Positions 1 through 64,000 of a DNA stretch of 64,000 nt are shown one piece after another. The notes beneath the pieces were generated by a model that saw only the letters and a list, made by a program, of their open reading frames with translations, was not told the DNA's origin and ran no database searches. The stretch's first letter is position 1; each line of letters begins with the position of its first letter. Source of the DNA: Sulfurimonas sp. C5 (GTDB lineage: Bacteria > Campylobacterota > Campylobacteria > Campylobacterales > Sulfurimonadaceae); NCBI RefSeq assembly GCF_029872055.1, contig NZ_JARXNQ010000001.1, positions 496,001-560,000 on the forward strand, in the 5' to 3' direction. The position numbers and the translations under genes are program-made.

Positions 1-206
1 TTTGTTATTTTAAATTGCTCCAACCACTCAACATCAGCTTCTTTAGAATCCTCTTTTTGATCTAGAAGGGAGTCTATAATTCCGATAAGTGTTTTTTCAT
101 CCATAAACTCTAAAAGTGCAGGGTTAATAGATGTATTTGAACCGCCTTCATAACTGTTTAGCAGGTTTTGTATATCTTGAATTAGTTTTTCTTTTCTTTC
201 TGACAT
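1..206 (-). CDS. Hypothetical protein, 3' part cut by window edge
   Basis: The minus strand reads open from an ATG at 206 to the window edge (68 codons visible). The visible N-terminal part is acidic, hydrophilic and probably helical (starts MSERKEKLIQDIQNLL), with no signal peptide or membrane segment. No family is recognised. It is divergent from the copper ATPase gene, and the 140 bp between them hold both promoters. Confidence 0.6.
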   Translation of the reverse strand, partial: MSERKEKLIQDIQNLLNSYEGGSNTSINPALLEFMDEKTLIGIIDSLLDQKEDSKEADVEWLEQFKIT

Positions 207-313
207 ATATCACTCGTTTGGTATTTTATTTTTAGAACTATACAAGATCTCAAAAAATTTCGCAAATCTTTTTCAAAAGTTTCTTATTACACATACTCTA
301 CACAAAAGCTTTA

Positions 314-319
314 TATAAT
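314..319 (+). promoter_or_regulatory. Probable -10 box of copA
   Basis: TATAAT lies 28 bp before the copA ATG in a T-rich stretch, as usual for sigma-70 promoters of this phylum, where the -35 element is weak. An AAGG ribosome-binding site follows about 8 bases before the start. No clear CueR-type dyad was seen. Confidence 0.5.
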
Positions 320-346
320 GTTTCTATAACAACAAAAGGCAATGTA

Positions 347-2479
347 ATGAATAATCATACTTATACTTGTCCTATGCATCCAGAAGTTATACAAGACTAC
401 CCTGGAAGCTGTCCAAAATGTGGAATGGCTTTAGAGCCTGTTATTGTTGAAAATACAGATGATGACGAGAACAACGAATTAAACTATATGAAACAACGCT
501 TTTGGATGAGCTTACTTTTTACATTGCCTGTTTTTATTGTATCTATGAGCAGTGACTTGGCTCCTGAATATATACCGCAGAACATTTCTATGGTAGATAT
601 TCAATGGTTTTTATTTCTCTTGGCTTCACCTGTCATACTTTGGGGTGGATGGCCTTTTTTACTGCGAGGTTATGAATCTATCAAAACATTAAACCTCAAT
701 ATGTTTACCCTGATCGCAATCGGAGTAAGTACTGCTTATCTTTATAGTATTGTAGCTTTGTTGCTGCCTGAACTCTTTCCACCGCTTATGAGAACCAAAG
801 ATGGCTTGGTACATGTCTATTTTGAAGCGGCAGCCGTTATTACAACCTTGGTACTTTTAGGGCAGGTTTTAGAACTCAAAGCAAGAAGTAAAACAAACTC
901 TGCCATAAAAACGTTGTTAAACCTTGCACCCAAACATGCCCATCGTATTATAGATGCAGCAGGAAATGAAGAAACAATACCGCTGGATCTTATTCAGGTA
1001 GGTGATATGTTAAGAATTAAACCGGGTGAGAAGATCCCTGTTGACGGTGTTGTATTGGAAGGAAAAAGCAACGTTGACGAATCTATGATCACAGGAGAAC
1101 CGCTACTTATTGCTAAAAGTATGGATGATCCCTTGATCGGTGCAACATTCAATAAAAACTCTACATTAGTTATGAAAGCCGAGCGTATAGGAAGTGATAC
1201 GATGCTTGCACAGATCATAAACATGGTAGCTCTTGCCCAACGTTCACGAGCACCTATTCAAAAACTTGCAGATATGGTATCTGCTTATTTTGTACCTACT
1301 GTCGTTGCAGTAGCTATTTTGGCTTTTTTCGGGTGGTATATGCTTGGACCAGAACCCCGTTTGGCTTATGCGATAGTATCCGCTGTTTCAGTTTTAATTA
1401 TTGCCTGTCCTTGTGCGCTTGGTCTTGCCACTCCTATTTCAATTATGGTTGGAACAGGCAGAGCAGCTCTTTCTGGGATACTGATCAAAGATGCTAAAAA
1501 TTTGGAGATCATGGAGAAAATAAATACTTTGGTTGTAGATAAAACAGGGACACTCACAGAAGGAAAACCAAAAGTAACCACTTTTATAGTTCAAAATGAC
1601 AGTTTTGATGAAAAAGATGTTTTAAAATTTACAGCCAGCTTAGAGCTTTTGAGTGAACATCCTTTGGCAGAAGCGATTGTAGAACATGCAAAAGAGCAGA
1701 ATGTATCACTCTCTGAAGTAAAAGATTTTAAAGCTATTACAGGACAGGGTATTCAAGGCACTATAGAAAATAAAAAAATAGTTATAGGCAGTGAGGATTT
1801 CTTAAATAGTCTCAAGATTACAACTCAAGCAATTACAAAGAGGGCAAATTCATTGCGTGAAGATGGAAAAACTGTCATATTTATAGCAATTGAGTCCCAA
1901 TTTAGTGCAATTATAGGGATTGAAGATCCAATTAAATCAAGCTCTGTAGCAGCTATTAAACGCTTAAAAGAGGAGGGGATAAAGATTGTTATGCTTAGTG
2001 GGGACAACGAAACGACGGCCAATGCTGTAGCTAAAAAACTCGATATCAATACAGTTTATGCCAAAGTTATGCCTGATAGAAAGGCACAAGTGATTAACAA
2101 ACTGCAAGAAGAGGGTGCTATAGTAGCCATGGCAGGTGATGGGATCAACGATGCACCTGCTCTTGCTCAGGCAGATATAGGCATTGCCATGGGTACTGGA
2201 ACCGATGTGGCAATAGAGAGTGCAGGTATTACATTAATTAAAGGTGATCTGCTCGGTATTGTTAAAGTTTTAAAAATCAGCCGTGCCACAATGCAAAATA
2301 TTAAACAGAATCTGTTTTTTGCGTTTGTTTATAACAGTATAGGAGTCCCAATTGCTGCAGGAGTACTGTATCCATTCTTTGGGATATTGCTTTCACCAAT
2401 TATAGCGGCAACTGCGATGAGTTTTAGTTCTGTATCTGTAATTGTAAATGCTTTACGTTTAAAACAGATAAAAATATAA
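347..2479 (+). CDS. copA: Cu+-exporting P1B-type ATPase
   Basis: Membrane ATPase that pumps monovalent copper out of the cytoplasm. The N-terminus has a short heavy-metal-binding domain (residues 5-31, with C8, H11, C22 and C25 in the CPMHP...CPKCGM pattern) instead of the usual HMA ferredoxin-like domain. The core shows the CPC metal site in a membrane helix (about 354-356), TGEP in the actuator domain, the phosphorylated Asp in DKTGTLT (about 398), the HPLAEA histidine motif and GDGINDAPALA. The YN and MSFSSVSV motifs in the last helices are those of the Cu+ (P1B-1) subgroup. Length of 710 residues is normal for the HMBD form. The gene converges on a small SHOCT protein with an 7-base gap. 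Substrate assignment is by motif; silver is likely also carried. Confidence 0.93.
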   Translation: MNNHTYTCPMHPEVIQDYPGSCPKCGMALEPVIVENTDDDENNELNYMKQRFWMSLLFTLPVFIVSMSSDLAPEYIPQNISMVDIQWFLFLLASPVILWGGWPFLLRGYESIKTLNLNMFTLIAIGVSTAYLYSIVALLLPELFPPLMRTKDGLVHVYFEAAAVITTLVLLGQVLELKARSKTNSAIKTLLNLAPKHAHRIIDAAGNEETIPLDLIQVGDMLRIKPGEKIPVDGVVLEGKSNVDESMITGEPLLIAKSMDDPLIGATFNKNSTLVMKAERIGSDTMLAQIINMVALAQRSRAPIQKLADMVSAYFVPTVVAVAILAFFGWYMLGPEPRLAYAIVSAVSVLIIACPCALGLATPISIMVGTGRAALSGILIKDAKNLEIMEKINTLVVDKTGTLTEGKPKVTTFIVQNDSFDEKDVLKFTASLELLSEHPLAEAIVEHAKEQNVSLSEVKDFKAITGQGIQGTIENKKIVIGSEDFLNSLKITTQAITKRANSLREDGKTVIFIAIESQFSAIIGIEDPIKSSSVAAIKRLKEEGIKIVMLSGDNETTANAVAKKLDINTVYAKVMPDRKAQVINKLQEEGAIVAMAGDGINDAPALAQADIGIAMGTGTDVAIESAGITLIKGDLLGIVKVLKISRATMQNIKQNLFFAFVYNSIGVPIAAGVLYPFFGILLSPIIAATAMSFSSVSVIVNALRLKQIKI

Positions 2480-2486
2480 AGATAGC

Positions 2487-2702
2487 CTAGTGTTGGAGCA
2501 GGTTGTCCTTCATCCGTTTATATTCTTCATCGTCTATCTCTCCATTTGCATACCGTTTATCCAATATATCTCTTGCAGAAGGTTCTTGATTCTTATTTTG
2601 CGTATTATTGACAAAGTACACTAAGATGACTATTAAAAGTATAAGTACAATCCATCCAAATCCCATCATAAAACTCCATCCATTCATATCAAACCCATGC
2701 AT
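2487..2702 (-). CDS. Small membrane protein with SHOCT domain
   Basis: 71 residues: a membrane helix at about residues 16-32 followed by a C-terminal SHOCT motif (DILDKRYANGEIDDEEYKRM), a short helical hairpin found at the ends of many bacterial membrane proteins and thought to mediate oligomerisation. A good ribosome-binding site (AAGGAG) precedes the ATG and a TATAAT -10 box lies at 2732-2737. It sits tail to tail with copA; a role in metal stress is only suggested by that position. Confidence 0.8.
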   Translation of the reverse strand: MHGFDMNGWSFMMGFGWIVLILLIVILVYFVNNTQNKNQEPSARDILDKRYANGEIDDEEYKRMKDNLLQH

Positions 2703-2731
2703 TAGTGTCTCCTTGAGTTTGTTTATGAAGT

Positions 2732-2737
2732 ATTATA
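2732..2737 (-). promoter_or_regulatory. -10 box of the SHOCT protein gene
   Basis: On the minus strand this reads TATAAT, 30 bases upstream of the start codon at 2702. Confidence 0.4.
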
Positions 2738-2840
2738 CTCTTAGTTTGTGTGGTATTTGTGTTGAAGAATATACTTTAAATATATATTGGTTAACATAAT
2801 GTATATTCTCTTTAAAATTATTTATTGTTCTATCTGTCTT

Positions 2841-3464
2841 CTATTCAGGTGTATTATAAGCTCTGTCACCTGCATCACCAATTCCTGGAATAATGAATTT
2901 GTTGTCATTTAGATGTAAATCTATCTGTGCTATATACACTGGCACGTCAGGATGTCTCTCTTCTACAACGGACAAACCTTCCGGTGCACCAATTAAATTA
3001 AGTGAAAGAATACGTTTAGGACCTTTTGCTTTGATTACATCTAAAGCATCGCAAAGTGATCCACCCGTAGCAACCATAGGATCTAAAAGCACGACTGTTT
3101 TACCTTCACAATCTGGAACTCTGTCATAATACAGTACCGCTTTATGAGTCATTTCGTCCCGTTTCATGGCTAAAAAACCAGATATAGCATCAGGAAACAG
3201 TGTTATAAGGGAATCTAACATTGGCATACCGGCACGCATAATTGGTATAAACATGATTGATTTATCATTGATAAACTCAAAATCATGAGTCCCCTGCCAT
3301 GTTTGAATGCTCTTGGTTTCCATTTCTATCTCTTTAAAAGCTTCAAGAAGCAGAATCTTTGATAATTCAGCAATACATGAACGAAACTGCACCGCATCAG
3401 TATTTTTGTCTCTCATACGATTTATCAGTGTTTTAGCAATGGGATGAGTTAGTTTTTGAACCAT
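2841..3464 (-). CDS. upp: Uracil phosphoribosyltransferase
   Basis: Converts uracil and PRPP to UMP in pyrimidine salvage. The PRPP loop (VVLLDPMVATGGS) and the C-terminal uracil-binding segment (IPGIGDAGDRAYNTPE) are intact, as is the RAGMPM motif. The frame is open 14 codons further upstream, but the ATG at 3464 (protein MVQKLTHP...) gives 207 residues, the usual family length, and is preferred. It stands alone on the minus strand. Confidence 0.95.
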   Translation of the reverse strand: MVQKLTHPIAKTLINRMRDKNTDAVQFRSCIAELSKILLLEAFKEIEMETKSIQTWQGTHDFEFINDKSIMFIPIMRAGMPMLDSLITLFPDAISGFLAMKRDEMTHKAVLYYDRVPDCEGKTVVLLDPMVATGGSLCDALDVIKAKGPKRILSLNLIGAPEGLSVVEERHPDVPVYIAQIDLHLNDNKFIIPGIGDAGDRAYNTPE

Positions 3465-3562
3465 TTTGTATCCGTTTCCGGTTGCATATACAAAATAGTA
3501 TAACAACCATCAAAAAATTTAATGACATAGACTACTCTACTAAAGGTTATATTCTCTTGAAA

Positions 3563-4189
3563 CTAATGTTGCAGTATTCTTAAAGGGCTTCCGCCTTCTT
3601 CATATATTAATCCATCTAGAATAATATTCTTTTCACTCCATGTCGTTTTTATATAATCTTGAGCTTTTTGCTTATTCTGCTTTATAATTACATCTTGTAT
3701 GTTGAGCAGTGCTTTATCATTTTTAATGGCTTCTAATATCTCATTGAACAGTTTTTTATTATCTCCATAAATAAACTTTACGTTTTTCTTATTTCTATTA
3801 TAGGTAATCAAATAAAGAGTTTTTTCTTTCTCATCTTTATTCGTAAGTTCAAAGAAACTCATATTGGCCTTTGAAAACACTTCGTCATATTTATAGTTAC
3901 TAAAACCAATTCCTACAGTTTTTGAAATAGAACCGTGAAACTTATAAGTGGTGTCAACACTTAATTCTTCAACAGTTAACATATTCCCTTTTGTAACTTC
4001 ATAAACATACTGCCCTATTTTAATATTAGTTAATTTTAGAATAGTTTTATAACGAATATTTCCATTTATCTCTACAGTTAATTGTTTATCAGTAATTATA
4101 TTCACACTCTTATCGCTAAAATAAATAGATGGTGATGTACACGCGGTCAAAAAAAGGAATGTTGGTATTAAAAGCATATTTTTTCTCAT
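3563..4189 (-). CDS. Putative lipoprotein of unknown function
   Basis: A signal peptide with lipobox (MRKNMLLIPTFLFLTAC, Cys at 17) predicts export and lipidation. The mature part is basic with many beta-prone stretches and matches no family I recognise. The frame is open to an upstream ATG at 4240, but that would run into the rnpB gene; the ATG at 4189 has an AGGA ribosome-binding site and starts the signal peptide, so it is chosen. Immediately downstream of rnpB on the same strand, so it may be served by rnpB read-through or by a promoter inside it. Confidence 0.75.
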   Translation of the reverse strand: MRKNMLLIPTFLFLTACTSPSIYFSDKSVNIITDKQLTVEINGNIRYKTILKLTNIKIGQYVYEVTKGNMLTVEELSVDTTYKFHGSISKTVGIGFSNYKYDEVFSKANMSFFELTNKDEKEKTLYLITYNRNKKNVKFIYGDNKKLFNEILEAIKNDKALLNIQDVIIKQNKQKAQDYIKTTWSEKNIILDGLIYEEGGSPLRILQH

Positions 4190-4203
4190 TGAATATCCTT
4201 TAA

Positions 4204-4524
4204 AAGCATAAGAATAAGCCGAGTTTTGTTGTGATAGCATTAATCTACTACATAATTTACATCATGTCTCTAGCGAAGCAATAGCAATTGTAAGACGCTA
4301 ACCATCTGCTTCTTGCTGCCATGTTGGGTTTACAAGCTCTCTATGTTGCCATAAAGACTGGTGGTCTCTTACACCGCCTTTTCACCTTTACCACATATGT
4401 GGAAGTAATATTTCTGTTGCACTTTCCCTCGTATTACTACGGCCATTCGTTAAATGGAACATTGTCTTACAGCAGCTCGGACTTTCCTCTTGGGTCTTGC
4501 CAAGTAACTATCTTCTTATGCTTG
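4204..4524 (-). ncRNA. rnpB: RNase P RNA component (M1 RNA, bacterial type A)
   Basis: Catalytic RNA that trims tRNA 5' leaders. On the minus strand the sequence contains the hallmark GAGGAAAGTCCGAGC (CR-I region, near the 5' end), AAAGTGCAACAGAAA (CR-III/P10-11 side), AAACCCAACATGGCAGC, and the 3' segment ACAAAACTCGGCTTAT (CR-V). The ends are set by pairing of GCATAAGAA (5', + strand 4513-4521) with TTCTTATGC (3', + strand 4206-4214), which forms helix P1. A TATCAT -10-like box lies at 4530-4535. The ORF seen on the other strand here (4321-4527) is not a gene. Confidence 0.9.
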
Positions 4525-4572
4525 TAGAAATGATACTAAAAATTAGATTTAAATGCGCTTATTTTAATATAT

Positions 4573-4679
4573 GAACACTTGTTCTTGTTGTATATTTATT
4601 TTATGAACATTTGTTCATATTAAATAAGCTCAAATTAACAAATGTTCATATATACTTTTAAAGATATTAACAAATGTTC
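4573..4679. promoter_or_regulatory. Four operator-like dyads before the TetR gene
   Basis: GAACACTTGTTC (4573-4584) and GAACATTTGTTC (4605-4616) are dyads, and the related AACAAATGTTC occurs at 4637-4647 and 4669-4679. They share the core GAACAnnTGTTC. Their position between divergent rnpB and the TetR gene suggests binding sites of that regulator, with autoregulation likely; that is inference. Confidence 0.65.
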
Positions 4680-4702
4680 ACATATTAAAAAAGGGGTCTT
4701 AA

Positions 4703-5326
4703 ATGCCTGAAAACAGGGATATTGTAAAAAGAAGCGGTACAAAAGAAAAAATACTAAAAGTAGCGAGTACCCTCTTCTCAAATAACGGTTATAAAGCTAC
4801 AAGTGTACGTAAAATTGCTTCAGAAGTTGGAATTAGAGAGAGTGCGCTCTATAATCATTTCAAAAACAAAGAAGCTATATTTTTAGAGATTGCACAAAGT
4901 ATATTTAGCTCCCCTTTTTCACTTTCAAGTGATGAGATAAAAGAGCTTTCAACAAGAGGAAAACCTTTTTTACAAAAGTTTGCAATGCAGTATAAGATGC
5001 TCACATTTGATAAAAAAAGCGAAAGTATGTTTAAACTGCTTATGATTGAATTACTTCAAAATAGTGAGCTTAGAGAGCAGTTTATGACTCAGTTCCATCA
5101 AGAGAACATAAAAACGCTTTCTGAGGGCTTTTTTATTATGATGCAGAACAATTTAATACGTTCTAACGATCCTATGATGGTTGGATATGAGTTTCTCTCT
5201 ACCCTATTTTATATAAGATTTCAGATCACCCTGCTTCGTTTTGACAAAAAGTCTGCCGATTCTTTATCGACTCAGTTTGAAAGACATGTAGATTTTTTCT
5301 GGGAAAGTATAAAAGTAGGAAATTAA
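4703..5326 (+). CDS. TetR/AcrR family transcriptional regulator
   Basis: 207 residues. The N-terminal helix-turn-helix is clear (residues about 13-60, TKEKILKVASTLFSNNGYKATSVRKIA...ALYNHFKNKEAIF). The C-terminal ligand domain is variable, so the inducer cannot be told. The gene stands alone; its likely targets are its own promoter, given the dyads upstream, and genes outside the window. A strong hairpin terminator follows. Confidence 0.9.
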   Translation: MPENRDIVKRSGTKEKILKVASTLFSNNGYKATSVRKIASEVGIRESALYNHFKNKEAIFLEIAQSIFSSPFSLSSDEIKELSTRGKPFLQKFAMQYKMLTFDKKSESMFKLLMIELLQNSELREQFMTQFHQENIKTLSEGFFIMMQNNLIRSNDPMMVGYEFLSTLFYIRFQITLLRFDKKSADSLSTQFERHVDFFWESIKVGN

Positions 5327-5357
5327 ATATTAGTTAATATTAGATAAAGACATAAAA

Positions 5358-5385
5358 AAAGCAGCTCATATTTCAGAGCTGCTTT
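5358..5385. terminator. Bidirectional hairpin terminator between tetR and oorC
   Basis: AAAGCAGCTC (5358-5367) pairs perfectly with GAGCTGCTTT (5376-5385), loop of 8, with A-run before and T-rich sequence after. It would stop both the plus-strand tetR transcript and the minus-strand oor transcript. Confidence 0.8.
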
Positions 5386-5402
5386 AATTTAGTAGAAGCT
5401 AA

Positions 5403-5960
5403 TTATTTAGCAATAGCTTCTAAAGCGTATTTCTCACCTAAGTCATAAGCTTTTTTGTTTGCTTCATGAACTTTTGCAGGTACCTTAGAAAGCATAACCT
5501 CAATAAGGTGATCTCTATCTAAAGGTTTGATGATTGTATTTGCAATTGCAAGAGCAACAACAGATTGAGTAATAACGTTACCAACCTCTTCTTTTGCAAT
5601 TGTAATAATAGGAATCTCAATGATATTCCATTTTTTACGGTCTTCTTCAGTTGGGTGTACAAGATATGGATCTACAACGATAGTACCACCTGGAGTAACA
5701 CCATCTTTGAATAATGCATAACTTGCTTGTGCAACTGAAAGCATGAAACCAACTTCACCATCATTTGCATATGGGTAGAAGATTTCATCATCATCTAGAG
5801 TAATATCAACAACTGTCGGTCCACCACGAACTTGAGAAGTATATGTTGCAGTTTTTAAACCGTAACCACCATCTTTAATTTTCGCAGCTGCAAAGATCTC
5901 TCCTGCAAGAAGAACACCTTGTCCACCAACACCTGTAAATCTCATTATTTGTCTAGCCAT
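5403..5960 (-). CDS. oorC: 2-oxoglutarate:ferredoxin oxidoreductase, gamma subunit
   Basis: 185-residue gamma subunit of the four-subunit OorDABC complex, which in the reductive TCA direction carboxylates succinyl-CoA to 2-oxoglutarate with reduced ferredoxin or flavodoxin. The N-terminal glycine-rich GVGGQGVLLAGE and the SQVRGGPT motif are typical of the gamma domain. Last gene of the oor operon, 15 bases after oorB, and followed by the terminator at 5358-5385. Confidence 0.94.
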   Translation of the reverse strand: MARQIMRFTGVGGQGVLLAGEIFAAAKIKDGGYGLKTATYTSQVRGGPTVVDITLDDDEIFYPYANDGEVGFMLSVAQASYALFKDGVTPGGTIVVDPYLVHPTEEDRKKWNIIEIPIITIAKEEVGNVITQSVVALAIANTIIKPLDRDHLIEVMLSKVPAKVHEANKKAYDLGEKYALEAIAK

Positions 5961-5975
5961 TGTGTGTTCTCCTTG

Positions 5976-6833
5976 TTATATTTTCTTAGCAAAGTCGTCT
6001 TGAGTGATTACTTTACGTTTACCTTGATGTACAGCAATGATGTCTGCATACATGTCACAGTATTCTCTAACTTCTGTGTCTTCTTTTAAGATACCAGTTG
6101 GGAAAACGTTAAGTTTTTCTTCTTCCGGTAAAGCATCGTATTTTTTCTTAGGCATAGTAATGCTATCAATCCATTGAAGGTTTTCCATAGCTGATTGCAT
6201 TTTGTTTTTACGACCAAGGTTAATATGACAGTTAGACATAATGTCTAAGAAAGAGAAACCTCTGTGTTGTAAAGCTTTTACGAAAACTTTCTCAAGTTTT
6301 TTCGGGTCAAGCATAGTCTCACGTGCAACGAAAGAAGCACCAGATGCGATACCAAGATCACAAGCATTGAAAGTTGGATCGATGTTACCAGCTTTTTGAG
6401 AAACAGTCCACATACCTTGAGGAGTAGTTGGAGATGTTTGTGAGTTAGTTAAACCGTAAATGAAGTTATTGATAATAATTAATGTAATATCAATATTTCT
6501 TCTAGCACCGTGAATAGTGTGGTTACCACCGATAGCAAGTGCATCACCGTCACCAGCAACACAAACTACATATTTATCTGGGTGAACAAGCTTAATACCA
6601 GTAGCAAAAGCAACTGTTCTACCGTGAGTTGTATGTACTGTATTGAAGTCTACGTAAGACGAGAAACGTCCAGAACAACCAATACCAGAAACAACACATA
6701 CATCATTTTGGTCAATACCAAGTTTATCGATAGCACGGATGAAAGCTTTTAAGATAACACCGTCACCACAACCCCAACACCAAAGTGTTGGCATTTTTTC
6801 AAGTCTTAAATATTTATCGTAATTGAATGCCAT
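5976..6833 (-). CDS. oorB: 2-oxoglutarate:ferredoxin oxidoreductase, beta subunit
   Basis: Thiamine-diphosphate-binding subunit (285 residues). The CWGCGDG motif near residue 19 and the GDGDALAIGG...NNFIYGLT motif (TPP and Mg binding) are present; cysteines around residue 20 and 50 are consistent with the single 4Fe-4S cluster of this family. One base separates it from the oorA stop, so it is co-translated. The TSPTTPQG loop follows the TPP motif as in known beta subunits. Confidence 0.95.
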   Translation of the reverse strand: MAFNYDKYLRLEKMPTLWCWGCGDGVILKAFIRAIDKLGIDQNDVCVVSGIGCSGRFSSYVDFNTVHTTHGRTVAFATGIKLVHPDKYVVCVAGDGDALAIGGNHTIHGARRNIDITLIIINNFIYGLTNSQTSPTTPQGMWTVSQKAGNIDPTFNACDLGIASGASFVARETMLDPKKLEKVFVKALQHRGFSFLDIMSNCHINLGRKNKMQSAMENLQWIDSITMPKKKYDALPEEEKLNVFPTGILKEDTEVREYCDMYADIIAVHQGKRKVITQDDFAKKI

Positions 6834-6834
6834 G

Positions 6835-7986
6835 TTAGAATACCTCTTTTACTTTATTTACAATTTCATATGGAGAGATAGCTCTACCATTTACTTTGTA
6901 TAAACCTTCGATATCAAGTCTACCAGAAACTCTTTCTACCTCTTCAGTATATTGTCTGATGTTTAACTCAACACAGATAACATTTTTAATTTTGTCTGTA
7001 AAGTGCTTAATTCTATCAGCTGGAGATGGCCATACAGTAATTGGTCTGAATAAACCAGCTTTGATACCTTCAGCTCTTAAGTGACGAATAGCTTCTTTTG
7101 CAGCTAATGAAACAGAACCGTAAGCGATGATAAGAACTTCACCCTCTTCACCTGTTAAGTCATCAAGCATAAATTCTTCGTTAAGCTCTAACTCATCAGT
7201 GTGCATCATAACTTTATCTTCAAGTCTTTGAATAAGTTTTCTACAAGTTTCGATCTCTTCAGTTGGGAATCCCATTGAATCGTGGTGAAGACCTGTAAAG
7301 TGGTATCTATAACCTTGGAACATTGGGTTAAGAACCGCTGGTTGATCAGCTTCACACTCATATGGTTTGTAATCTTCTGGAGCACCGTCGAAAGTTTTAC
7401 GAGGAACAATACCAGCTTTTACATCTTCTACTGTAGGGATCATTGCTTTACCGTGCATGTGACCGATAGTTTCATCTAGTAACACGAAAACAGGTTGCAT
7501 GAATCTGTCAGCTAAGTTGAATGCACGTACTGTTTCAGTATAACACTCAGCTAAGTTACCAGCACATAAAGTGATTGAACGGTAATCACCGTGAGATGGG
7601 TTTTTCGCTTGACGAATATCACCTTGAGATACACGAGTTGGAAGACCAGTTGATGGACCACCACGCATAACGTTTACAACTACTAATGGAACTTCTGCCA
7701 TTTGAGCAAGACCAAGGTTCTCAGCTTTTAGTGAAATACCAGGACCTGAAGTTGCAGTCATAGTACGAACACCAGCCATACCAGCACCCGCAGCCGCAGC
7801 AACACCAGCGATCTCATCTTCCATTTGAATAGCTGTACCACCAACAGCTGGTAGTAAATCAGAAATAGTATGCATTACTTCCGATGAAGGAGTAATTGGG
7901 TACCCTCCAAAAAATCTACATCCAGCATCAACTGCTGCGATTGCAGCTAAGTCATTACCAGTTGAAATTACTTCTCTTAATGCCAT
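6835..7986 (-). CDS. oorA: 2-oxoglutarate:ferredoxin oxidoreductase, alpha subunit
   Basis: 383 residues. Contains the YPITPSSE motif near the N-terminus (residues 30-37) that contacts CoA and TPP, the MEDEIA motif, and TSGPGISL, all diagnostic of the alpha subunit of 2-oxoacid:acceptor oxidoreductases. The start codon shares one base with the oorD stop (TAATG), so translation is coupled. With oorD, oorB and oorC it forms a minus-strand operon. Confidence 0.96.
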   Translation of the reverse strand: MALREVISTGNDLAAIAAVDAGCRFFGGYPITPSSEVMHTISDLLPAVGGTAIQMEDEIAGVAAAAGAGMAGVRTMTATSGPGISLKAENLGLAQMAEVPLVVVNVMRGGPSTGLPTRVSQGDIRQAKNPSHGDYRSITLCAGNLAECYTETVRAFNLADRFMQPVFVLLDETIGHMHGKAMIPTVEDVKAGIVPRKTFDGAPEDYKPYECEADQPAVLNPMFQGYRYHFTGLHHDSMGFPTEEIETCRKLIQRLEDKVMMHTDELELNEEFMLDDLTGEEGEVLIIAYGSVSLAAKEAIRHLRAEGIKAGLFRPITVWPSPADRIKHFTDKIKNVICVELNIRQYTEEVERVSGRLDIEGLYKVNGRAISPYEIVNKVKEVF

Positions 7987-8336
7987 TATTTAACTCCTTG
8001 CTCTAGAGACATATAGTTATTTGCTACAATAGCTGCTTGACGCTCTTTAGCCTCATCAGTTAATTTAGCAAAGCTTTTGCCAGCTGCTTTTAAATCAGCT
8101 TTATCTGCTACATAAATAGCAAAGTCTGGACATGTAAGTTCACACTCATTACATCCGATACAAGCTTCAGGATGATCGATTGAGATCATTGCACCTAAAG
8201 TTGATGTTGAATCGTATTTCATACCTAATACACCTGATGGACATACAGATACACAGATATCACATGCTTTACAGTTGGCAGTATTTACCCACACTGGTGC
8301 ATTATTAACATTTTCAGTCATACTAGCAGTTGCCAT
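7986..8336 (-). CDS. oorD: 2-oxoglutarate:ferredoxin oxidoreductase, delta (ferredoxin-like) subunit
   Basis: 116 residues with two 4Fe-4S motifs: CKACDICVSVCPSG (residues about 23-36) and CIGCNECELTCP (about 57-68). It carries electrons between the catalytic subunits and external ferredoxin or flavodoxin. First gene of oorDABC; a 156-bp gap separates it from sucD and contains a 25-bp dyad, suggesting its own promoter. Confidence 0.95.
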   Translation of the reverse strand: MATASMTENVNNAPVWVNTANCKACDICVSVCPSGVLGMKYDSTSTLGAMISIDHPEACIGCNECELTCPDFAIYVADKADLKAAGKSFAKLTDEAKERQAAIVANNYMSLEQGVK

Positions 8337-8445
8337 TTATTCTCCTATTAAATTACAAATAATATTTTGTAAGCTATTCTTTGGTAACACAAGATTAGCT
8401 AAGTTTTATTAACGTTTTGATTAAAATGTGCTCCTAACGCTATAC

Positions 8446-8470
8446 AATGTGTAACAAAGTTACATATTGT
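8446..8470. promoter_or_regulatory. 25-bp near-perfect dyad between sucD and oorD
   Basis: CAATGTGTAAC-AAA-GTTACATATTG: 11-bp arms with one mismatch. There is no T-run on either side, so an operator or an mRNA-processing stem is more likely than a terminator. It lies 110 bases upstream of oorD and 23 bases before the end of sucD's stop codon side. Confidence 0.5.
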
Positions 8471-8492
8471 AAAGCTCACACAAATCAAAGTG

Positions 8493-9365
8493 TTACTTTT
8501 TCAGTACTTCCGCTACAGCTTTTCCGATCTCTGCAGGTGAAACAACAACTTTAACACCAGCAGCCTCTAAAGCTTCCATTTTCTCTTTTGCAGTACCAGC
8601 AGAACCAGATACGATTGCACCAGCGTGACCCATACGTTTCCCTTTAGGAGCAGTTTGACCAGCGATAAATGCAACAACAGGCTTAGTGATATTCTCTTTA
8701 ATGAAAGCAGCAGCTTGGATCTCTAAGTCCCCACCGATTTCACCAATCATAACGATTGCTTCAGTTTCAGGATCTGCTTCAAACATTGGTAATAATTGTT
8801 TATATGAAAGACCGATAATTGGGTCTCCACCAATACCAACAGCTGTAGTGATACCAAAACCTTCTTTACATACTTGGTTTGCACCTTCATAAGTTAATGT
8901 ACCAGACTTAGAAATAAGACCAACATTACCTTTTTTGAAAATCATACCAGGCATAATTCCGATTTTACACTCTTCTGCAGTGATAATACCAGGACAGTTT
9001 GGCCCGATAGTTTTCATGTTATGTTTAGTAGCATATGCTTTTGCAGCTTGCATATCACGAACAGGAGCACCTTCTGTAATAATAACAGCAAGTTCAATCC
9101 CAGCATCAGCAGCTTCCATTACAGCATCTGCAACGAATGCAGGTGGAACAAAGATCATAGAAACAGTAGCACCAGTAGTTTTAACTGCATCTTTAACAGT
9201 ATTGAAAACCGGTTTACCTAGGTGTTCTTGACCACCTTTGTTTGGAGTAACACCACCAACGATGTTTGTACCGTATGCGATACATTGCTCAGCATGAAAA
9301 GAACCCTCTTTCCCTGTGAAACCTTGAACGATAACTTTTGTATCTTTATTTACTAAAATACTCAT
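8493..9365 (-). CDS. sucD: Succinyl-CoA synthetase (ADP-forming), alpha subunit
   Basis: 290 residues, normal length. Rossmann CoA-binding domain at the N-terminus ([15 protein letters not shown]), then the ligase domain with the phosphorylated histidine in GHAGAIVSG (about residue 247). Interconverts succinate and succinyl-CoA; in this genome it supplies succinyl-CoA to the Oor complex encoded just downstream. Five bases after sucC. Confidence 0.97.
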
Positions 9366-9370
9366 ATAAA

Positions 9371-10543
9371 TTATTCTCCTTTCGCTGCAGCTACTGCTTT
9401 TGCAGCACCGTCTGCTAAATCTGTTGCAGCAATTACGTTTGCAATTCCAGCTTGTTTTAAAATTTCTGCTGCTTCTGGTGCATTTGTACCATCAAGACGA
9501 ACAACAACAGGAACATGTACATCTGTAAGTTTTGTAGCTTCTAAGATACCGTTAGCGATACGATCACATCTTACGATACCACCGAAGATGTTTACGAAAA
9601 TTGCTTTTACATTAGGGTTTTTAAGAATAATCTCAAAACCTTTAGCAACTGTTTCAGCATTTGCAGAACCACCAACGTCAAGGAAGTTTGCAGGTGTACC
9701 ACCCATATAGTTAATTGTATCCATAGTACCCATTGCAAGACCTGCACCGTTTACCATACAACCAATTTCACCATCAAGTGATACATAAGAAAGACCATAG
9801 CGACTTGCTTCTCTTTCATCAGCATCTTCTTCAGAGATGTCTCTCATATCTTCGATATCTGGGTGACGTCCAAGAGCTGAATCATCAAATCCCATTTTAC
9901 CGTCTAGTGCTAGGAAGTCCCCTGCTCCAGTTTTGATAAGTGGATTGATTTCGATTAACTCTGCATCATTCTCCATATATACTTTGTAAAGTTTTGAAGC
10001 AAATGAAATAAATTTCTTTTGCTCAGCAGGATCAGTAATACCAAGACCGAAAACTAGTTCACGACCGTGGAATCCTTGGAAACCTACAGCTGGATCAACA
10101 GCTACTTTGATAATTTTTTCAGGAGTCTCTTCAGCTACTTTTTCGATCTCCATACCACCTTCAGTAGAAGCCATGATTACAGGCATCTCTTTAGCACGGT
10201 CAAGTACTACACCAAGATATAACTCATCTTTAATGTCTGCACCCTCTTCGATGTAAACTTTTTGTACAAGTTTACCTTCTGGACCAGTTTGGTGAGTTAC
10301 AAGTTGCATACCTAAAATTTCAGATGCAAGTTGTTTTACTTCATCATGAGACTTAGCAAGTTTAACACCACCGCCAAGACCACGTCCACCAGCGTGAATT
10401 TGTGCTTTAACAACCCAAATATTTCCACCAAGTTCTTGTGAATTTAAGAAAGCTTGTTCCGGCGTATTCGCCACAATACCTCTTGGTGTTGGTACACCAT
10501 ACTTAGCAAAAATTTGTTTTGCTTGATATTCATGTATATTCAT
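9371..10543 (-). CDS. sucC: Succinyl-CoA synthetase (ADP-forming), beta subunit
   Basis: 390 residues. ATP-grasp domain at the N-terminus ([22 protein letters not shown], then [17 protein letters not shown]) and a C-terminal CoA-ligase domain with [10 protein letters not shown]. Complete, no anomalies. Part of the mdh-fumC-sucC-sucD run, 29 bases after fumC. Confidence 0.97.
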
Positions 10544-10572
10544 TTATTCTCCTTATATTAAAGTGGACGTGA

Positions 10573-11964
10573 TTACGCTTTTGGCGCAATCATCTCCTCT
10601 GGTTTTACATATTCATCAAACTGCTCTGCAGTTAAAAGACCAAGCTCGATAGCCGTTGCTTTTAATGTAGAGTTATTTTTGTGTGCAGTTTTTGCAATTT
10701 TTGCTGCATTTTCATAACCGATATACGGGTTAAGTGCAGTTACTAACATTAGTGAATCATGTAAGAAATGATCAATTTTAGCCTCATTTGGCATGATTCC
10801 TACTGCTGCATTGTCGTTGAATGAAACAATAGAGTCACTTAAAAGTCTTACAGATTGTAAAAAGTTGTAAGCGATTACCGGTTTAAATACATTTAACTCA
10901 AAGTTTCCTTGAGATGCAGCAAAGCCGATAGTTGCATCGTTACCCATTACTTGACAAGTAACCATAGTTACCGCTTCAGATTGTGTAGGATTAACTTTAC
11001 CAGGCATAATTGATGAACCCGGCTCATTTTCAGGAATAGTAATCTCACCAAGACCACATCTAGGGCCAGATGCCAACCATCTAACATCGTTTGCGATCTT
11101 CATCATATCAGCAGCTAAAGCTTTTAATGCACCGTGAGCGAATACTAGTGCATCATGAGAAGTTAAAGCATGAAATTTATTTGGAGCTGTAATAAAATCA
11201 TGACCAGTTAACTCTGAAAGCTTCTTAGCAACTCTCTCACCTAGTTCTGGATGAGCGTTTAATCCAGTACCAACAGCTGTACCGCCAAGAGCCAATTCGC
11301 GAACAGCTTCTAAAGAGTCTTTTGCCATCTTTTCAGATTTGCTAAGCATCTCTACCCATCCGCTGATCTCTTGACCAAGTGTTAATGGTGTAGCATCTTG
11401 TAAGTGTGTACGACCGATTTTTACAATATTAGAGAATGCTTCAGATTTTGCTTGAAGCGTTGCTTTTAATTTTGCAATCGCAGGTAAAAGTCTCTCTTCA
11501 ACAGCAATTACAGAAGCCACGTGTAATGCAGTTGGATATGTATCGTTTGAAGATTGCGATTTATTTACATCATCATTAGGGTGAACTAATTTCTCTTTTC
11601 TAAAGTCCCCACCTAAGATCTCAGTAGCACGGTTTGCAAGTACTTCATTGTTATTCATATTTGATTGTGTACCTGAACCTGTTTGCCATACAACTAACGG
11701 ATAGTTTCCGTCCAGTTTACCAGCAAGCATATCATCAGCAGCCTGAGCGATAGCATCAGCTTTTTTAGCATCAAGTTTTCCAAGATCTTTGTTTACTAAA
11801 GCAACTGCTTTTTTAAGATATGAGAATGCTCTTGTGATCTCATACGGCATAGTTTCTTCGCCGATTTTAAAGTTTTGGATTGAACGTTGAGTTTGTGCAG
11901 CCCAGTAAGCGTCTACCGGAACTTCAATTTCACCCATTGTATCTTTTTCTATACGTGTAGCCAT
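10573..11964 (-). CDS. fumC: Fumarate hydratase, class II
   Basis: 463 residues, iron-independent homotetrameric fumarase that interconverts fumarate and malate. Signature [15 protein letters not shown] and the [11 protein letters not shown] and [10 protein letters not shown] active-site segments are present. Three bases after mdh, so co-transcribed. Aspartase-like relatives were considered, but motif spacing and the TCA context favour fumarase. Confidence 0.95.
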
Positions 11965-11967
11965 TAA

Positions 11968-12924
11968 TTATTTTCCTTCAAAAAAGTTATTTTTATTTAA
12001 TGTATCAATTAGCGTTTGAACAGAGTCACAAGATTTTTTAAACATTGCTTTCTCTTTCTCGTCTAAAGTTACTTCAATAATTTTTTCAGCACCTTTTGCA
12101 CCAAGCATTACAGGTACACCAGATACTACATCACTGTATCCGTATTCACCGTCTAAGTACACTGCACAAGGGTGAATCTGTTTTGTATCTTTTAAAATTG
12201 CTTCAACCATAATAGCAGTTGATTTAGCAGGAGCATAATATGCAGAACCAGTTTTTAAGTAACCTACGATCTCTGCACCACCGTGACGTGTACGGTCTAC
12301 AATCTCTTCAATCTCATCTGCACTAAGTACGTCTGAAAGTGGAACACCTGCAACAGTTGAATATCTTGGAAGTGGTACCATATCATCACCGTGACCACCC
12401 ATCACTGAAGCACGAATTTGTCCCCCGCCGTATCCAAGTTTTTCTTGAATGAATGCTGCCATTCTTGAACTATCTAAAATACCAGCCATTCCAATTACGC
12501 GGCTTCTGTCAAAACCGCTCTCTTTTAATGCAACATATGTCATTGCATCTAATGGGTTAGATACCATGATAACTACTGCATTTGGAGAATATTTTGCTAT
12601 ACCTTGTATAACATCTCTTGTGATATTTGCATTTGTCATAAGTAGATCATCTCTACTCATACCAGGAAGTCTTGGGCTCCCTGCAGTTACAACTACAACA
12701 TCACAATCTACTAGATCAGACATCTCTTCTGCAACAGAAACAACTGTATGGCTTCTTACAGCTGATGCAGCTTGAGACATATCTAGAGCTTTACCTTTTG
12801 CTACGTCAATCTTATTATCACGTAAGATGATTTCATGACAAGATCCAAGCATTGCGAGAGAATAAGCTACCGTCGCTCCAACGTTACCAGCTCCTACTAT
12901 CCCTACTCTTTTACCTTGATTCAT
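11968..12924 (-). CDS. mdh: Malate dehydrogenase (LDH-like type)
   Basis: 318 residues. NAD-binding [17 protein letters not shown] at the N-terminus, the substrate arginines in [11 protein letters not shown] and [10 protein letters not shown], and the catalytic His in [10 protein letters not shown]. Reduces oxaloacetate to malate in the reductive TCA direction. First gene of the mdh-fumC-sucCD run; a GGAG ribosome-binding site precedes the ATG. Confidence 0.94.
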
Positions 12925-12951
12925 TTTCGCTCCTTGATATTAAATACTATG

Positions 12952-13001
12952 GCACACACAAAATACACTTAAACAATATGTGCGAACACACAACACTTAA
13001 G
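12952..13001 (-). promoter_or_regulatory. Direct repeat in the mdh promoter region
   Basis: Two related sequences on the plus strand, GCACACACAAAATACACTTA (from 12952) and GCGAACACACAACACTTAAG (12982-13001), lie 30-80 bases upstream of mdh. The 30-bp spacing (about three helical turns) fits a regulator binding twice on one face. Function inferred only. Confidence 0.4.
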
Positions 13002-13082
13002 TATACTAGGTGCCATATTAAGGTGAGGTTATTTTTTCACCTTTTTTATAAAATATCTCTAATATATTTCATAAAAAAAGTG

Positions 13083-13112
13083 AAAACCACATGCATAAAG
13101 CATGCAGTTTCA
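13083..13112 (-). terminator. Possible terminator of icd
   Basis: Downstream of the icd stop the minus strand has TGCAT and ATGCA arms flanked by AAAC/GTTT, then a T-rich run (TTTTCACTTTTTTT). The stem is interrupted, so strength is uncertain. Confidence 0.4.
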
Positions 13113-13122
13113 AGGAAAGCTA

Positions 13123-15297
13123 TTATATAGCGTCGATAATAGCGTTTAGTGTAGCAGATGGACGCATTGCAGCTTCAGCTTTAGCATCATCTGGATGGTA
13201 GTAACCACCAACATCTTGAGCTTTACCTTCAACAGCCATAAGCTCAGACATAATTTTATCTTCATTTTCAATTAGTGCAGCAGCAACAGGAGCAAACTTA
13301 GCAGCTAATTCTGCATTGTCAGACTCAGCAAGTGCTTTTGCCCAGTATTGAGCTACATAGAAGTGAGAAGCTTTGTTATCTGGTTCACCAGCTTTTCTAC
13401 CTGGAGCTTTATTGTTTCCAAGGTAACCATCATTTGCAGCATCTAAACCAGCTGTAACAGCAGCTAATTTATCTGAATTGTGTTTTTGAGCGATAAATCT
13501 TAAAGACTCAGCAAGTGCTAAGAACTCACCAAGTGAATCCCAACGTAAGTGTCCCTCTTTTAAGAATTGCTCAACGTGTTTAGGAGCAGAACCACCAGCA
13601 CCTGTTTCATATAATCCACCACCAGCTAATAATGGTACGATTGATAACATTTTTGCAGATGTTCCAAGCTCTAAAATTGGATACATATCAGTTAAGTGGT
13701 CACGAAGTACGTTACCAGTTACAGCGATAGTATTTTCACCTCTACGGATACGCTCATTTGTGAAACGTGTAGCAGATGCAATATCCATAATTTGAATATC
13801 AAGACCTGTAGTGTCTAATTCAGCAAGGTATTTGTTTACTTTTTTGATCATCTGAGCATCGTGTGCACGGTTTTCATCTAACCAGAATACCGCTGGATAA
13901 CCCTCAATACGAGTTCTCTCAACTGTTAAACGAACCCAGTCTTTGATCGGGATATCTTTAGCACGAGACATACGCCAGATATCACCAGCTTCACAGTCAA
14001 AACTCATAAGTTCAGTACCGTCTTCAGCAGTTACAGTAACTTTACCAGCTTCTTTAAGTTCAAAAGTTGTTGGGTGAGAACCGTACTCTTCAGCTTTTTG
14101 AGCCATAAGACCAATATTTTGCATAGTACCCATAGTTGTTACATCGTATTGACCGTTTTTAACACAGTCAGCTACCATTTCAGCGTGGAACATTGCATAA
14201 GTAGAATCTGGAATAACAGCTAAAGTTTCTAGAGCATCACCGTTACGATCCCATTGTTTACCACCTTCACGAACAACAACCGGCATTGAAGCATCAATAA
14301 TGATGTCATTTGAAGCGTTGAAGTTTGTAGTACCTTTATCAGAGTCAACCATAGCAATTTTTGGAGCATCAGCTTCTACAACAGCTTGGAAAGCAGCTTT
14401 AATTTCAGCTTCTTTTGCATGACCTTTGATTTTTTTCTCTAAATCTGACATACCAAGGTTAGGGTTTACACCTAATTCTTTGAAAAGATCAGCATATTTA
14501 GTGAAAACTTCTTCGAAGAAAATTTCAAAACCGTGACCGAACATAATTGGGTCAGAGATTTTCATCATAGTAGCTTTTAAGTGAACTGACCAAATAAGAC
14601 CTTCAGCTTTTGCTTCTTCGATAGTTTTTCTATAGAATGCACGAAGTGCTGCAACAGACATGAATGTACCGTCAAGGATTTCACCCTCTAATGCATCAAC
14701 AGTTTTAAGTTCTTTACCATTTAAAGCGATAGTAACTTTTTGTGCTTTATCCATAGTAACAGATTGCTCGTTACCATAGAAGTCACCATTTCCACCCATA
14801 TGTGCTACACGAGCTTTAGAGTTTTCAGCATACGCTTTTAATCTATGTGGATTGTTTTGAGCAAATTTCTTAACTGCTTTAGCTGCACGACGGTCAGAGT
14901 TACCTTCACGTAATACAGGGTTAACAGCTGAACCTAAACAAACACTATATTTAGCTTGAATTGCTTCTTCTTCAGCATTTGCTGGATTTTCAGGATAGTT
15001 AGGGATATCGTAACCTTGTCCTTGAAGTTCAGCAATACAATCTTTTAACTGACCTACAGAAGCAGAAACATTTGGAAGTTTAATAATGTTTGCATCTTCT
15101 TGAAGTACTACTTCACCAAGTTTAGATAATTCATCTTCTGCAAGACCCATTGCCGCAAGCACACGACCTGCAAGAGAAATATCACTAGTAACTACTTCTA
15201 CACCTGCTTCTTTTGTAAAAGCATTAACGATCGGTAATAATGAGTAAGTAGCTAGAGCCGGAGCTTCGTCAATTTTTGACCAAATAATTTTTGACAT
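13123..15297 (-). CDS. icd: Isocitrate dehydrogenase (NADP), monomeric type
   Basis: 724 residues, the size of the monomeric class (about 740), which is unrelated in length to the 400-residue dimeric enzymes. Starts MSKIIWSKIDEAPALATYSLLP, typical of the family, with conserved GNGDFYGNEQS and LDENRAHDAQ segments. In reductive TCA it carboxylates 2-oxoglutarate to isocitrate. Upstream of mdh but separated by about 200 bp and its own probable terminator, so likely a separate transcript. Confidence 0.97.
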   Translation of the reverse strand: MSKIIWSKIDEAPALATYSLLPIVNAFTKEAGVEVVTSDISLAGRVLAAMGLAEDELSKLGEVVLQEDANIIKLPNVSASVGQLKDCIAELQGQGYDIPNYPENPANAEEEAIQAKYSVCLGSAVNPVLREGNSDRRAAKAVKKFAQNNPHRLKAYAENSKARVAHMGGNGDFYGNEQSVTMDKAQKVTIALNGKELKTVDALEGEILDGTFMSVAALRAFYRKTIEEAKAEGLIWSVHLKATMMKISDPIMFGHGFEIFFEEVFTKYADLFKELGVNPNLGMSDLEKKIKGHAKEAEIKAAFQAVVEADAPKIAMVDSDKGTTNFNASNDIIIDASMPVVVREGGKQWDRNGDALETLAVIPDSTYAMFHAEMVADCVKNGQYDVTTMGTMQNIGLMAQKAEEYGSHPTTFELKEAGKVTVTAEDGTELMSFDCEAGDIWRMSRAKDIPIKDWVRLTVERTRIEGYPAVFWLDENRAHDAQMIKKVNKYLAELDTTGLDIQIMDIASATRFTNERIRRGENTIAVTGNVLRDHLTDMYPILELGTSAKMLSIVPLLAGGGLYETGAGGSAPKHVEQFLKEGHLRWDSLGEFLALAESLRFIAQKHNSDKLAAVTAGLDAANDGYLGNNKAPGRKAGEPDNKASHFYVAQYWAKALAESDNAELAAKFAPVAAALIENEDKIMSELMAVEGKAQDVGGYYHPDDAKAEAAMRPSATLNAIIDAI

Positions 15298-15427
15298 ATC
15301 ATGTCCTTGTGTTTATTTTTAATCCACATTCATAAAGTGTCATGGATTTTACAAGTTTAATGATAGCACTAAGATAGGCAATATATGTCAAGCTTTACAA
15401 AACATTGCACTTATTTTTCAAAATGTT

Positions 15428-16372
15428 TCATTTTGTAGCATTATGTATATTTTGTATGTGTGTAGAATAGTTACATGTGAAATCGTGAGTACCCTTTTTT
15501 GACTTCATAAAGTAGAGATAATTAGTTTTAGCAGGAAAAATGGCTGCTTGTATTGCTTCTAAGCCAACATTGCAAATGGGAATTTTCGGAACACCTTTAT
15601 ATATATATGTATTATAGAAAGACTTATCCTCTCTAATTCTTTTTGCAGTTACCTTTGCATGGGAATATTTACCATAGTTTAAACTTCCGTCCATCTGCAG
15701 CCTCATTCCCTTTTTCAATCTATTATATATAACAGAACTGACTATCGGCATCTCTTCATTGTTTGCCGATTCTTTTTGAATAATAGAAGCAATGGTAAGA
15801 TACCCAAACCATTTTGTTTCGTTATAAGTTCCAAAAATTTTATGCGATAACTCTTTCATTCTTTTGACTGATATCTTCAATAATAGGTTTATTAACTCTT
15901 TTTCCGTTATTCCCATTGGAATTTTATATGTATTTGGTACCAAGATTCCTTCTTGAATTGGAGATTGCTTTAAAAACTCCTCTTGCAATATATCAAAATC
16001 TAAATTCAGTTCGTTTGATAATTGTTCTAAAAATACATATGTAGTTTCTCCAGGAATAAGTGTTACATTTTGTAGTGCTGCTTTTGCAGTTGCTAGTCTG
16101 TATAAAAAATCTGCTTTTGTATTCTTATTGTTTCCCATATCTATCCAGCCACTTTGCGGTGAACCTATAAGGCGTAAAATAAATGAATCAAGTTTACAAA
16201 CATCGAATTGATTTTGTTGCATTTGTGATATAATTTGATTAATCGACCCCTTGGGAATATAAAGAACTTTTGGCGTTTCAATAGGCTTGTTTAGGTAATA
16301 AATGAAAGATACAATAATAATTAACACAATATCTAAAATCCATTCTGCAATCATTAGCTTTTTTTCTTTCAT
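15428..16372 (-). CDS. mltG: Endolytic murein transglycosylase MltG
   Basis: Inner-membrane enzyme that cleaves nascent glycan strands and sets their length. One membrane helix (WILDIVLIIIVSFIYYL), a LysM-like subdomain, then the YceG domain with the catalytic Glu in IIQKESAN and the MDGSLNYGKY...YNTYIYKGVPKIPI segment. The frame is open to an ATG at 16402; the ATG at 16372 is preferred because the encoded start (MKEKKLMIAEW) suits the family. Either start overlaps the divergent gene at 16302. Confidence 0.9.
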   Translation of the reverse strand: MKEKKLMIAEWILDIVLIIIVSFIYYLNKPIETPKVLYIPKGSINQIISQMQQNQFDVCKLDSFILRLIGSPQSGWIDMGNNKNTKADFLYRLATAKAALQNVTLIPGETTYVFLEQLSNELNLDFDILQEEFLKQSPIQEGILVPNTYKIPMGITEKELINLLLKISVKRMKELSHKIFGTYNETKWFGYLTIASIIQKESANNEEMPIVSSVIYNRLKKGMRLQMDGSLNYGKYSHAKVTAKRIREDKSFYNTYIYKGVPKIPICNVGLEAIQAAIFPAKTNYLYFMKSKKGTHDFTCNYSTHIQNIHNATK

Positions 16373-19300
16373 TTTTTTAACTCTTATTTTTGGATTTTTC
16401 ATTCTTCAAAACGGTTTATATCTTGAGAATTTTTCAATTGGAAATATTAATATAAAAAAGCTTTATCTAAAATGGGATCAAAAATTAGATCTATATATAG
16501 ATGACCTTCAAATTGAGTCTGATACAAAAGTAGAAAATCAAACTTTTGCAAAAAAGGATATAAACGAATATACAAAAACTTTTTATTCTGTAAGACACCT
16601 TTTTAATTCTATTATTATTCCTCACTTCCAATATCATGGTTTTCACGGTGAACTGTACTATAATTCAGATGAAAAAGCTCAACTTTCAATAGATTCAAAC
16701 AAACTGCATTTAAAAACTGACATTGGTTTTTACAAAGAGTTTGTAGATATTCATATAAAACAATTTAAATCAGATAATATAGTAGCAAACGGAAATATTT
16801 TTATTGACATAAGAACATTAGAGAACTTTTCTAAACTCAACTTTTCTGTCAATAATGATGCTAATGTTACACTTTACACTGCTGCAAATACAGAGCTTAC
16901 CAAGTATAAAGTAATTTCGCACAACAATATTCAAGATATCAAATCTATTCTAAGACAAATACCGTTTCCTGAACCGGTAAAATACTGGGTACTTGATGCT
17001 ATACAGGTAGATAACTTAGAACTTATCTCTTTAAATGGTGTCTTGCATTTTAATGATCTGCAAAACGGATATAAACATCTTCATATACTAGCATCTGCGA
17101 ATAAACTGCATTACACTTACAATCCCAAACTAGATGCAATACGTTCAGATCATACGGAACTTGAATTTAAAGACGGTATTTTGTTTATACGTCCGAAAGA
17201 AGCTTTGTCTTATAACTTTGATCTGCAAAACAGCTGGCTGAAAATTGACTTTACAAAACCTGAAGAACTTTTAACACTATTTTTACAGTTTTCTCCTATT
17301 CTGAATGATGACATGTTACATCTGCTACAAGCCTATAAGATAAAACTACCGATGAAGCAAAATAGCGGTACGGTAGATACAAATCTTACTCTCGCAGTTA
17401 ACTTACATACAATAGGTGTAGATGCAAAAGGAACTTTTTTTACACAAAAAGGCAATTTTAATTATTTAGGACAAGATATTGATGTCAAGAATTTAAAATT
17501 GCATCTCAATAATTACGATATCAATGTTACAAATATGTTTGCCAGTTATAAAAATACAATTGATGCAAACGTAGATATAAATTATAATGCAAAAGAGGCC
17601 AAAGGGGATGTAAAGTTCAAGGTCACGAAATGTAGTCTTAACAACAAACTTCATCTTGCTACAAAACCATTGAAAGCTGTTTATTATATTGATAAAAAAC
17701 AAGACATTTTATCTATTGAAAATTCTTCATGGCTTTATAAAGACTTGCAAATCAATCTTGATAAAATTGATATACCGTTAGATATAAACACTTTGGTATT
17801 AGATGTTCCAACAACATATTTCACTCTTAAAAATATTTCCGATGGTTTTATAGCAGGAAAAGTCAATCTAAAAGATCTTATTGCTAATTTTGATATTGAT
17901 ATTTTAAATTTTAAATATTATGGTATTAAATCAACACGTTCTAATACACAATTGAAGTTAAATTATAAAAACAATATGTTTTTACTTACGGCAGATGATG
18001 ATATTTATCTCGATGTAGTTAACAGTGAACTCAAAATTTCCAATTTAGTTTTAAAATATCAAGACAATTCCATATACCTGAAAAAACCTATGATCTCTTT
18101 TGGAAAGTTTACACAGGCACAAGTATATGCACAATACAACATTGACACACAACAAGCACATTTCAGCCTTGAAAATCTTCTAATTAAAAATCCTAAAAAT
18201 GATAAAATACTCTATAGTAATGATAAAGTCTCTTTAAATGCCTCTATCATGGATGATCAGATTCAAATAAATTCTAAAGAGCTGGGTGCAACTTTTAATT
18301 TAGACAATACACAATGGTCGTTAAAACTAAATGACTTAAAAAATTTATATAAAGAATCCGACTTTCTAAAAAAATATCACTTAACAGACGGTAAAGTAAG
18401 AATCTATAAGCAGTTAAATGATGATACAACTAAATTTAAAGCCACTCTAAACTACCCGTACAAACTACTTTATAAAGATAATAAACCTGTAGAACTTTAT
18501 CAGATTAGTGGAAAAATCACAAAAAAACAAAATCTATATATCAAAGTAAACGACAAGATAAATATTACAGTGAATGGTGATATTAAGATCAATGTTCATG
18601 ACAACAATATATCTCTTCCTGAAACACTTAAATGGATTTCAACGCTTGATAATAACGATTCAAATGAATCTTCGGCAAATATCAATATTTCAGCATTAAA
18701 TTCAGCTATATATCTTGGTAACGATAGATATGCTTTAGCTGATACTTTGACTGTTCAATATCATCATAATATTTTAACGGCACAGTTACAGCATATTAAC
18801 GGCAAAGCGGGTTTTAAACTTGAACATAATAATTTCCATCTCTATGGTGAAGGTTTTGGTGATCAGTTTATGGGAAATTTATTTATCTTTTCAAAATTTA
18901 AGAGCGGAACTTTTGACTTCAATATAGAAGGAACATTGGATAAATACAGTGGCATACTACTTATAGAAAAAAGTACCCTTTTAGATTACGTACTTTTAAA
19001 CAATGTACTTGCATTTGTGAATACAGTACCATCACTGATAACGTTTTCTATACCTGGATATAGTCAAAACGGTTTATATATGAATCATGCATACGTAAAG
19101 TTTGACTATGAAAAAGGTATATTCAATATCAATGAAATGTATATGGATTCTAAAGAACTAAAAATTGCTGCGGATGGTACAGCAGATCTTAAAAATGACA
19201 AAATAGACCTTTCACTCAATCTGAAAACGGATATAGCAAGCGATATGTCAAAAATCCCTGTAGTGGGTTACATTTTATTTGATGGTAAAGCGATTTCGAC

Positions 19301-19427
19301 AAGTATGAAAGTTACAGGGAAATTAAGTGATCCGAAGATTGAATCGGCGATTGCTAAAGAGGTAATTGTAGCGCCTATAAATATTATAAAAAGAACGCTC
19401 AAACTACCTTTTAAAATATTCGAATAA
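16302..19427 (+). CDS. AsmA/YhdP-like large envelope protein
   Basis: 1041 residues with one N-terminal membrane helix (about 15-36) and a long beta-rich periplasmic part. The C-terminal region (about 850-1035: LIEKSTLLDYVLLNNVLAFV..., then LKIAADGTADLKNDKIDLSL) is the AsmA-like C-terminal domain. Family members (YhdP, TamB, AsmA) form hydrophobic grooves that bridge the membranes and are implicated in phospholipid transport to the outer membrane; the exact subfamily here is inferred. No in-frame ATG, GTG or TTG lies between 16302 and the end of the membrane helix, so the start within mltG is needed. Ends 3 bases from the LolC/E gene (convergent). Confidence 0.85.
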   Translation: MKDTIIINTISKIHSAIISFFSFIFLTLIFGFFILQNGLYLENFSIGNINIKKLYLKWDQKLDLYIDDLQIESDTKVENQTFAKKDINEYTKTFYSVRHLFNSIIIPHFQYHGFHGELYYNSDEKAQLSIDSNKLHLKTDIGFYKEFVDIHIKQFKSDNIVANGNIFIDIRTLENFSKLNFSVNNDANVTLYTAANTELTKYKVISHNNIQDIKSILRQIPFPEPVKYWVLDAIQVDNLELISLNGVLHFNDLQNGYKHLHILASANKLHYTYNPKLDAIRSDHTELEFKDGILFIRPKEALSYNFDLQNSWLKIDFTKPEELLTLFLQFSPILNDDMLHLLQAYKIKLPMKQNSGTVDTNLTLAVNLHTIGVDAKGTFFTQKGNFNYLGQDIDVKNLKLHLNNYDINVTNMFASYKNTIDANVDINYNAKEAKGDVKFKVTKCSLNNKLHLATKPLKAVYYIDKKQDILSIENSSWLYKDLQINLDKIDIPLDINTLVLDVPTTYFTLKNISDGFIAGKVNLKDLIANFDIDILNFKYYGIKSTRSNTQLKLNYKNNMFLLTADDDIYLDVVNSELKISNLVLKYQDNSIYLKKPMISFGKFTQAQVYAQYNIDTQQAHFSLENLLIKNPKNDKILYSNDKVSLNASIMDDQIQINSKELGATFNLDNTQWSLKLNDLKNLYKESDFLKKYHLTDGKVRIYKQLNDDTTKFKATLNYPYKLLYKDNKPVELYQISGKITKKQNLYIKVNDKINITVNGDIKINVHDNNISLPETLKWISTLDNNDSNESSANINISALNSAIYLGNDRYALADTLTVQYHHNILTAQLQHINGKAGFKLEHNNFHLYGEGFGDQFMGNLFIFSKFKSGTFDFNIEGTLDKYSGILLIEKSTLLDYVLLNNVLAFVNTVPSLITFSIPGYSQNGLYMNHAYVKFDYEKGIFNINEMYMDSKELKIAADGTADLKNDKIDLSLNLKTDIASDMSKIPVVGYILFDGKAISTSMKVTGKLSDPKIESAIAKEVIVAPINIIKRTLKLPFKIFE

Positions 19428-19429
19428 AA

Positions 19430-20632
19430 CTATTCGTTTCTAAGTACTGTCAGAATATCAACTTCACTAGCTTTTTTGGCGGGATAGTAAGAAGATAAAA
19501 CAACAATTACAAATGCTCCTGAGACTATCATAAAGAAGTCACTGAGATTAAGATCCAACGGAAGAGTTGATGTAGGATACACATCTTTTGGCAGATCTAT
19601 AATATCAAAGGTACCAAGAATCCATATACCGCTTAGACCTAGAACTACACCGGCAATAATACCACCAATTCCAATCACGATGCCAAGATATAAAAACACT
19701 TTTTTGATCTCTGCAGTTGTAGCACCGAGAGAAAGGAGTAAAGCAATCTCCCCTCTTCTATTCATTACCGTCATTAGCAAAGAAGATATGATGTTAATAG
19801 ATGCTATAAGGATAATAAGCATTAAAACAATAAATAAAGACGTTTTTTCCATCTCTAAAGCTGCAAAAAAGTTTACATTGTCTTGCCACCAACCTTTTAT
19901 GCTTACAGTTACAGGAAGTTCTTCGGCAATTTGTTTTATATCCTCTTTTGGATTCGCAGAATATATATGGATACCGTCATACATATCTGAAGGCATACGT
20001 AATAATGTTTGCAAAGAATTCAAAGATGTGTAGTGATATGCTTTATCATATGCAGAAAGTCCGGAATCAAAGCTGGACTTTACACGAAATCGTTTTAACT
20101 TAGGCGTTACACTAAATCCTCCCGGCTCTACACTTGTAAAAATATACATCAATTTATCATCAATTGTAAGCTTGTATTCCTCTTTTAAAGACTTCCCGAC
20201 AATGACATCAAACTTGTTAAATGTATGGTTTTCGATAGCTTTTTGAAGTACACTGTTTACTTTAGCTTCATCTTCAAAATTGACACCAAAAATATACCCG
20301 CCTTCAAGCTTTGATCCACTTTTTGAGATCACTGCAGATTGTACATAAGGACTAAACTGGAGATTTGGAAATTTTGACTCTAGGTCAATCAAAAGAGATT
20401 CATTTACAGCACCATAAAATTTCGGTAACACTGTTAATGGGTAGTTCATAATAGTAAGTCTTTTTTTAAACTCATTATCAAAACCGTTCATAAGTGCCAT
20501 GGCAATAAGTAAAACCATAACACCTAAGGTAATGCCTAAAAAAGCAAGAAGCGCCGAGATAAAGATAAAAGGCTGTTCTTTATCAAAGCGTAAAAATTTT
20601 TTTACTAAAAATGTAACTAAATTCTTTTTCAA
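19430..20632 (-). CDS. Lipoprotein-releasing ABC transporter permease LolC/LolE family
   Basis: 400 residues: membrane helix at about 24-48, a large periplasmic MacB-PCD-type domain, then the three-helix FtsX domain at the C-terminus ([24 protein letters not shown] motif). It extracts outer-membrane lipoproteins from the inner membrane for LolA. Only one permease gene is seen, which suits Campylobacterota where one LolF-like protein may serve both roles. Its ATG overlaps the secA stop by 4 bases. lolA lies just beyond secA on the other strand. Confidence 0.9.
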
Positions 20633-23208
20633 GATGCAAATACACCTTTTTTAGGACCGCTCTTACCACAGCATTGTTTATATTTTTTCCCGCTGCCACA
20701 TGGACAAGGCTCATTTCTTGCAGGTTTTTTACTGAGAGAATTATCCTCATCATCATTAGCAGAAAGGTTTAACTGCATCATTTCGTCTTGCGCTTTTTGT
20801 CTTTGTGCAAGTTCTTCTGCAACCATTGCAGCTTCCTCTTCAGCTGATTCCATTTTAAACTGGATTATTTGAAGTGTTTTAATTACACTTAATCTTAAAC
20901 CTTGAGTAAGTTCTGTAAATAAATTATATGCCTCTTTTTTATACTCAACAAGAGGATCTTTTTGATTATATGCACGTAAACGGATACCTGTTTTCATACC
21001 ATCCATAGCATATAAATGATCTCTCCATGCATTATCAAGTTCTCTTAAATACAGTTCACGTTCAATTTCATGTCTCGTTTCTTCATCTAGTACAGACATT
21101 TTCTCATCATAAGCTGCTTTAAGCCCTTCTAAAATATGGCTATATACTTTTTCATACTCTAAATCTTTTAAAGATGTCGTATCCATAAATGCATTCATCT
21201 CTTCTTGAAGAAGTTCAGCTAATTTTTCTAGATCGTAATCTTCTTCCGGTAAACCTTCATATATACCTGAATTTGCGAGCACGTTTTGTACATAATCATT
21301 TCTGATCTCATCCACTTTAGAAGCGATATCATACTCTTTGTCTAAAAGCTGATTTCTAAATCTATAGATGATTTTTCTCTGCTCATTTGCAACATCATCA
21401 TACTCTAAAATGTGTTTACGCCCTTCATAGTGCATATTTTCAACTTTTTTCTGTGCTTTTTCTACAGCACGAGTCACCATTTTAGACTCTATATACTCAC
21501 CGTCTTCAACGCCGAGTCTTTCCATAATAGACTTGATCTTATCACTTCCAAAAATACGTAACAGACTATCTTCTAAAGAAAGATAAAATTGAGAAGTTCC
21601 CGGATCACCTTGACGACCTGAACGTCCGCGAAGCTGATTATCAATACGACGGTTTTCATGTCTTTCTGTACCGATAATGTATAAACCGCCTAAAGCTCTT
21701 ACTTCATCATTTACTTTAATGTCAACACCACGACCAGCCATATTTGTTGCAATTGTTACCGCACCTTTTTTACCGGCATCTTTAATAATCTCACCCTCTT
21801 GTTCATGGTTTTTTGCATTAAGTACAGTATGAGCTATTTTCTCTTGTTTTAAAAATTGGTGTAACAGTTCCGATTTTTCGATTGAAGCAGTACCGATAAG
21901 TACCGGTTGTCCTTTTTGTTGCAATTCTTTTATTTTTGTAATTACGGCAGTAAACTTTTCTGTTTCTGTTTTGTAAATAAGGTCATTAAGGTCAGCTCTT
22001 GCGACAGGAATGTTTGTAGGGATAGATACAACATCTAAAGAGTAAATTTGAGCAAGTTCTGTTGCTTCTGTTTCTGCAGTACCTGTCATACCTGCAAGTT
22101 TATTATACATTCTAAAATAGTTTTGGAAGGTAATATCTGCAAGTGTTTGTGTCTCTTCTTTGATCTCTACACTCTCTTTTGCTTCTAGAGCCTGATGCAG
22201 TCCCTCAGAGAAACGGCGTCCTTCACTTAAACGTCCTGTAAATTCATCAACGATTATAACTTCGTTGTTTCTTACAACATAGTCAACATCATTTTCAAAA
22301 ACATAGTTTGCTTTAAGAGCTTGATCTAAAACGTGAGAAAGTGAAGAGTTTTCAACACTGTAAAGGTTTTCTACTTCAAAAAGTTCTTCTGCTTTTGTAA
22401 TCCCTTCCTCAGTTAATAAAACGATTCTATCTTTTTCATCAACTGTAAAGTGTGTATCTTTTTCTAGTCCCATTGCTACAGAATTTGCACGGACATAATC
22501 CTGCATTTTATGGTTTGTTGGACCAGAGATAATTAAAGGTGTTCTAGCTTCATCGATAAGAATAGAGTCAACTTCGTCAATAACAACGAAATGGTGATGA
22601 CGTTGAACCTGATGCTCTTTAGAGTAACTCATATTATCTCTTAGATAATCAAAACCAAACTCATTATTTGTTCCATATGTAATGTCGGCATCATATGCAG
22701 CTCTTTTTTCTGCAGAATCGTTCATATTTTCTAAAATAGTTCCGACGCTATAGCCTAAAAAGTTATAAAGTGGAGACATCTCACCAGAGTCACGTTTTGC
22801 AAGATAATCATTAACAGTAACTAAATGAACCCCTTTGCCTTCCATTGCATTAAGGATAATAGGTAATGTCGCTACAAGTGTTTTACCCTCACCTGTTTTC
22901 ATTTCAGAGATTTTTCCGTCGTGTAAAACCATACCACCGACAAGCTGAACATCAAAGTGTCTCATTCCAAGAACTCTTTTAGATGCTTCTCTAGTAATAG
23001 CAAAAGAATCTTCTAAAACATCGTCAAGTGTTTTTTCCCCATTTAATACACTACTTTTTAGCTCATTGAATGCCGCTTTTAGTTCTTCATCATTTAAAGA
23101 CTCATATTTTGATTCAAGTTCATTTATTTTCTTAACGCGTTTTAAATACTTTTTTAATTCTCTATCGTTCGCTGTTCCGATAATCTTACCAAATAATGCT
23201 TGTAGCAT
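20629..23208 (-). CDS. secA: Preprotein translocase ATPase SecA
   Basis: 859 residues from the preferred ATG at 23208 ([11 protein letters not shown]; the frame is open 7 codons more). DEAD motor with Walker A in [14 protein letters not shown] and [15 protein letters not shown], the preprotein-crosslinking and helical scaffold regions, and a C-terminal zinc-binding tail ([14 protein letters not shown]) that contacts SecB or lipids. Drives unfolded proteins through SecYEG. Followed by the LolC/E permease with a 4-base overlap, an operon common in this phylum. Confidence 0.97.
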
Positions 23209-23223
23209 CTCCAACCTTATATA

Positions 23224-23253
23224 AATCACTATATAGTTTATTATATAGTGATT
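23224..23253. promoter_or_regulatory. Perfect 12-bp dyad between secA and lolA
   Basis: AATCACTATATA (23224-23235), 6-base spacer, TATATAGTGATT (23242-23253), a perfect inverted repeat in the 100-bp divergent promoter region. A lolA -10 box (TATAAT, 23263-23268) follows 10 bases later. Likely an operator; no T-run makes a terminator unlikely. Confidence 0.6.
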
Positions 23254-23309
23254 AGAAATTGCTATAATTCTATCACAGAAAAGTTTACAGAAAGTATAAA
23301 AGGAAAAAA

Positions 23310-23825
23310 ATGAAATTCAAATTACTCTTGTTACTGCTAAGCTCTACAGCATTTGCCGAGATAACTGATCTAACAAGTTTTCAGGCAAAGTTCGAACAAA
23401 GCATTACAGATGAGAAAAACAAAAAAATAGTCTACAAAGGGACTATTCAAGCATCACAACCAAGATATGCTTTATGGAAATACTCACAGCCTATTGAAAA
23501 AACCGTATATGTTTTAAAAAATAAAGTAATTATGGTTGAACCTGATTTAGAACAGGCAATTATCAAAACTATCAACAGTAACTTTGACTTCTTTTCACTT
23601 CTTCAAAGTGCAAAAGAGATCAGAAAAGATGTTTACACTGCAATATTTAACAATATAAACTATACAATTTATACAAAAGGGTTGAAAATAGAATCAATAA
23701 CTTATGTGGATGAATTTGAAAATAAAGTAGATATTTCGTTTAAAGATCAAGAAGTAAATAAAAAGATTGATTTGAATGTATTTAATCCATACATTCCGAT
23801 GGGTTATGATATTATCAGAGATTAA
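23310..23825 (+). CDS. lolA: Outer-membrane lipoprotein carrier protein LolA
   Basis: 171 residues with a cleavable signal peptide ([16 protein letters not shown]) and the LolA fold pattern: [19 protein letters not shown], then the conserved P-R-Y-W block ([19 protein letters not shown]). Shuttles lipoproteins through the periplasm. Divergent from secA and the LolC/E permease, so a lipoprotein-export cluster. Preceded by GGAAA ribosome-binding site. Confidence 0.9.
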
Positions 23826-23844
23826 GAGGTTTTTCTCTTAATCT
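23819..23844. terminator. Hairpin between lolA and acnB
   Basis: AGATTAAGAG (23819-23828) pairs perfectly with CTCTTAATCT (23835-23844); the loop is GTTTTT. It includes the lolA stop codon. A second dyad (ACAAACTA / TAGTTTGT, 23852-23870) overlaps the acnB stop. Neither has a strong T-tail. Confidence 0.5.
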
Positions 23845-23857
23845 CTAAGTCCACAAA

Positions 23858-26407
23858 CTAAGCTAGTTTGTAGTCTTGGATAAGGTTGAAGTTTAGATAT
23901 TTATAGATATCTGCTTCTTTACCGATAATTTTCTTCGTTAAGTCTAAGTACTCTTCTTTTGTTGGAAGTTTTCCAAGAAGTGAACATACAGCAGCAAGCT
24001 CTGCAGAACCAAGATAAACTTGAGCACCTTTACCTAAACGGTTATCAAAGTTACGAGTTGAAGTTGAGAATACAATTGCATTGTCAGCAACACGCGCTTG
24101 GTTACCCATACATAATGAACAACCTGGAACCTCAGTTCTAGCACCTGCAGCACCAAATAATGCGTAGTAACCCTCTTCAGTTAATTGTTTCTCATCCATT
24201 TTTGTCGGAGGACAAACCCATAGACGAGTTGGAACTGAACCTTCACCTTTAAGAACTTCACCAAGTGCACGGTAGTGACCGATGTTTGTCATACAAGAAC
24301 CAACGAATACTTCGTCGATGTTGTGTGGACGGTTAGAGTCAGCTAAAATCTCAGAAAGTGTAGCAACATCATCCGGATCGTTTGGACAAGCTAAAATCGG
24401 CTCAGTAATTTTGTTAAGGTCGATTTCGATTACTGCTGCATATTCAGCATCAGAATCAGCTTCCATTAGTTCTGGGTTAGCTAACCACTCTTCCATTTTC
24501 GTAATACGACGAGCAAGAGTTCTGTGATCTTCATATCCAGCGTCAATCATTGATTGAAGAAGAACGATGTTAGATTTTAAGTACTCAATTACAGGCTCTT
24601 TGTCTAATTTAACTGTACAAGCAGCTGCAGAACGCTCAGCAGAAGCATCAGAAAGCTCAAACGCTTGCTCAGCTTTTAGAGTTGGTAAACCTTCGATCTC
24701 TAAGATACGACCAGCGAAGATGTTCTTTTTACCTTTTTTCTCAACAGTTAAAAGACCCTCTTTAATAGCTTGGTGAGGAATAGCGTTTACAAGGTCACGT
24801 AATGTAATACCAGGTTGTAATTCACCTGAGAATCTTACAAGTACAGACTCTGGCATAGTAAGAGGCATAGAACCAGTAACACCAGCGAATGCAACGATAC
24901 CTGAACCACCAGGGAAAGAGATACCGATTGGGAAACGAGTATGGCTATCTGCACCAGTACCAACAGTGTCCGGAAGAACCATTCTGTTTAACCAAGAGTG
25001 GATAACACCGTCACCTGGACGTAAAGCAACACCTGAACGGTTAGCGATAAAGTCCGGTAGTGTGTGGTGCATTTGAACGTCTGATGGTTTTGGATATGCA
25101 GCAGTATGACAGAAAGACTGCATTACTAAATCAGCATTGAATCCAAGAGCAGCGAGTTCTTTGATCTCGTCACGAGTCATAGGACCAGTTGTATCTTGAG
25201 AACCAACAGTACTCATTTGTGGTTCACAGTACATACCTGGGCGAACACCTTCCATACCACAAGCTTTACCTACCATTTTTTGAGCAAGAGTAAACCCTTT
25301 ACCGTTATCAGCCGGTTGCTCTGGAGCTAAGAACATATCTGCAGCATCCATACCAAGAACTGAACGAGCTTTAGTAGTTAAACCACGACCGATGATTAAT
25401 GGAATACGACCACCAGCACGAACTTCGTCAGTAATAGTATTTGGACGAAGGCTGAAAGTTGCAACACATTGACCATTTTTATGAGCCTCACCTTTATATG
25501 GATAGATCTCAATTACATCACCAGTTTCCATATCGTTTACATCCATTTCTAATGGAAGTGCACCCGAATCTTCACAAGTAGCGAAGAAAATTGGAGCAAT
25601 AATACCACCAATTACAACACCACCAGTTCTTTTATTTGGAACACCAGGAATATCTTCACCCATATGCCATTGAACAGAGTTAACACCAGATTTTCTTGAA
25701 GAACCAGTACCAACAACGTCACCAACATAAGCAACTAGGTTACCTTTTTCTTTTAACTCTTTAATAGTTTCAATTGGGTTATCCATCTTTGCAGTAAGCA
25801 TAGAGTTTGCATGTAAAGGGATATCTGAACGTGTAAACGCTTCAGAAGCAGGTGAAAGGTCGTCTGTATTTGTTTCACCAGGAACTTTAAATACAGTTAC
25901 AGTGATTTTTTCATCTAAAGCAGGTTTTGAAGTAAACCATTCTGCATTTGCCCAAGAAGTCATAACTTCAGTAGCAGCAGCATTACCAGCTTTGTGTAGT
26001 TCTTCTACATCGTTAAATGCATCATAAACAAGTAAAGTGTGAGAAAGTGCTTTAACAGCAGCTTTTACAACAGCTTCATTTTTTGAGCTTAGTGCATTTA
26101 CGATTGGTTTTACATTGTAACCACCAAGCATTGTTCCTAGCATCTCAACAGCTTTTTCAGGAGCAATAGCAGCTACGTGATGTTCTTCCATTGCGATCTC
26201 ATTTAAGAAAGCAGCTTTTACATAAGCAGCATCGTCAACACCTGGAGAAACACGATTAGCAAGAAGATCTAACATCTCTTCAACGTATTCACCAGTTTTG
26301 ATAAATTCGATAACTTCTTCTGTTTGTTTAACAGTAAGTGGTAGTGGAGGAACGCCTAACGCTTCTCTTTCTGCTACGTGAGCAGCATATTCTTCTCTAA
26401 ATCCCAT
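23858..26407 (-). CDS. acnB: Aconitate hydratase B
   Basis: 849 residues, AcnB type with the N-terminal HEAT-like domain ([24 protein letters not shown]) followed by the swivel domain, then the 4Fe-4S catalytic domains. Cluster cysteines are in [11 protein letters not shown] and CSLCMGNQ. Interconverts citrate and isocitrate; works with icd and the oor/suc genes of this window. An AGGAAA ribosome-binding site precedes the ATG. Single-gene transcript by context. Confidence 0.96.
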
Positions 26408-26472
26408 TTTGATTTCCTGTTTTGGTTAAAATTTAAAAAATTATAACCTATTTAGAAAAAACAAAATACACA

Positions 26473-26489
26473 GTGTTACAAATGTACAC
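26473..26489. promoter_or_regulatory. Dyad upstream of acnB
   Basis: GTGTTACAAATGTACAC is an imperfect 17-bp dyad 66 bases before the acnB ATG. Its GTTACA/TGTAC half sites resemble those of the dyad before oorD. Candidate operator of a TCA regulator; not more than a pattern match. Confidence 0.35.
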
Positions 26490-26517
26490 AAAAAAATTAA
26501 TTTTTTAAAAAAAATGT

Positions 26518-26844
26518 TTATTTTTGTAACATTTCTGATTCAACTTTGATCGATTTCTGTGTAAACAAGTGCTGTTCTTGATACCACTTTGTTGATTTTA
26601 GTTTCGGAAATGTTACAGCCATAATCTCTAAAGGTGTTTCATCCCATTTATTAGATTCTTCCGCAATACTCCAACCGAGCTCACTTAAAACGTACGAAAA
26701 AATCTGATTTAATATATGATAAGAAGACTGCAGTGCTTCTTTATCGTTGTTTTTTTCATGCGCCAATATACTTTTTACGATCTGTTTTCTAAGATCTCTA
26801 TTGTATTGTACTTTTAAAGATGCTTCTATCTCTTGAGGTGTCAC
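26518..26844 (-). CDS. Conserved-looking hypothetical protein
   Basis: 108 residues, hydrophilic, no signal or membrane segment, likely mostly helical. The start overlaps the end of the upstream PH-domain-like gene by 4 bases, so it is translated from the same message. No family recognised. Confidence 0.7.
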   Translation of the reverse strand: MTPQEIEASLKVQYNRDLRKQIVKSILAHEKNNDKEALQSSYHILNQIFSYVLSELGWSIAEESNKWDETPLEIMAVTFPKLKSTKWYQEQHLFTQKSIKVESEMLQK

Positions 26845-27341
26845 TTTTTTATACCCTTTTTTGATTTATTTGAATAATGTGTAGCACTTACGATATCACC
26901 GATAATCGCTCTGTGATACTCATACGGTCTTTTAATATTTTTAATTACATAACGTCCGCCGGAAGTAGTAAGCACTTCAAGTGCTCCGACATCTATGATA
27001 GATTGAAATTTTCTCGTAAGTGGCTTAATGTAGATTGTACGAATCTCATCTAGTTCAACAGGAAATATTTCAGGAGTTTTTTTCCCTTTTAAAATGATAA
27101 GACGCTTATTAGTAAGTAAACAATGGTAAGAAGCTTTTTCTTTGATCTCTTGCAAGTGTACATAGAAGGTTCGTATAATAAGAACTATACCTATTACACC
27201 GATCTCAAGCTCTTGACCGATAAAAAGCAGTATTGCACCTAAAAGGTATAAAGAGATTATGCCGTTATAGTATGTTTTAGAGATCTCGGCACGAACGGCA
27301 ATTGTTTCATCTTCGTGTAAAGTTTTTTCGAACTCTTTCAC
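26841..27341 (-). CDS. Membrane protein with PH-like (YdbS/bPH2-type) domain
   Basis: 166 residues: two adjacent membrane helices at about 28-63 (GIISLYLLGAILLFIG... and IGVIGIVLIIRTFYV) and then a bacterial pleckstrin-homology-like segment with the CLLTNKRLIILKG motif and RKFQSIIDVGALEVLT, as in YdbS proteins. Role unknown. Starts one base after the ftsK stop, so ftsK, this gene and the next form an operon. Confidence 0.75.
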   Translation of the reverse strand: MKEFEKTLHEDETIAVRAEISKTYYNGIISLYLLGAILLFIGQELEIGVIGIVLIIRTFYVHLQEIKEKASYHCLLTNKRLIILKGKKTPEIFPVELDEIRTIYIKPLTRKFQSIIDVGALEVLTTSGGRYVIKNIKRPYEYHRAIIGDIVSATHYSNKSKKGIKK

Positions 27342-27342
27342 T

Positions 27343-29538
27343 TTATATTATCTCTCTTATCCCTTTGGCATTTGGAGCAGAAAGAATCCCCTCTTGTTCA
27401 AGCTGTTCTATAACTCTGGCTGAACGGTTGTAACCTATTTGCAGTTTTCTTTGAAGATACGATATAGATGTTTTTCTATCGTTTAATACAACACTTTTTG
27501 CTTCTTCATATAATGGATCAAGTTCTTCAAATACTTCACTTCTCTCTGAAGACTCTGAACTATCTTCAACTAAAAAGCTTTTATCGTAGTTTGGTTCACG
27601 TTGAGATTTTATAAATTCAACAATTTCTTCAATCTCCTCTTCAGTACTCCATGGAGCATGCAGCCTTACAAGTCCTGTTGCGCCTGGAGGGGTAAAAAGC
27701 ATATCACCACGTCCAAGTAACGATTCTGCACCCATTTGATCTAAGATGATTTTCGAATCAACTTTTTGCCCTACTCTGTATGATATACGTGAAGGAAGAT
27801 TGGCTTTAATAAGACCTGTAACAACATCAACCGATGGTCTTTGTGTTGCAACAATTAAGTGAATACCTGATGCTCTCGCCATCTGTGCAAGTCTTGCAAT
27901 TGAATGTTCAACATCTTTACCGCTTGTCATCATAAGGTCAGCTAACTCATCAATAATAACCACTATATAGGGAATAGGTTCAAAGCCCTCTTTTTTCGCT
28001 TTTTCATTATAGTTTTCAATATTTTTTGTACGAGTATCCGCCATTGCTGCATAACGGCGTTCCATCTCTGCAACCATATTGTTCAGTGCTGCAATAGCCT
28101 GTTTAGGTTTTGTAATAACAGGAGTAAGCAGATGCGGAATGTCATTATAGATAGAAAACTCCAGCATTTTAGGGTCAATCATAAGCAGACGCAGTTGATC
28201 CGGAGAGTTTTTGTAAAGTAATGACAGGATCATCGCATTGATACCGACAGACTTACCGCTACCAGTTGTTCCTGCGATCAGTAAGTGCGGCAGCTTTTTA
28301 AGATCTGTTACAAAAGGTTTCCCTACTATGTCTTTTCCAAGTGCAATTGTAAGCGGTGAAGATGAATTTTTAAAGAGTTTATCATCTAAAAGCTCGCGTA
28401 AGTAGATAGTATCTACCGTTTCGTTCGGTATCTCAATCCCTACAACATCTTTACCTGGAATCGGTGCTTGAATACGGATAGTTTCAGCAGAAAGAGCCAT
28501 TGCCAAGTCATCTTGCAGGTTTAAAATCTTGCTTACTTTTACATTTGCAGCAGGTTTAAATTCAAACGTTGAAACAACAGGTCCTGCATATGTACGAACA
28601 ACATCACCCTCTATTTTAAAGTGTGCCAGTTTATCGATAAGATATTTTATTTTTCCGTCTAATTCGCTTTCATCAACAGACTTAGAAGATGTAGAAGGTT
28701 TTTGTAAAAAATCAATAGAAGGCAACTTGAAGTTTTTCGGTTTTTCTGTTTTTCCAACTTCAATGTCGGCAAGAAGTTTTTTATTTTCTTCCAGTTCGTC
28801 TACTATTACGGCACCTTTACGCTCTTTAATCTCTTTTGCAACTTCCAAAATATTATGTTTTTTCTCTACATCTTGACGTAAAAAAGCCGGTTTATCGATC
28901 TCTTCTTCTATATTTTCATCTAATTCAAATGTTTGTTGAATTTTAGGTATAGCCGTCTCTTCTGTTGGTGCTTCAATCTCTTCTACTGTAACAGTTGTCT
29001 CTTCTTCAATGATGTTCTCTTCTATAAACTCTTGATATTCTTCAAATTGGGGTTCTTCCTCTTTTTGTTTAGGGTTTGATTCAGAACGGCGGAAAGAGGA
29101 CAACATATGTGTAAAAAGTTCGGCAGCATCTTTTTCAAATACAATTACAACCGAAACTAAACTGATAATAAACCAAAAGACCCATAGTCCGAATAATCCT
29201 ATATAAGGAGAAAGGAAATCAACAAAATCTGCACCGAATTTTCCACGATACTCATCGCTTACTAGTAATGCTTGAGCCAATAAAGTAGAAAACAGTACTA
29301 AAAAAGCAGCAACACTCAGTTCTGCTTTTCTAAAGTCAAAACTGACATCTTTGTAAAGTTTATATAAGGGGTAAAGAAGTACAAAGAGATAAATGTAAGA
29401 TATATAACCAAAATACTGATGATTAAATGATGCAAAGCTTACACCAAAGCTCCCCATCAAACTTGTTGTTCCAAGGATTGTAGCAAAACCTAAATAAATT
29501 AAAACACCAAATACAACGATAAAAAAAGTATCCCTCAA
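27343..29538 (-). CDS. ftsK: DNA translocase FtsK
   Basis: 731 residues. Four N-terminal membrane helices (about 1-135), an acidic Glu-rich linker (about 150-290), the RecA-like motor with Walker A in LIAGTTGSGKSVGIN and the IDELADLMM Walker B, and the C-terminal winged-helix gamma domain (SISYLQRKLQIGYNRSARVIEQLE) that reads KOPS sites. Pumps chromosomes at the septum and activates Xer recombination. The start codon is TTG (29538-29536) after a GGTGAGG ribosome-binding site. Confidence 0.95.
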   Translation of the reverse strand: MRDTFFIVVFGVLIYLGFATILGTTSLMGSFGVSFASFNHQYFGYISYIYLFVLLYPLYKLYKDVSFDFRKAELSVAAFLVLFSTLLAQALLVSDEYRGKFGADFVDFLSPYIGLFGLWVFWFIISLVSVVIVFEKDAAELFTHMLSSFRRSESNPKQKEEEPQFEEYQEFIEENIIEEETTVTVEEIEAPTEETAIPKIQQTFELDENIEEEIDKPAFLRQDVEKKHNILEVAKEIKERKGAVIVDELEENKKLLADIEVGKTEKPKNFKLPSIDFLQKPSTSSKSVDESELDGKIKYLIDKLAHFKIEGDVVRTYAGPVVSTFEFKPAANVKVSKILNLQDDLAMALSAETIRIQAPIPGKDVVGIEIPNETVDTIYLRELLDDKLFKNSSSPLTIALGKDIVGKPFVTDLKKLPHLLIAGTTGSGKSVGINAMILSLLYKNSPDQLRLLMIDPKMLEFSIYNDIPHLLTPVITKPKQAIAALNNMVAEMERRYAAMADTRTKNIENYNEKAKKEGFEPIPYIVVIIDELADLMMTSGKDVEHSIARLAQMARASGIHLIVATQRPSVDVVTGLIKANLPSRISYRVGQKVDSKIILDQMGAESLLGRGDMLFTPPGATGLVRLHAPWSTEEEIEEIVEFIKSQREPNYDKSFLVEDSSESSERSEVFEELDPLYEEAKSVVLNDRKTSISYLQRKLQIGYNRSARVIEQLEQEGILSAPNAKGIREII

Positions 29539-29595
29539 TACCTCACCTTTAAAACATATAGAAATTTAAAAGAAGTATAGCTAAAAATGTTCCAA

Positions 29596-31686
29596 TTATA
29601 AATAGTTCACAAGACTTAATTGCGAAACTTTTCCTATAGTTGAAAGCATTGCTTGATAATTGGTAGTTAACTGTTGTAATGTTAAAGATGCTTCAGCAAG
29701 GTCCGTATCAATCACTGATGAACGCAATGTTTTTGTTGTAACGTCTAAAATTGTTACACGTTGTAAAGATTGATCAAGCGTATTTGACTGTGCCCCTACT
29801 CTTGAATGCATACTTAAAATGTGATCTTGTAAAGCATCCATTCTTGCAATTGCATTTTGCATCCCTATTACACGCTCACTACCGACTGATGCATTAGGAT
29901 TATTTTTATATTCTTCAACTGAACGTATCATTGCATCGATTGATTTAAAAAAATCATTTTTCGGATCTGTTACCGTTAAAGAGTTATTTGCTTGGAAAGC
30001 ACCTACAGAAGCTGCACCTGCTGTAAAACTTCCACTATTTGCATCATATAAAGAGATTGTAGCCTTTGTATTACCGTTTGTAAGGTCTTTAAAAGCCACT
30101 TTCCCATCATATGTTAAGTAAGTTTCACCACTGAATTTCGCAGATGCTATGGCATTATCGTAATCTGTAGCAGTTGCACCTGCCGGAAGATTCTTTGTAA
30201 TTGCCATGTTTACAACATCCAATAATTGTTGATATGTCATATCATCACCGTTTACTGCTGTTCTTCCTGCTGTATCCATATTAAAAATATCATAACTTGT
30301 AGCAGTTGCATTATCTACAAATGTTGAACCTGCACTATTGATATTAATTGTAATATCATACGGTGTAACACCATCAATTGTTGTTCCTGTCAAACGTAGT
30401 TGTGTCCCGTCTAAAGTACCGGCAGTTCCTTGAGAAAGGTCAAACACTTCAGATAACTTTGTAGAAGCATCTGCAAATGCATTTGTTCCTTTAATAATTT
30501 GCGGTACATTTGAAGTAATATTTGATCCATTAACACTAAATGCAGCTCGATCGTAAATAAGACCTTCAATATTTGTCGGTGCACCACTTGCAGCAGTAAA
30601 ACCTGACTTTGTAAACTCTTTTACAAAAAGATTAGGATTAGCTGCAACTGAAGTTCCTCCAATAATAGCATCAAAATTTGTTTCACCGCTATCTAAAAGA
30701 TCGATATTTGCTACATTGGCTGCCCCGGCACCTGAATAATCAACTGCTCCAACCATATGAAAATCTATTTTCGAAGAACCATCAATCTTATCATAAACAA
30801 CAATTTCACCTGCATCGTTTAATGAAACATTCACAACTTGTTTAGAACCTGTGTTACCGTATTGCTTACCGATTTCATCTAAAAGATCACTGACTTTATC
30901 ATTATCTGAAAATGATATTTGAGTATTAAAGTTAGTACCGTCACTTTTTGTCCCGCGTACATAGAAATAATATGTATTTGCAGGCACACTGGTATTATCT
31001 GTATCTCCCATGAATTGTCTCATTGTACTTGAAGAAGACAAATAATCGTTATCGGCAACAGATGCTTGAAGTGCCGGATAGTCCTGTAGAAGATTATAGT
31101 TGGCTACATTGGTCGTAATTTCACGGTTTACAGTTGTATTTTCACCTAAAAAAAGATCTGCGCCTGAAATATTGAACTGCTGTTTATTATTTGATCCTAC
31201 AAAAGCATCAAGTCTATCAGCATTACCTTGATAAATCCCATTGTCGTCAATAGGTTTTACATCAAGTGCCGATCCGGAAAATAAAAAATTACCATTAATA
31301 GAAGTATTTGCCAAACCTCTTAAGTTGCTTTCTAAACCTCTTAACTCATTTGCAATTGCATTTCTTGAAGTTTCATCGTTTGTATCATTGGTAGCTTGGA
31401 TTAGAAGCGTTCTAAAACGGTTCATCAGATCACCAAATTCATTCATAATTGAATCTGTCTGATTTGAAACTTTATAACCGTTTTCCGTACTTTGCTTTAC
31501 TTGTGAAAGGATAGTAATTTCATTGTCTAAACGCATAGTTTGTGAAAATGCAGTAACATCTTCATGTGCGTATTGAATTTTTAGTCCTGAAGCTATCTGT
31601 TTATTTACATCAAAAAGTTGTTTGTTCAAATTTGAATTGTTTTTTTGATAAATACTGTTGTAATACATAGCTGATGTAACACGCAT
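29596..31686 (-). CDS. flgL: Flagellar hook-filament junction protein FlgL (HAP3)
   Basis: 696 residues. N-terminal flagellin-like coiled coil (MRVTSAMYYNSIYQKNNSNL, DVNKQIASGLKIQYAHEDV) and C-terminal one (LQQLTTNYQAMLSTIGKVSQLSLVNYL) embrace a long variable surface region (about 150-590). This is twice the size of enterobacterial FlgL but usual for Campylobacterota. Monocistronic, with a sigma-54-like promoter at 31726-31741 and a GGAGG ribosome-binding site. Confidence 0.93.
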   Translation of the reverse strand: MRVTSAMYYNSIYQKNNSNLNKQLFDVNKQIASGLKIQYAHEDVTAFSQTMRLDNEITILSQVKQSTENGYKVSNQTDSIMNEFGDLMNRFRTLLIQATNDTNDETSRNAIANELRGLESNLRGLANTSINGNFLFSGSALDVKPIDDNGIYQGNADRLDAFVGSNNKQQFNISGADLFLGENTTVNREITTNVANYNLLQDYPALQASVADNDYLSSSSTMRQFMGDTDNTSVPANTYYFYVRGTKSDGTNFNTQISFSDNDKVSDLLDEIGKQYGNTGSKQVVNVSLNDAGEIVVYDKIDGSSKIDFHMVGAVDYSGAGAANVANIDLLDSGETNFDAIIGGTSVAANPNLFVKEFTKSGFTAASGAPTNIEGLIYDRAAFSVNGSNITSNVPQIIKGTNAFADASTKLSEVFDLSQGTAGTLDGTQLRLTGTTIDGVTPYDITININSAGSTFVDNATATSYDIFNMDTAGRTAVNGDDMTYQQLLDVVNMAITKNLPAGATATDYDNAIASAKFSGETYLTYDGKVAFKDLTNGNTKATISLYDANSGSFTAGAASVGAFQANNSLTVTDPKNDFFKSIDAMIRSVEEYKNNPNASVGSERVIGMQNAIARMDALQDHILSMHSRVGAQSNTLDQSLQRVTILDVTTKTLRSSVIDTDLAEASLTLQQLTTNYQAMLSTIGKVSQLSLVNYL

Positions 31687-31725
31687 AACAGACCTCCGAC
31701 TATTTATTTTGTATATTGCTTATCT

Positions 31726-31741
31726 AGCAATTTAAGTTCCA
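31726..31741 (-). promoter_or_regulatory. Sigma-54-type promoter of flgL
   Basis: The minus strand reads TGGAACTTAAATTGCT, matching the TGGCAC-N5-TTGC consensus with the GG and GC doublets 10 bases apart. It is 40 bases upstream of the ATG. Middle and late flagellar genes use RpoN in this phylum. Confidence 0.75.
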
Positions 31742-31807
31742 TATGTGACTATATCGGCAAAAATTATTTACTTTTAAGTAACATGTGATTATTATTTCGG
31801 AAATTTA

Positions 31808-31891
31808 GCCAGCGTGGTGGAATGGTAGACACGACGGATTCAAAATCCGTTATCTTCGGATGTGGGGGTTCAAGTCCCCCCGCTGGTACCA
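31808..31891 (+). tRNA. tRNA-Leu (anticodon CAA)
   Basis: Complete class II tRNA of 84 bases including encoded CCA. The acceptor arms GCCAGCG and CGCTGGT pair, the anticodon stem ACGGA/TCCGT encloses loop TTCAAAA with CAA at positions 34-36, there is a long variable arm, and the T arm has GGGGGTTCAAGTCCCCC. Its 3' 56 bases (31836-31891) form part of the attachment repeat of the island that follows, so the integration regenerates an intact tRNA. Confidence 0.97.
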
Positions 31892-31893
31892 CT
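31836..31893 (+). repeat. Left attachment repeat (attL, inside tRNA-Leu)
   Basis: 58 bases identical to 54954-55011. Begins with GGATTCAAAATCC in the anticodon arm and ends just past the CCA. Confidence 0.93.
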
Positions 31894-31951
31894 CGTAAGA
31901 CAGGTGCTTTCAGAGCCCTTTCCTCTTTTTTAAGAAAACCTCAAAAACACA

Positions 31952-31972
31952 TTTTTACTACTTTTTTACTAC
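31952..31972 (+). repeat. Paired TTTTTACTAC repeats, left integrase arm-site candidates
   Basis: TTTTTACTAC occurs at 31952-31961 and 31963-31972, 11 bases apart, about 60 bases inside attL. The same decamer is duplicated in the same orientation near attR (54792-54813). Such paired short repeats at both ends are expected of arm-type sites of a tyrosine integrase. The rest of the 354-bp gap 31894-32247 is AT-rich and holds only the XRE promoter region. Confidence 0.5.
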
Positions 31973-32174
31973 AGAAAAAGTATTTTACATAAAAATATTT
32001 ACCTTTTTTACTATTTGTAACACTTTTTTTATCATAATATTCATAACATCGTACCTTCTATAAAGTAAACAGATTTTTCATCAGTACACTTCCCATAGTA
32101 TTTTAGATACTGAAGACACATAACTTATATAAAAGCTACAAAATAAATAACTGTTGATGTTGCAAATAATAAAT

Positions 32175-32188
32175 TCATGTATACATGA
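32175..32188. promoter_or_regulatory. Operator-like palindrome upstream of the dpt operon
   Basis: TCATGTATACATGA is a perfect 14-bp palindrome 60 bases before the XRE start codon, with a TATTAT -10-like box at 32212-32217. Probable binding site for the XRE protein encoded next. Confidence 0.5.
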
Positions 32189-32247
32189 TTTACAAAAAAT
32201 ATTTTTAAACCTATTATATTGTCAAATATTTTCAAGGTTTATCAAGT

Positions 32248-32514
32248 TTGCAAGTTTTTCCAGATATTAATAAAGAGGAATTAGATACTTTTTACAAAAA
32301 CATAGGTAAAAATGTAAGAGATGCCCGAAACAAAAAACAAGTAAGTCAATTAGAACTAGCAATAGCAATAGGACATAAAAGTACATCATTCTTATCTAAT
32401 TGTGAAAACTATAAATTTAAAGAGCACTTTAATCTTGAACATCTTTATTTAATATCTAAAGTTTTAGAAGTTGATATTTGTGAACTAATATATGGTGATG
32501 CTCATAATGAGTAA
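32248..32514 (+). CDS. XRE-family HTH regulator heading the restriction operon
   Basis: 88 residues, nearly all a Cro/C1-type helix-turn-helix (IGKNVRDARNKKQVSQLELAIAIG...). The start codon is TTG; no ATG gives a full domain. The stop overlaps the dptF start, so it is co-expressed with the dpt genes. Dnd clusters often carry DndB as repressor; none is here, so this protein may take the regulatory role (inference). Confidence 0.8.
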   Translation: MQVFPDINKEELDTFYKNIGKNVRDARNKKQVSQLELAIAIGHKSTSFLSNCENYKFKEHFNLEHLYLISKVLEVDICELIYGDAHNE

Positions 32515-34093
32515 ACTATACGATCTAATCTCAAAACTTTCAAAGTCTTCACCAGAAGCAGTTAATACTTTAAAAAGTTCTAATTCAAGTTTAATGGATT
32601 ACCTGTATATTACAACTGAAGTAGAAAAAAAATATTTAGAACTTTTAGAACAAAATTTCTCCAATAAGTCCATTATATTTTTATGTGGTAGTAGTGGGGA
32701 TGGAAAGTCTGCAATAATCAACCGTCATTATAAAAAGTATAAATCAAATTATGAGTTTCATGTTGATGCTACTCATAGTTTTGAACCATCTCAAACTTCT
32801 ATAGAAGCATTAAACGAAAGTTTTACTAAATATAAAAATTCGAACAAATCTTTAGTAGTAGGTATTAATATTGGGATTATGCTGAATTTTATTGCGGAAG
32901 GCTCTCAAGAGCATAGTGATATTATAGATTCTTTCAAATTATATGATAAAAAGCGCACCTCTTCAAATAATATTTTTTTTATAAATTTTGAAGATTATCC
33001 AAAATTTAAATTTGAGAACAAACAAATATCTTCGCCATTTATTGAATCTATATTAAACAAAATTACAGAGCAATCAGAAGAAAATCCTTTTTATAAAGCT
33101 TTTTTAGAGGATATAGAAAATGAAACTACATCTGTTGTCCATCAAAACTATAAACTTCTATCAGACAAAAGTATTCAAAAGTCTATAATTAATCTATTAA
33201 TTCTAGTATATTTAAAATATGATCAATTTGTTACAGCAAGAACTTTACTAGATTTTATTTATACTCTTATAAAGGGTCCAAAAATATTGATAAACCAGCT
33301 ATTTGAAGAGCGTTCTAATCCTATTATAAACAATATACACAAAGAAGACCCTATACTAAACAGGACATTTTTACTTGATAAATTTATTTTAGAAAGTTCT
33401 ACAAATCAAACTAATAATGACCTAGATACTTTTATAGAAGATTTTAACAAAGCATGTAAAAAACCTATATTGAAAAATAATGAACCGTTTACATTATTAA
33501 GATGTTTTTACTTATTTAAAGATTGTGAACTTTCAAATAACTATCACCATATATTTAAAGATAGTTTTGAAAAATCCACAAAAAATATAATTAACTTTAT
33601 TGAATTGATTTCTAGTCATCAGAACTATGATAAAACTGTTATCAAAGAGTTTTATGAAAAATTAAAAAATGCAATCTACATATATGTAAATAAAACAGCT
33701 CCAACACTTACCGAAAAGAAACTATTTACTATTTCTGCTATTGAGAACAGCATTATAGCAACACCTCTAAAGATACGTGAAAATACCGACAAAATTAAAG
33801 AGCATCAAATTAATACTTTCAACTCATTTCCACTATTTATTACGATAAATGGAATAGAGATTAAAACGATAGATATTACATTTAATATGTATCAACTTCT
33901 ACTATCAATAAATGAAGGTTACAGACCAAATAAACATGATAGAAATACAATAATTATATTTGAAGAGTTAATTCAATCGATAAATGAAATAGCAATATTA
34001 TCTGAAGAAATTAGTATTATCCATGATAAAACAAGAATTGATTTTAGCTACATAGAAGATGATGATATAGAGGTGCAAAAATATGAAAGATAA
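32507..34093 (+). CDS. dptF: DNA phosphorothioation-dependent restriction protein DptF
   Basis: 528 residues from the ATG at 32507 (MSKLYDLISKL); the frame is open 5 codons further. A P-loop (GSSGDGKS, residues 61-68) and a following FINFEDYPKF segment mark a P-loop ATPase. Size, position before a DptG-size gene and a giant P-loop gene, and dndCDE nearby identify it as DptF (also DndF), a component of the restriction arm that attacks DNA lacking phosphorothioate. Overlaps the XRE gene by 8 bases and dptG by 11. The assignment rests partly on synteny. Confidence 0.8.
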   Translation: MSKLYDLISKLSKSSPEAVNTLKSSNSSLMDYLYITTEVEKKYLELLEQNFSNKSIIFLCGSSGDGKSAIINRHYKKYKSNYEFHVDATHSFEPSQTSIEALNESFTKYKNSNKSLVVGINIGIMLNFIAEGSQEHSDIIDSFKLYDKKRTSSNNIFFINFEDYPKFKFENKQISSPFIESILNKITEQSEENPFYKAFLEDIENETTSVVHQNYKLLSDKSIQKSIINLLILVYLKYDQFVTARTLLDFIYTLIKGPKILINQLFEERSNPIINNIHKEDPILNRTFLLDKFILESSTNQTNNDLDTFIEDFNKACKKPILKNNEPFTLLRCFYLFKDCELSNNYHHIFKDSFEKSTKNIINFIELISSHQNYDKTVIKEFYEKLKNAIYIYVNKTAPTLTEKKLFTISAIENSIIATPLKIRENTDKIKEHQINTFNSFPLFITINGIEIKTIDITFNMYQLLLSINEGYRPNKHDRNTIIIFEELIQSINEIAILSEEISIIHDKTRIDFSYIEDDDIEVQKYER

Positions 34094-35399
34094 ATTATTG
34101 CAAACTACTGTGGAAGATATAGGAAGTAGGAACTCTATTGCTAAATTTTATCCCTTTACTTCAAGTGATGAAAACTATAAAAAAAAGTTTTCATATGATG
34201 AAGTAATTGGAGAGTTTTTTTCTTATATTTCAAGTACACATCTTACAGCGTATGACTATGAAAAACTGAAAAACAATTGTATAAATAAATTTCAAGATGC
34301 ATTAAATAGTTCAGATGCCACATCTCTTTTAGAAACTATATACTTAAAAGAAGAAAAAATCAATATAAACTCTTTACTGCTATATCAAACATATAAAGGA
34401 AGTGAAAAGTCAAAAGACATTTCTAAAATTTTTAATGAATTAGCAGATAGAAGTTTTCTTAATATAAATATGGATAGTAATGTTAACTTTTTAGAAAAAA
34501 TAATTATAGATGAGTTAAAAAATCATGTAAAAGAGAATAATATACCTGAAAGTACTTCATCTTATCTTGAGTTTTTACAACCACTCTTCAATAAAGATTT
34601 ACAGTTTATATCAAGCAATAAGCACTATTTCGTAAAAAACATAGAAGCTTTTTTCGAATTATATCTTTTTATATATTGTGCACAGCTTGCCTTAAATCTA
34701 AAGCCAAATGAAAATGCTCTTTCTAACACAGAAGCAAAAGAATTGTATTTTGTATTAAAATATGAAACTGTCAGTAAAGAAAGAAAGCATGTATTTGAAC
34801 AAGGGTATGAATATCTTTATGAAAAAAGTAAATATATTTTCCCATACTTTTCATTATTAAGTGCACTGGCTCAATCATTAGCTACTGAAGATTTAAGACT
34901 ATATGAACTGTATGAAAAATTTGAAGATACACAGGAGAATGTAGAAGCTTTCGACTATTTCCATAAAATATACAGAGAAGCAAAAGAATTAAACAATGAT
35001 GAAAAAGTTTTTAAGTCAAAAGATCTTACTGAATCGTTAAATGCCCTGTTAGACTCTTCTTATGAACAGTTTAGACCAAGCTATCCTAATCGCTTTCGGG
35101 CACTTACAAAATATCTAAACGTATTTAAAAGGCATATAGCACAACCCTTTACAAAAAGTGCAGGAAGAAATGGAACTGTACTTTCTTTTGACCAAGACAC
35201 AATAATATTATTAACTAACATCTCAATAGGAGAATCAAAACAGCTTAGATTTCAAGAGTTGCTAAAAGAGTTTAAAAAAAGAGGTGTCTTTTTTGATTCA
35301 AAATCACAAAATGAACTGTTGAATTTATATGAAAGAGTGGGAAATATTGAAAGAAAAAGTGATAGTGGGGATGCAGTATATGTCAAAACAACAATTTAA
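34083..35399 (+). CDS. dptG: DNA phosphorothioation-dependent restriction protein DptG
   Basis: 438 residues, largely helical, with no P-loop or nuclease motif that I can see. DptG (DndG) proteins have no well-defined catalytic role; they act with DptF and DptH. Identified by its place between dptF and dptH, with overlaps on both sides, and by size. Sequence-level recognition alone would be weak. Confidence 0.72.
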   Translation: MKDKLLQTTVEDIGSRNSIAKFYPFTSSDENYKKKFSYDEVIGEFFSYISSTHLTAYDYEKLKNNCINKFQDALNSSDATSLLETIYLKEEKININSLLLYQTYKGSEKSKDISKIFNELADRSFLNINMDSNVNFLEKIIIDELKNHVKENNIPESTSSYLEFLQPLFNKDLQFISSNKHYFVKNIEAFFELYLFIYCAQLALNLKPNENALSNTEAKELYFVLKYETVSKERKHVFEQGYEYLYEKSKYIFPYFSLLSALAQSLATEDLRLYELYEKFEDTQENVEAFDYFHKIYREAKELNNDEKVFKSKDLTESLNALLDSSYEQFRPSYPNRFRALTKYLNVFKRHIAQPFTKSAGRNGTVLSFDQDTIILLTNISIGESKQLRFQELLKEFKKRGVFFDSKSQNELLNLYERVGNIERKSDSGDAVYVKTTI

Positions 35400-38300
35400 T
35401 AATTTTCTTGCAAACAAAATTTACACATGGTCTACTTCAAATTTAAAATCTGGAAATAGATATGGATTTTATTCTGACAATAAAGAACAAATAAAATCTT
35501 TACAAGAAGCCCTAAGCTCTCTATCAAATAGCACTAAAAATTTTGAACTTGAAACAAATAAACTTGGAACAAATAGTGTAGCTTTACCATATATTGATAT
35601 CAATGGTATAAAATTAGTTTTTGTAGATGATATATCTATGAATCCATTTTATATATCAAATATTAGAGATTCGTTATCTAAAAATCCTGATTGTGCATTA
35701 TTAATTTTACATAAAAACAGACTAGATACACTTATTAGTGCTATAACAGACCTAAGCCTTCCAACTTATCCACTGAACTTAATAACTATAAAGTCTGAGT
35801 TACAAAAGTTGATTACAGAAAAGACTACACATAAAGCAATTTTTGAATACTTACTAAATTATCAATCTACTATGATTGAAGATGACCAACAATCAGTATT
35901 TGGATACGAAGTTTTATACAATTCTATTGTAAATAATAAAATTGATTTTCCATCTTTTGAGTTATTTGAAGATGAAGAATTATATAGTTTTGACAATGGC
36001 TTATTAAAAGCTGATACAGATAAGATCAAACAAAGAATAGATAAAAATGACAAACTTTACAGAGAAATAAAAAACACTATAACAAATTTTCCGAATGAAC
36101 TAGAAGATAAGTTATCTGATCTATCTCCTAAATTTATAAAAGATAATATTGTAAAAAAAGATTGGCAAGAACTATCATATAATGATATTAGTGTAGAAAT
36201 AGATGCGAATAAAGGTCAAAAAATACTTTTTGATGGGTTTCATTGTGATGATGTTCATGAAATTAGAGAGGACAGTCTTAGTGCAGCAGGACAAAGAAAA
36301 AAGAATATTATTGTCTTAACAGATACTAATAAAGTTACTTTAACTTTTAAATTTGATGAAGCTACTGGTATAAAGTCAAGTAACTTTACAATAAGTCATA
36401 ATCAAAATTTTAAAAAACTATATGAGAATAAAATCTCTTGCTCTGGAGGAATAAAAAAAACAGCTACTCTAGAGTTTGATTATGATTTTAAACCTTTATA
36501 TTTTACAGTTAACTTTAAAGGGAACAAAGCTTCTGAAAACCAAATATTTAAAGTTTTAGTCTTACAAAAAGGTATGTTCTATATAGATGCAATAAAAAAC
36601 AATTTTATTGTTAGACCTAACCGACAAGAAGTATTACTACAACTTGGCAATAACCTCAAGTTAAAACTAAATGATAAAGAAATAGTAAAAACTATTAAGT
36701 TGACTAATGAGAATGAAGAGATAGATGTAAATGAATACGATGAAGTGGATCTAAAACACTATTATAACAATCATGATGAAGTAAAGCTTAGCATATCTAA
36801 CGGTGATAATAAGCTAAATCTTAATGTTGAAGGTGAAACAGAAACAGAAACTATTCCTATACCATTCCTATTTAATAAGTCCAAGGCAGACCATCTTTTT
36901 GGTTCTAATAAGGATATGGAATTTAAACAAGCAAAAAATAAGGTTGTATATGAAAATAGAGAACGAGATTTAGTTGCAGAAAGACTGGTATATATTAAAT
37001 ATGAACAAAAATTTATTGATGAAGAAATATTTGCATCAACTACTGATGATTTTTCTATAGAAATATTAAAAGATATAAATAGCAATATTTATGAAGCTTT
37101 TAAGAATCTTTTAGACTACTTCAAAAAGAACAAAACCACACCTTCACTTTGTTCATGGAATGATACAGTCTATACTTTAACAAAAACATTTGTAAATCAC
37201 TACTTAGAATATATGCAAACGGCTGAAGAGAATAAATCTTTAAATGATTTTCATAAGCTTTTATTTGAATTTGGATTTTTTAGAATAGATCATAAAAAAA
37301 TGGCTTCACCATTTTCACCTTTGATATTGTCTTATATTGTCAACCTTATCGAAAATGCAAAAGATAGTAACAGTCATTATAAAGATATTTCAGAAGTTAC
37401 ACTTAGTAGATTAAATCCAAAAGGATTGTTTCCTTATCTGTTTATAGATAAAGAGAATTATGCATTTACTAAAGTTGTAAAAGAGAACTCATTATGGTTA
37501 GAGTTTGTACCGAATGAAAAAAATGAATTTTCTTATGTGAAAAAACTAACTTATGAAAAAATAGATGAATTTACAAGCTCATTTAAACAACTGTTTGAGT
37601 TTAGAAATGATGCTCCACTGATTATTAACAGTATAAATAACAATACTAACAAAGAACTTTTTGAAGGTATAGTTCAATTTTATAAAAAAAGTACACTATC
37701 TTATCCTATAAAAATCATTGTAAATTTATATGATGATGAATATTGTCAAACAGCATTTGACACCTTTGCCGATCTTGATAAATATGAAGATATAAAAAAT
37801 GAATTTTCTCAATTTGGAAATGAGTCTGATACACTCATAGATACAATAAGAACACATTTAACTTATAGTAAACATTTAACTTCAGAAAAACAAAATTATT
37901 CGCATCTTTCTTTTTTTAAAAACAATGAAAAAATTGAGATAAAGGATAATAGAACTCAAGATCAGAATAAATCAGGGTTAGTTGCAAATGGTCTAATTTC
38001 TGGTGAGAGTTCACAAAAAGAAAATGGATATTACTATAGTGGTTTTGGGCTACATAATGTTCAAGAAAACAATAGTTCACATATAGAACTGGCTAAAATA
38101 TACAACGCTATGCAAAGAGCTGTATATGAAGATGGTACGAACTACGAATCTAATAAAACTATTTCTCTTATGATAAGCGAAAAGTTCAAAGATTTACTTA
38201 AAAAATCTTATAAAAATGCACTTTGGACTGTGATTATTGATCCAAAAGTTACTCTAGAATTTTTTGACAATGAAGAAAACTTAATCCTTATACACTACTC

Positions 38301-40479
38301 TGATCAATATAGCTCATCTGCAAACTATGATGCTATAACTGTAACAGCTAGAAAAGAATTATATTCTAATGTAATCTTTAGCGATAATAAACTCATTGAT
38401 AAAGAAAGCATAGTAAAACAGTTTAATGCGTTCAATGGTGAATGGCTTATTAAAATGATAACTGAACCAGAAAAAGACAAAAAAGAAAAGATAGGAATTA
38501 TCACAGCATACAAATATATTACTTCAATAGTAGATACTGATGACATAACTTGGGTTCCACTTTCAGTAGCAGAGATGATTAGAGTGTCTGGAAATGTTGG
38601 ATTATCTATGGACAGCAGTGATTTTACAAGATATAACCATAATAAAAACAGTGAAGATGCAGCTTTACATAAAGGTGTGATTTCAGATGATATTTTACTC
38701 GTAGGCTTCAAAAAAGACGATGTTATACTTTATCCAGTAGAAGTAAAAGCTAGTAGTGCAGATATGCAAAAAGCTTGTGAACAAGCCATTTCTTTAAAAA
38801 GGTTTTTTTATGATCATCTTTTTATTGGAGATAGTTTAAAAACGAGACTGTTAAAAGGTCTATTTATTAGACAAGTATTTATGCAGATTGAAAAGTATGA
38901 GCTTTATGATATCTTCAAAGATAACTATTTTGAAGATATGTATAAAAATAGAGAAAAGCTTTTAGATGGTACATACAATTTAATAGAATTAGAAAACTAT
39001 AGTTCAGGTGCTGTTGTTGCATTTTTAGATAAAAATCAATACGACACACAAATGCATCTGAAAGATGAAATACTAGAGATAAGGTTACCTTACCAATTAC
39101 AAAACCTAATGATCCAAGACACTTATGAGGAGATGAAACATAAAGTACAAAATGGCTCATACGGTACAAATAAAAAATACTTGTTAAGTAACTTATCATT
39201 AGATGCGACATTATCTGAAGTAGAAGTAGAAACTAAATATCAACATGATAGTTCAAGTACAGATGAATTTGAAGAAGACAGAAAACTTTCTAACACTGAA
39301 GACAGTGTCCAAGAGATAGAAAAATCTTCTACTTCAACACAACTTATAGAGATACTGTTTGGTAAAGACAGCTTAACAGAGCAAAATATTTTTTGGCATC
39401 CTACAAATACAACTGAAAATCAAAATACTTGTACTGGAATAATAGGTAGAAGTGGTACGGGAAAAACGCAATTTACAAAGTCGCTTATTACTCAGCTAGT
39501 TCAACAATCAAAAAACAACTTAGATGGTAAAAAGATCGATATCCTAATTTTTGATTATAAAAAGGACTATATCAAACCTGATTTTGTAAAAGCTACAAAT
39601 GCTAAAGTACTCGATTTAGAAAAACTACCAATCAACCCTTTAGAGTTATTTGGTGATACCCCTAAGCTTCCTACACATACAGGTAGGACTCTTACAACAA
39701 CACTATCAAAAGCATTTAACCTAGGAAATGTTCAAAGAAACACTTTGAAAAATATTATCCAAGATGCATATAGAGCAAAAGGTATAGACTCATCCGATAA
39801 ATCAACATGGTCTTTACCTGCACCAACTCTCAATGATCTATGGGAACTGTATATAGAGAGTGAAGATGTAAAACAAGACTCCCTATATGCAGCTTTAGAT
39901 GACTTGATAGATTTTGAGATATTTGAAAGTGATAGTTCAAAAACAAAATCTCTTTATGATGTTATAGATGGCGTAACAGTGGTTAATCTCTCTGGCTATG
40001 ACTCTAATATACAAGACTTGGTAGTAGCAATTTTACTTGATCTATTTTATGTTCAAATGCATAAGAATGGTTCTTCAAAAGTAAATGGTGATTTTATACA
40101 GATAACCAAAATGATACTTGTGGATGAAGCAGACAACTTTATGTCAAAAGACTTTGACAACCTTAAAAAGATACTAAAAGAAGGAAGAGAATTTGGTGTA
40201 GGTACTATTCTTTCTACTCAGGAACTTACCCACTTTAGAACTTCTGAAGATGACTATGCTAGCTATATATTTACATGGATAGTTCATAAAGTTGCAAACT
40301 TAAAAATACAAGATATTCAATCTATTTTCAACATAAACAATAAAACAGATGCAGAAGACTTAATGAGTCAAATAAGAGAGCTACAAAAGCACTACAGTTT
40401 TTATGTAGATGGTAATAAGGAAATTACTAAGATACATGATTTGGCATTTTTTGAGTTATTAAAAGGAGAAAGAAAATGA
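35380..40479 (+). CDS. dptH: DNA phosphorothioation-dependent restriction protein DptH
   Basis: 1699 residues from the ATG at 35380, chosen because GGGGA lies 8-12 bases upstream; the frame is open 17 codons more. The C-terminal third is a HerA/FtsK-like motor: Walker A GRSGTGKT (about 1355-1362), Walker B ILVDEADNF (about 1579), and a STQELTHF sensor. A central segment, DVILYPVEVKAS (about 1110-1122), has the D-x(n)-ExK pattern of PD-(D/E)XK nucleases. DptH (DndH) is the motor, and presumably the nicking or cleaving part, of phosphorothioation-dependent restriction. Its stop overlaps the next start by 4 bases. Confidence 0.82.
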   Translation: MSKQQFNNFLANKIYTWSTSNLKSGNRYGFYSDNKEQIKSLQEALSSLSNSTKNFELETNKLGTNSVALPYIDINGIKLVFVDDISMNPFYISNIRDSLSKNPDCALLILHKNRLDTLISAITDLSLPTYPLNLITIKSELQKLITEKTTHKAIFEYLLNYQSTMIEDDQQSVFGYEVLYNSIVNNKIDFPSFELFEDEELYSFDNGLLKADTDKIKQRIDKNDKLYREIKNTITNFPNELEDKLSDLSPKFIKDNIVKKDWQELSYNDISVEIDANKGQKILFDGFHCDDVHEIREDSLSAAGQRKKNIIVLTDTNKVTLTFKFDEATGIKSSNFTISHNQNFKKLYENKISCSGGIKKTATLEFDYDFKPLYFTVNFKGNKASENQIFKVLVLQKGMFYIDAIKNNFIVRPNRQEVLLQLGNNLKLKLNDKEIVKTIKLTNENEEIDVNEYDEVDLKHYYNNHDEVKLSISNGDNKLNLNVEGETETETIPIPFLFNKSKADHLFGSNKDMEFKQAKNKVVYENRERDLVAERLVYIKYEQKFIDEEIFASTTDDFSIEILKDINSNIYEAFKNLLDYFKKNKTTPSLCSWNDTVYTLTKTFVNHYLEYMQTAEENKSLNDFHKLLFEFGFFRIDHKKMASPFSPLILSYIVNLIENAKDSNSHYKDISEVTLSRLNPKGLFPYLFIDKENYAFTKVVKENSLWLEFVPNEKNEFSYVKKLTYEKIDEFTSSFKQLFEFRNDAPLIINSINNNTNKELFEGIVQFYKKSTLSYPIKIIVNLYDDEYCQTAFDTFADLDKYEDIKNEFSQFGNESDTLIDTIRTHLTYSKHLTSEKQNYSHLSFFKNNEKIEIKDNRTQDQNKSGLVANGLISGESSQKENGYYYSGFGLHNVQENNSSHIELAKIYNAMQRAVYEDGTNYESNKTISLMISEKFKDLLKKSYKNALWTVIIDPKVTLEFFDNEENLILIHYSDQYSSSANYDAITVTARKELYSNVIFSDNKLIDKESIVKQFNAFNGEWLIKMITEPEKDKKEKIGIITAYKYITSIVDTDDITWVPLSVAEMIRVSGNVGLSMDSSDFTRYNHNKNSEDAALHKGVISDDILLVGFKKDDVILYPVEVKASSADMQKACEQAISLKRFFYDHLFIGDSLKTRLLKGLFIRQVFMQIEKYELYDIFKDNYFEDMYKNREKLLDGTYNLIELENYSSGAVVAFLDKNQYDTQMHLKDEILEIRLPYQLQNLMIQDTYEEMKHKVQNGSYGTNKKYLLSNLSLDATLSEVEVETKYQHDSSSTDEFEEDRKLSNTEDSVQEIEKSSTSTQLIEILFGKDSLTEQNIFWHPTNTTENQNTCTGIIGRSGTGKTQFTKSLITQLVQQSKNNLDGKKIDILIFDYKKDYIKPDFVKATNAKVLDLEKLPINPLELFGDTPKLPTHTGRTLTTTLSKAFNLGNVQRNTLKNIIQDAYRAKGIDSSDKSTWSLPAPTLNDLWELYIESEDVKQDSLYAALDDLIDFEIFESDSSKTKSLYDVIDGVTVVNLSGYDSNIQDLVVAILLDLFYVQMHKNGSSKVNGDFIQITKMILVDEADNFMSKDFDNLKKILKEGREFGVGTILSTQELTHFRTSEDDYASYIFTWIVHKVANLKIQDIQSIFNINNKTDAEDLMSQIRELQKHYSFYVDGNKEITKIHDLAFFELLKGERK

Positions 40480-42290
40480 AAATTGACCCATCTTATACAA
40501 ACCTGAGAAGAATGTTTGCTTCCCAAGCAACATATTATGTGCCAAAATATCAAAGAGCATATGCATGGGAAAATGAGTCTATTCAAGATTTTTTGAATGA
40601 TTTAAAAAGATCCTATACTGAGAGACTAGCTAGTAGAGATTCTAGTCACTTTTTTGGTGGAATTCTAAGTATTAAGCATACTGTTGTTGGTGCTGTAGAC
40701 GAACATAAGTATGAAATTATTGATGGACAACAAAGAATTACAACGTTTACATTAACAATACGCTGTCTGATCAATATGTATAATGACTTATTGACGTATC
40801 CTAATATAGATGCGACTAAAGTATCAATGATCAATAATCGAATAGATAATTTACAAAAACGATTTATAGCTTTTAGACAAGAAATCAACTTAGAAGAACA
40901 AGTTGTAAATGTTTTTACAGTTTCTAAAAGAGATAAGGAATTTTATGCTGAACTAATGAAAGGAAATATAATCAATGAAAATCCTGAAAAATATTCTCAC
41001 AAAAACCTTCTGAATAGTTATAAAAAAATCAATAAATTTTTTAAAGACACTGTATTAATAGATGATGATTTAACTGAAATTTTAAAAAGATTACAAACTT
41101 TTGAATTTGTCATTGATACAGACTTTACATTATTGCACATGGTTGCAGATAATGAAAAATCTGCATATAGGTTATTCCAAGTCATAAATGACAGAGGAAT
41201 GAGTTTAACAGAAGGTGATCTCCTAAGAGCTAAAACCTTGGAAGTGTTAGAAGATTTTCCTTCAATTCAAAACTCTGTTGAATTGATATGGGATAAGTTA
41301 TTATCCAATGCACCAAATATTACTTCTCAGTATTTAACTTGGATTTATACTTCATACACTGGAAAAGATTTAAAAAAAAGTGAAATCTTTGATAAATTTT
41401 TGGACCAATTTTTCCCAGAACATAAAGAAGAACTTGATCAGTTAAAAGCGGACAATATTCTGACAACAATGAAATATCTTGAAAAAGATTTTGAAAACTG
41501 TCAAAGACTATCGGATGGTGAATGGATTTATACAGTCAAACAACCTATTACTGCAAGGGACAGGAATAGATTTGAAGTATTGATGAATACTTTAGACCAT
41601 CCTTTGTCAATGCCATTGTTTATTGCTGCTTCAAAGTTAGATGATAAACAGTTTTCAGCAATCGTAAAAATAGTTGAAAAAGTTTTCTTTAGATATATCC
41701 TCATTTGTAAACAACATTTAGGTTCACTCAAGTCAATTTATTTTAGACAGATAAAAGAAATTAGAACCAATGCAGCTACATACACATTAACTGATTTCAA
41801 AACTAAAGTAAATCAACTACTTGCAAGTAAGGCTAATGATGCACTATTCACTGCCAATTTGAAAGAGCTAGAATATGATTCAGATCAAAGTAATAAATAT
41901 TTAAAATTTTTCCTTATGACATTAGAATATCATTTTCCATATTATCTTCAAGATCCAAGTCGATCAACCACAAAGTGCCTCAATAACACCAACCCTTATG
42001 ACTTTGCAGGAACTTCAATAGAACATATTTATCCTAAAAATGCTTTAACAACTGATATTGATGCAGATATTGAACCTATAAAAAATACTATAGGTAATCT
42101 GGCATTAATGGATCCTCAACATAATTCGGAACAACGAAATAATAAGTTCTTAGATAAAAAATCAGAATATGTATCTTCATCAATAGAGGTTTTAAAATAT
42201 GTTAGTACACATGCTAACTGGACAAAAGCTGAAGTTGAAGACTTAGAAGAAAAATATATTGATTTAGCATTAAAACACTTTAGAGCATAA
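40476..42290 (+). CDS. DUF262-DUF1524 (GmrSD/SspE-like) restriction protein
   Basis: 604 residues. The N-terminal DUF262 domain has VPKYQRAYAWE (22-32) and the ParB-like DGQQR motif (83-87); the C-terminal DUF1524 domain has an HNH-type H-x-x-P (H517, P520) and IGNLALM...HN...R-N-N-K. Relatives are type IV enzymes GmrSD and BrxU, and SspE, which senses phosphorothioate and nicks unmodified DNA. It overlaps dptH by ATGA, so it is a member of the dpt operon. Whether it reads phosphorothioate like SspE is inference from context. Confidence 0.85.
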   Translation: MKIDPSYTNLRRMFASQATYYVPKYQRAYAWENESIQDFLNDLKRSYTERLASRDSSHFFGGILSIKHTVVGAVDEHKYEIIDGQQRITTFTLTIRCLINMYNDLLTYPNIDATKVSMINNRIDNLQKRFIAFRQEINLEEQVVNVFTVSKRDKEFYAELMKGNIINENPEKYSHKNLLNSYKKINKFFKDTVLIDDDLTEILKRLQTFEFVIDTDFTLLHMVADNEKSAYRLFQVINDRGMSLTEGDLLRAKTLEVLEDFPSIQNSVELIWDKLLSNAPNITSQYLTWIYTSYTGKDLKKSEIFDKFLDQFFPEHKEELDQLKADNILTTMKYLEKDFENCQRLSDGEWIYTVKQPITARDRNRFEVLMNTLDHPLSMPLFIAASKLDDKQFSAIVKIVEKVFFRYILICKQHLGSLKSIYFRQIKEIRTNAATYTLTDFKTKVNQLLASKANDALFTANLKELEYDSDQSNKYLKFFLMTLEYHFPYYLQDPSRSTTKCLNNTNPYDFAGTSIEHIYPKNALTTDIDADIEPIKNTIGNLALMDPQHNSEQRNNKFLDKKSEYVSSSIEVLKYVSTHANWTKAEVEDLEEKYIDLALKHFRA

Positions 42291-42297
42291 CCTCAAA

Positions 42298-44490
42298 ATG
42301 TACCAATATCAACCTTTATCTAATGAAAAATATTTAGAATATTTAATAAGAGACTTATTATCAATAGAATTTATAAACTATTCTCCTTTTGATTTATATG
42401 GTAGTAGAGGTCAGGAGCAATACGGTAATGATATTATAGGATATAACACGTCTGGACGTATGATTTTGGCACAAGTTAAGAAAAAGAGTCTCTCTAGAAA
42501 TAAAATAAAAGAAGCACTACTTAATGATTTAACAAAAGAGACCAAAAGTATTATCAATTATTTTCAAACCGATAAAATTGATACTATTTTTTTTGCTTCT
42601 ACTCATGGACGAGATAAAGATATCCAAGATAAAGCATTAAAATTGACACAAGAATATGGTGTAAAAATTATTTATTGGGGATGGGATACTATTGAAGAAA
42701 AAATTAGTCATTCAAATGAAATTCAAAAGAAGTATTTTCATAAAAAAACAACAACATTGTTAACAATACTACCAGAAAATTCATATTGTATAGGTCGAGA
42801 AAATGAATTTAATGAAATTAAAACTTTATTAAATAAAGACAATATTATAAATATTCAAAGTATTGGTGGTATAGGAAAAAGTACACTTGCAAATGCTTTT
42901 ATACATAGTGAAAGAGAAAACTATGACTACATTGGTTATATCTCAGTTGATGATAGTCTTGAAGAAGCTTTTTTTAGAAGTTTTAATAACTTCTTTAACT
43001 TTTCAGAAAATGATGATTTAGAAAGTATAATATATAAATTACAATCTCTTAATGGAAAAAAAATACTGATAATTGATAATTTAACTTATCAAAAAGACAT
43101 AGTATATATCAAAAAAATCACTAGCTCTTTTAAAGTTGTGATTACATCAAGAATATTATTTAATGATATACCTAGTTTAAAATTAAGACAACTAAATGAC
43201 AACTCCTTAAAAGAGTTATTTAACAAATATAATGATGAAGATATTGAGGAACAATACTTAAATGAACTCTTTAAATACTTAGACTATCATACTTTATTTA
43301 TTGAATTGACATCAAAAACAATCAACCAAAATAACTTTACAATCGACTATATTCTAAATGAATTTAGAGATGGAAAGTTCCCCATAATAAAAGTGGATAC
43401 TAATTTAGATACCTATCAAGAAGAAATATATAACGATTATCTCAGAAAACTATTTGAAGAATCTATTGAAAAACTTGATGATGGACTTTTTAATGGTTTA
43501 ATATTATTATCATTATTTCCTTCTATTAATTTACATGTAGATGAAATTGGTAGAGTTTTTAATGCAGATTTACGTAATGATTTGTCTTTATTGAGTAAAA
43601 AAGGTTGGCTTATTTCAATTGAAAAAGAAGTATTTAAAATTCATCAGATTATAAAAGAATTTTTTTTATTCAACTTTCCACTTGTCGCAGAAGACGTAAC
43701 TCCTATGATTAAATACTATTTAGAAAATTTGAAATGGAATGAAATAGATCATCCTAGTGAACAAAAATCATATATGATTTTTGTTCAATCATTAATTGAT
43801 GGTCTAAAAAGTTATGATGAAGAAGTTATGACTTTAGCAAATAATATTGCAATGCTTTATAGATATTTTGGTTTTTATGAAATTGCTTTAAAGTATATGT
43901 TAATGGTTAAAGACTTTGATGAAGAAAGTGGTAATAAAATGAATCTCGCTCAAACTTATAACAATCTTGCTCAAGTATATTTTAGTATGAAACAATATGA
44001 ATTAGGTGAGCAGTATGCTATGCTTTCTTTAAAATTGCGAGAAGAAAATAGTCCTTATAATATTCAAGAAAATTACTTGAATATGTGTAATAGCTATATA
44101 AGGCAATCAAATTATAAAGAGGCAAAAGTATATTTAGATAAACTTCTAACGCTAGAAGTTGATATAAGAAGCATTATTCCAATATATAACTCTGCTATGC
44201 TTTATTATTTAAATATTGAAAATACTAAAGAAGCATTTAAATATGCAGAACAAGCATTAGAACATATAAATAGTAATAAAGTCGATACTAAACATTTATA
44301 TATAGCATATACATATAGTAATATTGCAGATATATATGTTGAAGATAAAAACATTACACTTGCAATTGAGTATAAATTAAAAGCAAAAGAACATATTTTA
44401 GAAAATTTTGGTGATCAACACCCAGATTTAGAACCAATAGAAAATATCTTAAATATACTACAATATATCTTTAAAACAGAGTATTTATAA
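42298..44490 (+). CDS. Nuclease-STAND ATPase-TPR protein (Avs-like architecture)
   Basis: 730 residues. N-terminal restriction-endonuclease-like domain (GQEQYGNDIIGYN...ILAQVKKK: E40, D45, Q59, K61). Then a STAND/NB-ARC NTPase: Walker A GGIGKST (190-196), Walker B ILIIDN (D260), and the VITSR sensor (281-285). Helical winged region, and from about 520 tetratricopeptide-type repeats (YNNLAQVYFSMKQYELGEQYAMLSL). This nuclease-switch-sensor plan is that of antiviral STAND proteins that bind a phage protein and activate an effector. It starts 7 bases after the DUF262 gene without a clear ribosome-binding site, suggesting coupling to the dpt operon. Ends convergent with dndE. Confidence 0.8.
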   Translation: MYQYQPLSNEKYLEYLIRDLLSIEFINYSPFDLYGSRGQEQYGNDIIGYNTSGRMILAQVKKKSLSRNKIKEALLNDLTKETKSIINYFQTDKIDTIFFASTHGRDKDIQDKALKLTQEYGVKIIYWGWDTIEEKISHSNEIQKKYFHKKTTTLLTILPENSYCIGRENEFNEIKTLLNKDNIINIQSIGGIGKSTLANAFIHSERENYDYIGYISVDDSLEEAFFRSFNNFFNFSENDDLESIIYKLQSLNGKKILIIDNLTYQKDIVYIKKITSSFKVVITSRILFNDIPSLKLRQLNDNSLKELFNKYNDEDIEEQYLNELFKYLDYHTLFIELTSKTINQNNFTIDYILNEFRDGKFPIIKVDTNLDTYQEEIYNDYLRKLFEESIEKLDDGLFNGLILLSLFPSINLHVDEIGRVFNADLRNDLSLLSKKGWLISIEKEVFKIHQIIKEFFLFNFPLVAEDVTPMIKYYLENLKWNEIDHPSEQKSYMIFVQSLIDGLKSYDEEVMTLANNIAMLYRYFGFYEIALKYMLMVKDFDEESGNKMNLAQTYNNLAQVYFSMKQYELGEQYAMLSLKLREENSPYNIQENYLNMCNSYIRQSNYKEAKVYLDKLLTLEVDIRSIIPIYNSAMLYYLNIENTKEAFKYAEQALEHINSNKVDTKHLYIAYTYSNIADIYVEDKNITLAIEYKLKAKEHILENFGDQHPDLEPIENILNILQYIFKTEYL

Positions 44491-44548
44491 CTTTAGAGCT
44501 TGAAAATTGCGATGAAAAATATGATTAAAAGATTTCAAGAAAAAATAA

Positions 44549-44950
44549 CTATAGAAATTCCTGCTTAATCCACTCAAAAACATTACTATTCTCATTAAGT
44601 GAAGAGGCTAAGATTGTAAAGCCTCTTTCACAGTGTTGTTCAAGAGATAGTTCTAACCCTCTATGCGTATTTACTTTTTTATTTTCATTATTTGCTATAA
44701 GTAAAGCTATCATATCTGTATAGTCAGCTTGTTCACCATGAGTATCTACTTTTGTTTTACCAGTAATTACATCTAAAGGGTATGTTTTACCATCTTTGAA
44801 ATCTATTTTTATAGAACTATCTAGTTTTTCATCTATAGAAAGAGATATAAAGATAGCAAACCTTATTGTTACCCACTTTGGCTCATTTTCAAAACCGAGT
44901 AGTTTAGAGATCTTAGGTAATTGCATTTCTGTGGAGTTTGTAGTTCTCAT
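44549..44950 (-). CDS. dndE: DNA phosphorothioation protein DndE
   Basis: 133 residues. Small basic-to-acidic protein that in known systems binds nicked DNA and is needed for sulfur insertion with DndC and DndD. Identified from size, from the LPKISKLLGFENEPKWVTIRFAIFISLS segment and from its position with a 4-base ATGA overlap after dndD. Last gene of the minus-strand dndCDE run, 58 bases from the converging STAND gene. No terminator hairpin is evident between them. Confidence 0.85.
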   Translation of the reverse strand: MRTTNSTEMQLPKISKLLGFENEPKWVTIRFAIFISLSIDEKLDSSIKIDFKDGKTYPLDVITGKTKVDTHGEQADYTDMIALLIANNENKKVNTHRGLELSLEQHCERGFTILASSLNENSNVFEWIKQEFL

Positions 44951-46911
44951 TTAGTGTACCTACTATCAAAAAATTCTGTTATATTTTTCTCTTGCATCGT
45001 TGTGGCCGAGCCTTTATTGGCAAGTGTAAATATTTGTGAGATCTCACTTTGAAGCTCTTGAAAACCTTCATGTCTTAGCTCACTTGGGGTTGGCAGTATT
45101 AGCACTTGCTTTGAAGCATTTGGATAAAACTGGTTCAGTATAAGGGCTTGATTTTTCTCATCTAGTCTTCCTAATGGTGTATCTATGATCATTGGTATAT
45201 CTTCTGCTATATACTCAGATATCCCCCAAATAAGTGCCGTAGCTATAACCTGTTTTTGTCCAGATGAGCTAGATAGTATATCCATAGGATTCATATCTTT
45301 ATCATATACATTGATGTTAAAGTCATTATCAAGCTGGATACTATCTGCTTCATATCCCTCTTTTTTTAGAAGATTAAACTTCACATTTATAGACTTTTCA
45401 AGTATCTCTTTTTTATCTTCTTTGATCTTTATCTTCATCTGTTTTGCTACTGTAATTGCAGATTCTAAAGATTCTATTTTAAGTTTTACTAAAGAGTTTT
45501 GATGCTCTTTTATACTTGTTCTTCCGATCTCACGCTCTATCTCTTTTTTCTCATATTGCAACTTTTCTATCTGTTTTTCAAGACTTTCTACTTTTGCTTT
45601 TTGTTGCCCTATATTTTCAGCAAGAGTTTTGACTTTTTCAAAGTCTTTTTTATACTCTTTTTGATCATTTTGAAAATTCTGCTCTAAATGAAAGATCTCA
45701 TTTTGAGTTTGAACAATATTTTCTTTTACAGCTATCAGATTATTTATGAGCTCTTGAAATTCAACTTTTTTCAAAGTGTTATATTGATGCTCAATTTTTT
45801 CAGGGTCTGCAAAAGCTACACTTTGTCTATTGTTATCAGAATTAAATACTTTGTCAAATATAGACTCTATACTCCCTTTTTGAGTTTCATCTATATGCTC
45901 TAAAAACTCTTTCTTTTTTAAATCTATGATATTTTGAGAAATAGTGACATTACCTTTATAGTTTTTTTGTATATCTTTTTCTACTGATTCTTTTAATTTT
46001 TTATTTAGTAATAGTGGGAGTTGCATATAAGATACTTCTTTAAACTCTTTTTGATAAGTCTCTTTTTCCTCTTCATAGCTCTGTAATTGTAGTTTTGCTT
46101 CTTCAAGTGGTTTTTTATGCTTACTTTGTAATTTAGAAAGTTTTCTATCCAGATCTTTTTGTTCTGTTAATAGCTGGTTTAAATATAGCTTTTCATCTTC
46201 ATACTCTTTAGTTACAGAGGTTAGTTTTGATTCTACTTCAAACAACTCTTCTTCTTTTTGAGTTAATTTCTGTTGAAGTTCTGAATCTAGTTCGCTTTTA
46301 TTTATCTTCTTTATTACATTTGTAGAGTCAGTTATAAGTTGATCATAAATGTCTAACTCCAGTACATCTTCTAACATTTGTCTAAATTCATCTTTACTAA
46401 AGTCAGCTATAGTTTGAATCTTTTCACCATCAAAAAAGAAAAACTTTGCAAGTGTAGGTGAGATCTTATAGTTTATAAAGTCTTGAGCTTCTAGATCACT
46501 ATATAATAAATTGTTTTCATGATCATAAACACTAAGGTTTTCAGTATAAGAGTTACTTCCTATGACATACTCTCTATAAATATAAAAACTCTCACCTGCA
46601 TCATCTACTTCTATTTTTACAGAAGCTTTATTTGCACCATTTAGTTTTGAAATACGATTGAGTACACCACTAAAGTTTTTATTTTTACTTCCTAAAATAT
46701 AATCTTGTTTAGAAAGGACAAGCTCTCCCATAGAAAGTAAATCTTTTGTAATACCATGAAGTGCTATTTTTACAGAGTTAATAAACGATGTTTTACCAAA
46801 GCCATTCTCTCCAATGATTAAAGCGATTGGTTTACTAGAATCATTAAAATCAAATGTAACTTCACCTTGATATGAAAACAGGTCTTTTATACTAATGCTA
46901 TTAAATTTCAT
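44947..46911 (-). CDS. dndD: DNA phosphorothioation ATPase DndD (SMC-like)
   Basis: 654 residues. ABC/SMC-type head split by a long coiled coil: Walker A GENGFGKTS (34-42), coiled coil about 190-500, signature SSSSGQKQ (about 566) and Walker B IPMIIDTPLGRLD (about 590). It nicks or opens DNA with ATP to allow sulfur replacement of a backbone oxygen. There is no cysteine in the whole protein, so no Rad50-type zinc hook. Overlaps dndC by 11 bases and dndE by 4. Confidence 0.92.
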   Translation of the reverse strand: MKFNSISIKDLFSYQGEVTFDFNDSSKPIALIIGENGFGKTSFINSVKIALHGITKDLLSMGELVLSKQDYILGSKNKNFSGVLNRISKLNGANKASVKIEVDDAGESFYIYREYVIGSNSYTENLSVYDHENNLLYSDLEAQDFINYKISPTLAKFFFFDGEKIQTIADFSKDEFRQMLEDVLELDIYDQLITDSTNVIKKINKSELDSELQQKLTQKEEELFEVESKLTSVTKEYEDEKLYLNQLLTEQKDLDRKLSKLQSKHKKPLEEAKLQLQSYEEEKETYQKEFKEVSYMQLPLLLNKKLKESVEKDIQKNYKGNVTISQNIIDLKKKEFLEHIDETQKGSIESIFDKVFNSDNNRQSVAFADPEKIEHQYNTLKKVEFQELINNLIAVKENIVQTQNEIFHLEQNFQNDQKEYKKDFEKVKTLAENIGQQKAKVESLEKQIEKLQYEKKEIEREIGRTSIKEHQNSLVKLKIESLESAITVAKQMKIKIKEDKKEILEKSINVKFNLLKKEGYEADSIQLDNDFNINVYDKDMNPMDILSSSSGQKQVIATALIWGISEYIAEDIPMIIDTPLGRLDEKNQALILNQFYPNASKQVLILPTPSELRHEGFQELQSEISQIFTLANKGSATTMQEKNITEFFDSRYTK

Positions 46912-48208
46912 TTATTTTTCCTGTTCCATACGCTTCTACTACTTTTTCTATATCTACAAGTACACCTGATCTTTTGAGTTGGTGTCTATATTTATGTTCT
47001 GTTTGAAGTAATTTATCCATAAGCTCTATTGATATACTGTTTTCTTCACAAAGGCTTGAAAAATATTCTCTTTCTTCTACTGAAAAAGCTTTTTTTGATT
47101 CATGATGAATGATTCTTCCTACACCTTGTGCTAAACTAATCGCTGTTTCAAAAAAGTCACCATCATGTAACCACTCTTTTTGTATCTGAATTATTTCTTC
47201 GTCAGAAATAAGATGTTTTCCATTGAGGTTTGGTAAAAGCTCTTTTTCTATCTCTAGCAGTTTTTTTAGGAGCTCTTGTCTGGTACTCATTGTAAATGGT
47301 CCAACACCTTTTTGACCATTTCTTCTTGTTGTTTGTCTTCGATTAGTATGGTCATATCTGTATTCTTCAAGCATATTTCTAAACTTATGAAGTGGTTCCA
47401 TCCATTGATCTTCTGGGTTTTGGAGCATATTTTCCATAGACTTATCTTTTGATACTACAGTACAAACCCAACAACCAAATCTAGTTTTTCCACATGAAGG
47501 TGCTTCTGGGTTAAGAGCTACATTACAGTCTGCTTCTCCGCTACCTTTACTATAAAGAGTTAGCATATCGTCATGTTTACCCCAAGGAGCTTTATGCGCC
47601 ATTAAGAACTGCCAAACTTCACCATTTGTCCAGTCTTTAATTGGTGATAGTACAAAAGCATTTGGCACTGTATCATGTTTTACTAAGCCTCTATGGTTTC
47701 TATCTCTTTTCTCAATTGACTCTGCTCTTGTTTGAGACTCATCACTTCTTACACCTAGCAACATTAAAATTGAACGATTTTCATTAGAAATACTAGTTAA
47801 AAATCTTGTAGCAGGAGTAATTTTTAGTCTATCAGTACACCATCTAAAGTTTTGATTAGGAGATGGGTAGCCTTTTCCTAGGAGTAGTGTCCAAAACGAG
47901 TCTTCCACCTCAGGAGAGACCACTTGAACTTTCATGTTTAAATTTTTTTCTTTTATAAAAAGACGTAACTGTTCAAGCTTATCAAAAAAATATTTATCTA
48001 TTACAGGCATTTCAACACCTGTGTCTGAAGAAACTATGTATACTGTTTTTGAATCTAGTCCCTCGTCTTTTAATTCTTGTAAGACTTCAATAGTCAGGTG
48101 TAATACTGTAGATGAGTCTTTACCTCCAGAAAAGGTCACAACCCACGGTCTTCCATCCGATAAGTATTGTTCTTTTAGTAATTGTTTAGTTAATGTAATT
48201 TTATTCAT
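46901..48208 (-). CDS. dndC: DNA phosphorothioation sulfurtransferase DndC
   Basis: 435 residues, PAPS-reductase-like. The PP-loop SGGKDSS (27-33) binds ATP, and four cysteines (C228, C239, C246, C249, in C-x10-C-x6-C-x2-C) hold the 4Fe-4S cluster that carries sulfur. In known systems sulfur comes from DndA or a housekeeping cysteine desulfurase; no dndA is present here, so an IscS or NifS elsewhere must serve. First gene of dndCDE. Ribosome-binding site weak (AGAAAG). Confidence 0.93.
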   Translation of the reverse strand: MNKITLTKQLLKEQYLSDGRPWVVTFSGGKDSSTVLHLTIEVLQELKDEGLDSKTVYIVSSDTGVEMPVIDKYFFDKLEQLRLFIKEKNLNMKVQVVSPEVEDSFWTLLLGKGYPSPNQNFRWCTDRLKITPATRFLTSISNENRSILMLLGVRSDESQTRAESIEKRDRNHRGLVKHDTVPNAFVLSPIKDWTNGEVWQFLMAHKAPWGKHDDMLTLYSKGSGEADCNVALNPEAPSCGKTRFGCWVCTVVSKDKSMENMLQNPEDQWMEPLHKFRNMLEEYRYDHTNRRQTTRRNGQKGVGPFTMSTRQELLKKLLEIEKELLPNLNGKHLISDEEIIQIQKEWLHDGDFFETAISLAQGVGRIIHHESKKAFSVEEREYFSSLCEENSISIELMDKLLQTEHKYRHQLKRSGVLVDIEKVVEAYGTGKINEI

Positions 48209-48330
48209 ATACTTTCTAATAATGCATTTATTTTTTTATTATTATATTATCCAAATAAAGATTTATTCATTATAAACTGTTCAATATTTATAAAAAAAAC
48301 TCTGTGGTAAATTTTATACTTTGCCTTGTG

Positions 48331-48417
48331 CAAAGCGAGGAGCCAATTTGAAAACACATAATGTAGCTTGCGAAATGTTTTCGTTAGAAAATGTATATAC
48401 AAATGGGATACTCGCTT
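48331..48417. repeat. Imperfect long palindrome upstream of dndC
   Basis: CAAAGCGAGGAGCCAATTTG (48331-48350) and the reverse complement of CAAATGGGATACTCGCTT (48400-48417) match at about 17 of 20 positions, making an ~87-base stem-loop with an inner CGAAA-TGT-TTTCG hairpin (48371-48383). The right arm recurs exactly, inverted, at 53551-53570. The 500-bp gap 48209-48712 holds this, the 11-bp array and the divergent promoters of dndC and gajA; no gene is evident. Confidence 0.6.
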
Positions 48418-48489
48418 GAAAAAAAGCTCACTTAGGCTTCGGAACATTCTGTATACGATTTGATAAATTTCTACATCAAATTTGATTGC

Positions 48490-48577
48490 CAAACCATAGT
48501 CAAACCATAGTCAAACCATAGTCAAACCATAGTCAAACCATAGTCAAACCGTAGTCAAACCGTAGTCAAACCATAAT
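48490..48577 (+). repeat. Tandem array of eight 11-bp units
   Basis: Five exact CAAACCATAGT units, two CAAACCGTAGT, and one diverged CAAACCATAAT, head to tail without spacers. About one helical turn per unit. Lies 145 bases upstream of gajA. It could be an iterated binding site or a slippage-generated array; it is not a CRISPR array, as there are no spacers. Confidence 0.9.
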
Positions 48578-48721
48578 TATTAATAAAGCTATGATTATAT
48601 ATAATAATTAACTTTATAAATAAAACATTAAATTGTGATTCTAATATATTGGAAATACACTTGTTCATAAATTTCTAAACAAACTATTGATGTTTTAAAT
48701 ACCTAATTTGGATTGACGGTT

Positions 48722-50494
48722 ATGGATACAATATTAATTAAAACAGTAAGAGTAAATGGTTTTAGAGGATTAAAAAATATTGAAATAAATCTTGAACCCA
48801 CTACTGTACTTACAGGTATGAACAATGCAGGTAAAACATCTTTTTTAAAAGCCTTACAAGTTGTATTTGGAAATAGACATTTTTTATCTTTTGATGATTT
48901 CCATATAGAAGAAAATAGCTCTATATCCATGATTACTATAGATGTATTGATTGTTCCGTTAAATGAAGATGCTTCGCAAAACTTTTCGGAGGATTGGGAG
49001 ATTCTTTTAACTACAGATAGGATTAAACCCTCTCTAGATGGTGACTTTGTGCCACTTAGAACTATTGTAAGATTTGATGAAGTTAGAAATACACCAACTG
49101 TAAAACAGTATATATTAGAGGACTGGGTAGATTTTGAATATGGAGACCCTAAACACAACTGGTATGAACTTGACAATGGAAATGAAGTTTCTTTTAGATT
49201 TGAAGAAGTACCGTTTTTTTATATGGATGCTCAAAGGGATATACTTGAAGATATCAAACTAAAAAGCTCATATATTGGGAAAATGCTATCTAAAATAGAA
49301 TATACTCCGGAAGATATTGAAGATATTGAAAACCAAATACAATCGCTTAATGAATCTGCTGTAGAAAAAAGCGAAATATTAACAATTGTAAAAGATGCTT
49401 TGACAGAACTAAACTCTGCAATGAATTCTTCTAATGGAGGAATTGAAATAACACCATTTACAAAGAAAATTAGAGATTTAAACAAAGGCTTAACTATAAA
49501 CTATGGTGATGGAGACAACACTTTCTTAATGGAGTACCATGGTATGGGTACAAGAAGTTGGTCATCTCTTTTAACACTAAAAGCTTTTATAGAACTATTT
49601 AATACCAATTCTGAAAAAACAAATTCTGTTTTTTTTCCAATTATTGCAATAGAAGAACCTGAATCTCATCTACATCCAAATGCACAAAAAAGGCTTTATA
49701 GTCAAATTAATAGTTTTAAAGGGCAAAAGATCATATCTACTCATTCCCCGTATATTGCATCAGTTGCAAACCTCAGAGAAATAAGAAGTTTTTACAAAAA
49801 TAATCTTGTCAAGATAGGTGCTTTACCAATGTCTACATTTCAATGTGAAGATATAAGAAAGATTAATCGCCAAGTAATAAGTACAAAAGGTGAAATATTT
49901 TTTTCAAAATGTATAGTTCTTGGTGAAGGTGAAACAGAAGAACAAGCATTACCGGTTTTTTTTGAAAAACATTTTAATGGCTCATCAATCGAGTATGGCA
50001 TAGATTTTATAGGTGTAGGTAGTTTTGGTAACTACTTACCTTTTATTAGGTTTGCTGAATCACTAAATATACCATGGTTTATTTTAAGTGATAATGATGA
50101 TTCTGGAAATGTAAGAACAAGTGTTTTAAGACAGTTAACAACAAGTGGTAGTGCAAAACAAGAAAGCGATTGTATAGTCTTTGCAGATAATGAAAATGAT
50201 TTTGAAAAGCAGTTAATTAATGATGGATTTCAAGATGAAATTAAAAAAGTTTTATTGTCTTTAAAAACATATACAAACGAACAACATGAAAGTGTTCAAA
50301 AACCTAGAGATGAAGCTGAAATAAATGGATTATCAGACGAAGAACTTTATGAATATCTAACAAAAGAAAAAGCACAATTTGCTCCATTGGTAGCAAATGA
50401 GATTGTAAATAGTGAGAAAGCATTACCTAATAAGATTATTAACTTATTTACAAAAATAGCAACTGAACTCAATATTGAGGTACAAAATGGATAG
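48722..50494 (+). CDS. gajA: Gabija system nuclease GajA (OLD family ATPase-TOPRIM)
   Basis: 590 residues from the ATG at 48722; a TTG at 48713 is also in frame. ABC-type ATPase half with Walker A GMNNAGKT (32-39) and Walker B IIAIEEPESHLHP (about 306), then a C-terminal TOPRIM domain with LGEGETEEQAL (about 400) and LSDNDDSG (about 456). In Gabija this protein nicks DNA when nucleotide levels fall, for instance during phage replication. Overlaps gajB by 8 bases. The pair architecture separates it from lone OLD nucleases and from other Gabija-like types. Confidence 0.9.
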   Translation: MDTILIKTVRVNGFRGLKNIEINLEPTTVLTGMNNAGKTSFLKALQVVFGNRHFLSFDDFHIEENSSISMITIDVLIVPLNEDASQNFSEDWEILLTTDRIKPSLDGDFVPLRTIVRFDEVRNTPTVKQYILEDWVDFEYGDPKHNWYELDNGNEVSFRFEEVPFFYMDAQRDILEDIKLKSSYIGKMLSKIEYTPEDIEDIENQIQSLNESAVEKSEILTIVKDALTELNSAMNSSNGGIEITPFTKKIRDLNKGLTINYGDGDNTFLMEYHGMGTRSWSSLLTLKAFIELFNTNSEKTNSVFFPIIAIEEPESHLHPNAQKRLYSQINSFKGQKIISTHSPYIASVANLREIRSFYKNNLVKIGALPMSTFQCEDIRKINRQVISTKGEIFFSKCIVLGEGETEEQALPVFFEKHFNGSSIEYGIDFIGVGSFGNYLPFIRFAESLNIPWFILSDNDDSGNVRTSVLRQLTTSGSAKQESDCIVFADNENDFEKQLINDGFQDEIKKVLLSLKTYTNEQHESVQKPRDEAEINGLSDEELYEYLTKEKAQFAPLVANEIVNSEKALPNKIINLFTKIATELNIEVQNG

Positions 50495-52286
50495 TATCAA
50501 ATTGTCAGAAAGGCAAAAAAAGATAGTTGAATATGATGATAAGCCAATCTATGTAAAAGCAAGTGCTGGTAGTGGTAAGACTAGAGTTTTAACAGAAAGA
50601 ATAAGATTTCAATTATCAAAAACAAAAAAGAAAATACTTGCCCTAACTTTTACCAATAAAGCTGGTGAAGAGATAAAAGAAAGACTTGAAGAACAAAAAG
50701 TTGATATAAAAAACAGGCTCTTTGTTGGAACATTTCATAGTTTTTGTCAATATGTACTTGAAAACCATGGTAGTTCTATAGGAGTATCTCAAATGCCGCA
50801 TATTTTTGAAAGTGACAAAGATAGAATAGAACTAATATCTCAAGCAATTGAACAAGTTCCAACATACTATGAATCTTATAAAAATAAAAGTCTTAAAGAT
50901 AAAAATGATTTTCGATACAGGGCATTGAATTTTATATCAAAAGTAAAAAGAGAACTTATTACAGACTCTGAGTTCCATAATCATACTGAAGATAGTAATA
51001 TTATACTACTATACCAAACTTACCAAGAAATACTAAGATCTCAGAATGCAATTGACTTTGATGATTTATTATTATTGACATATCAGCTGTTTATTGAGTT
51101 TCCACATATTTCTGCTTTATATAGAAGAAGTTTTTATTCTATTTGCGTAGATGAAGCACAAGATCTTAATAATGCACAATATAATTTACTGTTGGCCTTA
51201 TGTGGTGGTGATTTTAAAAATATAATGATGGTTGGTGACCCAAAACAATCTATTTACCATTTTAATGGGTCTTCATCAGACTATATGAATAAAGAATTTC
51301 CAAAAGATTTTAATGCAGACGTATTTGAACTCAATGAAAACTATAGGTCTTCAAAAAAAGTTATAGAAGCAGCTTCAAAAATAATTTCTATTGAAAATAA
51401 AGATATTATCGCAAAAACAGTTTATGATGGAGAATTTAAAATACAATCATGTGATGATGAATTTAGAGAGGCTCAGTGTATTATTGATAAGATTAAAGAA
51501 CTTATAAACAAAAAAGAAGATAAAAATATAGAAGGATTAATCACACTTGAAAAAATAGTTGTTTTAGCTAGGAATAAGTATGTATTTAATAATCTTGAAA
51601 AACTCTTAAACAAAGAATCAATTCCTTATCATTATAAAATGTCAGGAGGTTCAATAAAATTTGAATCAGCATTAATGAGTATATTTGATTTAAAGTTAAA
51701 AATCAAACTAAATCCATTAGATATATTACATAAAAAACAGCTGGAAGATTCAAGTAAAAAAAACACTTTTTTACTTGGTGACATTGATACTTTAGTAGAA
51801 AATTTAAAAGACGATGGAAGTAATTTAAAAAGTTCACTTAGCAACTTTAGAAATACACTTAATGATATGGCATTTGATAATGATAATGATAAAACCATGG
51901 TTATGAATGACATTGACGAACTTTTAAATCATTGGAGTAAATATGCAAAAAATACTGATAAAAAATCATTATTGCAATTTAAAAACTCTATGGCTCTTGG
52001 AAAGACTAGTACAGTTAATGAGGATAAAGGCATTACACTAAGTACTGTACACACAATGAAAGGGCAGGAGTTTGATATAGTTTTTATTATTGGTATGGAT
52101 GACGGAACTTTTCCTGATTATAGAGCCATTCAAAATGGTGGTATTGAAATGGAACAAGAAAAAAATAATTTATATGTTGCATTTACTAGGGCAAAAAGAT
52201 TTTTGTATGTAACGTATCCACTACAACGAACTATGCCATGGGGTGCCGTTAAGCATAAAACACCATCTAGGTTTTTAAAGTTTTAA
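50487..52286 (+). CDS. gajB: Gabija system helicase GajB (UvrD/Rep-like)
   Basis: 599 residues, ATG at 50487 after a GAGG ribosome-binding site. Superfamily 1A motifs: ASAGSGKT (25-32), VDEAQDLN (about 220), VGDPKQSIYHFNG, LNENYRSS, TVHTMKGQEFDIVFI and VAFTRAKRFLYV. The second half is shorter than in UvrD, as is normal for GajB, which senses DNA ends and activates GajA. Forms a two-gene operon with gajA and ends 5 bases from the convergent phosphoesterase gene. Confidence 0.9.
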   Translation: MDSIKLSERQKKIVEYDDKPIYVKASAGSGKTRVLTERIRFQLSKTKKKILALTFTNKAGEEIKERLEEQKVDIKNRLFVGTFHSFCQYVLENHGSSIGVSQMPHIFESDKDRIELISQAIEQVPTYYESYKNKSLKDKNDFRYRALNFISKVKRELITDSEFHNHTEDSNIILLYQTYQEILRSQNAIDFDDLLLLTYQLFIEFPHISALYRRSFYSICVDEAQDLNNAQYNLLLALCGGDFKNIMMVGDPKQSIYHFNGSSSDYMNKEFPKDFNADVFELNENYRSSKKVIEAASKIISIENKDIIAKTVYDGEFKIQSCDDEFREAQCIIDKIKELINKKEDKNIEGLITLEKIVVLARNKYVFNNLEKLLNKESIPYHYKMSGGSIKFESALMSIFDLKLKIKLNPLDILHKKQLEDSSKKNTFLLGDIDTLVENLKDDGSNLKSSLSNFRNTLNDMAFDNDNDKTMVMNDIDELLNHWSKYAKNTDKKSLLQFKNSMALGKTSTVNEDKGITLSTVHTMKGQEFDIVFIIGMDDGTFPDYRAIQNGGIEMEQEKNNLYVAFTRAKRFLYVTYPLQRTMPWGAVKHKTPSRFLKF

Positions 52287-52291
52287 CGTAT

Positions 52292-53128
52292 TTAAACTTC
52301 AACACTCTTTACTCTCTCAAACGCTGGTGGAACTAACTCAGATGGATATCCCAGTGGATTACAAATACACTGAACTCCTTGGTATTCATATTCAATATTA
52401 TCATGAGTATGGCCAAATATCCAATATTTCATAGTGCCACCTTCTAAAAATCTGTGACCATCGAAACAAAAAAATGTACTGGTGATATTGTTCTGGAATT
52501 TAGGTGAGATATGCTCTTTCAGGTATGATGGATTAACATGAGTAATCATCACGTCACAATCTTGATATATTCTTTCGATTTTCTGGATTTCCTCTTTATA
52601 CAATTGGTTGTATTGATTAATACCGAACATCATACTTGAATCTTGCATTGTACGTTTCCACATCTCATTATTTGATTTTGGATGATCTGCTTTTGGAAAA
52701 TATTTTTTAATATATGCATTTGAATATGAACTATCGCATCCTCCAAAATGAACACCATTTATCTCAATAACATTCCCATCAAGACAATACATTCCATCTT
52801 CAGCATTGATGAGTTTTCTCATCTCTTTGACACGTTCATAACTGTTTTCGTCATAATCATCTTGCTGAATACGATTTAAATAGTAGTCATGGTTTCCTAA
52901 AACACAGACAATATATTTATAATATTCATCTTTGATGATTTTAAGTATTGCAATATTTTGATCATTCCAATGTCCAATGTCACCGGCAAGAATAAGTACC
53001 TCCCCTACTTTTCGATTATTTTGTAAGAAAAAAGGATCAAAGAATTTTTTGACTTCTTCTTTTTCATACTTTCTTTTAATAGGAAAATAACTGTCAAAGT
53101 GTACGTCACTTAATATATCTACTTTCAT
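52292..53128 (-). CDS. Calcineurin-like metallophosphoesterase
   Basis: 278 residues from the ATG at 53128, which has AGGAA upstream; the frame is open 8 codons more. All five metal motifs are present: DVHFD (8-12), LAGDIGHW, LGNHDYY, ITHVNPS and FGHTHD. Substrate unknown: the family includes nucleases, cyclic-nucleotide and protein phosphatases. Follows the AlpA-like gene by 20 bases in the same operon and converges on gajB, so it is island cargo of unknown, perhaps defensive, role. Confidence 0.88.
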   Translation of the reverse strand: MKVDILSDVHFDSYFPIKRKYEKEEVKKFFDPFFLQNNRKVGEVLILAGDIGHWNDQNIAILKIIKDEYYKYIVCVLGNHDYYLNRIQQDDYDENSYERVKEMRKLINAEDGMYCLDGNVIEINGVHFGGCDSSYSNAYIKKYFPKADHPKSNNEMWKRTMQDSSMMFGINQYNQLYKEEIQKIERIYQDCDVMITHVNPSYLKEHISPKFQNNITSTFFCFDGHRFLEGGTMKYWIFGHTHDNIEYEYQGVQCICNPLGYPSELVPPAFERVKSVEV

Positions 53129-53148
53129 ATCTTTCCTTTTAAAATAAT

Positions 53149-53412
53149 TCATGGTCTGTTCTGATGCTTAACACTTTCTGTCTCATCCAGCCATTCAATT
53201 ACATCACTTATATTCCAGACTCTTCTACCAGAAACCTTTTTCCATGTTGGTAATAATTTATGTTCTAAAATTTGCTTTTCAGAAAAATCTGAAAATATTT
53301 TATATATGCCAGAACAACTTAATTTTATTTCAGTACCCAATTGTCTTACATCCAATACAAAACATCCATATTTATCATATAGCATTTTTATTTTAAACTC
53401 TTGATTTGTCAT
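53149..53412 (-). CDS. AlpA-like DNA-binding protein, candidate excisionase
   Basis: 87 residues. The helix-turn-helix and wing pattern LPTWKKVSGRRVWNISDVIEWLD (about 53-75, read in parts LPTWKKVSGRRVW and NISDVIEWLD) is that of AlpA/Xis-type MerR-like regulators. It has a good AAGGAG ribosome-binding site and shares an 18-bp upstream motif with the integrase gene. A role as directionality factor is inferred from position between cargo and integrase. Confidence 0.75.
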   Translation of the reverse strand: MTNQEFKIKMLYDKYGCFVLDVRQLGTEIKLSCSGIYKIFSDFSEKQILEHKLLPTWKKVSGRRVWNISDVIEWLDETESVKHQNRP

Positions 53413-53441
53413 TTGTAACTCCTTGTTGTCTTTTTATCTGC

Positions 53442-53459
53442 CAATCTTAAGTGTATAAA
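53442..53459 (-). promoter_or_regulatory. Shared 18-bp motif upstream of the AlpA-like gene
   Basis: CAATCTTAAGTGTATAAA on the plus strand, repeated exactly at 54717-54734 before the integrase. In both cases it ends about 25-30 bases before the start codon. On the minus strand it holds TTTATACACTTAAG, a possible -10 plus operator. Confidence 0.6.
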
Positions 53460-53482
53460 CATTCATCTAAACTTAATTTTTT

Positions 53483-53591
53483 CACTTTATATACTCAAAG
53501 ACACAGTTAATAAATAATTGATTGCACTTCATTTAAAATTGCATTTTTCAAAGCGAGTATCCCATTTGTATCGACACTTTATATACTCAAA
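53483..53591. repeat. 17-bp direct repeat and repeat arm next to the integrase stop
   Basis: CACTTTATATACTCAAA occurs at 53483-53499 and 53575-53591; the second copy covers the integrase stop codon. Between them, AAGCGAGTATCCCATTTGTA (53551-53570) is the exact inverted copy of 48398-48417. Confidence 0.7.
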
Positions 53592-54691
53592 CTTTGAGTT
53601 GCTTCATGTCTTTTATTTGGAATCAGATGCGAATAGCGCATCGTCATTTCAATCGTTTTATGCCCAAGTTGCTCTTTAATTTGTAATATATCTAGTCCTG
53701 TACTTGCCAGCCAACTAGCATGGGTATGGCGTAAGCTATGCGTAGTTATTTTATATTTTGCTTCTTTTTTATCATTATTAGGAATAACTGCATTTACAGC
53801 TGATATAAAATATTTTGGCATAGAACGATAAGGAGTTCCATTCTTCCTTGTAAAAAGTAACTCAGTAGGTTCACCTTTACGCATCTCTTTTTCTAATATA
53901 TCCATCAATTGTGGAGAGATTGCGATATGTCTTGAATTACCTTTTTTATTCTTTTTAAAATATATAGTATTAGTATTGAAGTCTATATCCTGCCATCTAA
54001 GAGTTGCAACTTCTGAAAATCTTGCTCCTGTGAATAGTAAAAAACTTGCTAAATGATATGTGTTTTTACTCAGTAGTTTTAAAATTTCTAAGATCTCTTT
54101 AGCTTGTTCTACTGTCAAATATGCGAGTCTTGCATTATCAAGCTCTGGCATTTTTACACGACCATTTGCTATAGGGTTTGGAACATTTTGTATCAAATCG
54201 TTTTTTATTGCAAAGTTAAATACCTGACGAGCTATCGCCAAGCAATGTTTCACACTACTTGCACTTAATCCTTTAGCACTCAGTTCTGCTTTCATCTTTT
54301 CAAAATCTAAAGGTTTTAAAGATTTAACAATTTTGTTTCCAACTCTTGGTTGTATATGTTTTCTATATCTTATCTCATCATCACGCCATGTTTTTTTATT
54401 GCTTTTTGCATACTCCAAATACTTTATCCATAAATTATCAAACTTAATTTTTGCAACACGGGTACCTTTGATTTGAGGGACTTCATCTGTTTGTATCTTA
54501 AATTTAGTCTCTATAAGTTTTTGATAGGCATCTTTAATTGTAAAGTCATGAAATCTTGTTTTTTTTCCAACAAGAACTCTCTTAGATATTCCATCTATAT
54601 CCCTGTAGTTAATATAATAAGACACATCACCATTTTTTAATTCATTAATCCAAACGCCCTGATATTTTTTAGATGCTGGTTTTAATGCCAT
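53579..54691 (-). CDS. Tyrosine site-specific integrase of the island
   Basis: 370 residues. N-terminal arm-binding part (about 1-80), SAM-like core-binding domain (82-165), catalytic domain with R224 (GARFSEVATLRW), K250-region beta hairpin, H318-x-x-R321 (HSLRHTHAS), H344 (LGHKT) and nucleophile Y353 (MRYSHL). All catalytic residues are intact, so the enzyme should be active. It points inward from attR, and its promoter carries the 18-bp motif shared with the AlpA-like gene. Confidence 0.95.
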   Translation of the reverse strand: MALKPASKKYQGVWINELKNGDVSYYINYRDIDGISKRVLVGKKTRFHDFTIKDAYQKLIETKFKIQTDEVPQIKGTRVAKIKFDNLWIKYLEYAKSNKKTWRDDEIRYRKHIQPRVGNKIVKSLKPLDFEKMKAELSAKGLSASSVKHCLAIARQVFNFAIKNDLIQNVPNPIANGRVKMPELDNARLAYLTVEQAKEILEILKLLSKNTYHLASFLLFTGARFSEVATLRWQDIDFNTNTIYFKKNKKGNSRHIAISPQLMDILEKEMRKGEPTELLFTRKNGTPYRSMPKYFISAVNAVIPNNDKKEAKYKITTHSLRHTHASWLASTGLDILQIKEQLGHKTIEMTMRYSHLIPNKRHEATQSLSI

Positions 54692-54716
54692 TTCTTCAAC
54701 CTTTTTCTTGATTAAG

Positions 54717-54734
54717 CAATCTTAAGTGTATAAA
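54717..54734 (-). promoter_or_regulatory. Shared 18-bp motif upstream of the integrase
   Basis: Second exact copy of CAATCTTAAGTGTATAAA, 26 bases before the integrase ATG. Confidence 0.6.
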
Positions 54735-54791
54735 AATTAAAAAAGTCTTAATCAGTATAACTTACAATTATTGTAGCAAAAAGGTCTCATT

Positions 54792-54813
54792 TTTTTACTA
54801 CAGTTTTTACTAC
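54792..54813 (+). repeat. Paired TTTTTACTAC repeats, right integrase arm-site candidates
   Basis: Two copies (54792-54801 and 54804-54813), 12 bases apart, about 140 bases inside attR. The surrounding 54692-54953 is non-coding and AT-rich; the small minus-strand frame there is not convincing. Confidence 0.5.
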
Positions 54814-54953
54814 AAAACTGAAAAAAAGCGTATAAAAAATTGCTGAAAAATGAATAAAAAAACAGGAGAAATAAAGGGGAAAAATCCCTAAAAACAGAAG
54901 TTTTATGATAATATTTGTCAACTTTTAAGAAAAACAAAAAAGTTGGAATTTTT

Positions 54954-55011
54954 GGATTCAAAATCCGTTATCTTCGGATGTGGGGGTTCAAGTCCCCCCG
55001 CTGGTACCACT
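54954..55011 (+). repeat. Right attachment repeat (attR), tRNA-Leu 3' fragment
   Basis: 58 bases identical to 31836-31893. It is only the 3' part of a tRNA (no 5' acceptor strand or D arm), so it is not a second tRNA gene. Sequence from 55012 on should be the original downstream flank of tRNA-Leu. Confidence 0.93.
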
Positions 55012-55135
55012 TATCAACAAAAAAACAATAAACTTTCTCCTCATCGGACACAAAATCATTTTCTATAGAAATTTTTATTTAGATCAATAATTTCGTTAAT
55101 ATATTGTTTATAGATTTATAAATAAAGAGATTTCA

Positions 55136-55846
55136 ATGATGGATAACCAAGAATCTGTATTAAAATTCAAACCTTCTCAATGGTTCAATGTACTCGTAGC
55201 TTACCTTTCTGTACCAATTATTCTATTGCTTTGTGGATGGGATTTCAGTTGGTGGCAAGCATGGTTATATTTGGTTCTTATAGTTACAGCGGGAATAGTA
55301 AGTCGTTTATTGGCAGAACAAAAACATCCCGGCATTTTGGCTGAACGCTCCAAATACTTCAAGCCTCAGGATGTAAAGCCTTGGGATAAAGTGCTTGGTA
55401 CGTTAATGGCGTTGAGCATCTCTTTTCCGCTTGTTATCGTGGCAGGTCTTGAACACCGTTTTGCATGGTCTCCCCTTTTCCCAGTTTGGATGAATATATT
55501 CGGCTTTGTTTTGATCGCATTTGGGTATAGCTTTGCTTCATGGGCCTTGATTGAAAATCGTTTCTTTTTCAGTTTAGTACGTATCTTAAAAGATGGGGAA
55601 CATAAAGTGTGCAATAGCGGTCCCTATAAAATAGTACGCCACCCTGGCTATGCAGGAAATCTTTTGGCACTTCCAGGTATGGTTCTGGCATTAAATTCAA
55701 TATGGACATTAATTCCAATGTTCCTAGCCATCATAATTACGGTAATAAGAACAGAATTGGAAGACAAAACACTTCAAGAAGAACTGCAAGGGTATAAAGA
55801 ATATACACAGCAGGTAAGATATAAACTGTTTCCCGGTATCTATTAA
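55136..55846 (+). CDS. Isoprenylcysteine carboxyl methyltransferase family membrane protein
   Basis: 236 residues with about five membrane helices. The C-terminal SAM-binding signature of ICMT/PEMT-type enzymes is clear: SGPYKIVRHPGYAG followed by RTELEDKTLQEEL and YTQQVRYKLFP. Bacterial members methylate small molecules or lipids of unknown identity. First gene after the island; stands alone and converges on the kinase-like gene. Confidence 0.85.
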   Translation: MMDNQESVLKFKPSQWFNVLVAYLSVPIILLLCGWDFSWWQAWLYLVLIVTAGIVSRLLAEQKHPGILAERSKYFKPQDVKPWDKVLGTLMALSISFPLVIVAGLEHRFAWSPLFPVWMNIFGFVLIAFGYSFASWALIENRFFFSLVRILKDGEHKVCNSGPYKIVRHPGYAGNLLALPGMVLALNSIWTLIPMFLAIIITVIRTELEDKTLQEELQGYKEYTQQVRYKLFPGIY

Positions 55847-55854
55847 AATGTCAG

Positions 55855-56583
55855 TTAGAGCTTAGCAATCAACTCAAAACCATTTTCGCACTCTCGTAAA
55901 TATCCGGAACCAAAAAGATTATAGTGATTGAGATGGTGATATAAATTATAGATAACTTTTTTTGTTTCGTAAGCTTTACTTTTTGGGTATGCTTTCTCAT
56001 AACTCTCGTAAAAAATAGAAGAAAAACCTCCAAACATCTCACTCATAGCGAGATCCACTTCCCTGTCACCGAAATAGACAGCGGGATCGATCAGCCACAC
56101 TTTCTCTTTATCGTACAATACATTTCCGCTCCATAGATCTCCGTGAACAAGGCTTGAATGCTCTGTATATTCATTTAGAAAATCTTGCAGTTTAGCTTTA
56201 TTGTTCTGCAGCAGTGCCGAAAAGCTTTTTTGAACATCTGCATTTTGAATAAGCGAAATTTGATACGCAAGCCTATACTCCACAAAAAAACTCCCCCACT
56301 CTTTTGAAAGTATATTTTTTTGAGGATTAAGTCCTATATAGTTATCTTTATCGTAACCAAAATACTCATAACTCTTTTGATGCAGTAATGCAAGACCCTT
56401 GCCAAGAGCTGTAAAATGCTCTTTAGTTGGTTCTACTTCATTTATGTACTGCACATGTAGTTCGTTTTCATTCACCAAGTTAAAATCAGGTATAAAGATA
56501 TATGGGTTATCTTGCAGTGCTTTTTGCAGGAGTCTTAACCCGTCTGCTTCTTCTTTTGCCGACTGGTTATGTTTAACAAACAT
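55855..56583 (-). CDS. Fructosamine kinase family protein
   Basis: 242 residues. Aminoglycoside-phosphotransferase-like fold with catalytic loop LVHGDLWSGNVLYD and the metal motif LIDPAVYFGDREVDLAM, typical of the bacterial Fn3K/YniA family that phosphorylates ketoamine-modified (glycated) proteins or a related sugar. The N-terminus is short, lacking some of the glycine-loop seen in longer members. Follows the protease gene on the same strand by 16 bases, so they may be co-transcribed. Confidence 0.85.
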   Translation of the reverse strand: MFVKHNQSAKEEADGLRLLQKALQDNPYIFIPDFNLVNENELHVQYINEVEPTKEHFTALGKGLALLHQKSYEYFGYDKDNYIGLNPQKNILSKEWGSFFVEYRLAYQISLIQNADVQKSFSALLQNNKAKLQDFLNEYTEHSSLVHGDLWSGNVLYDKEKVWLIDPAVYFGDREVDLAMSEMFGGFSSIFYESYEKAYPKSKAYETKKVIYNLYHHLNHYNLFGSGYLRECENGFELIAKL

Positions 56584-56599
56584 TTTTCTGCATCTTACT

Positions 56600-59002
56600 C
56601 TATTTTTTCTTCATAGCTCTGTTGATGATTTTTTTGAGTTCCTCACCGTCGATCACCTCTTTTTTAATAAGTCTTTTTGCAACTGCTTCGATTGCAGGCC
56701 ACAAGCGTTTAACTTCCCTTTGGGTTTTATGTTTTGCTTCTTCGATCCAGGCAATCATACGCTCTTCTATACGTTTTGAGAATAACTTTCTATCATAGAC
56801 CGATTCAACGCCGCTGACATTGAGATATCCGATCTCATCATCCATTCCAAAAAGGGCAACTGCAGCATATACCTGCATACTTGCAACTTCTAAATCATTA
56901 ATAGCTCCAGTTTCCATCCCCTCTTCACCAAACTTTTCCATTTTTGCTATACGCCCAGCTAAAAGAACACATACGTCGTTAAAAAGTTCCTCTTTTGAAG
57001 TTGCATCGACATAATCATCATTGTGGTATGAAACAAATCCCAAAGTCTCGCTTCTTGGTGCAACTGTTACCTGTTCTATCTTAATGTCCGGCAGTAAGAA
57101 ATAAGAGAGCACCGCATGACCAGCTTCATGGTACGCCGTTTTTGCCATAGACTTTTCAATATCTCTGATCTGTTTGTTTTCTAATTTAGTTCCATATTTA
57201 ATAATATTAATTTGTTCTAAAAGGATCTCTTCTGTAAGTTCTTTAAGCCCTTTTCGTGCGGCTTGCAGGGCTGCTTCTTGCCCTATACGCTGGAGTTCAT
57301 TGCCGCTAAGACCTGAAATATACCGAACAACTTTTTCCACATCTATCTTTTTGTCATGAGGTTTTTTTAATACCTCTTCTATAAAAAATCGTCTTGCTTC
57401 CATATCAAGCTTCGGTACCTCTATACGTATATCTAGACGTCCAGCTTTACTTAGATCTTCTGGAATGTTTTCAACACTGCTAAGTGTAGCTATAGTAAAA
57501 ACAGGAGATTCAAAACTCCCGTTTAAAATATCTAACTCCTCTTCAACAGGAGTAGTACTCATAAGCGAGATCACCCCACTCATAACACCCGGTGTGTCAA
57601 TATCTTCTAAAAGCACTATTGCAGGAGCTGCAGCAAAAGCTTGTGCATAAGCTTTATGGATTTTGGCTGCGTCAAAAAGCTCCGCACCGCTTAAAACAAC
57701 GTAAGGCATATCACTTTCATAAGCAAAGGCACGTGCTAAAAGTTTTTTACCCATACCGCGGGGACCATACAAAAACATCCCCTTTGGCGGTGTCATATCA
57801 AACTGTTTTAAACGCTCCGGTTCTTTTAAAAGGGCAAGTACCTCTTTTAATTCATCTTTGACCCTCTGCTGTCCTGCAACATCGGAAAACTTTATGTCTG
57901 AAACATGTAAAGCATCAGGAGTTAAGATCGAGAGTTTCTCTTTTGCATAAAAAGCATTTTTGATCTTGCATGTTACACTTTTACCCTCTTTGATAATCTC
58001 CCAATCGAGAGTTATACGCATATGTTGTTGGCTTATTTTCTTAATAAAAAGATTCTGCTCTTTGAGTACATTATTTACAAACTCTATTGCCTCATCGAGT
58101 ACGTCAAAATGGATCTGCTCTAGTTCAGGTGTTACTTTAAGTGCTTCATACACTTGTGTAAATATAAGTTCAGGTATCTTTTGAATAATGTGTCTGGCAT
58201 TTATATAAGGTGAGAGTGAAAGTGTCAGCAATGATGCGAATTTATCAAAGTTTGAGTATTCGATCTCCAGTTTCGAATCTTTTGCAAAATGTTGCGACAT
58301 CTCATGAATTGTCCTTGCCGCAATTTTTATAAGTGCAGGTAAAGTAAGACGATTAAAAGGGATAACCGTATGCTCATTTAAAAGAGAAAGCAGTTTTTTA
58401 TCAAATGCTTCTTCCTTCATACCGTTTACCATTACATACTCTTGCGCAAGTTTTTCCATAAGGTAGGTATGTGCTTGGAGCGGGTCTGACTTTAGAAGCT
58501 CTTTAAAATCTTGTCTTTGTACAATAGAACCGAGCCTTGTTGTACTCATAATAACAATAACTTGAGAGAAATCAACTTCATTTGCTTCATTGCCGCCAAA
58601 AAGCGAATACAAAGCCAGCTGTGTTTGAAAATCCCCTTTTTCAATATCTTCAAAGAACAAAATTGATTTTGGATTTTCTTTGACAAATTCTGTCACTTCA
58701 GAAGAGATCGAAGGTAGAGAAAACTGTTCCATCCCCATAGAGACATTACCGCTGTATTGTTCCATATTGAAAGTTTTTATCTGCTCAAGTTCTTTGTCTG
58801 ATTGTAAAAGTGTTTGAGCCAGATAATGCTTTCCACTGTTTGCAAGTCCTATAAAAGTAAAAAGTGCCCTCACCTTTTTTTTCGATTTCAGTAGACTTGA
58901 TTGCAGTAGACTTTTCGTCAGTGTAGTTACTGCTTCTTGTTGATCAAAAATTTTTTCGTTTATTAGCTCTTCAATTGAATTGTCATAGCTTGAATTTTGC
59001 AT
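56600..59002 (-). CDS. FtsH-like AAA ATPase with M41 zinc-protease domain
   Basis: 800 residues with no membrane helix, unlike FtsH. An N-terminal AAA-like domain (GLANSGKH, 52-59; LFFEDIEKGD) is followed by a second AAA domain (GPRGMGKK, about 413; VLLEDID; AGRLDIR) and an M41 peptidase domain with HEAGH (about 624) and TGAINDLEVA as third zinc ligand region. Both Walker A motifs lack the Ser/Thr after GK. The protease site is intact. Family members of this two-AAA type occur in Campylobacterota; their substrates are unknown to me. Confidence 0.85.
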   Translation of the reverse strand: MQNSSYDNSIEELINEKIFDQQEAVTTLTKSLLQSSLLKSKKKVRALFTFIGLANSGKHYLAQTLLQSDKELEQIKTFNMEQYSGNVSMGMEQFSLPSISSEVTEFVKENPKSILFFEDIEKGDFQTQLALYSLFGGNEANEVDFSQVIVIMSTTRLGSIVQRQDFKELLKSDPLQAHTYLMEKLAQEYVMVNGMKEEAFDKKLLSLLNEHTVIPFNRLTLPALIKIAARTIHEMSQHFAKDSKLEIEYSNFDKFASLLTLSLSPYINARHIIQKIPELIFTQVYEALKVTPELEQIHFDVLDEAIEFVNNVLKEQNLFIKKISQQHMRITLDWEIIKEGKSVTCKIKNAFYAKEKLSILTPDALHVSDIKFSDVAGQQRVKDELKEVLALLKEPERLKQFDMTPPKGMFLYGPRGMGKKLLARAFAYESDMPYVVLSGAELFDAAKIHKAYAQAFAAAPAIVLLEDIDTPGVMSGVISLMSTTPVEEELDILNGSFESPVFTIATLSSVENIPEDLSKAGRLDIRIEVPKLDMEARRFFIEEVLKKPHDKKIDVEKVVRYISGLSGNELQRIGQEAALQAARKGLKELTEEILLEQINIIKYGTKLENKQIRDIEKSMAKTAYHEAGHAVLSYFLLPDIKIEQVTVAPRSETLGFVSYHNDDYVDATSKEELFNDVCVLLAGRIAKMEKFGEEGMETGAINDLEVASMQVYAAVALFGMDDEIGYLNVSGVESVYDRKLFSKRIEERMIAWIEEAKHKTQREVKRLWPAIEAVAKRLIKKEVIDGEELKKIINRAMKKK

Positions 59003-59100
59003 TTTTCACCTTACTTTGTTATACGCTTTACACTACTTGTTTAAAGTATATCAAAAACTAACTCTCATTTTATAACTAATTAATTATAATAGCTACTAAT

Positions 59101-59892
59101 ATGCAAAAGATTATAAAAAAATTTCGTTTATTGGATACACCTGTAGCAAACGCTTCATACAATATGGCTGTAGATGAAGTACTGCTGCAAAGCTCTATAG
59201 ATAGCGGCATACCTATTTTAAGAATATATGAATGGGAAAATGCACTGAGCTTTGGACGTTTTAACAAGATCCACGAAATTCTTGATCTCACAACTGTAGA
59301 TCTAAACAAGATTTCATATGCTCGACGTTTAACGGGCGGCGGTGTACTGGTTCATGGAGGTGACATCTCTTATTCGCTAATTATGCCCAAAACTGCACTT
59401 CATGATTTAAGCCCCAAAGAGAGTTATAGATATCTTTGCAGTTTTTTGATCAATTTTTATAAAAAACTGGGACTTGAACCAAAGTTTGCACAAGATGAAA
59501 ATCTACATATATCAAAGTCAAATATCTGCACCGCTTCAAACGAGCCTTATGATATTACGATTAATGCCAAAAAGATAGGTGGTAACGCACAAAGGTACAG
59601 CAAAAAGACTCTATTTCAACACGGTTCCATACCTTTGTCAGTAGATACAAAACTTTTTGAAAAGCTCTTTTTAGAAAATGCCCACCTAGAAGATATAAAT
59701 ACCTTAGAAAAGCTCGGATTGTCTTCGAGTAAAGATGAATTAAAAAAACTAATGATACACTCATTTATAGAAAGTTTTAATGTAGAGCTTATAGATGATA
59801 CTCTAACAGAGCAAGAGTTTCAAAAAATTGATAAGCTTCAAAAAACAAAGTATGACACTTATAGATGGAATATAGATGCAATACAGCTTTAA
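59101..59892 (+). CDS. Lipoate/octanoate-protein ligase family (LipM-like)
   Basis: 263 residues. Lipoyl-transferase fold: RRLTGGGVLVHGGDISYS (75-92) and the lysine motif INAKKIGGNAQ (153-163). A cysteine at 143 (NICTASNEPYD) lies where LipM octanoyltransferases have their nucleophile, so transfer of octanoate from acyl-ACP is more likely than ATP-dependent lipoate ligation; the comparison is from memory. Overlaps lipA by 17 bases, and lpdA follows, so it serves the dehydrogenase complex encoded opposite. Confidence 0.83.
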   Translation: MQKIIKKFRLLDTPVANASYNMAVDEVLLQSSIDSGIPILRIYEWENALSFGRFNKIHEILDLTTVDLNKISYARRLTGGGVLVHGGDISYSLIMPKTALHDLSPKESYRYLCSFLINFYKKLGLEPKFAQDENLHISKSNICTASNEPYDITINAKKIGGNAQRYSKKTLFQHGSIPLSVDTKLFEKLFLENAHLEDINTLEKLGLSSSKDELKKLMIHSFIESFNVELIDDTLTEQEFQKIDKLQKTKYDTYRWNIDAIQL

Positions 59893-60739
59893 AAGAAAGC
59901 CTGAGTGGCTGAGAAAGAAGATTAGTTTTAGCATAAACAAAGAGCTTGAATCGCTTTTGGAGAAACACAATATAAGTACAGTGTGCCAAGAAGCTATGTG
60001 CCCCAACATTAGTGAATGCTTTTCAAAAAAACAGGCTACTTTTTTCATTATGGGTACAGAGTGTACACGACGATGTAGCTTCTGTGCAGTCGATAAAGGG
60101 CATCCAAAACCTCTAGATATCAATGAGCCTGACAACATCGCTAAAGCTGTCAAGATAATGGGCTTAAGACACGTGGTAATTACAAGCCCTACCCGTGATG
60201 ATCTGCATGACGGAGGAGCTGAGCACTTCTGCAAAACAGTACAGGCAATAAAAGAGATGGACAGCTCCATCGTCGTTGAAATTCTCGTCCCCGATCTGCA
60301 AGAGGATAAAGATGCTATCAAACAGATCGCAAAGAGCGGTGCAGATATAGTCGCCCATAATCTTGAAACAATTCCCAGACTCTACCATATACGAAAGGGA
60401 GCTTCATACAAACGCTCACTGAATGTTCTTAAAATGTTAAAAGAGTACAACTCTAAAGTTGCTACAAAAAGTGGGATTATGGTTGGTTTTGGTGAAAAAC
60501 GGGATGAGGTCTTAGAGTTAATGCGAGATCTCTTAGATGTGGGGTGTGATTATTTTAGCATCGGACAGTATCTCCAACCAAGCCAAAAACATGAAAATAT
60601 AGTAGAATATGTAGAACCAAAGGAGTTTGAAACACTCAGAATAATTGGGCTTGATATGGGATTTAGGTATATACAAAGCTCTCCATATACAAGAAGCAGT
60701 TATATGGCACATGAATATCTGGAGCATCAAAATGGATAG
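59876..60739 (+). CDS. lipA: Lipoyl synthase
   Basis: 287 residues, radical-SAM enzyme that inserts two sulfurs into protein-bound octanoate. Auxiliary cluster motif C-x4-C-x5-C (CQEAMCPNISEC) and radical-SAM motif CTRRCSFC are intact, as is the C-terminal SSPYTRSSY with the RSSY serine ligand. Start overlaps the preceding transferase gene and end overlaps lpdA by 8 bases. Confidence 0.96.
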   Translation: MQYSFKRKPEWLRKKISFSINKELESLLEKHNISTVCQEAMCPNISECFSKKQATFFIMGTECTRRCSFCAVDKGHPKPLDINEPDNIAKAVKIMGLRHVVITSPTRDDLHDGGAEHFCKTVQAIKEMDSSIVVEILVPDLQEDKDAIKQIAKSGADIVAHNLETIPRLYHIRKGASYKRSLNVLKMLKEYNSKVATKSGIMVGFGEKRDEVLELMRDLLDVGCDYFSIGQYLQPSQKHENIVEYVEPKEFETLRIIGLDMGFRYIQSSPYTRSSYMAHEYLEHQNG

Positions 60740-62081
60740 ATATGAAGTAGTAATAATTGGAGCAGGCCCTGGAGGGTATCAGGCAGCATTAGAGCTTGGA
60801 GATGCAGGTAAAAATGTATTACTCATTGACAAAGCAAAAGAAAAAATAGGCGGAACATGCTTAAATGTCGGCTGTATCCCTACAAAAAATTATCTTCATA
60901 ATGCCGAGTTTATCTCTAAAATAGAGCATTTTATAGACTCCGGTGTAAATCTTCAGTATGAAGGTCTTGATCTAGCTCGCCTGCAAACAAAAACTACGGC
61001 ACTTATAGATGAGATCAGAAGCGGTGTGGTATGGATGCTTGATCAAAGCAATGTTAATCTGCTTTACGGAGAAGCAACATTTCTCGATCAGCAAACTATC
61101 CAAGTCGATAGTAAAACAATAGAGTTTGATAAATGTATTATCGCTACCGGTTCAAAACCAAGAGAACTTGAACTTTTACCGTTTGATGGCAAACAGATCA
61201 TCTCTAGCAACGATATCTTTACCCTCGAATCACTTCCAAAGTCGATCACAATAGTGGGCAGTGGTGCCATAGGGTGTGAAGCAGCCTCATTTTTCAATGC
61301 TTTCGGGGTGAAAGTCACTCTTATAAACAGAGGTGAAATGATACTTTCAAAAGAGGATATCGATGTTGCAAAAGCTCTCAGACGTGTGTTTAAGAGAAGC
61401 GGTATAGAGCTTATAAATTCTGCTTCGATTAGAAGTGTCGACAAATCCGCTGAAAGTGTAAAACTAACAATTGAGTCCGAAAATGAAGAGAAAGTGCTAC
61501 AAAGCGATATTGTTTTAAGTGTATCAGGACGTATTCCAAATACTGCTGCATTAAACCTGGAAAAAGCCGGAGTGCAACTTGATGCAAAAGGTTTTATAGA
61601 GATAGATAGTTCATTTAAAACAACAAACAGTAATATCTATGCCGTCGGTGATTGTATAGATACTCCTGGGCTTGCACATACGGCATACAAAGAGGGAAAA
61701 ATAACCGCTTACAATATCATAAACTCTGCTTCAAGGCAAAATATACACATATCGCCTTCTACGGTATATACAAACCCTCAAGTAGCAAGCTGCGGTTTAA
61801 AAGAAAGCGATGCACAAAAAGAAGCAATTGATGTAGATGTAAAAAAGGTATATTTCAAAGCCAATGCAAAAGCAAAAATTTTAGGCGATGACTCCGGTTT
61901 TGCAAAAATAATAGTTTCAAAGGAAGACAGGACAATACTGGGTGCAGCTATTATAGGTGTAGAAGCTACGGAGATCATCCATGAACTTGTATTTTCCGTA
62001 GAGAAAAAACTCACTATAGACGAGCTTAGAGATGTAATCCATGCCCACCCAAGTGTATCGGAGATAATCAGTTATCTTTAA
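60732..62081 (+). CDS. lpdA: Dihydrolipoyl dehydrogenase (E3)
   Basis: 449 residues from the ATG at 60732 (MDRYEVVIIGAGPGGYQAA), with GGAG upstream; the frame is open 29 codons more but within lipA. FAD-binding GAGPGG, redox disulfide GGTCLNVGCIPTK, NAD-binding GSGAIGCE, second FAD motif YAVGDC and the C-terminal HAHPSVSE base pair. Reoxidises the lipoyl arm of E2 to make NADH. Converges on the ACP-E2-E1 genes with a 9-base gap. Confidence 0.95.
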   Translation: MDRYEVVIIGAGPGGYQAALELGDAGKNVLLIDKAKEKIGGTCLNVGCIPTKNYLHNAEFISKIEHFIDSGVNLQYEGLDLARLQTKTTALIDEIRSGVVWMLDQSNVNLLYGEATFLDQQTIQVDSKTIEFDKCIIATGSKPRELELLPFDGKQIISSNDIFTLESLPKSITIVGSGAIGCEAASFFNAFGVKVTLINRGEMILSKEDIDVAKALRRVFKRSGIELINSASIRSVDKSAESVKLTIESENEEKVLQSDIVLSVSGRIPNTAALNLEKAGVQLDAKGFIEIDSSFKTTNSNIYAVGDCIDTPGLAHTAYKEGKITAYNIINSASRQNIHISPSTVYTNPQVASCGLKESDAQKEAIDVDVKKVYFKANAKAKILGDDSGFAKIIVSKEDRTILGAAIIGVEATEIIHELVFSVEKKLTIDELRDVIHAHPSVSEIISYL

Positions 62082-62090
62082 GAGCTAACA

Positions 62091-62336
62091 TTATGCTCCG
62101 TGATCTAAAAAGTAAGCAGCCATTTCATTAACTGAGCCCACTTTTGCATAATCTGCTTCAGGCACTTCTACGCCAGTATTTTTATTCATAGCAGTTAAAA
62201 TTTTTAAAAAATCGAATGAATCTATCTCTAATGAGCGTTGTATGTTTGCACTAAACTCTATTTCATCCTCTTCAACATCAGGTGCAATCTCTAGTATCGC
62301 TTTTACGATCATCTTTTGTAATTCATCTTTTGTCAT
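62091..62336 (-). CDS. Acyl carrier protein-like protein in the dehydrogenase operon
   Basis: 81 residues, acidic, helical; EIDSFDFLKIL carries the Ser that takes phosphopantetheine (residue about 39). It overlaps the E2 stop by 4 bases, so it is co-expressed with the pyruvate dehydrogenase genes rather than with fatty-acid genes. It may hold the octanoyl group for the LipM-like enzyme opposite, or accept the acyl product of the complex; both are inference. Confidence 0.88.
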   Translation of the reverse strand: MTKDELQKMIVKAILEIAPDVEEDEIEFSANIQRSLEIDSFDFLKILTAMNKNTGVEVPEADYAKVGSVNEMAAYFLDHGA

Positions 62337-63562
62337 AACATCTCCTTTGGATTTTGTAATATAGTATTGAATGTATCTAAAAATTTTGCACCGATTCTAC
62401 CGTCAGTTGCACGGTGATCGCCGGCCAGTGTAGCCTGCATCACTTTTCTAACACTCAGTGTATCACCTTCAGCCCAAGGAGCATCTTTTATAATTCCAAA
62501 TCCTATTACTGCAACCTGTGGTGGATAGATGACGCCAAAAACGCTGTCAACTCCTAAGTCACCGAGATTTGTAATAGTAATTGTTTGCGCCATCAGTTCA
62601 CTTGAACGAAGTTTGCTCGCACGAGTCCTTGTGATCAGATCACCTAAAGATTCCATAGTATCGTTTAAATTTTTAATATCTGCATGTAAAAGTGCCGGTG
62701 TTATCAAACCGCCTTTTCTCAAAGCTATCGCAATTCCCGGATGTATCGCTTCACTAACCTGCAGCTCATCATCTTGCCAAAAACCATTCAATTCAGGTAC
62801 TTTTTGTAAAGCTACTACAGCTGCACGTATCAACATTGCAGCAGGCAAAATCCTATCTTGTATATCTCTTTGTTTATTGAGCTCTTCGAGGTACTCTAAA
62901 GCAGGTGTCATATTTATAGCCGTTGAGAGATAATAGTGTGGTATCTCGGCATTAGATTTACTCATGGCAGCAGCAATTGCCTGACGCATACCATCCTTTG
63001 CTTTTGTAGATTCTATTTTTTTCTCTTGAGGTTTTTCATCTTTAACGGCTACTTTTATCTCCTGTGGATTTAAAGCTTCTAATTGAGCAAGTTGTATGAC
63101 ACCGTTTCTCGGCGTTATGCTAGAGAGATCTATACCTAATTCCTCAGCTTTTTTTCTAGCTGCAGGAGATACTTTGACATCTCTGCTTTGTATCTTAACC
63201 GATTGTTCTTCTATCTTCGGTTTTTGCTCCGCTTGAGGCTCTATCTCTTTTTGCTCTATCACCTCTTCTTTTTGTTCAGATTTAGGTTCTGATTTTTCTT
63301 CTACTCTTACCTCGATACTTTCATTGGCATCTGAGTTTATTATCGCTAAAGGGGTACCGACTTTACATTCAGTTTCTTCTTCAACCAAAAGCTTCTCAAC
63401 AATACCGTCTTCAAAAACCTCGATCTCTATGACACCTTTAGAAGTTTCAACTTCAGCAATTACATCCCCTTTACTGACTTTGTCACCCTCTTTTACGTGC
63501 CACTCCATTAAAACAGCCGATTCCATATCGGCACCGAGACTCGGCATTAGAAATTCACTCAT
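62333..63562 (-). CDS. Dihydrolipoamide acyltransferase (E2), probably pyruvate dehydrogenase
   Basis: 409 residues: one N-terminal lipoyl domain with lipoyl Lys42 ([10 protein letters not shown]), a charged Glu/Lys/Gln linker (about 80-125), a peripheral-subunit-binding domain ([20 protein letters not shown], about 129-148), second linker, and the catalytic domain ending [17 protein letters not shown]. Transfers the acyl group from lipoate to CoA. Four-base overlap with E1-beta and with the ACP gene. Acetoin or branched-chain complexes are alternatives, since the substrate is set by E1. Confidence 0.92.
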
Positions 63563-64000
63563 GATACACCTACTGTTTTTATAGCAGCTTCAACTATCTT
63601 GTCAGCCTGCGGTAATGCTGCATCTTCAAGATGCTTAGCGTAAGGTAACGGTACCTCTGCCGTACATACTCTGGCCATAGGAGCATCAAGCTCATAAAAA
63701 GCCTGTTCGTTAATACGAGCCATTATCTCGGCAGATAAACTGCCGCTTTTCCACCCCTCATCAACTATAACAACTCTGTGCGTCTTCGCAACCGAAGCCA
63801 TAATGGTTTCATCATCTAAAGGGCGGAGAGAACGCAAGTCTATCACTTCGGCATTGATCCCCTCTTTTGCCAAAGATTCGGCCGCTTCAAGTGCTTTAAA
63901 AACACTTATTCCATATGTGAGGATCGTTACATCTTTGCCCTCTTTTTCTATTTTCGCTTTACCGATAGGCAGAGGTATGGCATCTAGATCTAGTTCACCT
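63559..64000 (-). CDS. 2-oxoacid (pyruvate) dehydrogenase E1 component, beta subunit, N-terminal part cut
   Basis: The minus strand is open from the window edge to the stop at 63559 (147 codons seen). The C-terminal transketolase-type domain shows [45 protein letters not shown] and the end [15 protein letters not shown], which match E1-beta. The rest, and presumably E1-alpha, lie outside. It heads the E1-E2-ACP minus-strand run. Confidence 0.92.

Follow-up and report, generated by a model that had tools for sequence, protein, structure and literature searches.

A probable DndI gene behind dndFGH in a Dnd phosphorothioate locus of Sulfurimonas sp. C5

The dnd locus and its surroundings

The window analysed here is a 64,000-nucleotide stretch of Sulfurimonas sp. 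C5 (NZ_JARXNQ010000001.1, positions 496,001 to 560,000 of the forward strand), and all coordinates without a locus name refer to it. It carries the genes of a Dnd phosphorothioate (PT) system between two copies of a direct repeat, with the following features.

31836-31893, + strand: left copy of a 58-bp direct repeat, lying over the 3' part of tRNA-Leu (31808-31891)
32248-32514, + strand: small XRE-type HTH gene, 88 aa, scoring 23.3 bits with HTH_3 (cut-off 23); its end overlaps the probable start of dndF at 32507
32507-34093, + strand: dndF (dptF), NCBIfam DptF above cut-off; the longest ORF begins at 32492
34083-35399, + strand: dndG (dptG), NCBIfam DptG above cut-off
35329-40479, + strand: dndH (dptH), given as the longest ORF, with a likelier start at ATG 35380; HerA/FtsK-type ATPase at the C end; NCBIfam DptH above cut-off
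40476-40479, + strand: ATGA overlap between the end of dndH (40479) and the ATG of the next gene (40476), with GGAG just upstream
40476-42290, + strand: probable dndI, 604 aa, ATG start; DUF262 (NTPase with predicted PT-sensing pocket) and DUF1524 (predicted HNH nickase)
40722-40736, + strand: codons of D83-GQQR-87, the NTP hydrolysis motif, placed from residue numbers as 40476+3(n-1)
42298-44490, + strand: STAND-type NTPase (weak match) with TPR tail, 730 aa, starting 7 bases after dndI
44549-44950, - strand: dndE, Pfam 51 bits (cut-off 25)
44947-46911, - strand: dndD (ABC ATPase), NCBIfam 231.2 of 245.85 bits, just below cut-off; PADLOC matches
46901-48208, - strand: dndC (sulfurtransferase), NCBIfam above cut-off
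48713-52286, + strand: gajA and gajB (Gabija), a neighbouring defence system
53579-54691, - strand: tyrosine integrase of the island
54954-55011, + strand: right 58-bp direct repeat, an identical copy

The gene order is HTH-dndF-G-H-I-STAND, facing dndC-D-E on the other strand, without dndB and beside the Gabija genes. The ATGA overlap would couple the translation of dndH and dndI. The window DndD scores 1e-272 with the PADLOC PbeC model against 1.4e-74 with the DndD model; PADLOC therefore labels it best as PbeC, which indicates that the two models overlap. In the protein encoded behind dndI, the STAND/NB-ARC matches are weak and below cut-off, while the TPR repeats are above it. Its N-terminal 100 residues, compared by eye, look like an Mrr-type nuclease, with no Pfam match. 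A model of this protein folded without an alignment was poor (pLDDT 40.8), and seven plasmid records match it, none over 80% of its length.

The G+C content is 28.4% inside the island against 35.3% and 37.7% in the outer parts of the window, and a 28-bp core of the repeat found no match in 100 shuffles. We read 31836-55011 as a tRNA-Leu-integrated mobile defence island of about 23 kb. Between dndC and gajA, the 11-bp unit CAAACCATAGT is repeated 7.8 times (48490-48575).

Assignment of the 40476-42290 protein

Pfam places GmrSD_N (DUF262) on residues 13-253 of the protein with 113.3 bits (curated cut-off 33.2) and GmrSD_C (DUF1524) on residues 458-595 with 60.8 bits (curated cut-off 23). The DGQQR motif occupies residues 83-87, and H517 and N541 lie in the HNH-type tail. 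A sequence-only reading had described this domain pair, the DGQQR motif, the HNH-type tail, the ATGA overlap with dndH and the Dnd neighbours, all of which are borne out. NCBIfam has no model naming the protein. Its PADLOC label is Orf5 (PDLC02695, E 6e-209), not DndI; for the DndI of Salmonella Infantis the best PADLOC model is the sister PDLC02701 (5.8e-268), with PDLC02695 second. A protein search of its own genome at E<=0.001 returned the protein itself as the sole match.

Among all PDB chains searched with phmmer, 9JFL, a crystal structure of DndI of Salmonella enterica Cerro 87, ranks first, with E 4.1e-85 over residues 1-602 of 604. In that strain dndI is co-transcribed with dndFGH, beside the modification genes (PMC11662687), and the window protein resembles its product in length, domain order, P23/Y25/Q26, D83GQQR87, N541 and a dndFGH operon by modification genes. 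SspE chains follow with E 5.7e-11 or weaker, and their best stretches cover residues 20-94 or 19-96. A profile built from three DndI sequences, the window protein included, scores the window protein at 1.9e-203.

A tree was built from 43 DUF262 proteins (four DndI, two SspE, one BrxU and 36 others; GmrSD was left out). The four DndI rows, two of them from Salmonella, form one clade with support 100/100 that contains the window protein, and within it the window protein is nearest to the DndI of Methylobacterium (97/90). The motif NDRGxxLTEG occurs in all four DndI and in none of the 39 other DUF262 proteins. In the alignment the window protein is 29.4% identical to 9JFL, 15.5% and 15.3% to the two SspE and 16.7% to BrxU; by sequence SspE is among the most distant DUF262 proteins compared (about 15% identity). 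The two SspE and BrxU are also the last three of 42 BLAST matches, the better SspE match having E 1e-8 over 82 residues and BrxU, the weakest, E 0.01.

The AlphaFold model has a mean pLDDT of 82.8, from an alignment of 24 other rows at 16-23% identity with no known DndI among them. Its best fold match by VIA-align is 9JFL (Z 31.5 over 581 residues), followed by the SspE C-terminal domain (Z 24.0), full SspE (Z 23.9, rmsd 22 A) and BrxU (Z 12.8); Foldseek with the model gave E 1.2e-30 for 9JFL and 1.1e-13 for SspE. BrxU appeared in the VIA-align list, and was not returned by phmmer at E<=1, by the profile search at E<=10 or among the best 50 of 87 Foldseek rows.

These comparisons bear on whether the protein could be of the SspE type, with a nuclease that stays silent until activated by the host PT mark, in which case PT would permit cutting instead of preventing it. 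SspE of the SspABCD-SspE system has the same DUF262-DUF1524 pair and DGQQR, is likewise a nickase and senses PT through the equivalent tyrosine (PMC9646914, PMC13251355), and its structures come second in the fold comparison (Z about 24). However, the window protein shares only about 15% identity with the two SspE, the better BLAST match spans 82 residues, and the clades are separate. The rmsd of the whole-chain superposition points to a differing domain arrangement. SspE has 771-818 aa in the solved structures, is PT-activated and is paired with SspBCD, whereas the window gene is flanked by dndCDE and dndFGH and has no sspBCD beside it. SspE membership was rejected on tree, identity and fold, and SspE-type action is very unlikely.

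The sequence-only reading had also proposed a type IV enzyme of the GmrSD/BrxU kind, which would cut phage DNA with modified bases and merely ride with the Dnd genes. The domain pair, whose Pfam names are GmrSD_N and GmrSD_C, and the DGQQR motif are common to these enzymes; BrxU, too, sits within the operon of a different defence system (BREX), and GmrSD itself stood outside the comparison. GmrSD and BrxU differ in acting on base-modified DNA, and BrxU is one long branch outside the DndI clade into which the window protein falls, besides having the weakest BLAST match and the lower fold score, and it carries Ile at the sensor position. BrxU membership was rejected on tree, BLAST rank and fold Z, and, with BrxU as the type IV enzyme compared, a type IV role is very unlikely. 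The PADLOC mREase_IV model found nothing in 150 related genomes at 1e-60, with its control recovered in E. coli.

The window protein is therefore very probably DndI, the second restriction arm of the Dnd PT defence, with the mechanism described below. Its family, clade and predicted fold, the three residues mutated in Salmonella DndI, the operon context and the island are observed for the window protein directly. The phylogeny with SspE and BrxU that had been suggested as a check sets it in the DndI clade, apart from both, with GmrSD left out. The idea of an SspE-like protein out of place in a Dnd locus falls away, as DndI is a named component of dndFGHI operons. Of the "hybrid phosphorothioate reader", the reader stands and the hybrid does not: the protein belongs to DndI, for which PT sensing has been shown experimentally (PMC11662687), and a PT reader is accordingly the better of the two options that had been offered. 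It is a new, distant copy of an already described enzyme and in that respect largely ordinary.

PT sensing and the proposed mechanism

The DndI of Salmonella has an ATPase activity that is stimulated by PT-DNA, and needs R87 of DGQQR for ATPase activity, Y25 for the PT response and N541 for nicking; it is harmful to cells without PT (PMC11662687). Together with DndBCDE it protects E. coli, and alone in Salmonella it gives weak protection, with an efficiency of plating of 0.8 for phage PT1 (PMC11662687). Among 31,478 genomes, dndBCD, dndFGH and dndI occurred together in 72, so that this combination was already known, and dndBCD with dndI but without dndFGH in 61 (PMC11662687). In PMC4373003, "dndI" stands for "dnd island", which is different from the dndI gene.

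Y25, R87 and N541 are identical and identically numbered in the window protein, as are P23/Y25/Q26. None of the three mutated residues is specific to DndI, as R87 and N541 occur in all 37 other DUF262 proteins (the 36 others and BrxU) and Y25 in 22 of them. The sensor tyrosine is present in all four DndI and both SspE; the remainder of the 37 carry F (8), N (4), H (2) or, in BrxU, I (1). P-x-Y-Q-R was rejected as a PT signature, P and Q being found in 37/37 others and Y in 22/37. The structure prediction that had been proposed for the pocket delivered the fold and 9JFL as best match, and the pocket residues, although kept, are not diagnostic. We infer PT sensing by the window protein from the DndI clade and the context, not from the pocket motif.

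By analogy with the Salmonella DndI work, ATP use, PT sensing, nicking and the direction of control may be proposed as follows. DndC, DndD and DndE, with a cysteine desulfurase presumably encoded elsewhere in the genome, would place sulfur onto some positions of the host-DNA backbone. The DUF262 domain of DndI would hydrolyse ATP via DGQQR, and the P23/Y25/Q26 pocket would sense the PT mark and speed hydrolysis. Faster ATP hydrolysis may bring the two DndI domains together and release the enzyme from self DNA, and unmarked (phage) DNA would be nicked by the C-terminal HNH domain. DndFGH, encoded in the same operon, would rely on this mark as well, acting independently as a translocating nickase that is blocked by PT. 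The window genome has six Aminotran_5 matches, five over cut-off; one of these proteins could supply the sulfur, the superfamily including cysteine desulfurases but being broader.

The system studied in Salmonella is IscS-DndBCDE-DndI, whereas a search of the whole window genome for DndB returned no match at E<=0.01. Since DndB is described as non-essential for PT modification (PMC8569181), we treat its absence as a difference of the system and not of the protein. The window operon also differs from that of Salmonella DndI in having an HTH gene at its head and a STAND gene after dndI. With an identity to Salmonella DndI of only about 29%, details may differ, and the PT motif may differ as well, as the window DndC and DndD are distant from their Salmonella Infantis counterparts (28-35% identity, for DndD over parts only).

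Relatives and the last gene of PT restriction operons

The PADLOC Orf5 model at 1e-40 picks out 18 of the 397 genomes in the phylum sample (the control, Methanosarcina acetivorans, was recovered); the best after the window scores 9.5e-66 against 9.9e-209 for the window. The 17 other proteins were all placed in the tree and all fall outside the DndI clade, which has no further member in this sample. In 248 genomes of the order, SspE gave no match at 1e-40, with no control recovered either. Salmonella Infantis dndI DNA had no match in E. coli genomes, and a single contig scan of genomes returned one distant DUF262 protein. Viral contigs gave 384 candidate stretches and from these 110 relatives (best E 3e-24), 80 of which were kept; the 14 of the 80 that were put in the tree lie outside the DndI clade.

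Seventeen wider regions around PADLOC-Orf5-like proteins of the phylum held dnd genes in one case (G120). Of 137 loci scanned, five gave dnd matches, and in two of the five the match was weak and to the SspD-type gene of ssp loci. For many of the loci the flanks reach only 1.5 kb, and some places are represented twice. Besides the window, two DndI-clade loci were read, L053 of Salmonella Infantis SARB27 and L054 of Methylobacterium bullatum, and both also adjoin dnd modification genes: in each, dndI faces dndE-D-C-B, at a distance from dndE of about 140 bases in L053 and 1.5 kb in L054. L053 has a DGQHR gene in front of dndI, and in L054 dndI follows a clear pbeA, an ABC gene with only weak PbeC matches and a 163-aa gene; neither has a DndF, DndG or DndH match in the 31.8 kb read. 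So, in our sample, most such DUF262 proteins are untied to Dnd and the four DndI-clade members are tied to it, 9JFL on the evidence of PMC11662687.

DndH at 1e-60 was found in 4 of 228 genomes of the window's bacterial family and in 3 of 397 genomes of the phylum sample. G249 and G100 have the window layout, dndFGH facing dndEDC, with 48-63% identity in F, H, C, D and E and about 35% in G. In the place of DndI, G249 encodes a 111-aa protein and one bearing DGQHR, whose DndB family match falls below cut-off, and G100 a 565-aa AIPR/AbiU protein overlapping dndH by four bases (L061 13925-15622). Seven dndFGH loci were read on the 3' side (window, G249, G100, Aliivibrio, Pseudoalteromonas, E. coli H240 and Massilia); their last genes are DndI and STAND in one, a small and a DGQHR protein in four (the small gene of H240 being judged from the gap only), AIPR in one and an 80-aa and a 441-aa protein in one (Massilia, where dndE does not face these two genes). 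The count leaves out G614 (L153), whose contig ends 364 bases after dndH, and Aeromonas L155, in which no DndH was found; among the 27 plasmid records that match DndH, six cover at least 80%, of which H49-H52 were read and H53 and H54 left out. In L153 (365-7555), of the same genus as the window, the DndH-like frame has 2396 aa and its two DndH-matching parts lie about 2.2 kb apart, so that the protein may contain a large insertion. In L155 (14421-18834), of Aeromonas caviae, dndF and dndG are present, and the 33 kb read gave no match to DndH.

The presence of DndI in only one of the seven dndFGH loci, the window, indicates that it is dispensable for DndFGH, which speaks for a passenger that lacks nuclease activity, either decayed or regulatory. 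The intact ORF, the conserved residues tested in Salmonella and the ATGA overlap with GGAG upstream, which suggests coupled translation, count against such a passenger, and we give this explanation next to no probability beside that of an active DndI.

Two pbe-type loci also have a DUF262 protein at the corresponding end: that of Methylobacterium, whose protein is in the DndI clade, and that of G120, whose protein is outside it. In G120 (L156 4958-11514 and 11512-15204), pbeA, pbeC and a 153-aa gene are followed by a DUF262 gene that encodes His in place of the sensor Tyr and ends beside dndE; the facing dndE-D-C are 52-62% identical to the window's. Both loci were found through the DUF262 gene, so they do not give the frequency of DUF262 in pbe loci. 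We tentatively suggest that the operon's last position by dndE may be a swappable effector slot behind a constant dndFGH or pbe core, filled by DndI, the His-bearing DUF262 protein, AIPR/AbiU or a small and a DGQHR protein; in the window, DndI and STAND could act in series as a back-up when phages disarm DndFGH. The sample behind this hypothesis is small and uneven. Such an exchange of the last gene or genes in PT restriction operons was not found in print, by a literature search not closely aimed there.

The identity as DndI removes the apparent paradox of an SspE-like protein in a Dnd locus, a matter already explained in print (PMC11662687). The window DndI is one of several defences on a mobile island, and its setting is somewhat unusual. 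The PT-sensing tyrosine cannot be used for calling PT readers, and the DUF262 protein of L156, which lies by dndCDE and has His where DndI and SspE need Tyr, offers a natural test. To the DndI characterised in Salmonella are now added one from a distant lineage, carried by a mobile island, and one encoded behind a pbe operon.
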